In this document: positions 1 to 36,577 of the stretch, in pieces
Layout: every line of letters begins with the position of its first letter
Numbering within the stretch: the stretch's first letter is position 1
Notes under the pieces: generated by a model
Database searches by the model: none
What the model saw: the letters and a program-made list of their open reading frames with translations, nothing else
What the model was told of the DNA's origin: nothing
Made by a program: the position numbers and the translations under genes
Source: Candidatus Aceula lacicola
GTDB taxonomy: Bacteria; Omnitrophota; Gorgyraeia; Zapsychrales; Aceulaceae
Direction: 5' to 3'
NCBI GenBank assembly: GCA_030765785.1
Contig: JAVCCC010000039.1
Location: forward strand, 1 to 36,577
Length of the DNA: 36,577 nt

Positions 1-2
1 GC

Positions 3-1345
3 ATTTATGATTTATTTTCTAGAGGTGTCAACTGGTCAGATATCAATGTTTTAAGTGACCAAGGTGTCAACTGGACAAGCATCTATGATTTATCTTCTAG
101 AGGCGTCAATTGGGAAGACATCAATGTCTTAAGTGACCAAGGTGTCAATTGGGCAAGCATTTATGATATGAGTTCACGTGGTATCAATTGGGAAGATATC
201 AATGTCTTGAGCGATCAAGGCGTCAACTGGTCAGATATCAATGTGTTGAGCGACGCAGGTATCAGCTGGGCAGATATTAACGCGATGAGCGACGCAGGCA
301 TCAACTGGTTTGATATTGGGATTCTGTCAGATGCTGGTATTAATTGGCAAGACATTCAAACGTTGTCTGAGAACGGTATCAACTGGGAAGATTTTCAGGT
401 TATGAGCACTAGAGGCGTTAATTGGTCTGATTTTAATGCAATAAGCAAGACTGGAATTAATTGGAATGATTTTGTTACGTTAACGGCTGCAGGAATAAAT
501 TGGGTAGATATAGGTACTCTTTCGGATGCTGGAATCAATTGGGCAGATATGAAAATTATGGGAACAGCAAATGTCAATTGGGCAGACATAAGAATTTTAA
601 CAGAAGCTGGGGTTAATTGGATTGATATCGGTCACTTATCTGATGCAGGTGTCAACTGGCTTGACATTGGAAGCCTTAGTGACGTAGGAGTTAACTGGTC
701 AGATATCGGTGTTTTGGCAGCAACAGGTATTAATTGGGCAGATTTTAGAAGCTTATCTGTTGCAGGTGTCAACTGGGTTGACATTGGAAGCCTTAGTGAC
801 GTAGGAGTTAACTGGTCAGATATCGGTGTTTTGGCAGGAACAGGTGTTAATTGGGCAGATTTTAGAAGCTTATCTGTTGCAGGTGTCAACTGGGTTGACA
901 TTGGAAGCCTTAGTGACGTAGGAGTTAACTGGTCGGATATCGGTGTTTTGGCAGGAACAGGTGTTAATTGGGCAGATTTTGGCGCGTTAACTATTGCAGG
1001 AATTAATTGGACAGACTTTAGGTCCTTTTCTCAAGCTGGCGTTAATTGGATTGATCTTGGGGCCTTAACAGACGCAGGAGTAAATTGGGCAGATATCGCT
1101 GAGCTCACCGCAAAAGGAATTAATTGGGCTGATATTGGGATTCTGTCAGCTGCTGGCATTAATTGGACAGATGTTGTTACGATGTCTAAAAATGGCGTCA
1201 ACTGGGAAGACATAGCGTATATGGCGGGAACAGGTATCAATTGGGATGATATGGGCGTAACAAGCAACTCTGGAGTTAATTGGAGCGATTTGGCTGCGAT
1301 GACAAGTGCAAGTATAAACTGGAATGATATTGCTTATTTAGCTGA
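3..1345 (+). repeat. 39-bp / 13-residue tandem protein repeat array
   Basis: At least 34 in-frame 39-bp units run from the left edge. The core reads G(V/I)NWxD(I/F) and the linker is often LSDAG. One unit has GISW and one has NVNW; the last, SINWNDI, marks the decayed end. At the 5' end the units form a two-unit (78-bp) higher-order repeat in which one member reads WxSIYDxSSRG. The array continues beyond the window, so its true length is unknown. Confidence 0.95.
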
Positions 1346-2126
1346 TAACGCACAGCTGCTGGTAACAAACGTCAATACTATTTTAGGCGTTTGCAACACT
1401 CTTAATTCCTTAACAGGAGACCCTGCCGATGCTTCATCTTCAGATACTTTATTTGGAAGAATTAATCTTCTTTTGGATGTAACAGGGACAGGAACTAATT
1501 TAAGCTCAGATATTGAAACGATATTGGCAACAGTGACCACTCTTGAAGAAAACATTGGAACGTCTGATGATGTCTCTTCTTCATCTACGGTGTTTGGTGA
1601 TTTGAAGGAAATCGAAGACTATGTTGATACGCTTGAGACGTTGTTAGGTGTTTCGGGCGATACAACTGAAGAGAGTGTTTTTGGTGAACTATCTAAGCTT
1701 GCGACAATCAGCGAGCTTGTTGACAAGGCAAAGAGTGGTGCTGAGGCGGCTTTAGGTGAGGCATCAGGTATTCGTCAGGAGCTTGGCGCTAAAGGCATGA
1801 CGCCAAGCGTTTATCAAAAGCTAAAGAATTTAGACACCACAATGGAAGAGCTAAAGATTGCGTCAGAGACAATTTCAGAAAGCCAGCTTGAGACAGGAAA
1901 TCTTGCCTCTGATATGCTTTCAAAGTTATCAAATCTTGTAGAGGAGTCGGCAAAATCTCTTGGCGTTCAGGATATGATCGTCGAATCGCTATCGTCTGTA
2001 GATGCGGGCAATATGGATAAAGTGCATCAAAAGCTTGCAGAAATTACGACAAAGCTAGAGGCTTTAAGAGAAGCTGTTGGGCAACAGGATGTTGTTATTA
2101 AGAGTTGGTTTGAGTCCAGCGAATAA
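3..2126 (+). CDS. Giant-type repeat protein with 13-residue GVNWxDI repeats and coiled-coil-like C-terminus (5' partial)
   Basis: The reading frame is open from the left edge (first full codon at base 3), so the gene starts outside the window; the ATG at 168 is an internal Met of the repeat array. At least 34 copies of a 13-residue unit, approximate consensus GVNWxDIGxLSDA, fill the frame to about base 1345. Asn-Trp and the following Asp-Ile/Phe are almost invariant. The roughly 260-residue tail changes character: three spaced copies of a motif ending in TLFG, TVFG or SVFG, then a Leu/Glu/Lys-rich stretch that looks helical or coiled-coil. It ends in WFESSE with no membrane segment or LPXTG-like signal. 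I do not recognise the family. Giant repeat proteins are known in Omnitrophota, and a surface or adhesive role is a guess. The gene ends 44 bp before an exported membrane protein and heads the ATPase cluster. Confidence 0.85.
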   Translation: MYDLFSRGVNWSDINVLSDQGVNWTSIYDLSSRGVNWEDINVLSDQGVNWASIYDMSSRGINWEDINVLSDQGVNWSDINVLSDAGISWADINAMSDAGINWFDIGILSDAGINWQDIQTLSENGINWEDFQVMSTRGVNWSDFNAISKTGINWNDFVTLTAAGINWVDIGTLSDAGINWADMKIMGTANVNWADIRILTEAGVNWIDIGHLSDAGVNWLDIGSLSDVGVNWSDIGVLAATGINWADFRSLSVAGVNWVDIGSLSDVGVNWSDIGVLAGTGVNWADFRSLSVAGVNWVDIGSLSDVGVNWSDIGVLAGTGVNWADFGALTIAGINWTDFRSFSQAGVNWIDLGALTDAGVNWADIAELTAKGINWADIGILSAAGINWTDVVTMSKNGVNWEDIAYMAGTGINWDDMGVTSNSGVNWSDLAAMTSASINWNDIAYLADNAQLLVTNVNTILGVCNTLNSLTGDPADASSSDTLFGRINLLLDVTGTGTNLSSDIETILATVTTLEENIGTSDDVSSSSTVFGDLKEIEDYVDTLETLLGVSGDTTEESVFGELSKLATISELVDKAKSGAEAALGEASGIRQELGAKGMTPSVYQKLKNLDTTMEELKIASETISESQLETGNLASDMLSKLSNLVEESAKSLGVQDMIVESLSSVDAGNMDKVHQKLAEITTKLEALREAVGQQDVVIKSWFESSE
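645..981 (+). repeat. 117-bp higher-order repeat (three 39-bp units), about three near-identical copies
   Basis: Copies begin at 645, 762 and 879 with exact 117-bp spacing. Each encodes AGVNW(L/V)DIGSLSDV, then GVNWSDIGVLA, then a unit ending in WADF. They differ at only a few bases, whereas neighbouring 39-bp units differ widely. This points to recent unequal crossover or gene conversion inside the array. Confidence 0.9.
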
Positions 2127-2170
2127 GGTGTATTAGTTGTATTTGAAGTATACTAAAACGGAATTATACA

Positions 2171-3559
2171 TTGATTTATAAGAATTATTTAAAAGGGCTG
2201 TTATCCATTGTTTTTATTTTCTTATCTACTGCGTCTTTGTCTGCGCAGAGTCTTTCTATTAATCTAGTTGCTGTTAATGGAACAGATTCTGCTCAAGAGA
2301 CCCCACTCAAATATTATCTTCCCAAAGAGCTTAAGCCGCAGGATATTGTTAATGCTGGTGAGCTTGAAGTGGAATATGATTTAGAAAGAAAAGCTTATTT
2401 TGTGCATGGAAATTTTGATCTGGAACCAAAAGAGTCTCGGACTTTTAAGTTGCAAGTCAAAGATGTGTGGAAAGTCGATCCTGCCGATCTTGAGATCTTA
2501 AAACAGCAAATTGATAAGAATCTGGAAAGATTAGAAGATAGTGAGTTTCATGAGTCAGCAGCAACATTGCGAAATGGCATGTTTAAGAAGATGGAGTATG
2601 TTCTTGAGCGACAACAGAAATTTGAAAATAATATCGAAAGACGCATTGAAGAGTATCGAGCTAATGCTGATATGATCGACGAGCTTAAGCGAAATGCTTT
2701 TTCCACAGGTTATTTAACTTCATATCCTCTCCAGCCGGAACTTGAAACAGATACGGTTAAGCTGATCATTGAAGTAGAAAATCCTTCTTCAGAAGAGGTG
2801 CAAACAGTTTCGTACAGACATTATTTACCACAAGAAATCCGATCATCGCATATAGTTGACGCCCAAGGTTTTGAGGTTCGATTTGATGGAGACAAAGGAC
2901 AGACTTATTTAGCAAAGGAAGAAGAGTTTCAGCCCGGAGAAAAGAAACGGTATATTATTGTTTTGAGAAATGCTTGGAATATTCCAAAGCCAGTCATTGA
3001 CTCTCTTTATAAGCGCGCTCAGAGTTCATTGAATGCTATATTGGAGACAAATGGCAATGATGAGCTTAAGAAAAGCGCAGATTTCTTGTCGAAAAAGATT
3101 TTTGGAAATATTAAACTTATTCAAGAATCTCAGAAAAAAGAAGATTCCATACGAGAACATATTGGTGTGTTTCGAGTAAATAAAGAGCGATACGAAAAAG
3201 CGGACGAAGCCTTGAAACAGCTTGAACGTCTCTTGGCCGTTATTAGTACTAAAAAACTTGAAGAACTTAAAGACCTTGAAAAGTCAAAGGTAAAAAATAT
3301 TTTAAGTAAAATTCAAGCTTTGAGAGGTATGGCGGCTTTGTCTGAAGCTCTCCTTGGTAGGCGTCCATCACTGACTATTATATGGAGAATTATTTGGGGC
3401 ATTTTAACGTTCATTGCTTTATTTACAAGTATTCATTTTTTTACTTGGCAAAAACGATCTAAGCTTATGGGTGAAGAGCATGCAGCGGAAACGGGTGGTG
3501 AGCTTAAAGAAATTGGCGATGCAGAAGAAGATGAAAAAAAGGAAGAAGGATCCGGTTAA
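2171..3559 (+). CDS. Exported coiled-coil membrane protein with two homologous modules
   Basis: The TTG start gives a signal peptide (hydrophobic residues 8-25, ending SLSAQS); no strong Shine-Dalgarno is visible. Two similar modules follow. Each has a beta-rich domain with a YYLPKE / HYLPQE motif and a P(K/G)E-x(3)-(F/Y) strand (about residues 28-105 and 195-275), then a long charged helical segment likely to form a coiled coil. Near the C-terminus, after LLGRRPS, is one membrane helix (about 402-425) and an acidic cytoplasmic tail of about 35 residues (DAEEDEKKEEGSG). Predicted topology is a periplasmic stalk, one anchor and a short cytoplasmic tail. The family is not recognised. Its position between the giant repeat protein and the ATPase genes suggests a linker or stator role, which is inference. 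A candidate -10 box (TATAAT, 3607-3612) lies just downstream, before the alpha gene. Confidence 0.8.
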   Translation: MIYKNYLKGLLSIVFIFLSTASLSAQSLSINLVAVNGTDSAQETPLKYYLPKELKPQDIVNAGELEVEYDLERKAYFVHGNFDLEPKESRTFKLQVKDVWKVDPADLEILKQQIDKNLERLEDSEFHESAATLRNGMFKKMEYVLERQQKFENNIERRIEEYRANADMIDELKRNAFSTGYLTSYPLQPELETDTVKLIIEVENPSSEEVQTVSYRHYLPQEIRSSHIVDAQGFEVRFDGDKGQTYLAKEEEFQPGEKKRYIIVLRNAWNIPKPVIDSLYKRAQSSLNAILETNGNDELKKSADFLSKKIFGNIKLIQESQKKEDSIREHIGVFRVNKERYEKADEALKQLERLLAVISTKKLEELKDLEKSKVKNILSKIQALRGMAALSEALLGRRPSLTIIWRIIWGILTFIALFTSIHFFTWQKRSKLMGEEHAAETGGELKEIGDAEEDEKKEEGSG

Positions 3560-3642
3560 GGCGTTATATTTTCTGACTTTGTCGTAGTTCTTGTAAGTTG
3601 TTGCGATATAATGATTCATATAAAATATAGGGAGGGAATGGA

Positions 3643-5208
3643 TTGGGATCTTTAAGGTACACAGAAGAAGGTTGTGTCCGCTGTATTCGAGGTTGCATCG
3701 TTATTGTTACAGGCTTTGAGAACTGTATTAATGGCCAGTTGATTCGGTTCGGATACGGAACAGAAGGAATTATCCTTGGGTTTGATGAAGAGGAAGCACA
3801 GATTTTAATTGTTAAAGAAGAAGATAAGATTAAAACTGGCGACAAAGCCACGGCTTCGTTGGAGCCATTTAATACTCCTGTTGGAGAAAAGTTTATAGGA
3901 CGCATCATTAATCCTTTGGGTGAAGTTTTAGATGGGCTAGGGCCTCTGGAAGCTGATGCAGAGTACCCTATTTTTATTGATGCTCCAGCAATCCTGACCA
4001 GAGATCCTTTGTGCAAAACGCTTGCAACTGGTATCAAGGTTGTTGATATGATGATTCCTTGCGGCTTTGGACAGAGAGAGTTGATCTTGGGCGACAAAAT
4101 GACTGGCAAGACAACCATCGTAACCGACACAATTCTTAATCAAAAAGACACGGATGTTATTTGTATCTATTGTGCAATTGGAAAAGCACGTTCTGCCTTA
4201 GCTAAGGTTGTTCAGCTATTTCAGGATCGTGATGCATTTGATTATTCGCTCATTGTTGCGGCATATGCGTCCGCTCCGCCTGGTCAGCAATATTTGGCTC
4301 CTTATGTTGCGTGTTCTGTTGGAGAGTATTTTATGCATCAAGGCAAGAATGTTTTTATCGGATTTGACGACTTTACTAAACATGCTTGGGCGTATCGAGA
4401 AATTTCTCTTTTGCTCGGACGCCCGCCTGGTCGAGATTCTTATCCTGGAGATATCTTTTATCTTCATTCAAAAATGATTGAGCGCGCTGCTTTTATGGAC
4501 AAGGAGCATGGTCAAGGGTCAATGACGTTTTTTCCAATTGTTGAAATTTTGGAAGGTGATTTAACTGGATATATTTCTTCAAATCTTGTTTCAATGACTG
4601 ATGGGCAGATTTATCTAAGTACTCCTCTTTTTGGTGAAGGGCAAAAGCCTGCTGTTGATCTTGGGCTTTCAGTTTCTCGAGTTGGAAGCAAGGTCCAGTG
4701 GAAGTCTGTCAAGAGTCTTAGTGGCTCACTTCGCTTGGAATATGTTCAATATAAGGAGCTGATGCGCATCTCAAAATTAAAAACATCTGGTCAAAGCGAA
4801 GAGGCCATACAGCAGCTTAAGGGCGGTGAGATTTTAGGTGAAATTTTAAAACAGGATAAAGATTCTCCCGTGTCATTAGTCGCGCAGGTTTTGATCTTTT
4901 ATGCTGTAAAGAAGAAAATTTTATATGAGCTAACTTTGGATGAGGTCAAAAAATTTCAGTTCGAAATTCTTGATTATGCGAAAGAGAGAAATCCTGATTT
5001 GCTTAAAATTATTGCTGAGCGTCAAGATCTTGACGAAGAGATTGAAAACGGGATGTCGGAGATTTTAGAGCAATACGTAAAAGAAGTTTCTAAAGATAGG
5101 CCGAAAGATGAAGATGATGAAGAAGAGGGAGTTAGCGTTGGCGTTGATGCGCTAGATGCAGCTACTTCGAAGAAGTCAGTTGAAGGACAAGAGGAGAAAA
5201 AAGAGTAG
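3643..5208 (+). CDS. atpA: Divergent F-type ATPase subunit alpha
   Basis: Regulatory, non-catalytic nucleotide-binding subunit of an F1 head. The P-loop is GDKMTGKT (residues 150-157; usual form GDRQTGKT) and the Arg finger lies in SVSRVG (R346). RPPGRDSYPGD and MTDGQI match the family. The TTG start follows GGAGGG with 6-bp spacing; the ATG at 3639 is out of frame and stops within six codons. The protein begins directly at the beta-barrel crown (GCVRCIRG aligns with GTIVSVSDG of E. coli alpha), so the roughly 20-residue N-terminal segment that normally binds delta is missing. A Lys/Glu/Asp-rich tail of about 35 residues extends past the usual C-terminus. It is first in the order alpha-epsilon-c1-c2-b/delta-gamma-beta, unlike both the standard atp operon and the N-ATPase operon. 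Family assignment is firm; the special role is inferred. Confidence 0.93.
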   Translation: MGSLRYTEEGCVRCIRGCIVIVTGFENCINGQLIRFGYGTEGIILGFDEEEAQILIVKEEDKIKTGDKATASLEPFNTPVGEKFIGRIINPLGEVLDGLGPLEADAEYPIFIDAPAILTRDPLCKTLATGIKVVDMMIPCGFGQRELILGDKMTGKTTIVTDTILNQKDTDVICIYCAIGKARSALAKVVQLFQDRDAFDYSLIVAAYASAPPGQQYLAPYVACSVGEYFMHQGKNVFIGFDDFTKHAWAYREISLLLGRPPGRDSYPGDIFYLHSKMIERAAFMDKEHGQGSMTFFPIVEILEGDLTGYISSNLVSMTDGQIYLSTPLFGEGQKPAVDLGLSVSRVGSKVQWKSVKSLSGSLRLEYVQYKELMRISKLKTSGQSEEAIQQLKGGEILGEILKQDKDSPVSLVAQVLIFYAVKKKILYELTLDEVKKFQFEILDYAKERNPDLLKIIAERQDLDEEIENGMSEILEQYVKEVSKDRPKDEDDEEEGVSVGVDALDAATSKKSVEGQEEKKE

Positions 5209-5221
5209 TTAAGGTGAAGTC

Positions 5222-5536
5222 ATGGCAAGATACAAAATTACATTTAAGTTGACTGTTATGACACCTGATGCTTTGGTTTATGAGAATGAGGTTGAGAGTG
5301 TTTTTTTAACAGGGGATCGTGGTGAATATGAAGTGCTTCCGTACCATTATCCGGTTTTAGGTATTTTAAAAAGGGGAAGCATTATTGTTGACTGGAAAGA
5401 GTCGATAAGAATTAAGTCTGGTTTGATACGTTTTTTTGCGAATGATTGTATTATTTTGATTGAGCCAGATCTGACGAGAAGAAAGGTTAAGGAGAGAGAA
5501 GAGGAGATTGCTTACACAGAGGAAACGGATAATTAA
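5222..5536 (+). CDS. atpC: F-type ATPase subunit epsilon, beta-sandwich domain only
   Basis: At 104 residues this matches only the N-terminal beta-sandwich of epsilon. TVMTPDALVYENEVESVFLT corresponds to the VVSAEQQMFSGLVEKIQVT region of E. coli, followed by GDRGEYEVLPYHYPVL and a GLIRFFANDCIILI strand. The C-terminal helical hairpin, which in many bacteria inhibits ATP hydrolysis, is absent; only a short KEREEEIAYTEETDN tail remains. The ATG follows AAGGTG, 13 bp after alpha. If read correctly, this complex lacks epsilon-type self-inhibition, which would favour ATP hydrolysis as an available mode. That last point is inference. Confidence 0.87.
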   Translation: MARYKITFKLTVMTPDALVYENEVESVFLTGDRGEYEVLPYHYPVLGILKRGSIIVDWKESIRIKSGLIRFFANDCIILIEPDLTRRKVKEREEEIAYTEETDN

Positions 5537-5570
5537 AAAGGACGATTTTATTATATAGGGATATTATATT

Positions 5571-5792
5571 ATGCAATGGCGCGAAACCTTTATTATTATT
5601 GCGATTATGTTTGTGGCTGTTATGGGCCCATCGATTGTTATTGCGGTTTTAGGATATGCTGTCGTTAAAGCGCTTGGGCGCAATCCTTCTGCCGCATCAA
5701 AGATTTTTATGGGTATTATTGTTATGCTGATTTTTGTTGAGGCGATATCTATTGTTGCTATTTTGGTTATTTTTCAGCTGTTCGGAAGATAG
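5571..5792 (+). CDS. atpE: F-type ATPase subunit c (c1), proteolipid
   Basis: A 73-residue helical hairpin: helix 1 about residues 7-34, polar loop GRNP (R37-N38-P39), helix 2 about 46-71. The ion-binding carboxylate is E57 in FVEAI, exactly 20 residues after the loop Arg, the same spacing as R41-D61 in E. coli subunit c. The Gln of helix 1 and the Ser after the Glu that mark Na+-binding rings are not present (the residue after E57 is Ala), so proton binding is more likely. The ATG has only a weak upstream purine tract (TAGGGA). It lies 34 bp after epsilon and 14 bp before a second c-type gene. Confidence 0.9.
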   Translation: MQWRETFIIIAIMFVAVMGPSIVIAVLGYAVVKALGRNPSAASKIFMGIIVMLIFVEAISIVAILVIFQLFGR

Positions 5793-5806
5793 GAGGATGT
5801 TAATTT

Positions 5807-6040
5807 ATGGGTTCTGCTGCGCTTATATTATTTTTAATATTTTTCTTTATTATTGCGATTCCTTGTGTTGGTGTTGCAATGCTAGGGTCCGATCTTGTGA
5901 ATCGATTGGCTTTTCATCCAAGCAAAACACCTGCAATACAGTTGAGAGTTATCCTAAAGTTAGTTATTTTGGAAATAATTTCTTTTGGGATGTTGATGGG
6001 CGCATATCATATTCTTGCTGATTACGGGCAAGGGGTATAA
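5807..6040 (+). CDS. Second, divergent subunit c-like proteolipid (c2)
   Basis: A 77-residue hairpin of the same layout as c1: helix 1 about residues 4-34, loop FHPS (F36-H37-P38), helix 2 about 44-70 with E56 in ILEIIS. E56 sits 20 residues after F36, so the carboxylate aligns with E57 of c1, but the loop Arg that contacts gamma/epsilon is replaced by Phe. The glycine-rich packing motif of helix 1 is also weak. GGAGG precedes the ATG, and b-delta follows after 12 bp. The likeliest reading is a second ring subunit, giving a mixed c-ring as known in Acetobacterium; a non-rotating partner is also possible. The call rests on layout and spacing, not strong sequence similarity. Confidence 0.72.
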   Translation: MGSAALILFLIFFFIIAIPCVGVAMLGSDLVNRLAFHPSKTPAIQLRVILKLVILEIISFGMLMGAYHILADYGQGV

Positions 6041-6052
6041 GGAGATTAATTT

Positions 6053-6796
6053 ATGAGTGGAATTTTAATAGTACAGTTTTTAGTTCTTACTTTTTTTGTT
6101 TCGGGTGTTATCATTTTTGTTCTGCATCGAACATTGATATCAAGCACGGAAGGTGCGGTCAATCGTCTTAATTCGGAGACAGAAAGTGCGCGCACCAAGC
6201 AAGCTGAATTAAATCGAAAAATAAAAGAGGCTGACGAGGAGCTTGTTAAAAGAAAGGCTGAAGCCGATGAGGTGGTTAAGAAAATGATGGAAGACGCTGA
6301 AGAAGCGGCAAAAAATGAACAAGCTACGATTGTTGGTAAGGCTCGTAAGACGGCTGAGGATGTTATTACAAAGGCGCAGCGCACTAAGGATATTATTCGA
6401 AAAGATATTGAAAAGGAAGTGCAGCTCCAGATGATTAATGAATGTGTCAAAATTATGGAGGTTGTTTTTAGCGAGAGGGCTAGACAGGTGTTTAGTGAGC
6501 AGCTTGTCAGAGAATTTATAGAAGAATTAAAAAAAGTTGATGCGCATCAGATTAACTTAGATGCCGATGCGATCGATGTTGTTGTGTCTCAAGAAATTTC
6601 TGAAGGAATAAAGAAAGATATTGAAGATATTCTTCTCGGCAAGCTTGGGCGAAAAGTTGTATTTAATTATCAAGTTGATCCAAAAATTTGCGGGGGTGCG
6701 ATTTTAAGATTTGGGACTTTGGCTCTCAATGGAAGTTTAGCCAATATTTTTAAGGAGACTGCGATTTCAATGAAAATGGATATTGAGAAGGAATAA
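6053..6796 (+). CDS. F-type ATPase subunit b-delta fusion (peripheral stalk)
   Basis: 247 residues. A single N-terminal membrane helix (about residues 3-24) leads into a charged coiled coil rich in Lys, Glu and Ala (about 30-130), as in subunit b. The C-terminal part (about 130-245) resembles delta/OSCP: a helical segment, a predicted beta strand KVVFNYQVD, then the delta signature CGGAILRFG (C213-G214-G215) followed by LNGSLANIF, matching the GGIVVRVGD...DGSV region of delta. One chain can therefore supply the membrane anchor, stalk and F1 cap. Fused b-delta chains are known in mycobacteria. AGGAG precedes the ATG, and gamma follows after 9 bp. Separate b and delta genes are absent from the window. 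Confidence 0.87.
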   Translation: MSGILIVQFLVLTFFVSGVIIFVLHRTLISSTEGAVNRLNSETESARTKQAELNRKIKEADEELVKRKAEADEVVKKMMEDAEEAAKNEQATIVGKARKTAEDVITKAQRTKDIIRKDIEKEVQLQMINECVKIMEVVFSERARQVFSEQLVREFIEELKKVDAHQINLDADAIDVVVSQEISEGIKKDIEDILLGKLGRKVVFNYQVDPKICGGAILRFGTLALNGSLANIFKETAISMKMDIEKE

Positions 6797-6805
6797 GAAG
6801 AAGTC

Positions 6806-7657
6806 ATGGGAAAAGCAAATAAAATCAAAGGTGATTTAGACGATATTATTGAGCTTGTTGAGATTATTCAGATTTTAAAAGATGTTGCGGATAATAAATT
6901 TCATACGCTTGCGGGTCGCAAAGATCGTTTTTCACGATTCGGTGAGTCTTTTGTTGAATTTTTTCGGATGATTAGTCTTTCGAGAGTTCGCCACCCGCTT
7001 GTTTCCAATGACAACCCTCGTACAGGAATTGTTGTTATTACATCAGAAGCAGGTTTTATGGGGGATTTAAATACGAAAGTTATCCGTTTTGCTTTGAACG
7101 AACGGGAAAAGTATCCGAATTGTCAGATTATTGCGGTTGGAAGAAAAGGGGCTGCAAAGATGGAGAATGTTGTGAAGGACATGAAAGTTTTTGATGAGAT
7201 TCAAGACACTGGACTTTATCAGGTTGCGATTGATGTCAAAGATTATCTTTATTCTGAAATTATGGAAGGACGCATGGGCCGCACGCTTGTCATTTATCCG
7301 TGGTCTAAGAATTTTATGGTTCAAAAAGCAAGGATTGTAAAGCTTTTGCCTTGTGATGAACTTTTGTCAAAACAGGAAGAGTTTGTTGACAATATAGAGC
7401 ATGTTATCGAAGAATCTGATCCGATAGATATTATTGAGCAACTTTCATCCATGTGGCTTGTTTGCCGTTTTTATGAAATGCTTCATGACACATCGATTTC
7501 AGAGGCTGCGGCACAATCGCAACAATTGGAATCAAGTTTGGATAAAATGAAAAAAACAAAAAAAGGGGTTAAGTTGGCTTTTCAAAAGGCAAAAAAGTCA
7601 GATATTGATAAAAGCATGAGAGAAGTATTTAGTGCTCGAATGATGTCAAAACGTTAA
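6806..7657 (+). CDS. atpG: F-type ATPase subunit gamma (central shaft)
   Basis: 283 residues, close to the usual 285-290. The N-terminal helix with DVADNKF corresponds to the KAMKMVAASK region. ITSEAGFMGDLN matches TSDRGLCGGLN, followed by a Rossmann-like central domain (CQIIAVGRKG). The C-terminal helix contains SISEAAAQSQQLESSLDKM, which replaces the usual SEARMMAMKSATDNA signature, and a FSARMM end. Two long helices flanking a globular domain are kept, so a rotating shaft is plausible. The start has a purine-rich AAGAAG upstream. Divergence is greater than for alpha and beta. Confidence 0.88.
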   Translation: MGKANKIKGDLDDIIELVEIIQILKDVADNKFHTLAGRKDRFSRFGESFVEFFRMISLSRVRHPLVSNDNPRTGIVVITSEAGFMGDLNTKVIRFALNEREKYPNCQIIAVGRKGAAKMENVVKDMKVFDEIQDTGLYQVAIDVKDYLYSEIMEGRMGRTLVIYPWSKNFMVQKARIVKLLPCDELLSKQEEFVDNIEHVIEESDPIDIIEQLSSMWLVCRFYEMLHDTSISEAAAQSQQLESSLDKMKKTKKGVKLAFQKAKKSDIDKSMREVFSARMMSKR

Positions 7658-7676
7658 TTTAAAAGGAGGCTTTTAA

Positions 7677-9179
<1,503 letters not shown>

Positions 9180-9187
9180 ACACAGCT

Positions 9188-11398
9188 ATGATTAAAGGAT
9201 CTGACAAGAATTTATCGGATGCGATCGTTGAGATTGGAATTTTGCCAAAAGCAGAAGTCGATAGTTATTTGAAAGCCATTCAGCCGACAGAAGAGAGTTT
9301 GGATGCCTATTTAATTCGAAACGGCATTCTATCCAAACAGCAAATCTTATCATCACTCGAAAAAAAATTCGGCATACAAGTTATTGACTTGCAAAAAGCA
9401 CAAATTGATCAGGGTGTCATCGAACGAATCCCTGTCAAGCTCGCTTGGTATTATAAGTTTATGCCGATTCGAATTGAAAACAAGGTTTTGACGATCGCTG
9501 CATCAATCCCTTTGGACGTAAAAGTACAAGATGAAATTCGTGTGAACCTTGGGTATGAGCCACATGTTTTGCTTGCCTGTGAGCTCGATATTCTAGAGGC
9601 GTTAAAGAAATATTATGGGTTAGCTGCGGATATGATTGATCGGATTTTGACAAAGCAACCTGCAAAGAAAAGTGTATTGCAAGGTGCTGACCATTGGGTT
9701 GAGGATATTGAGCAGAAATCGTCTGATGCGTCTGTCACGAAACTTGTTAATCAAATTATTCTTGAGGCATACCGAAAAAGAGCAACGGATATTCATATTG
9801 AACCTTATCGAGACAAAGTAAGATTTCGATATCGTATTGACGGAGCGCTTGTCGATGCCAACCTTCCGATGGATGTGAAACATTTTATTTTGCCAATTCT
9901 TTCGCGTATCAAGATTATGTCTAATTTGAGCATTGTTGAAAAGCGTATTCCGCAAGATGGAAGCGCTGTTGTGAAGACTCAGGATCAAACGCTTGACCTT
10001 CGTGTCTCAACGATTCCTACACCGCAAGGCGAGAGCATGGTTATCCGTATTTTGCCAACAAAGGTTATGAATTTTAGATTAGGAGAACTTGGGTTGGATC
10101 CAGAAAACGTGACGGTTTTCAGGAAACTTATTTCAAAAGCGCATGGCGTTATTTTTGTTACGGGTCCAACGGGGAGTGGAAAAACAACGACATTGTATGC
10201 TTGTTTAAATGAAGTGAATTCAATTCAACGAAAGATTATTACGATTGAAGACCCTGTTGAATATGAGATGGAAAATGTGACACAAATTCAAGTCAATCCA
10301 AAAGTAGGCTTGACGTTTTCTGCGGGCCTTCGAAGCGTTTTGCGCCACGATCCCGATATTATTATGGTTGGTGAGGTTCGAGACTTAGAAACGGCTGAGA
10401 TTGCTATTCGAACGGCTTTGACTGGGCATCTTGTTTTTTCAACGCTGCATACAAATGATGCGGCTAGTGGCATTACACGTTTGGTCGAAATGAATGTTGA
10501 GCCATATCTTGTTTCGTCAAGCATCGAAGCTTTTGCTGCACAACGTTTAGTGCGGGTGATTTGCACAAAGTGTAAGGTGGAGATGGAATGCCCAGATGAG
10601 CTGCGAAGAGAAATTGCTTCTGATTTAGGGATGCAAGATGTTCAAGAGATAAGAATTTTTAAGGGAAATGGCTGCGACCGTTGCGGTGGTACAGGTTATT
10701 ATGGTCGAACCGCTATTTATGAAATCTTATTAATGACGGATGCTATTCGTTCCGCTATTTTAGAGAAATCAAGAGCTGATTTTATTAAAAAAATTGCTGT
10801 TGAGAACGGTATGCGGACATTGAGGCAAGATGGATGGCAAAAGGTTTTAGAGGGAACAACGACTCCATCTGAAGTTATGAATGTTACGGTGCGTGAGGAG
10901 ATAAGTGATTTTCAGGAAAAAGAGGAAAGCGTCTTCATTGAGAAGATCTCGACTCATCCGAAAAGAAAAAGCGTTGATGATGAAAAGCGATATGAATTAA
11001 TTGCAAAAGATGCTCTTGCGGAAAAAAAAGAAATTAATATTAGAACACATCTTCGATTAAATAAAGATTTAGTAGTTGAATATCGTTTGCTTCAGGGTGA
11101 TTCTGCGTCTGTGAATGCTGGATCAGACAAAGATTGGCAGAAAACACATACAAAGAATATCGGGGCTGGGGGAATCTTAATGAAATCATCTTTTCCTTTG
11201 CCCATCGGCTCTGTCATTGAGATGAAGTTAGTTTTAGAGCCGACAGAAAGTCCGGTCGTTGAGTGCTTGTCTCGTGTGTGCCGTGTCGAGAAAGATGGTG
11301 ATGGTAAAAATTATAATATTGTTATTTATTTTTTAGATATTTCAAGTGCGGATCGTGCTCGCATTTCAAATTATGTTAAGGAAGAAGCTGAATCGTAG
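9188..11398 (+). CDS. gspE: Type II secretion / pilus assembly ATPase GspE with C-terminal PilZ domain
   Basis: Cytoplasmic hexameric ATPase that powers pseudopilus assembly. An N-terminal GspE/MshE-type domain (about residues 1-150) is followed by the ATPase core with Walker A GPTGSGKT (326-333), Asp/His boxes (EDPVEYEME, LVFSTLHTND) and a tetracysteine zinc site (C459, C462, C496, C499). After about residue 610 comes a PilZ-like domain with RTHLR (R619, R623) and NIGAGG (N657-G662), which match the RxxxR and D/NxSxxG c-di-GMP motifs except for Ser to Gly. The length of 736 residues against about 500-570 for common GspE is explained by this fusion. It suggests direct control of secretion by c-di-GMP. 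The ATG has no clear Shine-Dalgarno, consistent with translational coupling to the upstream beta gene. Confidence 0.93.
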   Translation: MIKGSDKNLSDAIVEIGILPKAEVDSYLKAIQPTEESLDAYLIRNGILSKQQILSSLEKKFGIQVIDLQKAQIDQGVIERIPVKLAWYYKFMPIRIENKVLTIAASIPLDVKVQDEIRVNLGYEPHVLLACELDILEALKKYYGLAADMIDRILTKQPAKKSVLQGADHWVEDIEQKSSDASVTKLVNQIILEAYRKRATDIHIEPYRDKVRFRYRIDGALVDANLPMDVKHFILPILSRIKIMSNLSIVEKRIPQDGSAVVKTQDQTLDLRVSTIPTPQGESMVIRILPTKVMNFRLGELGLDPENVTVFRKLISKAHGVIFVTGPTGSGKTTTLYACLNEVNSIQRKIITIEDPVEYEMENVTQIQVNPKVGLTFSAGLRSVLRHDPDIIMVGEVRDLETAEIAIRTALTGHLVFSTLHTNDAASGITRLVEMNVEPYLVSSSIEAFAAQRLVRVICTKCKVEMECPDELRREIASDLGMQDVQEIRIFKGNGCDRCGGTGYYGRTAIYEILLMTDAIRSAILEKSRADFIKKIAVENGMRTLRQDGWQKVLEGTTTPSEVMNVTVREEISDFQEKEESVFIEKISTHPKRKSVDDEKRYELIAKDALAEKKEINIRTHLRLNKDLVVEYRLLQGDSASVNAGSDKDWQKTHTKNIGAGGILMKSSFPLPIGSVIEMKLVLEPTESPVVECLSRVCRVEKDGDGKNYNIVIYFLDISSADRARISNYVKEEAES

Positions 11399-11418
11399 TC
11401 ATTTAAAAAGGATGGCCA

Positions 11419-12624
11419 ATGCATTTTAAATACCAAGGGAAAAATAAGGTTGGCGAGAGTGTTTCTGGAAAAGTTTCTGCGCGCACAAAAGAAGAGGCGA
11501 TTGAAACCATTAGCCATCAAGGGATTTTGCCTATTTCAATAGAGGAATATTCACCCTTTTCTAAGACTTTTATACGAGAGGCAGACTCTAAGGTTAGCTC
11601 AAAGCAAGTGTATATGTTTAGTCGTCAGCTATCAAGTCTTATTAAGTCTGGGGTTTCGATTTTGCGAGCGCTAGAAGTTGTCGGGGAACAAGCAAGCAAT
11701 CCTCGTTTTGTCGATATTTTGTGTTCTATTCGTCAAGGCATCAAAGAAGGGCGCAATTTCTCCGATTGCCTTTCGGACTATCCTCGCATTTTTTCTTCAT
11801 TTTATGTCGCTATGGTATCCGTCGGGGAAGAGGGTGGAAATCTAAGAGAAATCTTAGCTGCGCTTGCCACATATCAAAAAAAGCAACAACAGATTAAGTC
11901 AAGCGTTCGCACAGCGCTTGCTTATCCAGTGTTTATGGGAATCGTCGGATTGATGACGGTTATTTTTATTTTGACGTTTGTTATGCCTAAAATTACAGTG
12001 TTATTTATCAATATTGGTCAAAGCCTTCCTTTGCCGACAAAGATTTTGATGGGAGTTAGTCATGCGATCCGCTCAGGCTGGTTTATATTTATTCCCTTAG
12101 GCGCGCTCATTGTTTTTTCTCTTATCCGTTGGATGCAATCGAAAAAAGGAAAATATATTGTTGATGATTTAAAATTGCGAATACCTATTGTGAAGTCTCT
12201 TGTTTTGAAAGTTGAGCTTGGTCGATTTTGCCGCACACTCGAACTTCTTTTAGGGAGCGGCGTTTCACTTTTAAGGGCTATCAATGTTGCGGCGCCAACG
12301 CTCGGAAACGAATTGATCAGGACTGAAATTTTAAAAAGCTGCGACGGGTTATCCTCGGGCGAGTCGCTAGCGAATAGCTTTGCTCAATGTCGCTATGTAA
12401 CGCCCATGATGATTAGCCTTGTCAAGATTGGGGAGGAGTCCGGCCTCTTAGAAGAAACCTTACATGACGTTGCTGATACGTATGAGCAGGAGACCGATGA
12501 AGCCGTCCAAACGTTTACCACTGTTTTGGAGCCTGTCATGATTCTTTTGGTTGGGGCAATCGTCGGAATGGTTATCATTGCCATGTTGCTACCGATATTT
12601 CAAATGGACTTGATAGCGAGTTAG
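11419..12624 (+). CDS. gspF: Type II secretion inner-membrane platform protein GspF
   Basis: 401 residues, typical for the family. An N-terminal FKYQGKNKVGESVSGKV beta segment precedes two repeated GspF helical domains. Family motifs include SRQLSSLIKSGVSILRAL and, in the second copy, CRTLELLLGSGVSLLRAI. Membrane helices are at about 165-190, 215-235 and 370-395, with the C-terminal helix LEPVMILLVGAIVGMVIIAM diagnostic. The protein anchors GspE and GspL/M in the inner membrane. It lies 20 bp after gspE with AAAAGGA ahead of the ATG. Confidence 0.96.
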   Translation: MHFKYQGKNKVGESVSGKVSARTKEEAIETISHQGILPISIEEYSPFSKTFIREADSKVSSKQVYMFSRQLSSLIKSGVSILRALEVVGEQASNPRFVDILCSIRQGIKEGRNFSDCLSDYPRIFSSFYVAMVSVGEEGGNLREILAALATYQKKQQQIKSSVRTALAYPVFMGIVGLMTVIFILTFVMPKITVLFINIGQSLPLPTKILMGVSHAIRSGWFIFIPLGALIVFSLIRWMQSKKGKYIVDDLKLRIPIVKSLVLKVELGRFCRTLELLLGSGVSLLRAINVAAPTLGNELIRTEILKSCDGLSSGESLANSFAQCRYVTPMMISLVKIGEESGLLEETLHDVADTYEQETDEAVQTFTTVLEPVMILLVGAIVGMVIIAMLLPIFQMDLIAS

Positions 12625-12639
12625 GTCGATTAAATTTCA

Positions 12640-13446
12640 ATGAAATTTCTAAGAGTTCTACTTCTTTTTTGTCTTTTGGGGTTTTGTTTAATCGGTTTTG
12701 TTTTTAGTCAGGAATCCAACTGGCAAAATTTTAAAGGAAAACATTTTATTGTTCTTTATCAGAGTAGCGCTGACAAGTCTGAAGCCAAGAAAATTTTGAG
12801 ATCGGCAGAAAAATATTATGGATCCATTGGCCGTAAGATTGGATATACTCGGTATTCTAATTTTTGGACATGGGATGATCGCGTTAAAATTATTTTGTTT
12901 CCGACTAAAGAACTCTTTTTAGATCAGACAGGACAACCCGAATGGTCTCGCGGTGGAGCCTTAGATATTGGTTTTTCAGGACAAAAAGTTATTGTTAGCT
13001 ATGCAGGCCAATCGCAGTTTTTAAGAGAGGTCTTGCCTCATGAAATTAGCCATTTAGTGCTGTCTGATTTTATTGGACTTGATCACAAGATTCCCATTTG
13101 GTTTAGCGAGGGGGTTGCGCAGCTAGGCGAGGAGGGAAAGGCTAAAAAAGCAGAGCTTGTTATGCGCATGATGATTCGACTCGACCGGTATTATCCGCTT
13201 AGATCTTTAGCTCGCATTGATATTCGAAAAGAAAAGAATGAGGAATACGTTGAATTATTTTATGCCGAAAGCGTGTCGGTTGTTGATTTCTTAATTAAGA
13301 AATTTGGGTCAGACGCGTTTGGGCGATTGTGCCGAAAGATGAGTGATGGATTAAGCTTTGAAGCTGCGATGAAATTTGTTTACCAGGGCATGTTGTCATC
13401 TTATTCTGAGTTAGAAAAGAAGTGGATTCAATATTTAAATCATTAA
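12640..13446 (+). CDS. Exported HExxH metallopeptidase (peptidase MA-like) inside the secretion operon
   Basis: 268 residues. A signal peptide (residues 1-24, ending VFSQES) is followed by a domain starting NWQNFKGKHFIVLYQ. HEISH (134-138) plus E157 in WFSEG form a gluzincin HExxH-18-E zinc site, as in the peptidase MA-like family. The active residues look intact. It sits between gspF and gspG, an unusual place for a peptidase. It may process a secreted substrate or remodel peptidoglycan for the secretion channel, or be a substrate itself; these are guesses. The ATG has no strong Shine-Dalgarno. Confidence 0.8.
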   Translation: MKFLRVLLLFCLLGFCLIGFVFSQESNWQNFKGKHFIVLYQSSADKSEAKKILRSAEKYYGSIGRKIGYTRYSNFWTWDDRVKIILFPTKELFLDQTGQPEWSRGGALDIGFSGQKVIVSYAGQSQFLREVLPHEISHLVLSDFIGLDHKIPIWFSEGVAQLGEEGKAKKAELVMRMMIRLDRYYPLRSLARIDIRKEKNEEYVELFYAESVSVVDFLIKKFGSDAFGRLCRKMSDGLSFEAAMKFVYQGMLSSYSELEKKWIQYLNH

Positions 13447-13458
13447 TGCGGAGGAAAC

Positions 13459-13884
13459 ATGAATATTCTATTTAAAAAACGAAATCAAGGATTTACATTG
13501 GTTGAAATCTTGCTTGTTGTTGTTATCATTGGTGCTTTGTCAGCGATGATTATCCCTCGCCTTACGGGACGCTCTGAGCAGGCAAAAGTTGTAGCAGCAA
13601 AAGCCGATATCAATTCGCACATTGCAACAGCTTTAAAGCTTTATGAGCTGGATAATGGATTTTTTCCAACAACAGATCAAGGCTTAGATGCTTTGTTGAA
13701 GAAGCCAGTAGCAAGTCCAGCGCCTCTAAATTGGAATGGGCCTTACATCGAGAGAAAGCCTTTAGACCCTTGGGGTAATGTTTATCGGTATGCGTCTCCA
13801 GGTCGCCATCGTCCAGACTACGATCTTTATTCTGACGGAAAAGACACCTCTTCTCAAGAAGACGACATTACAAATTGGGAGTAG
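13459..13884 (+). CDS. gspG: Major type II pseudopilin GspG
   Basis: 141 residues. Prepilin signal with cleavage in QG|FTLVE, Glu+5 and a hydrophobic helix (LLVVVIIGALSAMIIP). The C-terminal GspG domain has GPYIERKPLDPWGN and a DLYSDGKD calcium-loop-like segment. It builds the periplasmic pseudopilus. GGAGG lies ahead of the ATG and the peptidase gene ends 12 bp upstream. Confidence 0.96.
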   Translation: MNILFKKRNQGFTLVEILLVVVIIGALSAMIIPRLTGRSEQAKVVAAKADINSHIATALKLYELDNGFFPTTDQGLDALLKKPVASPAPLNWNGPYIERKPLDPWGNVYRYASPGRHRPDYDLYSDGKDTSSQEDDITNWE

Positions 13885-13890
13885 AGTTAG

Positions 13891-14310
13891 TTGATAAAAA
13901 TATTTCAAAAGAAAAAAGGTTTCTCATTTATAGAGGTTATGGCAACTGCTTGTGTTTTAGCTTTTGGACTTGTTGCCATATATCAGGCATTCTTTACATC
14001 TCTTAATTATCTAAATCATATGACCTACCGGTTGCACGCGATGGTGCTTTTGGATAATAAGATCGAGATGATTCAAAAACAACTTGAGTTAAAAGATCAG
14101 ATTAATGTAGGGCATGTCAACGATCTCTATTCGGCTCGAATTAATAATCGCGATATTGACTATGAATACGAGATGTCTATTGAAGATATCGAGAATATCG
14201 ACGGTGTTTATCAGCTAAGCCTGGCTGTCAAATGGGTCGAGAGTGCCAGAGAGATAAGAATTTCTAAAACGGTTTATATTTTTAAGCTTGGCAAAACAGA
14301 AGAGACTTAA
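13891..14310 (+). CDS. gspI: Minor pseudopilin GspI-like
   Basis: 139 residues with a TTG start. Prepilin signal KKG|FSFIEVMATACVLAFG with Glu+5. Position after gspG and before gspJ, together with the helix composition and a LLDNKIEMIQ segment like the GspI family, supports the call. The rest is poorly conserved. Its stop is 6 bp before the next ATG. It could also be called PilV-like. Confidence 0.82.
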   Translation: MIKIFQKKKGFSFIEVMATACVLAFGLVAIYQAFFTSLNYLNHMTYRLHAMVLLDNKIEMIQKQLELKDQINVGHVNDLYSARINNRDIDYEYEMSIEDIENIDGVYQLSLAVKWVESAREIRISKTVYIFKLGKTEET

Positions 14311-14316
14311 TCTGAT

Positions 14317-14928
14317 ATGATAAAATTTTTTCGACATCATGATATGAATAAAAAAGCAATGACGATGGTTGAAGTTTTGCTCGTGGTTGCTCTTTTCTCA
14401 ACATTAAGCATTGCAGTCTTTCAAACATTTTCCAACGGATTGAAAATCTGGGATTACGGGACAGCATCGTTTAAAGAGGAGGATGTTTCACTCTTTTTAG
14501 ATAAAATAAGCAATGACTTGCGAAATTCGGTGTTGTTTTCAACAATACCATTTAGAGGAGATTCAAAAGGTATCGAGTGGGCAAGTCTCGTTATGCTTAA
14601 TGCTGATCCAAAGAGTTCCGAGCAGAGACCGCATACTCGACAGATTGGAAAAGTAATGTATTTCTTTGATAAAAGCAAAGGAAAGATTTTTAGAGTCCAG
14701 GCAAATTATGGACAGACCTTAAAAGGTAAATATCAGACCCCGCGCGTGTTAGTCAGCAACGTTGAAGCCTTGATGTTTAGATATTTCTATCGGCAAGGAA
14801 AAGAGCTTTTGGTTGTTTCAAGCGCAAAAAATATTCTTCCGGCTATGATTGAAGTTAGCGTCCGATATCGAACGGATAATGATATTAGAAAAATGGTTAA
14901 ACGGATTGATGTTCCGGTGGGGTTATAG
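14317..14928 (+). CDS. gspJ: Minor pseudopilin GspJ-like
   Basis: 203 residues, the usual GspJ length. Prepilin motif KKA|MTMVEVLLVVALFS, with Ala instead of Gly at -1 and Glu at +5. GLKIWDYG and later LVSNVEALMFRYFY are GspJ-like. Its TAG stop shares a base with the GTG start of gspK, so translation is coupled. Confidence 0.82.
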   Translation: MIKFFRHHDMNKKAMTMVEVLLVVALFSTLSIAVFQTFSNGLKIWDYGTASFKEEDVSLFLDKISNDLRNSVLFSTIPFRGDSKGIEWASLVMLNADPKSSEQRPHTRQIGKVMYFFDKSKGKIFRVQANYGQTLKGKYQTPRVLVSNVEALMFRYFYRQGKELLVVSSAKNILPAMIEVSVRYRTDNDIRKMVKRIDVPVGL

Positions 14929-15959
14929 TGAAGCATAATCGAATGAGTAATAATTCAGGAATGATTTTAGTTTTAGCGCTCTGGGCGATGGGGCTGTTAA
15001 GTGTTTTTGCTATTTATCTTGGAATTCATGCGCGACAACGTATGATTTTGCTGTCTCGATTAGAAACTCGTGACAATCTTCATTTATCTGCAAAATCTGG
15101 AATCGGAAAAGCGATTTCTTTTATTAACACGAAGAATAATGATCGATCGGCCTGGGATTCGTTAGATTTTAAAGTCGCCTTGATGAATAATCCTGAAATT
15201 TTTTCTGATATTGATCTTGGAAATTTTAGATGTGAGATTTCATATGATTTTTTTGATAAAAGTTTCCATGAAATTAAAAAACGTTATGGTATGATAGATG
15301 AAGAATCTAAGATTAATATTAATATCGTAGGAAGAAACGAAATATCAAGATTGCTTCAGGTTGTGATCGGGCTGAATGATGAAGAGGCAGAAGGCTTGGC
15401 GCTTTCAATCATTGATTGGCGAGAAGAAGGGGAAAGTGTTTTAGAGGGATTTTTTAGCGACAATTATTATAATAATTTAAGAGATCCGTATCCACCTAAA
15501 GATGATGATTTTGAGAGCATTGATGAGCTTCTTTTTGTTGAGGGTATCAATCAAGATATTTTAGATCGTTTGCGTTGCTTTGTGACAATTTATGGCGACG
15601 GACGCGTTAATGTTAATACGGCTTCATGGCATGCTTTGGTTGCTTTAGGATTTGATGAGGACGTTGTTGACAAAATTGTGAGCATTCGCAACGGTGTTGA
15701 TGAAAAGCCAGCAACAGGTGACGACTATTTTTTTCATAGCGTTAAAGATTTTACCTCCAAGATAGAGTCTTCAGGATCTTTGAGCGAGCATGAGATTTAT
15801 CGGGCTCAGCAAATTGTTCTTGCGGATAAGATTGTGATATCGGGATTTTTTTATCAAATTTTAGCCGTTGCGGAAAAAAAGAGATCAGAAAATAGAAAGA
15901 ATATCAACTGTGTCTATAATTCTTTGGATCGGATTATAGAATATTGGAATGAAATTTAA
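14928..15959 (+). CDS. gspK: Minor pseudopilin GspK-like (tip subunit)
   Basis: 343 residues with a GTG start inside the gspJ stop (taGTG). The N-terminus NSGMILVLALWAMGLLSVFA is a class III-type helix lacking Glu+5, as is typical of GspK. ESKININ and a SAM-like helix-hairpin-helix region (DGRVNVNTASWHALVALG) are the family signature. It caps the pseudopilus with GspI and GspJ. Confidence 0.9.
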   Translation: MKHNRMSNNSGMILVLALWAMGLLSVFAIYLGIHARQRMILLSRLETRDNLHLSAKSGIGKAISFINTKNNDRSAWDSLDFKVALMNNPEIFSDIDLGNFRCEISYDFFDKSFHEIKKRYGMIDEESKININIVGRNEISRLLQVVIGLNDEEAEGLALSIIDWREEGESVLEGFFSDNYYNNLRDPYPPKDDDFESIDELLFVEGINQDILDRLRCFVTIYGDGRVNVNTASWHALVALGFDEDVVDKIVSIRNGVDEKPATGDDYFFHSVKDFTSKIESSGSLSEHEIYRAQQIVLADKIVISGFFYQILAVAEKKRSENRKNINCVYNSLDRIIEYWNEI

Positions 15960-15976
15960 TGGACTTAATTTAATAT

Positions 15977-17488
15977 ATGGGACAAAGAGACAGAGAATAC
16001 ATAAGCTGCTTGTTGACGGAAGAGATCTTAAAGGTTGCCCAGCTAAAGATTTCCGCTTCTGCTTCGAAGGTTGAGAATTTATCACTGAGCGATATTAAAG
16101 GGAAATCTGATGAGGAGATAAAAAGTGAACTCGAAAGGATCTTGTCTGGATTCAAGTTATCGAAATCAAAGGCTAGGGCTGTTTGCGTCGTTCCTCCAAG
16201 CATGACGATCACAAAGAATATTGAAATTCCCTCTTTAGAGCCTAAAGAGATTGAGTCCATTATTGATTTGCAGGCAGGCCGCCATACGCCATATTCTCGA
16301 GAAGAGATTGTTATTGGGTATATTAATTTTGGTGTTTATCAAAAGAATTATAGCAAAATTCTTCTCGTCATTGTGAATCGACAAGTCATTATGCGCCAAA
16401 TCAATATTTTGGAATCTGTTGGCGTTAAGGTTGAAAAAATATTCTTCGCCCCTGAAGTTAAATCTGGATTTTATGCTAAAACTTTGGGCGTTTTTGACGA
16501 TCAGCTGCCGGTTGGCATTATTGATGTTAATAGTACGTTTACAGATTTTACAATTATGCTTCGAGGCATTGCGATTGCTTGTCGCAGTATCCCTGTTGGG
16601 GCGAAAGATATTATTGATGAAGGGGAAGAGGCAAAGAAACGTTTTGTTGAGGAGTTAAAGCAATCTGTGGAGTCGTATCAGAGTGAAGATATTGAGAAAA
16701 TTCCGCAGAAATATGTTTTAGCTAAAAAAAGAGAAATGACGGATGGAATAAAGGATCTTGCAGCGGCTACCTTGGGAGCTAGTTTTGAAATATTATCTTA
16801 TGACGACAGCCTTGTTTTTTCAGATAAGGCAAAGAAGGTGTTTGATGAAAATAATGCAGAATCATTTTTGGATGTTTTATCGCCTTCGCTTGCGTATGAT
16901 GGAAGACAAATTGATTTGTTGCCGGAAGAAATTAAAACACAAAGAATTATTGAAAAGCAAGGTCAAGAGGGGATTAAGTTTGGAGCGCTTGCGATCATTC
17001 TTTTAGTTTTAAGTGGTGCTATTTTTATTAGTAAAATTTATTTTAAGAGTTCGCTGCTTGAGAAAATTCAAACGCAATACAACGAAACAGAAAGAGCAGC
17101 AGGAAGCTTAGAGAAAATTTCAACAAAGACACGCATTATCAAGGGTTACTTAGAAAGTCGCCTTGTTCCTTTGGATGTTGTTGAGGAGTTGTATCGAATC
17201 ATTCCAGACGATATTTATCTAAAAAGTTTTGTGTTAGATGAAAACGGAAAGATTTCAATTGATGGCACGTCTGACTCTATGTCTCAGGTTTTTGCTCTCG
17301 TCGGAACTTTAGAGGATTCAGGGATTTTTAAAGGGGTCAAAACTAAATCAACAACGGCAAAAAAAGAACGCGGGAAAGATGTGGCATCATTTGAAATTGT
17401 TTTTATGCTGGAAAGCGCGGAAGACGGCGATGAAGAAGAGCTTGAAGAAGAGCAGATTGCAGAAGCACCTGCAGAAACGACGGAATAG
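15977..17488 (+). CDS. GspL / PilM-PilN fusion-type assembly protein
   Basis: 503 residues. The cytoplasmic N-terminal part (about 1-330) has an actin-like PilM/GspL fold: VCVVPPSMTITKNIEIPSL and the phosphate-loop-like GIIDVNSTFTDF. A single membrane helix (about 335-355, FGALAIILLVLSGAIFI) and a periplasmic PilN-type coil and ferredoxin-like domain follow. An acidic tail (EEELEEEQIAEAPAETTE) is unusual. It should link GspE to the pseudopilus. GspL and PilM+PilN are related, so the label depends on which system this is. No clear Shine-Dalgarno is seen; the start is 17 bp after gspK. Confidence 0.8.
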   Translation: MGQRDREYISCLLTEEILKVAQLKISASASKVENLSLSDIKGKSDEEIKSELERILSGFKLSKSKARAVCVVPPSMTITKNIEIPSLEPKEIESIIDLQAGRHTPYSREEIVIGYINFGVYQKNYSKILLVIVNRQVIMRQINILESVGVKVEKIFFAPEVKSGFYAKTLGVFDDQLPVGIIDVNSTFTDFTIMLRGIAIACRSIPVGAKDIIDEGEEAKKRFVEELKQSVESYQSEDIEKIPQKYVLAKKREMTDGIKDLAAATLGASFEILSYDDSLVFSDKAKKVFDENNAESFLDVLSPSLAYDGRQIDLLPEEIKTQRIIEKQGQEGIKFGALAIILLVLSGAIFISKIYFKSSLLEKIQTQYNETERAAGSLEKISTKTRIIKGYLESRLVPLDVVEELYRIIPDDIYLKSFVLDENGKISIDGTSDSMSQVFALVGTLEDSGIFKGVKTKSTTAKKERGKDVASFEIVFMLESAEDGDEEELEEEQIAEAPAETTE

Positions 17489-17497
17489 GAATAAAAC

Positions 17498-18358
17498 GTG
17501 ATTAATGATTTCTTTACAAAGTTGTCAGACCAAGAAAAAAAGATTTTTTATGTTGCCATTGCTGTTGTTCTTTTGATGGCGCTTGACCGTGTTTTTTTAG
17601 GACCTGTTTTGTCTCGAATGAAATCTCTTGATGTTGAGATTGCACAGCAAAAGAATGTTATCCAAAGAGATTTAAGGTTTCTTTCATATAAAGATCGCAT
17701 TATGAAAGAAAATGAAACTTTAAAATCTTATTATGAAACCAAGTCAAAAACTGTTGACGAAATCATTGCCGTTTTTTTAAAAAATCTTGAAGGGATGGCC
17801 ACGCAATCACAAGTTAATCTGATCAAAGTCTCACCGACGGATTCTAAGATAAAAAAAGGATATATTGAGTATTATGCGAGCTTAGAATGCGAAGGTTTTT
17901 TAGAAAATCTCGCGACTTTTATGCACGCTATTGACACGTCGAATGACTTGCTTAAAATTATTAAAGTGAATATGGGTTTGAAGAGGGCTAGTGGTGAAGA
18001 AATTTTGTGCAACATGGTTGTTGCCAAGATTATTATTGATAGTGATCAGCAATTTGACGTTGAGGAAGAAAGGCGAAGGCAGGAATCTCAAGGAGGCTCA
18101 GGGTCTTCTCCAGACTCAGGACAATCAAACCAGAATTCGTTAAGAACGGATTCTGGTGATACTCAAGTGGATGCATCGGGTTCGTCGTCTTTCTTTAAAA
18201 AAGGGGAAGATGTCTCGGATCGCTTTCTTATGAAAGGGTTTAAAGCTAATGAAGGAGAGGAAGCTCCCGAAGTAGATCCAAATGAGTATGAGCCTATCAA
18301 GGAGAGTATTTTCGCAAATATTCTAACTCGAGCCGAACAAGGAGTAGATCAAAAATGA
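17498..18358 (+). CDS. GspM / PilO-like assembly protein
   Basis: 286 residues with a GTG start. One N-terminal membrane helix (about 15-33, IFYVAIAVVLLMALDRVFL), a coiled coil, then a PilO/GspM-type periplasmic ferredoxin-like domain (LEGMATQSQVNLIKVSP). A low-complexity Ser/Gly/Gln/Asp segment follows and a charged C-terminus ends it, both longer than in typical GspM (about 160 residues). Its TGA overlaps the ATG of the TPR gene (ATGA). Confidence 0.75.
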   Translation: MINDFFTKLSDQEKKIFYVAIAVVLLMALDRVFLGPVLSRMKSLDVEIAQQKNVIQRDLRFLSYKDRIMKENETLKSYYETKSKTVDEIIAVFLKNLEGMATQSQVNLIKVSPTDSKIKKGYIEYYASLECEGFLENLATFMHAIDTSNDLLKIIKVNMGLKRASGEEILCNMVVAKIIIDSDQQFDVEEERRRQESQGGSGSSPDSGQSNQNSLRTDSGDTQVDASGSSSFFKKGEDVSDRFLMKGFKANEGEEAPEVDPNEYEPIKESIFANILTRAEQGVDQK

Positions 18359-19149
18359 AAAAAATAATTTTCGTTTTGTTTTGCATCTTTTTATTAACCA
18401 ATGTTTTAGAATCATATTCTGCCGAACAGTATGAACTTCTTTTTGATCAGGCTAATCGTCTTGCTCAAGCCGAAAAGAATGAAGAAGCCATTAAGCTTTA
18501 CGAGAAGGTTATTGAGTTAAATCCAAATTTTGCACCTGCTTACAATAACCTTGGAATGATATATCAATTTTCCGGGCTGGACATTGCCGAGGTTGTTTGG
18601 TATTTTAAAACGGCAATTGATGCTGATCCGAAATTTGATCAAGCTTACGTTAATCTAGGGAAGGCTTATTACAATATGGGACATTTTGATTTGGCCGAGC
18701 GTTATACGTCCAAGGCCTTAGAGGTTAATCCAAGATCAGATGCCGCAAGATTATCTCTCGGATGGATTTGTCTCTTGGGTAAATCACGCCCGGATGAGGC
18801 TTTGACTTACTTTAAAGACGTGTCTGCTCATACACAACATCCATCTGTTTTTTTTGGACTTGGCATGGCATATTTTATGAGTGGAGATGGTGCCCGCGCT
18901 TTAGAGTATATTACAATATTGCGTGAAATGGGTGAAGATGATCTTGCAACGCAACTTGAAACAATTATTCGTGGCAATGAATATCAGCGATCACAACAGG
19001 ATCAGCCATTGCTTAGAGAGTCGGAAAACAAGGTTGACCCTTTTGTTGCTTCGGCGCCTGTGCGCACAACGGTTGGTTCTCCTAGTCTAGAAAGAATAAC
19101 TGTTACAGGAACGATTCCAGTTCGCCTGAAAGGGAAATTGAATAATTAA
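18355..19149 (+). CDS. Exported TPR protein of the secretion operon
   Basis: 264 residues. A signal peptide (1-23, ending ESYSAEQY, no lipobox Cys) precedes four to five tetratricopeptide repeats: AIKLYEKVIELNPNFAPAYN and AYVNLGKAYYNMGHFDLAER are clear. The C-terminal 60 residues are polar and end ITVTGTIPVRLKGKLNN. TPR proteins serve as scaffolds or secretin pilots (PilF/PilW type). Position at the end of the operon fits such a role, but no secretin gene is visible. Confidence 0.82.
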   Translation: MKKIIFVLFCIFLLTNVLESYSAEQYELLFDQANRLAQAEKNEEAIKLYEKVIELNPNFAPAYNNLGMIYQFSGLDIAEVVWYFKTAIDADPKFDQAYVNLGKAYYNMGHFDLAERYTSKALEVNPRSDAARLSLGWICLLGKSRPDEALTYFKDVSAHTQHPSVFFGLGMAYFMSGDGARALEYITILREMGEDDLATQLETIIRGNEYQRSQQDQPLLRESENKVDPFVASAPVRTTVGSPSLERITVTGTIPVRLKGKLNN

Positions 19150-19165
19150 GGGGTAGAGATATACA
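19138..19165 (+). promoter_or_regulatory. Candidate sigma70 promoter for the HD-GYP gene
   Basis: TTGAAT (19138-19143), 16-bp spacer, TATACA (19160-19165), 33 bp before the ATG. It overlaps the end of the TPR gene. The match is fair, not perfect. Confidence 0.42.
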
Positions 19166-19198
19166 TAGAATAAATAATTTTAGAGAAAGAAGGATTAG

Positions 19199-20551
19199 AT
19201 GGCAGAACGTATGGTGTTGATGAACAAAAGTGTTAATTTGCTTAGATTAGGATTTTTTCAGTATCAATTGAAGCCGAAGGAAAAATTTTTAGATGCAAAC
19301 CAATCCTTTGTCCGTATTTCAGGATGCACTTCGCTTCAATTGTTGAAACGAAAAACCTTGTCGCAAATTATTACAAACGCAAAAGACTATAGCGAATTTA
19401 TTAAGGTTTTAAATAAAAAGAAGCAAGTAAAAGATTTTAAGACAACGATTTTAGGGAAAACAAAAAAACCAATTTGGGTCTTAATTTCAGCGCGTCTTGT
19501 TCAAGAAAAGAGGAATAGCCGCTATCTTGATGGCGTTGTTCAAGATATTTCGCTTGTGAAAAGCGAAAGCGATCGATTATTGCATGAAATGGATTTTTTG
19601 CAGTCGTTTCTTGATCATATGCCAGACGCTATTTATTTTAAGGATGTCAAGAGTCGCGCAACAAAGGTCAATAAGTTTTATGCTCAAGGGTTTAAGATGA
19701 AGCCTGAGGAAATCGTTGGAAAAACGGATTATGATTTTTTTCCTAAGGATCAGGCGCAAAAAATGATTGAAGATGATCAGCGTGTCATCAAAACTGGTAT
19801 TCCTATTATTGGAAAGATTGAGCGCACGCTTCTTCCTAATGGAACCTGGAATCAAGTCATCACAACGAAGGTTCCTATTTATGACCGCAAGGGAAAAACC
19901 ATTGGAACAATGGGTGTTACGCGCGATATGACCGAACATGCAAACCTTGAGAAGGATCGTTTTGCTATGCTCATGAATGCGTTAACCGTCTTGAATAAGG
20001 CGTTTGAGATGAGAGATCCTTATACTTTTTCTCATGCACGCAATGTTGGACGCATTGCGTCTGTCATCGGAGAGAAGCTTGGCTTTAGTGAGAATAGGCT
20101 GATGGGCTTACGGCTAGCCGCAGATTTGCATGACCTTGGAAAACTTAGCGTGCCACTTGATATTCTAACAAAACCTGGAAAGCTTTCAGGGCTTGAGTAC
20201 GGTCTTATTCAAGAACATGTTGAAAAATGTCATGATTTGATTAAAGAAATGAAATTCCCGTTTGCCTTATCAGAAATTGTTTATCAGCATCATGAACGGC
20301 TAGACGGGTCTGGTTACCCAAAGGGTTTAAAAGGGAGCAAGATTCTGTTTGAGGCGAGAATTTTGGCAGTCAGCGATGTTTTGGAATCTATGACAAGTCA
20401 TAGGCCTTATCGAGCAGCCCTAGGCATTAAAAAGGCGATGCAGGAGCTTAAGAGTGGTGCTGGAAAGAAATATGATTCAAAGATTGTTAATACTGTCGAA
20501 GAAATTATAAAGAAAAATAAAGGCCAGGCTTTTTGGTCAGATGAAAAATAG
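19199..20551 (+). CDS. PAS-PAS-HD-GYP c-di-GMP phosphodiesterase
   Basis: 450 residues, no membrane helix. Two PAS-like domains (about 10-120 and 125-250; the second has PDAIYFKDVKSR and GKTDYDFFPKDQA) are followed by an HD-GYP domain with HDLGK (H311) and HHERLDGSGYP (H364, H365). These motifs mark an active c-di-GMP hydrolase converting it to GMP or pGpG. The PAS domains suggest sensing of a small ligand or redox state. GAAGGA precedes the ATG. It is directly downstream of the c-di-GMP-responsive secretion operon, so it may lower the signal that GspE-PilZ reads. Confidence 0.9.
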   Translation: MAERMVLMNKSVNLLRLGFFQYQLKPKEKFLDANQSFVRISGCTSLQLLKRKTLSQIITNAKDYSEFIKVLNKKKQVKDFKTTILGKTKKPIWVLISARLVQEKRNSRYLDGVVQDISLVKSESDRLLHEMDFLQSFLDHMPDAIYFKDVKSRATKVNKFYAQGFKMKPEEIVGKTDYDFFPKDQAQKMIEDDQRVIKTGIPIIGKIERTLLPNGTWNQVITTKVPIYDRKGKTIGTMGVTRDMTEHANLEKDRFAMLMNALTVLNKAFEMRDPYTFSHARNVGRIASVIGEKLGFSENRLMGLRLAADLHDLGKLSVPLDILTKPGKLSGLEYGLIQEHVEKCHDLIKEMKFPFALSEIVYQHHERLDGSGYPKGLKGSKILFEARILAVSDVLESMTSHRPYRAALGIKKAMQELKSGAGKKYDSKIVNTVEEIIKKNKGQAFWSDEK

Positions 20552-20563
20552 AGTTTTATTTTT

Positions 20564-20649
20564 GGAGAGATGCGAGAGTGGTTGAATCGGCCGGTCTCGA
20601 AAATCGGTAGGTCCATTGGGCCTCCTGGGTTCAAATCCCAGTCTCTCCG
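20564..20649 (+). tRNA. tRNA-Ser(CGA)
   Basis: Acceptor arm GGAGAGA / TCTCTCC, anticodon loop CTCGAAA giving CGA, long variable arm typical of tRNA-Ser, and a GGGTTCAAATCCC T arm. The CCA is not encoded. Confidence 0.95.
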
Positions 20650-20673
20650 CTGATTGCACAAATAGGAGAAAGA

Positions 20674-21525
20674 ATGAGCCAAGCTATTTTATTGATTTCA
20701 TGCGCTGATCAAAAAGGGATTACAGCCGCTGTGACGAATTTTGTTTATCAGAATAACGGGAACATTGTTAGCGCGGATCAGCATATCGATGAACAAGCAA
20801 ATACGTTTTTTATGCGGATTGAATGGTCTTTAGATGATTTTAAGGTTAAGCCTAACGGCATAGAGCAGGCGTTTCGCAGTTTGGCAGATCAATTTAAGAT
20901 GGATTGGTCACTGCATTTTTCTGATGCGCCGAAGAAGGTGGCAATTTTTGCATCAAAACATTTGCACTGCTTGTATGACTTGTTGTTGCGATATCGAGAA
21001 GGGCAATTGCCTTGTGAGATTCCATTGATTGTTAGCAATCACCGAGAGGCAAAAAAAGTTGCCGATACGTTTGGTATTGCTTTTGCCGAATTTTCGATCT
21101 TAGAAGAAAATAAAAGAGAACAAGAACAAAAGCAAATCGATTTGTTGAGCAAGCATGGTATAGATGTCGTTGTGCTGGCGCGATATCATCAGATTTTAAC
21201 ATCTAATTTTATTAATGAGTTTAAAAATAAGATCATCAATATTCACCATTCTTTTTTACCGGCTTTTGTGGGAGGAAGCCCATATGCGCAAGCGTATAAG
21301 AAAGGTGTAAAAATTATTGGCGCCACAAGCCATTATGTTATTGAGGAGTTAGATGCAGGTCCGATTATTGAGCAAGATACAGTGCGAGTGACACATCGAG
21401 ATTCTTTGGATGACTTAGTTCGAAAAGGACAAGATTTAGAAAAGATTGTTTTAAGTCGCGCTGTTCGTTGGCATTTGCAGCATAAGATTTTATGCTATAA
21501 CAACAAGACGGTTGTGTTTGATTAA
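20674..21525 (+). CDS. purU: Formyltetrahydrofolate deformylase PurU
   Basis: 283 residues, the expected length. An N-terminal ACT domain (about 1-85; ILLISCADQKGITAAVTNFV) precedes a formyltransferase-like catalytic domain with INIHHSFLPAFVGG and GATSHYVIEELDAGPII. The active-site Asn/His/Asp trio of the family can be read in NIHHS and DAGPII. It splits 10-formyl-THF to formate and THF, balancing one-carbon units and feeding formate to purine synthesis. AGGAGAAAG precedes the ATG. It is a single gene next to tRNA-Ser. Confidence 0.95.
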   Translation: MSQAILLISCADQKGITAAVTNFVYQNNGNIVSADQHIDEQANTFFMRIEWSLDDFKVKPNGIEQAFRSLADQFKMDWSLHFSDAPKKVAIFASKHLHCLYDLLLRYREGQLPCEIPLIVSNHREAKKVADTFGIAFAEFSILEENKREQEQKQIDLLSKHGIDVVVLARYHQILTSNFINEFKNKIINIHHSFLPAFVGGSPYAQAYKKGVKIIGATSHYVIEELDAGPIIEQDTVRVTHRDSLDDLVRKGQDLEKIVLSRAVRWHLQHKILCYNNKTVVFD

Positions 21526-21579
21526 ATTATTCGATAGATTGATTCGGTTTTACGTTTTTTAAATTGTGATTGTATTTCA

Positions 21580-21608
21580 TTGATATTTGCTATAGAGTTT
21601 GCTATACT
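21580..21608 (+). promoter_or_regulatory. Sigma70-type promoter for the small membrane protein gene
   Basis: TTGATA (21580-21585), 17-bp spacer, TATACT (21603-21608). AGGAGG follows about 25 bp downstream, before the ATG at 21641. Confidence 0.7.
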
Positions 21609-21640
21609 TATTTTAATAAAGATAAATTAAGGAGGAGTCA

Positions 21641-21928
21641 ATGTTTGAAGCTGGAGAATTGTACCAGGCTGTTGAGTTAATTTTTTATTTTCTTGTTTCT
21701 TTGGGATTCTTCGTCGGCATAGTTCTTATGGTTTCTCCCGAAGCTTTTGATGTTTTAAATAAAGCTTTAAGTAAAGAATATGGCATTAAAACACGCCTTA
21801 TTCCTCGAGTTGAGCTTAAGGCGATTCATATTCTCGATAAGATCATTACCAAAAATCGCACGCATGGCATGATTATTGGTTTTATCATTGCAAGCGTATC
21901 TTTTGTTTTGCTTTTAGCGTATCGATAG
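21641..21928 (+). CDS. Small two-helix membrane protein
   Basis: 95 residues. Helix 1 is about residues 10-32 (AVELIFYFLVSLGFFVGIVL) and helix 2 about 74-93 (GMIIGFIIASVSFVLLLAY), with a basic loop between them. Family not recognised. It has its own promoter, an AGGAGG ribosome site and a following terminator, so it is transcribed as one gene. Confidence 0.75.
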   Translation: MFEAGELYQAVELIFYFLVSLGFFVGIVLMVSPEAFDVLNKALSKEYGIKTRLIPRVELKAIHILDKIITKNRTHGMIIGFIIASVSFVLLLAYR

Positions 21929-21962
21929 TTTTGATGGAAAAGTTTTAGAAGAGAAGTTTTAA

Positions 21963-22000
21963 GGTGTAGACTGTTTTTTGGCGTCTACGCCTTTATTTTT
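21963..22000 (+). terminator. Rho-independent terminator
   Basis: GGTGTAGAC (21963-21971) pairs with GTCTACGCC (21983-21991), one G-U pair, and is followed by TTTATTTTT. Confidence 0.85.
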
Positions 22001-22015
22001 GTTAAGCTTTGAAGA

Positions 22016-22104
22016 GGAGAGGTGGCTGAGTGGTTGAAAGCGCACGCTTGGAAAGCGTGTGGTCGCTGTAAAGTGGCTCGAGAGTTCGAATCTCTCCCTC
22101 TCCG
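22016..22104 (+). tRNA. tRNA-Ser(GGA)
   Basis: Acceptor GGAGAGG / CCTCTCC, anticodon stem CACGC/GCGTG with loop TTGGAAA giving GGA, long variable arm, T arm GAGTTCGAATCTC. The CCA is not encoded. Confidence 0.95.
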
Positions 22105-22121
22105 TATTTTTTAAGGACAAT

Positions 22122-22655
22122 ATGGATATTCAGAAGAATTGGGACAATGCATTAAGGAATACAAAGGTCGTCCGCCCTCGCATTAAAAGCCTTTTGACAT
22201 TTTCGGATACAAAAATTCCGTATGTTCTTTTGTCAAAGTCATCTGTTAATCTTGGCGATACTGTTGTGCGCAAGGGGGATGTGGTGATTGGTAAGCCTTC
22301 CATTATTTTGCCTCCCAACATCCCACAGCTAAGCGGTTTTGATTTTGAAGATAGGACGAATTTTGAAGAAAACATGTTAACAAGTTTTTTGATGGTGCGC
22401 GGTGTTACCATACCTTCCTTTAAATATAACAATGAGACGTATTCGGTTGATGTTCGCGAGGAAGGTCTTGACGAGGCTATTTCCTATTATAAGGAAAAAT
22501 TTCAGCGAAAAGAGGATGTGCAGACCGGCCTGTTAGTTGCACCGGAGGAGTTTTGGCAGTTTTCGCTTTTGATTTATTTGTGTATGCAGGCGGCTAAAAA
22601 TACTGAAATGGATATCCGAAATCTTTTAGAAAAGTACCAAGGCGAAAACGACTAG
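22122..22655 (+). CDS. Uncharacterised 177-residue protein
   Basis: The ATG at 22122 follows AAGGA and lies 18 bp after the tRNA. A longer frame starts inside the tRNA and is not used. It is soluble, without signal or membrane helix. The first half is beta-rich with a VVRKGDVVIGKPSIILPPNI segment; the second has a YSVDVREEGLDEAISYYKEKF helix. GDVVIGKPSIILP is the most distinctive stretch. Family not recognised. It may be co-transcribed with the tRNA. Confidence 0.65.
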   Translation: MDIQKNWDNALRNTKVVRPRIKSLLTFSDTKIPYVLLSKSSVNLGDTVVRKGDVVIGKPSIILPPNIPQLSGFDFEDRTNFEENMLTSFLMVRGVTIPSFKYNNETYSVDVREEGLDEAISYYKEKFQRKEDVQTGLLVAPEEFWQFSLLIYLCMQAAKNTEMDIRNLLEKYQGEND

Positions 22656-22708
22656 CTTCTCAAGGGGCGCGAGATTTGTTGATTTAGATAATGAACAAAA
22701 TCATAGGA

Positions 22709-22737
22709 TTGCAAATTATCTTGTGATAAGATATTAC
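22709..22737 (+). promoter_or_regulatory. Candidate sigma70 promoter for the CpaF-like gene
   Basis: TTGCAA (22709-22714), 17-bp spacer, TATTAC (22732-22737). The match is weak to fair, 34 bp before the ATG. Confidence 0.4.
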
Positions 22738-22770
22738 CAACTTTGAACTTAAAAATTAAAGGTGGCATTT

Positions 22771-24126
22771 ATGGATAGGGTAAAATGTATTAATTTTGAA
22801 AATCTTTTGGTGGATTTGCTTTGGGGAAAGATTACTTTGCTTCAGCCCATGGATGAAAAAGAGCGTTTGACAAATCTCGCTTTTGATGAAATCAAAGAGG
22901 GCTCTCAAAAGGAACGCTTTAAGGATATTTTTGTTGAGCTTGATCCGCCAGATAAGCGAAAAGAGTTTATATTTACTTTTTTGTCGTACGGTATTATTGA
23001 AGATTTTTTGTGCGATCCTGGCGTAGAAGACATTGTTATTAATTCAACGAATACAATTTTCTTGCATCATTCCGAAAAAGGATTTATTTCGACAAATAAG
23101 CGTTTTCTTGATTTGATGGAAGTTGATTTGTTTGTTCGAAAACTGGTTCTTTTTTCAGGACGCCTTGAGAACAAGAAAATTCTTAATTGTGAGCTTGCGA
23201 ACCTTGAGGGGAGAGTTAATGTTGCGATGTCGCCATTTGGCCCGCAAATTACGGTGACAAAGACGAAAGTTGATCCTTTGAGTGTCATTGATTTAATCGA
23301 GCGAGGAAGCATGACGTATCATCTTGCGGCGCAACTTTGGCTTTACATTGAAGGGATTTCGATTAAACCTGCAAACATTATTTTAGCCGGAGGTCCTGGA
23401 ACCGGAAAGACAACGCTTTTAAATGCGCTTTTTAGTTTTATTCCAAGAAGAGAACGCGTGATTGTTATTGAGGACACACTTGAGCTAAATACTTTTCATG
23501 AGGACAGCTGTTCTCGACTTGAGAGTGATGAAGAGATTACTCTTTCGGATTTAGTAAAAAATACGCTTCGAATGCGCCCAGAGCGCATTATCGTTGGTGA
23601 GGTTCGGGGATCCGAGGCAGCAGATCTTGTAACCGCTATGAATGTCGGAAAGTATTGCATGGGAACAATCCATGCCTTAACTGCACGTGAGGCGATTTTG
23701 CGTCTCCAAAACGCGCCGATGGATGTGCCTGAAATTCTTGTTAATCTTATCGATGTTTTTATTGTCCTTAAGCGTTTTCATGTTAAAGATAAACTCTATC
23801 GCGTTGTTGATGAAGTGAGCGAAACAGGGGGGATGGAGCAAAAGACAGTGCTCCTATCAACAATTTTTAAATATGATTACGAAAGGCAACAGATTGAATC
23901 CATTTCTCCGAGTACGATTTTTCGAGATAAATTGGCTAAGTCTAGCGGTTTTTCTTCAAAGGAAATTATGGATGAAGTTTATATTCGCGCTGTTGTTTTG
24001 AAGACATTGGCTGATAAAGGGGTTCGTTCGATTAATGAGATCACAATGTTTTGTCATGCGTACAGCGAAGATTCTCAAAAAGCTTTGGTAAGCCTCGGGC
24101 TTAATCGGGAAAAAATTCTAAAGTAA
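22771..24126 (+). CDS. Orphan CpaF/TadA-type secretion ATPase
   Basis: 451 residues from the ATG, chosen over an in-frame GTG at 22762 because AAGGTGG gives better spacing. N-terminal domain (about 60-190), then the ATPase core: Walker A GGPGTGKT (207-214), VIVIEDTLEL, RMRPERIIVGEVRG and GTIHALTAREAILRL. This is the VirB11/CpaF branch rather than the GspE branch; no zinc site is present. About 60 extra C-terminal residues follow. No tad partners (tadB, tadC, flp, rcpA) are in view, so its machine is elsewhere or it serves another pilus-like system. Confidence 0.86.
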   Translation: MDRVKCINFENLLVDLLWGKITLLQPMDEKERLTNLAFDEIKEGSQKERFKDIFVELDPPDKRKEFIFTFLSYGIIEDFLCDPGVEDIVINSTNTIFLHHSEKGFISTNKRFLDLMEVDLFVRKLVLFSGRLENKKILNCELANLEGRVNVAMSPFGPQITVTKTKVDPLSVIDLIERGSMTYHLAAQLWLYIEGISIKPANIILAGGPGTGKTTLLNALFSFIPRRERVIVIEDTLELNTFHEDSCSRLESDEEITLSDLVKNTLRMRPERIIVGEVRGSEAADLVTAMNVGKYCMGTIHALTAREAILRLQNAPMDVPEILVNLIDVFIVLKRFHVKDKLYRVVDEVSETGGMEQKTVLLSTIFKYDYERQQIESISPSTIFRDKLAKSSGFSSKEIMDEVYIRAVVLKTLADKGVRSINEITMFCHAYSEDSQKALVSLGLNREKILK

Positions 24127-24181
24127 ATTCAACATAATCAGTGCGTGCGCGCATTTCTTCTGTAAAAATATTAAGGAAATT

Positions 24182-24255
24182 GCGCCTGTGGCTCAATTGG
24201 ATAGAGCACTAGTCTACGGAACTAGGGGTTAGAAGTTCGAATCTTCTCAGGCGCG
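24182..24255 (+). tRNA. tRNA-Arg(ACG)
   Basis: Acceptor GCGCCTG / CAGGCGC, D arm GCTCAATTGGATAGAGC, anticodon loop CTACGGA giving ACG, T arm AGAAGTTCGAATCTTCT. The CCA is not encoded. A34 is the substrate of TadA, encoded 17 bp downstream. Confidence 0.95.
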
Positions 24256-24272
24256 TTTTTATCTATCCGCTT

Positions 24273-24764
24273 ATGATCTTAGAATCAAAAATAATAAATC
24301 AAGCGTTGCCAACCGAACAAGATAGAGCTTTTATGGCAGAGGCTTTAAAGCAAGCAAAAATTGCTTTTGAGCAAGATGAAGTTCCTGTCGGAGCTGTTAT
24401 TGCTCATGAAGGAAACATTGTCGCAAAGGCGTATAATCAGATCGAAATGCTCAAAGACCCAACAGCGCATGCCGAAATGATTGCTGTTACTCAGGCAGCA
24501 AATACATTGTCATCGAAGTGGTTGAACGAGTGTGTGATGTATGTTACAATCGAGCCTTGTAGCATGTGTGCAGGGGCTCTTGTTTTGGCTCGGATTAAAA
24601 AATTATTTTTTGGAGCAACAGATCCGAAGATGGGGGCCTGTGGAACATGTTTTAATATTGTCCAAAGCTCAAAGCTAAATCATCAGATTTCTGTTGCGCA
24701 TGGCATCTTAGCTGAAGAGTGTAGCCAGCTGATGAGTGATTTTTTTAAGAAGAAACGCAAGTAG
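24273..24764 (+). CDS. tadA: tRNA adenosine(34) deaminase TadA
   Basis: 163 residues. Cytidine-deaminase-type zinc site: HAE (H66, E68) and PCSMC (C96, C99). These act on A34 of tRNA-Arg(ACG), giving inosine so that CGU, CGC and CGA can be read. An ATG at 24333 (MAEALKQAKIAF) is an alternative start closer to E. coli TadA, but the first ATG keeps the usual length. No strong Shine-Dalgarno lies before 24273. It sits 17 bp after its substrate tRNA gene. Confidence 0.94.
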   Translation: MILESKIINQALPTEQDRAFMAEALKQAKIAFEQDEVPVGAVIAHEGNIVAKAYNQIEMLKDPTAHAEMIAVTQAANTLSSKWLNECVMYVTIEPCSMCAGALVLARIKKLFFGATDPKMGACGTCFNIVQSSKLNHQISVAHGILAEECSQLMSDFFKKKRK

Positions 24765-24770
24765 ACAAGG

Positions 24771-25016
24771 TGCACGGCCACCATCTGCTATTTGAAAAGA
24801 TTTTAGTTTAAGGAGAGGTGCCAGGCAAAAACTTCCTCAGAAGTTTTAGATTTCTTTAGAGGAGTTTGCACGGCCACCATCTGCTATTTGAAAAGATTTT
24901 AGTTTAAGGAGAGGTGCCAGTCAAAAACTTCCTCAGAAGTTTTAGATTTCTTTAGAGGAGTTTGCACGGCCACCATCTGCTATTTGAAAAGATTTTAGTT
25001 TAAGGAGAGGTGCCAG
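24771..25016 (+). repeat. 96-bp tandem repeat carrying copies of the tRNA-Ser(GCT) 5' end
   Basis: Copies begin with TGCACGGCC at 24771, 24867 and 24963, exactly 96 bp apart. The first two are complete and nearly identical; the third (54 bp) runs into the real tRNA gene. Each includes the tRNA leader and the first 13 bases of the tRNA (GGAGAGGTGCCAG). In copies 1 and 2 these are followed not by tRNA but by a perfect hairpin, AAAACTTC-CTCA-GAAGTTTT (24828-24847, 24924-24943). The 240-bp stretch has no coding potential that I trust. Confidence 0.93.
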
Positions 25017-25092
25017 AGTGGTTGAATGGAGCTGACTGCTAATCAGTTGACCTGTTTAGGCGGGTCCTCGGGTTCGAATCCCGGCCTCTCCG
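25004..25092 (+). tRNA. tRNA-Ser(GCT)
   Basis: Acceptor GGAGAGG / CCTCTCC, anticodon loop CTGCTAA giving GCT, long variable arm, T arm GGGTTCGAATCCC. The CCA is not encoded. Its first 13 bases are repeated twice upstream. Confidence 0.95.
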
Positions 25093-25097
25093 CGTTT

Positions 25098-25130
25098 AAA
25101 GCCCTAAGGTTTTCTTGGGGCTTTTTATTT
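25098..25130 (+). terminator. Rho-independent terminator after tRNA-Ser(GCT)
   Basis: AAAGCCCTAAG (25098-25108) pairs with CTTGGGGCTTT (25114-25124) across a GTTTT loop, then TTATTT. Confidence 0.9.
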
Positions 25131-25190
25131 GTATAGAAATTGACTTGAAATTTTTCTTGATATCTTCATCGGACAGTATAAGATAAGAAT

Positions 25191-25550
25191 ATGAATGATA
25201 AAAGACGATGCCATCGATTAAGAATAGAGCTACCTGTTAATTTTAAGATTTCTGAATCAACAGGAAAGACCGCTTTGGCAACTGCGCTAGACGTAAGTGG
25301 TCTAGGATTGCGCATTTCAACAAAGGAAAAGCTTAACGTAGAAGATATTTTTCCTTTGCAGATTAAAACGCCTGATAACAAGAAAATTAAGGTTGAAGTT
25401 AAAGTTATGTGGGTCGAAGAGCTTAATGTGCATGGTTCTAAAGAGTATTTGGCCGGTGTTCAGATTATGGATGACATGTTTTTTGATGAAGCCGCCTTTG
25501 TTAAATTTTTTGCCAATCAAATCCTCGATTATTTTAAGAGAAAAGCTTAA
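25191..25550 (+). CDS. Stand-alone PilZ c-di-GMP receptor
   Basis: 119 residues. KRRCHR gives the RxxxR motif near the N-terminus and DVSGLG the D/NxSxxG motif, so ligand binding is expected. The rest is a PilZ barrel ending in a C-terminal helix. A possible promoter (TTGATA at 25157, TAAGAT at 25179, 16-bp spacer) would start transcription almost at the ATG, and no Shine-Dalgarno is visible; a leaderless message is possible. The partner is unknown. It lies just before the GGDEF-EAL gene. Confidence 0.88.
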   Translation: MNDKRRCHRLRIELPVNFKISESTGKTALATALDVSGLGLRISTKEKLNVEDIFPLQIKTPDNKKIKVEVKVMWVEELNVHGSKEYLAGVQIMDDMFFDEAAFVKFFANQILDYFKRKA

Positions 25551-25613
25551 AAGTTTATTCGTTGCAAGAATTCCCATCTTTAAGTTTTAAAAAAATGTCT
25601 GATTTTTAAAAAA

Positions 25614-25642
25614 TTGTATATTTTTTAAAAAAGGAGTATAAT
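25614..25642 (+). promoter_or_regulatory. Sigma70-type promoter for the GGDEF-EAL gene
   Basis: TTGTAT (25614-25619), 17-bp spacer, consensus TATAAT (25637-25642). The leader is about 50 bases long and can fold. Confidence 0.55.
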
Positions 25643-25666
25643 CAAATTAATCGCCACGGGGAAGAA

Positions 25667-25696
25667 AAGCCTCTTTTGTCAATGAAAGGAGGGCTT
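25667..25696 (+). promoter_or_regulatory. Hairpin that can hide the ribosome site of the GGDEF-EAL gene
   Basis: AAGCCTCTTTT (25667-25677) can pair with AAAGGAGGGCTT (25685-25696), leaving two bulged Gs and a short GTCAATG loop. The second strand contains the Shine-Dalgarno GGAGG (25688-25692), 5 bp before the TTG start. Confidence 0.45.
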
Positions 25697-25697
25697 C

Positions 25698-28349
25698 TTG
25701 GGATTAAAAAAAAGATTTTCTATTCAAATCAACACCCCTTTTGGCGCAAGCCTGCCTAAGTCGTTAAATAATTTTTTAAAAGAGAATGTTGTAGATCCTA
25801 GAGTTGCGCAACGATTCAATGATGCAGAAAAGATAAGAGTTTCAGGCCAATGTCGTGGCTGGGAAGCTTTCTTTGATCGAAATGGAAGCGTTGTTTATAT
25901 CAGCCAGGGATTACATCAAATGTGTGGGTGTGATCTGAAGTTTTCTAAGTCGGGAACAATTTGCTTTAAGAAGTTATTTTATAAGCATGATATTGAGAAA
26001 ATCGAAAAATATTTTGAAAGAGCAAAGAGCGGGAAAGGTTTTTCTGATGTTGTTCTCCGTATTCTCGACAAGCAAGAATCGATTAAATATATTTCCTTGT
26101 CCAGCCGTCCAGTTAAGAATGATTCTGGAAAGTTTGTTGGATTCCGTCTTTCTGCAAAAGATATCACCTCTCAAAAAAGAGCAGAGGACAAGCACCATTT
26201 TCTAAATTCCCTAACCCAACAAGTCTCAGACGCAATCATTGTCACGGATGATAAGTTTAAGATTATTTTTGTTAACAAAGCAACAGAAAATCTTTACGGG
26301 TATACAAAAGAAGAACTCATCGGGAAAGATCCAGTATTTTTAAATTCTGAATTTTTGGCGGCTGATATCGAAGAAGATATTTTAAAAACAGTTTCATCAG
26401 GAAAAGCTTGGGAAGGAAAGCATTCGAACCGAAAAAAAGATGGATCTATTTTTATTTGTGAATTTAAAATTTCTCCCATTAAGAATTTTAAAGGAGAGGT
26501 TTATTCTTACTGCAGCATTCAAAGAGATGTCACCGCGAGAGAGGAAGTTCGCAAGGCCATGGAGATGCAACGAGACCTGGGAACATATTTAAGCTCAGTT
26601 CATAATTTAAAAGATGCACTCGACTATGTTTTAGACACTGCGCTTCGAATTGAAAAAATGGATTGCGGTGGGGTTTATCTTGTTGATCAAAAGACAAAGG
26701 CGCTGGACTTGATTGTCCACAGAGGTCTTAAGAGTAGTTTTGTCAAAAAGATTTCTCACATCCCTGCTGGATCGCCAAGAGCGAATTTGGCTGAAAAAAG
26801 AAAATCAGTTTACGGAAATTATTCAAAGATTATCAAAGATACTGATTTATCAAGAAGAAAAGAGAATATAAAAGGGATCGCTATTGTTCCTGTTTTGTAT
26901 GAGAAAAAAGTTATTGCGCTATTAAATCTAGCTTCACATACGGAAGACCAAATCCCAGCGCGATCTCGAGATGCCATTGAGGCCATAGCTTCGAGAATTG
27001 GGGGCGTTATTGCCCGGCTAAGAATAGAGGCCGAGTTTCAACGAAATGCTTATCATGACAGTCTTACAAATATTCCAAACAGAAGACTTTTTATTAAGAA
27101 CTTAACGCAAGCAATCAGGCGAGCAAAAAGGAATCATAAATATCGATTTGCGGTTTTGTTTTTAGACTTAGACCGTTTTAAAGATATTAATGATGGCATG
27201 GGACATTTAACGGGTGATCGCGTTATTCTAGAGGTTAGCCGAAAGCTCCAGAAGTGTATCAGAGGAAACGATACGCTTTCACGTTTCGGAGGGGACGAAT
27301 TTACAGTTCTTTTAGACGATATTGGTGGAATCGACGATGCGATTGATGCTGCAAACCGAATACAAATTGTGCTTTCGCAGCCATTAGTTTTAGATGATAG
27401 AGAATTCTTTATAACGGGAAGCATTGGGGTTTTAATGTATTCGTTAAAATATCATTCGCCTGAAGACATGTTGCGCGACGCGGATACGGCTATGTTTAAG
27501 GCAAAGCTTTCCGGTAGGGCTCGGTTTGCGATATTTGACGAGAATATGCACACATCTGCGGTTCGGCATATACAGCTGGAAAATGATTTGCGAAAGGCTG
27601 TGGAGCGTAAAGAATTTAAGATCGAGTATCAACCCATCGTTTCGTTAAAAACGGGCGAAATTGAAACCGTTGAGGCATTGTTGCGGTGGAATCATCCAGA
27701 AAAGGGAATGATTTCTCCGATAGAGTTTATTCCGATGGCAGAAGAAACAGGCTTGATCATTCCTATTACAGAATGGCTTTTTGATAAGGTTGCTCAGCAG
27801 GCGAGGGCTTGGCTTGATCAGGGATTTAAGGTGCGCTTTGCAGTTAATCTGTCAGCGCTTCATTTAAGTCAGACAGGACTTCCAGATATGATTGAAAAAA
27901 GTTTGAATACGTACCAGATAAGTCCAGATTCTGTTGAGCTAGAGATAACAGCGACCGCGGCTATGAAAGAGTTTGATTTGGCGATGACTACGTTGCATCG
28001 GCTGAAGTCAATTGGAAGTCATGTTTCGATCGATGATTTTGGAGTTGGTTATTCACCGTTAGTTTATTTGAAACGTTTTCCTATTACTAAGATAAAGATA
28101 GATATGTCTTTTATTAAAGATATTCCTAAAGATATAAATGTTATGAGTATTGTTGAGGCGATCATCGGAATGGCTCATATTCTAAAGATTGCAGTTGTTG
28201 CAGAAGGGGTGGAGACGTCGGAACAGCTGAGATTTCTAAAAGATCAGAAATGTGATCAAATTCAAGGTTTTTTATTTAGCCGGCCAGTTCCTCCATCCAA
28301 AATTACTGAATTTTTTAAAGAAAATAGGAAATTAATCTGTATCTCTTAG
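25698..28349 (+). CDS. PAS-PAS-GAF-GGDEF-EAL c-di-GMP turnover protein
   Basis: 883 residues with a TTG start after AAAGGAGG. No membrane helix. PAS-like domains at about 50-160 and 165-280 (the second has GYTKEELIGKDP), GAF at about 295-450, GGDEF intact at 531-535 with an I-site R522-x-x-D525 five residues before it, and EAL at 659-661 (VEALLRW). The other EAL residues are largely present: FAVNLSA, ELEIT, DDFGVGYS, KIKID and AEGVE. Both synthesis and breakdown look possible; which dominates cannot be told from sequence. ITES is changed to ITAT and DDFGTG to DDFGVG near the active site. PAS and GAF domains suggest ligand or redox input. Confidence 0.93.
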   Translation: MGLKKRFSIQINTPFGASLPKSLNNFLKENVVDPRVAQRFNDAEKIRVSGQCRGWEAFFDRNGSVVYISQGLHQMCGCDLKFSKSGTICFKKLFYKHDIEKIEKYFERAKSGKGFSDVVLRILDKQESIKYISLSSRPVKNDSGKFVGFRLSAKDITSQKRAEDKHHFLNSLTQQVSDAIIVTDDKFKIIFVNKATENLYGYTKEELIGKDPVFLNSEFLAADIEEDILKTVSSGKAWEGKHSNRKKDGSIFICEFKISPIKNFKGEVYSYCSIQRDVTAREEVRKAMEMQRDLGTYLSSVHNLKDALDYVLDTALRIEKMDCGGVYLVDQKTKALDLIVHRGLKSSFVKKISHIPAGSPRANLAEKRKSVYGNYSKIIKDTDLSRRKENIKGIAIVPVLYEKKVIALLNLASHTEDQIPARSRDAIEAIASRIGGVIARLRIEAEFQRNAYHDSLTNIPNRRLFIKNLTQAIRRAKRNHKYRFAVLFLDLDRFKDINDGMGHLTGDRVILEVSRKLQKCIRGNDTLSRFGGDEFTVLLDDIGGIDDAIDAANRIQIVLSQPLVLDDREFFITGSIGVLMYSLKYHSPEDMLRDADTAMFKAKLSGRARFAIFDENMHTSAVRHIQLENDLRKAVERKEFKIEYQPIVSLKTGEIETVEALLRWNHPEKGMISPIEFIPMAEETGLIIPITEWLFDKVAQQARAWLDQGFKVRFAVNLSALHLSQTGLPDMIEKSLNTYQISPDSVELEITATAAMKEFDLAMTTLHRLKSIGSHVSIDDFGVGYSPLVYLKRFPITKIKIDMSFIKDIPKDINVMSIVEAIIGMAHILKIAVVAEGVETSEQLRFLKDQKCDQIQGFLFSRPVPPSKITEFFKENRKLICIS

Positions 28350-28392
28350 AGTATAATGAGGTTACAGAAGATAGTTTTTTGATAGCGTTTCC

Positions 28393-28420
28393 TTGAAAAT
28401 AACATTTTTCGTGCTATACT
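28393..28420 (+). promoter_or_regulatory. Sigma70-type promoter of the riboswitch transcript
   Basis: TTGAAA (28393-28398), 16-bp spacer, TATACT (28415-28420), about 35 bp before the aptamer. Confidence 0.65.
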
Positions 28421-28454
28421 TGAATTGGTTAAAAGAAGAAAACGCTCTTTAAGA

Positions 28455-28545
28455 AGATAGAAATCGTAAACTACTCGAAAGGGTAGGACACAAAGCCGTG
28501 AACCCGACTTTGCTTTAAGCAAAAGGGTTGTCTGGTTGCCGTAAT
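28455..28545 (+). promoter_or_regulatory. c-di-GMP-I (GEMM-I) riboswitch aptamer
   Basis: CTACTC-GAAA-GGGTAG (28471-28486) is the P2 hairpin with its GNRA tetraloop. It is followed by GACACAAAGCC (consensus GACGCAAAGCC), a P3-like hairpin with AACCC...GGGTT pairing and TTTGC...GCAAA above it, and the closing CTGGTTGCCG. This layout and these conserved blocks match the class I c-di-GMP aptamer. A terminator stem follows at 28585. It should let c-di-GMP control the downstream exported protein; whether on or off is not clear from sequence. Confidence 0.83.
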
Positions 28546-28584
28546 TGCGCATGCTTTTAGCGTAGTTCGTAAGCAAGGTTATAT

Positions 28585-28619
28585 GACCCTTTGAATGTCC
28601 TTTCGAAGGGTCTTTTTTT
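28585..28619 (+). terminator. Terminator in the riboswitch expression platform
   Basis: GACCCTTTGAA (28585-28595) pairs with TTCGAAGGGTC (28602-28612), one G-U pair and a 6-base loop, followed by seven T. It lies between the aptamer and the ATG at 28643. Confidence 0.85.
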
Positions 28620-28642
28620 GTTTAAATGGCTGGAGGAAGAAA

Positions 28643-30235
28643 ATGAATCAAAAATATTTAATTCTTATTATCGCGCTTCAAGTTTTCGCAATGCCGATGA
28701 TAGCGAAAGCTGAAACAGCCATGAAACCATTTGAAAAAAATCGTTATTTAATCCGAGAGGATTCTGAAATGAGTAATTACGCAAATAAGGTGGACCAAGA
28801 ATTAGTCAGCTGGATTAAGGGCAATGTTAGCTTAGAGACAGGGCTTCCATTGAGTTTTCATATTCCTTTGGAAGAAAAGGAAGGAGTTTATGGACGTATG
28901 GGTGGACAGAATTCGGCTAAAGGAATTATCGAGCGCACCATCGTAGAAGAAGGCCTTGTTGTTTACGATGGCGCTGTTCGACAAATTGTTTTATCCATGT
29001 TGGGCGGAGAAGAAAATTTAGAAGAAGCTTTTCGTCCTATTGAAGTTTATTGGAATGGAGAGTTGAATGATCTTTCAAATCTTCGCGCCGGATTCCCGAT
29101 CAATAATTTCGTTTATGATGTCAACAATCCAGAAGCGGTTTCATCGGATTTATCTCAAAAAGGAAAAAGAGGATTTGTCTTTAGAATTATTAACGCCAAC
29201 GGTCGATATACAAACGCAGATCCTTATGATGGAAAAAAAGAGCTTGAAGGATTTCCAACATGGCCAGCCATCCATTGGGAAGACTGGAAGCCTATTGCTG
29301 GCGAAAATGCCTGGATCGCAATGTCGGCGCTGCATCTTTATCATAAAAAATATTTTAATCCTCAAGAGCAAGAATACAGCCACCCACAGGAATCTGTTGA
29401 GCTATCATTGGCTAAAGAATTGGCCCGTGCTGCGATATTATTGCAAGCAGAAAACGGCGGCATTCGTATGGCCCCTATTGGAACATTCAGGGAAGGACAT
29501 CAAGACGGAAAAGGTTGGTACAATTTGATTTCAACAGAAAATAATTTATCTTGGTATGCTGCATTTAGAATGCTTTATCAAATTACAAATGATTCTAAAT
29601 ACAGGGATGCCTTAGATAAAATGGATAACTATTTTCAATTGGCATGGAATGAAGAGGATCAATATTTTTATCAAGGCATGTCCTTTAGAAAAGAAAGCTG
29701 GAATCTTGAGAAAAAGCATTTTGCTACGGATGTTCAGACTTGGGGCATCTTGGTTTTAGGATGTGAAAAGATTGATTCTTGGTTTGGCGAGGGCGCTTCT
29801 TATCGTGCTTGGCAATCTGCCAAAGAGCTTGCTGGATCAGTAGACAAAAACAACAGATTGTTGGGTGTAGGATTTACAACAGAAAATGATCGTGTATCGG
29901 TCGAATGGACAGCAGGCGCTATTTTTGCTGCACGCACAGTTTCGGGATATTACGAAGAGATAGATCCTCAATGGTCGACACAGTCTTTTGTGGATGCCCA
30001 AGAAATGCGCGAAGGCGTTGAATTTTTAAGAAAAGAACTTGCTGAAAACAAGGGAGCCTATTCTTATTCATCCAGAAGAGGATGGATTCCTTTTGGTTGG
30101 TTTTCACACGAACCAAGTGTTTTGAGTTTAGCCTCAACCGCTTGGATGGTTCTTTTAGATGCCAACTTTAATCCATTTGATTTACCTGGCGTTAATCAAG
30201 CAGAAACAAAATTGGAGTTTGCTAGCTTGAAATAA
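28643..30235 (+). CDS. Exported (alpha/alpha)-barrel-like protein, possible carbohydrate-active enzyme, under c-di-GMP riboswitch
   Basis: The ATG at 28643 follows TGGAGGAAG; a longer in-frame TTG-type start at 28595 would lie inside the terminator and is rejected. 530 residues. A signal peptide (1-23, ending AKAE) is followed by a beta-rich portion (about 60-190), then repeated helices rich in Trp and aromatic residues (WPAIHWEDW, AGENAW, NLSWYAAFRML, VEWTAGAI). These resemble (alpha/alpha)6-barrel glycosidases or related sugar-acting folds. Acidic residues that could be catalytic exist (E/D in HWEDW, AGENA, STENN) but I cannot assign them. Substrate unknown. c-di-GMP control suggests a role in matrix or surface polysaccharide, which is inference. 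Confidence 0.72.
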   Translation: MNQKYLILIIALQVFAMPMIAKAETAMKPFEKNRYLIREDSEMSNYANKVDQELVSWIKGNVSLETGLPLSFHIPLEEKEGVYGRMGGQNSAKGIIERTIVEEGLVVYDGAVRQIVLSMLGGEENLEEAFRPIEVYWNGELNDLSNLRAGFPINNFVYDVNNPEAVSSDLSQKGKRGFVFRIINANGRYTNADPYDGKKELEGFPTWPAIHWEDWKPIAGENAWIAMSALHLYHKKYFNPQEQEYSHPQESVELSLAKELARAAILLQAENGGIRMAPIGTFREGHQDGKGWYNLISTENNLSWYAAFRMLYQITNDSKYRDALDKMDNYFQLAWNEEDQYFYQGMSFRKESWNLEKKHFATDVQTWGILVLGCEKIDSWFGEGASYRAWQSAKELAGSVDKNNRLLGVGFTTENDRVSVEWTAGAIFAARTVSGYYEEIDPQWSTQSFVDAQEMREGVEFLRKELAENKGAYSYSSRRGWIPFGWFSHEPSVLSLASTAWMVLLDANFNPFDLPGVNQAETKLEFASLK

Positions 30236-30289
30236 CGAATTAATTTAATTTCAATTTTATGTTTAATGTTATAATAAAGGAAATTTAGA

Positions 30290-30835
30290 ATGAAATTTAT
30301 TGGTTTTTTGATTGTTGTGTGCGTTTTAGTTTTTGCTCTGATTGGCAATTCCTTTTCAGCCGTTATTGAGCTTAAATCTGGACGCGTTGTTTCAGGGGCG
30401 ATTCTTAATCAGACAGATAAGTCTGTTAAAGTTCTTTTAAAATCTGGAAATAAAGTCACGTATTACGTTGATGAGATAAGGCGCATTCGGACAGCTGGTG
30501 AGGCGGCTCAGACAGAATCCAAATCGGCAAGAGAGTCGACAAAGTTTCGAAATAAGCGAAAGCAAGACACGACCTTTTCCTATGCGGACATTGAAAAGAC
30601 ATGTGAGCAGTTTTTTTCAAAAGAGAACATTGAAAGCCTAAAGACGTTTTTATGCGAGAAATTTGCGTTTATTTCAGAGAAAACAAAAAGTTTTAAGTTT
30701 GCTAAATTGAATGACAACAACGTAAAGAAAAAGAAGATAATGGGCATTGAAGAGTCCATCGAGAAGGCTGTTAAAAAGAATCTTGAAAAAATTGATGCGA
30801 AAATTGGTAAAATTTTTGATTCCTACTCAAAGTAA
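30290..30835 (+). CDS. Exported small protein with N-terminal beta module
   Basis: 181 residues. A signal peptide (1-24, NSFSAVIE) is followed by IELKSGRVVSGAILNQTDKS and VKVLLKSGNKVTYYVDEI, a short SH3-like beta unit often found at the start of exported proteins of this kind, then a Lys-rich, helical C-terminal half. Function unknown. No clear ribosome site other than AGGAAA, 54 bp after the preceding gene. Confidence 0.7.
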   Translation: MKFIGFLIVVCVLVFALIGNSFSAVIELKSGRVVSGAILNQTDKSVKVLLKSGNKVTYYVDEIRRIRTAGEAAQTESKSARESTKFRNKRKQDTTFSYADIEKTCEQFFSKENIESLKTFLCEKFAFISEKTKSFKFAKLNDNNVKKKKIMGIEESIEKAVKKNLEKIDAKIGKIFDSYSK

Positions 30836-30850
30836 TATTAAAATAATCTT

Positions 30851-31687
30851 ATGACAGATAAGCCAAAAAAGATATTGTTGGTTGAAGATGAGCCAGATGT
30901 TTTTAAAGTTGTTGCTTTGCGTTTGATGGAAGCGGGATATGGTGTTGTCTTAGCGAGAAACGGACAAGAGGGGCTTGATCGAGTTTTTGAAGAGTGCCCC
31001 GATCTAATTGTCACAGACGTTTTAATGCCTGTGATGGATGGTTTCACATTTTATAAGAATTTAAAAAAGAACTCAAAGACCGCAAGCATTCCCGTATTAG
31101 TCTTAACGGCACGAGGCCACATGGAAGATTCTTTTCGTGTTATGGGAGCTGATGACTTTTTGGCAAAGCCTTTTGAGCACGAAATCCTGATTGCTAAAAT
31201 CGAAGCCTTATTTGCTCAATCTATGGTCATGCAGGAAATGAATAAAAAAGTTTTGCTTGCGGGATCCGATAAGCAAATTCTAGAAAAAATGGCAGCTCAA
31301 TTAGAGAGAGCAGGATGCCTTACCGAAATGGCTAAAAATGGCTCTGAGATTATCGCAAAGGTTGTTCAGTTTTCTCCCGATGTTCTGATTATGGAAATTC
31401 CTCTCTACGGCATGGCGGCTGATGAGGTTGTTAAAATTTTGAGGCAAATGGATCAATTTGATCAGAGGCCTATTTTGATCTATAACTTTTTTAGGGCAGA
31501 AGACCTTGGAGAAATAACCGTGCGCCAGAGAACAGCGCTTATTGAGGACACTAAGCAGGCGTGTATTGAGGCGGGCACGACATATGATATTGGCTGGTTT
31601 AATGAGTTTACGTTTTTGGAGTTGATCCAGGATTTTTTGATGGAAAAATCATCTGAAAAAGAAGAATCTCCTAGAGACAAAGTTTAG
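30851..31687 (+). CDS. Response regulator with one active and one degenerate receiver domain
   Basis: 278 residues. Receiver 1 (about 6-120) has the acid pair (E12, D13), phospho-acceptor D56 in VTDVLMP, a Thr in LTARG and K106 in AKPF. Receiver 2 (about 128-270) has VLLAGSD instead of the acid pair, and Glu (E182, IMEIPL) replaces the phospho-Asp; the Lys is not evident. No output domain follows. Such proteins act by binding partners, here unknown. The nearby c-di-GMP genes and MscS gene give the context. Confidence 0.85.
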   Translation: MTDKPKKILLVEDEPDVFKVVALRLMEAGYGVVLARNGQEGLDRVFEECPDLIVTDVLMPVMDGFTFYKNLKKNSKTASIPVLVLTARGHMEDSFRVMGADDFLAKPFEHEILIAKIEALFAQSMVMQEMNKKVLLAGSDKQILEKMAAQLERAGCLTEMAKNGSEIIAKVVQFSPDVLIMEIPLYGMAADEVVKILRQMDQFDQRPILIYNFFRAEDLGEITVRQRTALIEDTKQACIEAGTTYDIGWFNEFTFLELIQDFLMEKSSEKEESPRDKV

Positions 31688-31739
31688 AAATTGTGTATAA
31701 TGTCATATATTCTTAATTCTTAAAATATGTGAGTTTAAA

Positions 31740-32747
31740 ATGAAAAAATATTCTTTAAAAGTTATTGTTCTCATCGCTTTTCTTTTTATTGGCTTATTCT
31801 CATCTGTGTGTCTTGCCCAGAAAGTTTTGCCTGATTTGACAATGCCTGTTATGGAGTCTTCAGGTCAGTCTATTTTTCGGGCGCAAGTTGATTATTTAAA
31901 GAATTTTGAGAGTGCCATGCCAAAGATTGTGCAGACAGTGCTTGTTATGCTGTTTTTTTATGCTGTTATTTTTCTTTTGGTTCGTATCTCAAATAGGCGG
32001 ATTAAAGATTTGAAGGCGCGCCACGTTGTTCGAAAGAATATTGTCTATATTGGAAACATTCTTTTGTTCTTTTTTGTTATTATGATTTGGATTCGCAACA
32101 TTGGATCAATCACAATTTTTCTCGGTGTGGCATCGGCGGGTATCGCGCTTGCTCTTCAGGAAGTTATTTTGAGCGTTGCCGGATGGTTTTTGATTTTGAT
32201 GCGTCACCCTTTTGAGGTCGGAGATCGTATTGAAGTAGGAGAGGTGAAAGGCGATGTCATTGATATTCGTCTTTTTCAGACCTCGCTTCTTGAAATTGGC
32301 AATTGGGTTGACGCCGATCAAAGCACGGGGCGCATTGTCCATGTTCCCAATAGTTTTGTTTTTAAGAAACAGCTATATAATTATAATCGTGGTTTTGAAT
32401 TTATCTGGAATGAAATTGCTATTTTGGTGACATTCGAGAGTGACTGGAAAAAAGGAAAAGAAATTATGCTTGCTCATGGTCAAAAGCAGGCTGAAGGAAT
32501 GGGAAATAGCGTAAAGTCTGCGATTGATCGCATGGCACATCGCTACATGATTTATTATCAGAAATTTACGCCGATTGTTTATGTGAATATTAAAGATAGT
32601 GGCGTTGAGCTAACACTTCGGTATCTCACAGAAGCAAAGAAGAGGCGAACGACTCATGATGAGCTTTGCCAATTGATTTTGGATGATTTTGAAAAAGAGC
32701 TAAAGGTTGATTTTGCATATCCAACATATCGTATTGTAAAAACTTAA
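31740..32747 (+). CDS. MscS-family mechanosensitive channel
   Basis: 335 residues. A signal-like N-terminus (1-26), membrane helices at about 65-85, 105-122 and 124-150 (the pore helix: SAGIALALQEVILSVAGWFLIL), then the MscS beta domain with RHPFEVGDRIEVGEVKGDV and IVHVPNSF. Likely releases solutes on osmotic downshift. A TATAAT-like box lies at about 31695, but no good -35 was seen. Confidence 0.88.
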   Translation: MKKYSLKVIVLIAFLFIGLFSSVCLAQKVLPDLTMPVMESSGQSIFRAQVDYLKNFESAMPKIVQTVLVMLFFYAVIFLLVRISNRRIKDLKARHVVRKNIVYIGNILLFFFVIMIWIRNIGSITIFLGVASAGIALALQEVILSVAGWFLILMRHPFEVGDRIEVGEVKGDVIDIRLFQTSLLEIGNWVDADQSTGRIVHVPNSFVFKKQLYNYNRGFEFIWNEIAILVTFESDWKKGKEIMLAHGQKQAEGMGNSVKSAIDRMAHRYMIYYQKFTPIVYVNIKDSGVELTLRYLTEAKKRRTTHDELCQLILDDFEKELKVDFAYPTYRIVKT

Positions 32748-32765
32748 CAGAAATATTTACTAAAG

Positions 32766-34403
32766 ATGTCATATATTGTTTTAGCTAGAAAATACCGGCC
32801 TCAAACTTTTGATGAAGTGGTAGGCCAAGATCACATCACAGAACTTCTTAAGAAATCCATTCAGGTCAATCGTTTAGCTCATGCCTATCTTTTTTGTGGT
32901 CCACGCGGAATTGGAAAGACATCGTGCGCGCGAATTCTTGCGAAGTCGCTCAACTGCCAAGAGGGACCAACGATTAACCCTTGCGGAAAATGTTCGATGT
33001 GCTGCGAGATTACAAATGGGAATAGCTTTGATGTTATTGAAATTGACGGTGCGTCAAATCGTGGTATTGATGAGATCCGATCTCTTCGAGAGAATGTTAA
33101 GTTTGCACCGACTTATGGGCGTTACAAAATTTATATTGTGGACGAAGTCCACATGCTCACCACAGAGGCGTTTAATGCGCTTTTGAAGACTTTGGAAGAG
33201 CCGCCAGAGTATGTTAAATTTATTTTTGCCACAACAGAGCCCAACAAGGTTCCGGCAACGATTATCTCGCGTTGTCAAAAGTTTGATTTCAAACGTGTTT
33301 CAATCAAATTTCTTGTTGAGACGATCACAACGATTGCAAAAAAAGAAAAATTAAAGATTGAGCAAGACGCAATTTTTTCGATTGCCAAAGCCGCGATGGG
33401 AAGCGTGCGCGATGCTTTAAGTATCTTGGATCAGTTAAGCGCTTTATCGCAGCAAACGATTAAAGATGAGGACGTTTCATCTATGCTCGGTCTTGTTGAG
33501 ACAGATTTGATATTTTCTCTCACAGATGCGCTGGCACTTAAGGATTGCGTGAAGTGCCTAGAGGTTTTGGATAATATTTTAGAAAAAGGCAAAGATCCCA
33601 AGCAGCTAACGCGCAATTTAATTGAGCATTTTCGAAATTTAATGATTATCAATATTGGCGGAAAGGCGCTTGGAAAAATGGTGGACTATCCCATTGCCGT
33701 CAAAGAGCTGTTGCTTGTCCAGTCGGAAAAAATGACTTTAAATGAAATTTTAAAATCTATTGATGTGCTTGTTCAAACACAGGACATTGCGCGCGTTATG
33801 GATTCTGTTCGCATTCCTTTGGAAGTGGCTTTTGCTAAATTAACATATGTATCTGAGGGCAAAGAGTCGGCTGCACCTGTTGAAAAAGCAAATGACACAA
33901 TCAAGAAATTGATTCCCATAGAAAAGATTGTGAACAAAAAAGGTCATTTGGATTTTTCGTTAAACAAGCAGGGTGGAAGTTTTGTGAAAAAGAAACCAGG
34001 TCTTGAGGGTGAGGCTGAATTTGTTGAGACTTTGATTTCGAAGGGTGAGCCGGTGACAATAGAACATCTTAGAAAAATATGGGATGCGGTGACTTTCGCC
34101 GTCAGTCAAAAAAAGATGTCCATTGCAACCTATCTTCAGGAAGGAATACCTTTTAAATGTGATGGCACAAAAATCATCATTGGTTTTTCTGAAAAAGCAG
34201 CGTTTCATAAGGAAGTTTTGGAAGAAAAGCAGAATATTGTTTTGATTCGTGATATTATAGAAGAGAAGATTAATGCGAAGATAGAGTTGGTTTTCAAGAT
34301 TATTGATGATCAGGAGCCAATGGAAAATACGCCTTTGGTTGAGGATGCTTTAAATAAGTTTCAAGGAAAAGTTGTTAGTCAGTGGCATCGAGAGGGAAAA
34401 TAA
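32766..34403 (+). CDS. dnaX: DNA polymerase III gamma/tau subunit DnaX
   Basis: 545 residues. N-terminal YIVLARKYRPQTFDEVVGQDH, Walker A GPRGIGKT, zinc Cys cluster CGKCSMC, VDEVHMLTTEAFNALLKTLEE and SRC. The C-terminal 180 residues vary, as in other DnaX proteins. Clamp loader for replication. The ATG has a weak ribosome site. RecR follows with no gap (TAA then GTG). A candidate -1 frameshift site lies at codons 448-450. Confidence 0.97.
   Translation: MSYIVLARKYRPQTFDEVVGQDHITELLKKSIQVNRLAHAYLFCGPRGIGKTSCARILAKSLNCQEGPTINPCGKCSMCCEITNGNSFDVIEIDGASNRGIDEIRSLRENVKFAPTYGRYKIYIVDEVHMLTTEAFNALLKTLEEPPEYVKFIFATTEPNKVPATIISRCQKFDFKRVSIKFLVETITTIAKKEKLKIEQDAIFSIAKAAMGSVRDALSILDQLSALSQQTIKDEDVSSMLGLVETDLIFSLTDALALKDCVKCLEVLDNILEKGKDPKQLTRNLIEHFRNLMIINIGGKALGKMVDYPIAVKELLLVQSEKMTLNEILKSIDVLVQTQDIARVMDSVRIPLEVAFAKLTYVSEGKESAAPVEKANDTIKKLIPIEKIVNKKGHLDFSLNKQGGSFVKKKPGLEGEAEFVETLISKGEPVTIEHLRKIWDAVTFAVSQKKMSIATYLQEGIPFKCDGTKIIIGFSEKAAFHKEVLEEKQNIVLIRDIIEEKINAKIELVFKIIDDQEPMENTPLVEDALNKFQGKVVSQWHREGK
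34108..34156 (+). promoter_or_regulatory. Candidate programmed -1 frameshift site in dnaX
   Basis: The zero frame reads CAA AAA AAG, giving the slippery A AAA AAG heptamer (bases 34109-34115, in a run of seven A) in the right phase, the same heptamer used in E. coli dnaX. After a -1 slip, 13 codons follow before TAA at 34154-34156, giving a gamma-like product of about 463 residues. No clear stimulatory stem-loop or upstream ribosome site was found. Confidence 0.4.
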
Positions 34404-35012
34404 GTGGCATATCCAAGAGTGATTGAGAATTTAATCGAGCGATTCACAAAGCTTCCAGGGATTGGGCGAAGGAGTGCGGAGCGTATTGCGTTTTGGTTCT
34501 TGAATAATAGCCGAGAAGATGCTCAAGGCTTGTGTGATTGTATTCTAAGTTTAAAAGATAATTTGACGTTTTGTCGACTTTGCAATAATTTAAGCGAAAC
34601 AGAAATATGCATGATTTGCAGCGACACGCAGCGTGACGATGCAACGATTTGTGTTGTGGAAAATCCAAAAGATGTTTTGGCACTAGAAAAGACAGGGCAT
34701 TATCACGGAAGTTATCACGTCTTACTGGGAACGATTTCTCCAGCTGACGGAAGAGGTCCTGAAGATTTGCGTATCGGTCAGCTTATGAATCGAGTTCAGA
34801 CGCAGGATATCAAAGAAGTTATTATTGCAACAGATCCAGATACTGAAGGAGAGACTACTGCGCTTTATTTGACACAACAGCTAAGGCCGCTAGGGGTAAA
34901 GGTCAGTCGAATTGGGGTAGGGATTCCAATGGGAAGTGCTCTTGAGTATACGGATATGTCGACTTTGAGTGTTTCTCTTAATTCAAGAAGAGAAATCACA
35001 GTTGACAATTAA
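34404..35012 (+). CDS. recR: Recombination mediator RecR
   Basis: 202 residues, standard length. Helix-hairpin-helix FTKLPGIGRRSAERIAFWFL, four-Cys zinc site C-x2-C...C-x2-C (CRLCNN, CMICSD), and a Toprim domain with VVENPKD and IIATDPDTEGETTALYL. GTG start immediately after the dnaX stop, with GAGGG just upstream. Works with RecO/RecF in gap repair. The dnaX-recR pairing is common in bacteria. Confidence 0.97.
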   Translation: MAYPRVIENLIERFTKLPGIGRRSAERIAFWFLNNSREDAQGLCDCILSLKDNLTFCRLCNNLSETEICMICSDTQRDDATICVVENPKDVLALEKTGHYHGSYHVLLGTISPADGRGPEDLRIGQLMNRVQTQDIKEVIIATDPDTEGETTALYLTQQLRPLGVKVSRIGVGIPMGSALEYTDMSTLSVSLNSRREITVDN

Positions 35013-35029
35013 AAAGTTTTGAGTATAAT
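35002..35029 (+). promoter_or_regulatory. Consensus sigma70 promoter for tRNA-Asn
   Basis: TTGACA (35002-35007), 16-bp spacer, TATAAT (35024-35029), both perfect. It overlaps the end of recR. Predicted start about 35036, just before the tRNA. Confidence 0.85.
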
Positions 35030-35037
35030 CTTTTTAT

Positions 35038-35113
35038 TCCCCTGTAGCTCAGTTGGTAGAGCGGTTGGCTGTTAACCAATAGGTCCGTGGTCCGAGTCCA
35101 CGCGGGGGAGCCA
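35038..35113 (+). tRNA. tRNA-Asn(GTT), CCA encoded
   Basis: Acceptor TCCCCTG / CGGGGGA, D arm GCTCAGTTGGTAGAGC, anticodon loop CTGTTAA giving GTT, T arm CGTGGTCCGAGTCCACG, discriminator G and then CCA. It is the only one of the five tRNAs here with CCA in the DNA, which may have been brought in or kept by an integrated element. Confidence 0.95.
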
Positions 35114-36577
35114 GTGTTGACGACTCAACAAAACGGGGTCGTTATCGGTTAACACCGCATCTTGATTTAAGGTGCGGTGTTTTTCGTTAAGGACAAGAGT
35201 GCTTGGCAGATTATCCTCTATTGGTATGTGAACATACATATTAATTCCAATTTTATCATCAAATATTTCAATATTTTTAATCAATGCTCGAATAAGACTC
35301 TTTTGTGCCTCCGGTGGAGATTTATCTATATACTGCATGGCAAAGCGCATATTATGGTGCAGAAATTCGCCAGAATTGGCACCCATTTGCTCGACACGGC
35401 GCTTAGCTTGTAGTTTGCTTAACTCGTCTTCTAACTGGCTTATTTCGGCTTCAAATGCTGTTATTTTGGTTTTAAATGTTGAACCGCTTGATACTCCATT
35501 ATCCATTGCAATATTAATCAAGGTATTTGCTTTGTGTCGTTTTTCGTTTAACAATAATTCTTTTTCATCTACAATTTTATCAAGCGCTTCTGCTTTTATT
35601 CGTGATTCTGCCATCGCATTACCAAGAGCCTTTGTAATAATTTCTTGATCTTTTGATGCACGTTTAAAGAAGTTTATAATCTCTTTATCAAACATCGTTG
35701 CGGAGATGCGAGTAACAGAGCATCCAAGCGCTTGCTTTGAACGATTACATTCATAATAAAAGAATTTATTCTTATCACGTCCGCCTGAAAAATTACACAT
35801 CATATGGCTGCCACATTCTCCGCATCGCAATAAACCTGCCAGCAGATAATAATAATCTCGTTTTTTTGGTGTAAAATTGTGTCCCGGTAATTTTGCTGTA
35901 AGAATTTGATTTGCCCTTTCCCATAACTTTTCACTTACTATGGCAGGATGTCTTCCTTTGTGCATCTCACCGCTGTATCTTAAATATCCTTTATAAAAAG
36001 GATTTTTGATAATTGTTGATAATATTTGTTTTTGCCACATTTTACCTGTTTTGGTAAGCAGTCCTCGCTCTTTTAATTCAAGCCCGATAAATGTAAGAGA
36101 CTTATTGTCTGCTGCCATTTCCCAAACAAGTTTTAATATTGGAGTAACGTTTTCATCAATAATAATTTTATTAGGTTGAGTTCCATTTGGTAGGCGCTCA
36201 CCGTCAGGAATAAGTTTATATCCATATGGTAATATTCCACCAACCCATCTGCCTTGGCGCACACGTGCAAGTGCAGATGCCTTTACGCGTTCACCAGTTA
36301 ATTCCCTCTCGAACGCAGATAACAATCCCAAAATTCCAATCACGACTCTGCCGATAGCTGTCGAGCTGTCTAAGTTTTCCCTCACAGAGATAAAATCAAT
36401 ATCGCTGTCCCTGAATAAATCAATCAAAGAATATAAATCCCTTGGGTTTCGCGTCAAGCGGTCAAGGCGGAAGAATATTACTCCGTCAAAAGACCGCTTT
36501 TTGTTTATGTCTTTAAGGATTTTCTGAATCCCGGGACGATTGAGATCTTTTCCGGAATATCCATCATCATTAACAAC
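35072..36577 (-). CDS. Large serine recombinase (5' partial, runs off right edge)
   Basis: The frame is open to 36577; the TTG at 36457 is not the true start, because DDGYSGKDLNRPGI and FFRLDRLTRNPRDLY are readable upstream of it. The N-terminal catalytic Ser lies outside the window. Visible parts are the rest of the resolvase core (the Arg of RLDRLTRN; STAIGRVVIGILGLLSAFERE), a recombinase domain (GGILPYGYKL...WQKQILSTIIKNPFYKGYL), a Cys-rich zinc ribbon (LRCGECGSHMMC, YYECNRS, GCSV), a coiled coil and a tail. The last 15 or so codons (WLPRVDSDHGPIG) are the antisense of tRNA-Asn, and the stop codon is in its anticodon region. Likely drives integration and excision of an element lying to the right. 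Confidence 0.93.
   Translation of the reverse strand, partial: VVNDDGYSGKDLNRPGIQKILKDINKKRSFDGVIFFRLDRLTRNPRDLYSLIDLFRDSDIDFISVRENLDSSTAIGRVVIGILGLLSAFERELTGERVKASALARVRQGRWVGGILPYGYKLIPDGERLPNGTQPNKIIIDENVTPILKLVWEMAADNKSLTFIGLELKERGLLTKTGKMWQKQILSTIIKNPFYKGYLRYSGEMHKGRHPAIVSEKLWERANQILTAKLPGHNFTPKKRDYYYLLAGLLRCGECGSHMMCNFSGGRDKNKFFYYECNRSKQALGCSVTRISATMFDKEIINFFKRASKDQEIITKALGNAMAESRIKAEALDKIVDEKELLLNEKRHKANTLINIAMDNGVSSGSTFKTKITAFEAEISQLEDELSKLQAKRRVEQMGANSGEFLHHNMRFAMQYIDKSPPEAQKSLIRALIKNIEIFDDKIGINMYVHIPIEDNLPSTLVLNEKHRTLNQDAVLTDNDPVLLSRQHWLPRVDSDHGPIG
35111..36577 (-). mobile_element. End of an integrated element at the tRNA-Asn 3' end
   Basis: A large serine recombinase gene points at, and overlaps, a tRNA-Asn 3' end, the usual boundary of an integrated element. 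Coding changes strand from the long plus-strand run at this point. Only one end is visible; the other end and the matching tRNA 3' repeat are beyond the window. The exact boundary at 35111-35113 is inferred. Confidence 0.7.
35151..35185. terminator. Inverted repeat, possible bidirectional terminator after tRNA-Asn
   Basis: AACACCGCA (35151-35159) pairs with TGCGGTGTT (35173-35181), followed by TTT on the plus strand. It could end the tRNA-Asn transcript, but it also lies inside the recombinase frame. Confidence 0.5.

Follow-up and report, generated by a model that had tools for sequence, protein, structure and literature searches.

An F-type ATPase-like operon of Candidatus Omnitrophota with two c-type subunits, no detectable subunit a and linked giant-protein and type II secretion genes

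The stretch of DNA analysed here (hereafter the window; 36,577 nucleotides), which was assigned to the genus Aceula group of Candidatus Omnitrophota, harbours a tight one-strand operon coding for a repeat protein, a 462-aa protein and the F1Fo-like subunits alpha, epsilon, c1, c2, b-delta fusion, gamma and beta. Downstream of beta the operon continues with a GspE/PilB-type ATPase carrying a PilZ domain, GspF, a peptidase and the pseudopilins of a type II secretion system (T2SS). No gene for subunit a was detected. Since subunit a is lost and the genes of a giant protein and of a secretion apparatus adjoin, the cluster is probably an ATP-burning motor instead of an energy producer. The reading favoured here, to which a probability of about 0.6 is given, is that the complex is a dedicated, non-energetic rotary F1/c-ring motor, which hydrolyses ATP and is not coupled to the flow of ions.

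The genome carrying the window (1.5 Mb, 96% complete) has Candidatus Aceula meridiana as its nearest named relative, and encodes an ordinary V/A-type proteolipid on a different contig. The coordinates of the genes are collected in Table 1. The gene order in which the repeat protein is followed by the 462-aa protein, the F1-like genes and the T2SS genes is recurrent across the phylum, although it is not universal, as the copy in the single-contig genome G126 lacks a neighbouring giant ORF. Two subtypes of the locus were distinguished: type A, to which the window belongs (c1 and c2 present), and type B, where alpha follows b-delta and mostly one c gene is found. Other arrangements include a locus with three consecutive c genes in one relative (L071, 4496-5190) and another with two alpha genes in tandem and one c (L047, 9941-12879). 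Meanwhile, neither an ortholog of the family alpha nor a family c was detected in a 96% complete genome of the same genus (G001), hence the system can be lost. Outside the operon the window also encodes a second secretion ATPase, which is TadA/CpaF-like and not part of the T2SS set (22762-24126), and, on the minus strand, a large serine-recombinase-like ORF continuing past the contig end (35072-36577), which judging by its sequence is likely a mobile element.

Table 1. Genes of the operon in the window and their features.
Feature	Coordinates	Strand	Characteristics
Secreted repeat protein, 3' end	3..2126	+	'GVNWSDI' repeats of ~22 residues; truncated by the contig edge
462-aa protein	2171..3559	+	signal peptide; beta-sandwich/helix unit in two copies; extended coiled coil; one TM helix near the C-terminus; short tail in the cytosol
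F1 alpha	3643..5208	+	atpA 521 bits; Arg finger present; N-terminal ~20-residue helix missing
Epsilon	5222..5536	+	PF02823 only; beta-sandwich domain, C-terminal domain absent
c1, primary proteolipid	5571-5792	+	73 aa; R37-N38-P39 loop, E57
c2, fast-evolving c paralog	5807-6040	+	77 aa; F36-H37-P38, E56; P19-C20 and P38 invariant
b-delta fusion	6053..6796	+	one N-terminal TM helix, OSCP/delta C-terminus
Gamma	6806..7657	+	gamma subunit
Beta	7677..9179	+	P-loop and catalytic Glu intact
GspE/PilB-type ATPase	9188..11398	+	MshEN, C-terminal PilZ (c-di-GMP) domain
Type II secretion-like genes	11419..18358	+	GspF, M-family peptidase, GspG, GspI-/GspJ-/GspK-like pseudopilins, PilM/N (GspL-like), GspM-like

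The catalytic residues of the complex are intact throughout the family, the catalytic motifs being conserved in 102/102 beta subunits (catalytic site) and 109/109 alpha subunits (Arg finger). The family alpha is trimmed at its N-terminus: the median number of residues ahead of the P-loop is 150, versus ~170 in the ordinary alpha of the phylum, and the missing part corresponds to the ~20 N-terminal residues that dock on the peripheral stalk. Short epsilon subunits are found in canonical Omnitrophota clusters as well, which counts against the motor reading.

A search of the window's genome with PF00119, the profile of subunit a, returned nothing even at an E-value of 10. Among the 237 genomes of the phylum surveyed, a family c was found at ≥50 bits in 109, and 51 of these, including the window's genome and the single-contig G126, have no PF00119 match. 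In the remaining 58 genomes the PF00119 gene is never located at the locus, with the nearest copy on the same contig lying 87 kb off. Inspection of 89 complete loci (from the 462-aa gene through GspE; some loci, fetched from two collections, are counted twice) revealed no polytopic candidate ORF, save spurious frames and one borderline count for b-delta. The 462-aa protein was considered as a stand-in for subunit a by virtue of an Arg in its TM helix and was rejected, as it has a single TM helix, and the K/R residue at the edge of that helix is only semi-conserved. Provision of subunit a by the ordinary F-ATPase was likewise rejected as a general answer, given the 51 genomes that have no PF00119 match at all. 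A very divergent subunit a invisible to PF00119 could be encoded at another site of the genome; in Tetrahymena, subunit a is reported to be highly unusual (PMC2903591). The absence of a detectable subunit a from both locus and genome, which the sequence-only reading had not noticed, puts the entire cluster in a different light.

The primary proteolipid c1 matches Pfam ATP-synt_C above the family cut-off, and the sequence-only reading of its loop and carboxylate, as well as of those of c2, with a spacing of 20 residues from loop to carboxylate in each protein, agrees with the ORFs. The alignment of 28 type-A c1 orthologs demonstrated that R37, N38 and P39 are invariant and that E57 is present in 27, and the dN/dS of c1 between the window and A. 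meridiana (0.028/1.04) reveals a dN that is low against dS. Across the family, however, loop and carboxylate behave differently. In the set of primary c proteins (152 sequences, 140 distinct; c2 and degenerate copies excluded) the R-N-P loop is invariant in 140/140 distinct sequences, whereas the carboxylate position is occupied by Glu in 114, Gln in 20, Ala in 3, Thr in 2 and Val in 1. The carboxylate has thus been replaced in 26 of the 140, by at least nine changes on a tree built without that column. No relocated carboxylate was seen in the Gln, Ala, Thr and Val rings: there is almost no acidic residue elsewhere in their membrane helices, and the two that are present sit at the edges of the spans. 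Two further c copies are degenerate, one with Arg replaced by Met and Glu by Gly (L152) and the other with Glu replaced by Gly (L051).

These data bear directly on a rival explanation, in which the complex is an F-type ATPase that does translocate ions; its subunit a would be highly diverged or would be provided in trans by the cell's ordinary F-ATPase, and c2 would do no more than tune the ring. The near-constant E57 of type-A c1 is what would be expected if ions were still bound and is not explained by an uncoupled motor; the b-delta stalk is kept, as in ion-coupled enzymes, and an ordinary subunit a also exists in many relatives. Nevertheless, this explanation seems rather unlikely in view of the many family-bearing genomes, the window's own included, in which PF00119 finds no match, of the complete loci devoid of a polytopic ORF, and of the loss of the membrane carboxylate from a considerable part of the primary c proteins phylum-wide. 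Taken together, intact catalysis and an invariant loop, alongside an often lost carboxylate, a short epsilon and a trimmed alpha, point to selection that keeps ATP hydrolysis and the grip on gamma/epsilon, and not the ion path.

The genes flanking the F1-like set suggest where the work of such a motor could be spent. The repeat protein, whose gene was also noted at L160-L161, is cut by the contig edge in the window, and in a relative (G017) the same gene is a 10,972-aa ORF beside the orthologous locus, with one N-terminal membrane segment. The 462-aa protein (model pLDDT 83; no match of its fold to the PDB) is likely the membrane anchor of the repeat protein. In type-B loci the 462-aa domain and its TM helix form the C-terminus of ORFs sometimes exceeding 3,000 aa, and this natural fusion implies inner-membrane anchoring of the giant protein at the site of the machine. 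Downstream, the order of the secretion genes is the same in relatives, and the major pseudopilin GspG scores 147.7 bits against TIGR01710 (curated cut-off 88.85). Neighbours that are termed type 4a pilus genes in the literature resemble a T2SS here (GspG, GspK), and an unusual peptidase-MA gene lies inside the secretion set (12640-13446). At three type-B loci (L046, L050 and L051) the 462-aa homologue carries a GGDEF-like domain on its cytosolic tail; together with the PilZ domain on the GspE of the window, such tails make control of the system by c-di-GMP likely.

The same neighbourhood could be accounted for by an export ATPase: the F1-like part would, in the manner of FliI/SctN, energise the delivery of the giant protein or of T2SS cargo, with c only anchoring F1 and nothing rotating outside. 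That T2SS genes and a giant secreted protein form a fixed neighbourhood, and that the loop is conserved whereas the carboxylate is not, would both suit it. It is nonetheless improbable, because the retained gamma, epsilon, c and b-delta make up a complete rotor and stalk, and the T2SS already has an ATPase of its own in GspE.

Under the motor reading, hydrolysis of ATP by alpha3beta3 would turn gamma-epsilon and the membrane ring. Most of the ring would be built from c1, c2 being an additional, diverged member either within it or at its edge, and without subunit a the usual ion movement would be absent. The R-N-P loops would hold the ring to gamma/epsilon, making it a mechanical rotor, and the work of this rotor would be delivered to the giant repeat protein, anchored by the membrane protein encoded upstream, and/or to the adjoining type II secretion apparatus. 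A bolder version can be put forward only tentatively, and we regard it as more doubtful than probable: a c ring carrying no ion current would pass the torque of F1 to a giant surface protein (up to ~11,000 residues) that is anchored in the inner membrane and serves attachment, gliding or predation by ultra-small Omnitrophota. Such a machine would constitute a new class of rotary motor, related to the Mycoplasma gliding motor by descent or by analogy, yet with the Fo ring retained.

The second c-type protein is a genuine, constrained and fast-evolving c paralog. On its own, the c2 of the window has no match to a c-family profile; PF00137 recognises 2 of the 29 c2 members singly (best E 0.0049), that of the window not being among them. 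Profile-profile comparison of the c1 and c2 alignments by hhalign, however, gave a match of 98.1% (E 7e-14, 73 columns), which upholds the proposed relation of c2 to c subunits. The predicted structure of c2 is a helical hairpin (pLDDT 81), and the PDB fold neighbours of the model are mostly c-ring subunits, none of them significant. In a tree of 115 c sequences c2 forms a single clade (SH-aLRT 99) that is nested, together with c1, within a c clade belonging to the family itself, and this wider clade is separate from the ordinary F-type c of the phylum (support 99); the inner branching is weak because of the few columns available. Recruitment of c2 from an ordinary F-ATPase c was rejected, as canonical c proteins score 6-16 bits on the c2 profile versus ~36-50 for most family c.

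It had been suggested from the sequence that c2 is a member of a mixed c-ring or a ring-related partner, set apart by the loss of the loop Arg. The first part of this suggestion is reasonable, since c2 is one clade inside the c family of the locus. The second does not hold, and Arg loss as the key change was rejected: homologs that have the Arg, which had been named beforehand as evidence against the idea, make up a part of the clade, the loop position being R in 13 of the 29 orthologs, Q in 8, F in 2 and other residues in 6. The two orthologs with F are those of the window and of its sister species, whereas R is found in the sister genus. Only P19, C20 and P38 are invariant among the 29. A reading of c2 as a duplicate in decay that serves no function by itself is very improbable: its evolution is indeed much faster (mean column identity 48%, versus 79% for c1) and the carboxylate E56, present in 23/29 orthologs, is gone in 6/29, but c2 directly follows c1 in 41/41 loci of the window's subtype in one collection, keeps the above invariant residues, shows a low dN against dS (0.32/1.87, window versus A. 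meridiana) and starts 14 nt past the c1 stop behind an AGGAGG Shine-Dalgarno sequence of its own.

Ion flow through subunit a is normally the sole explanation given for the c ring. A widespread family that has kept the F1 sites and the gamma/epsilon loop and dropped subunit a and often the carboxylate is a natural experiment on the mechanical versus the ion-carrying role of the ring. The operon also unites three traits of Omnitrophota that have been reported apart (a non-respiratory F-ATPase, pilus/T2SS genes and giant ORFs), and provides a candidate, open to testing, for the unknown membrane component of rotary motors like the one behind Mycoplasma gliding.

Compared with known systems, the locus shares with ordinary bacterial F1Fo the homologues of alpha, beta, gamma, epsilon, c, b and delta and the catalytic residues, and differs in lacking subunit a and the alpha H1 helix, in an epsilon reduced to the beta-sandwich, in two c paralogs and in gene order; ordinary F1Fo copies occur separately in many relatives. 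Mixed c-rings are known from the Na+ F-ATPase of Acetobacterium woodii and from the V-ATPase (c/c'/c''), where ions are translocated in conjunction with a subunit a. The present system resembles them in having more than one c-type subunit, whereas here no subunit a was found and c2 has no conserved loop Arg and at times no carboxylate.

The Mycoplasma type 2/3 ATPases and the G1-ATPase have in common with the family an extra F1-like ATPase without subunit a and an alpha without the docking helix, the latter being described for the gliding G1-ATPase of M. mobile (PMC11864180). In M. mobile, GliD was proposed to be a derivative of a b-delta fusion and rotation to be passed to the large surface protein Gli521 (PMC3369863, PMC11864180). 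By definition, however, the Mycoplasma type 2/3 clusters have no homologues of a, b and c and possess their own 12-TM protein 1 and 3-TM protein 5 (PMC3369863), whereas c1/c2 and b-delta are clear homologues here and no polytopic ORF is present. Direct membership in type 2/3 was rejected, since against the curated models (MMOB1660/1670 and MSC_0619/0618) alpha scores 399.5 (cut-off 600) and 299.8 (cut-off 520), and beta 427.4 (cut-off 850) and 392.1 (cut-off 570). The ordinary alpha of the phylum scores higher on the MMOB1660 model than the family alpha does, so that a special closeness of the family to Mycoplasma is not supported. Common descent of the Omnitrophota alpha with Mycoplasma type 2/3 was claimed by Seymour et al. 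2023 (PMC10066038).

The main text of that paper describes a non-respiratory 'symbiotic type 2/3 F-type ATPase' of Omnitrophota near type 4a pilus genes; its case for the ATPase is built from trees of alpha and of beta, and giant ORFs are handled as a trait apart. That text was found to contain no mention of a missing subunit a, c paralogs, Glu-to-Gln rings, an absent alpha helix or a giant-ORF operon. The phylum, the non-respiratory alpha/beta and the T2SS/T4P-type neighbourhood are shared with the loci studied here, although the neighbours called type 4a pilus genes there are of T2SS type here, GspG being above its curated cut-off. The loci are almost certainly the same, and the locus of the window is a variant of these non-respiratory F-type ATPases, of which the ATPase itself, the pilus proximity and the giant ORFs had already been reported there.
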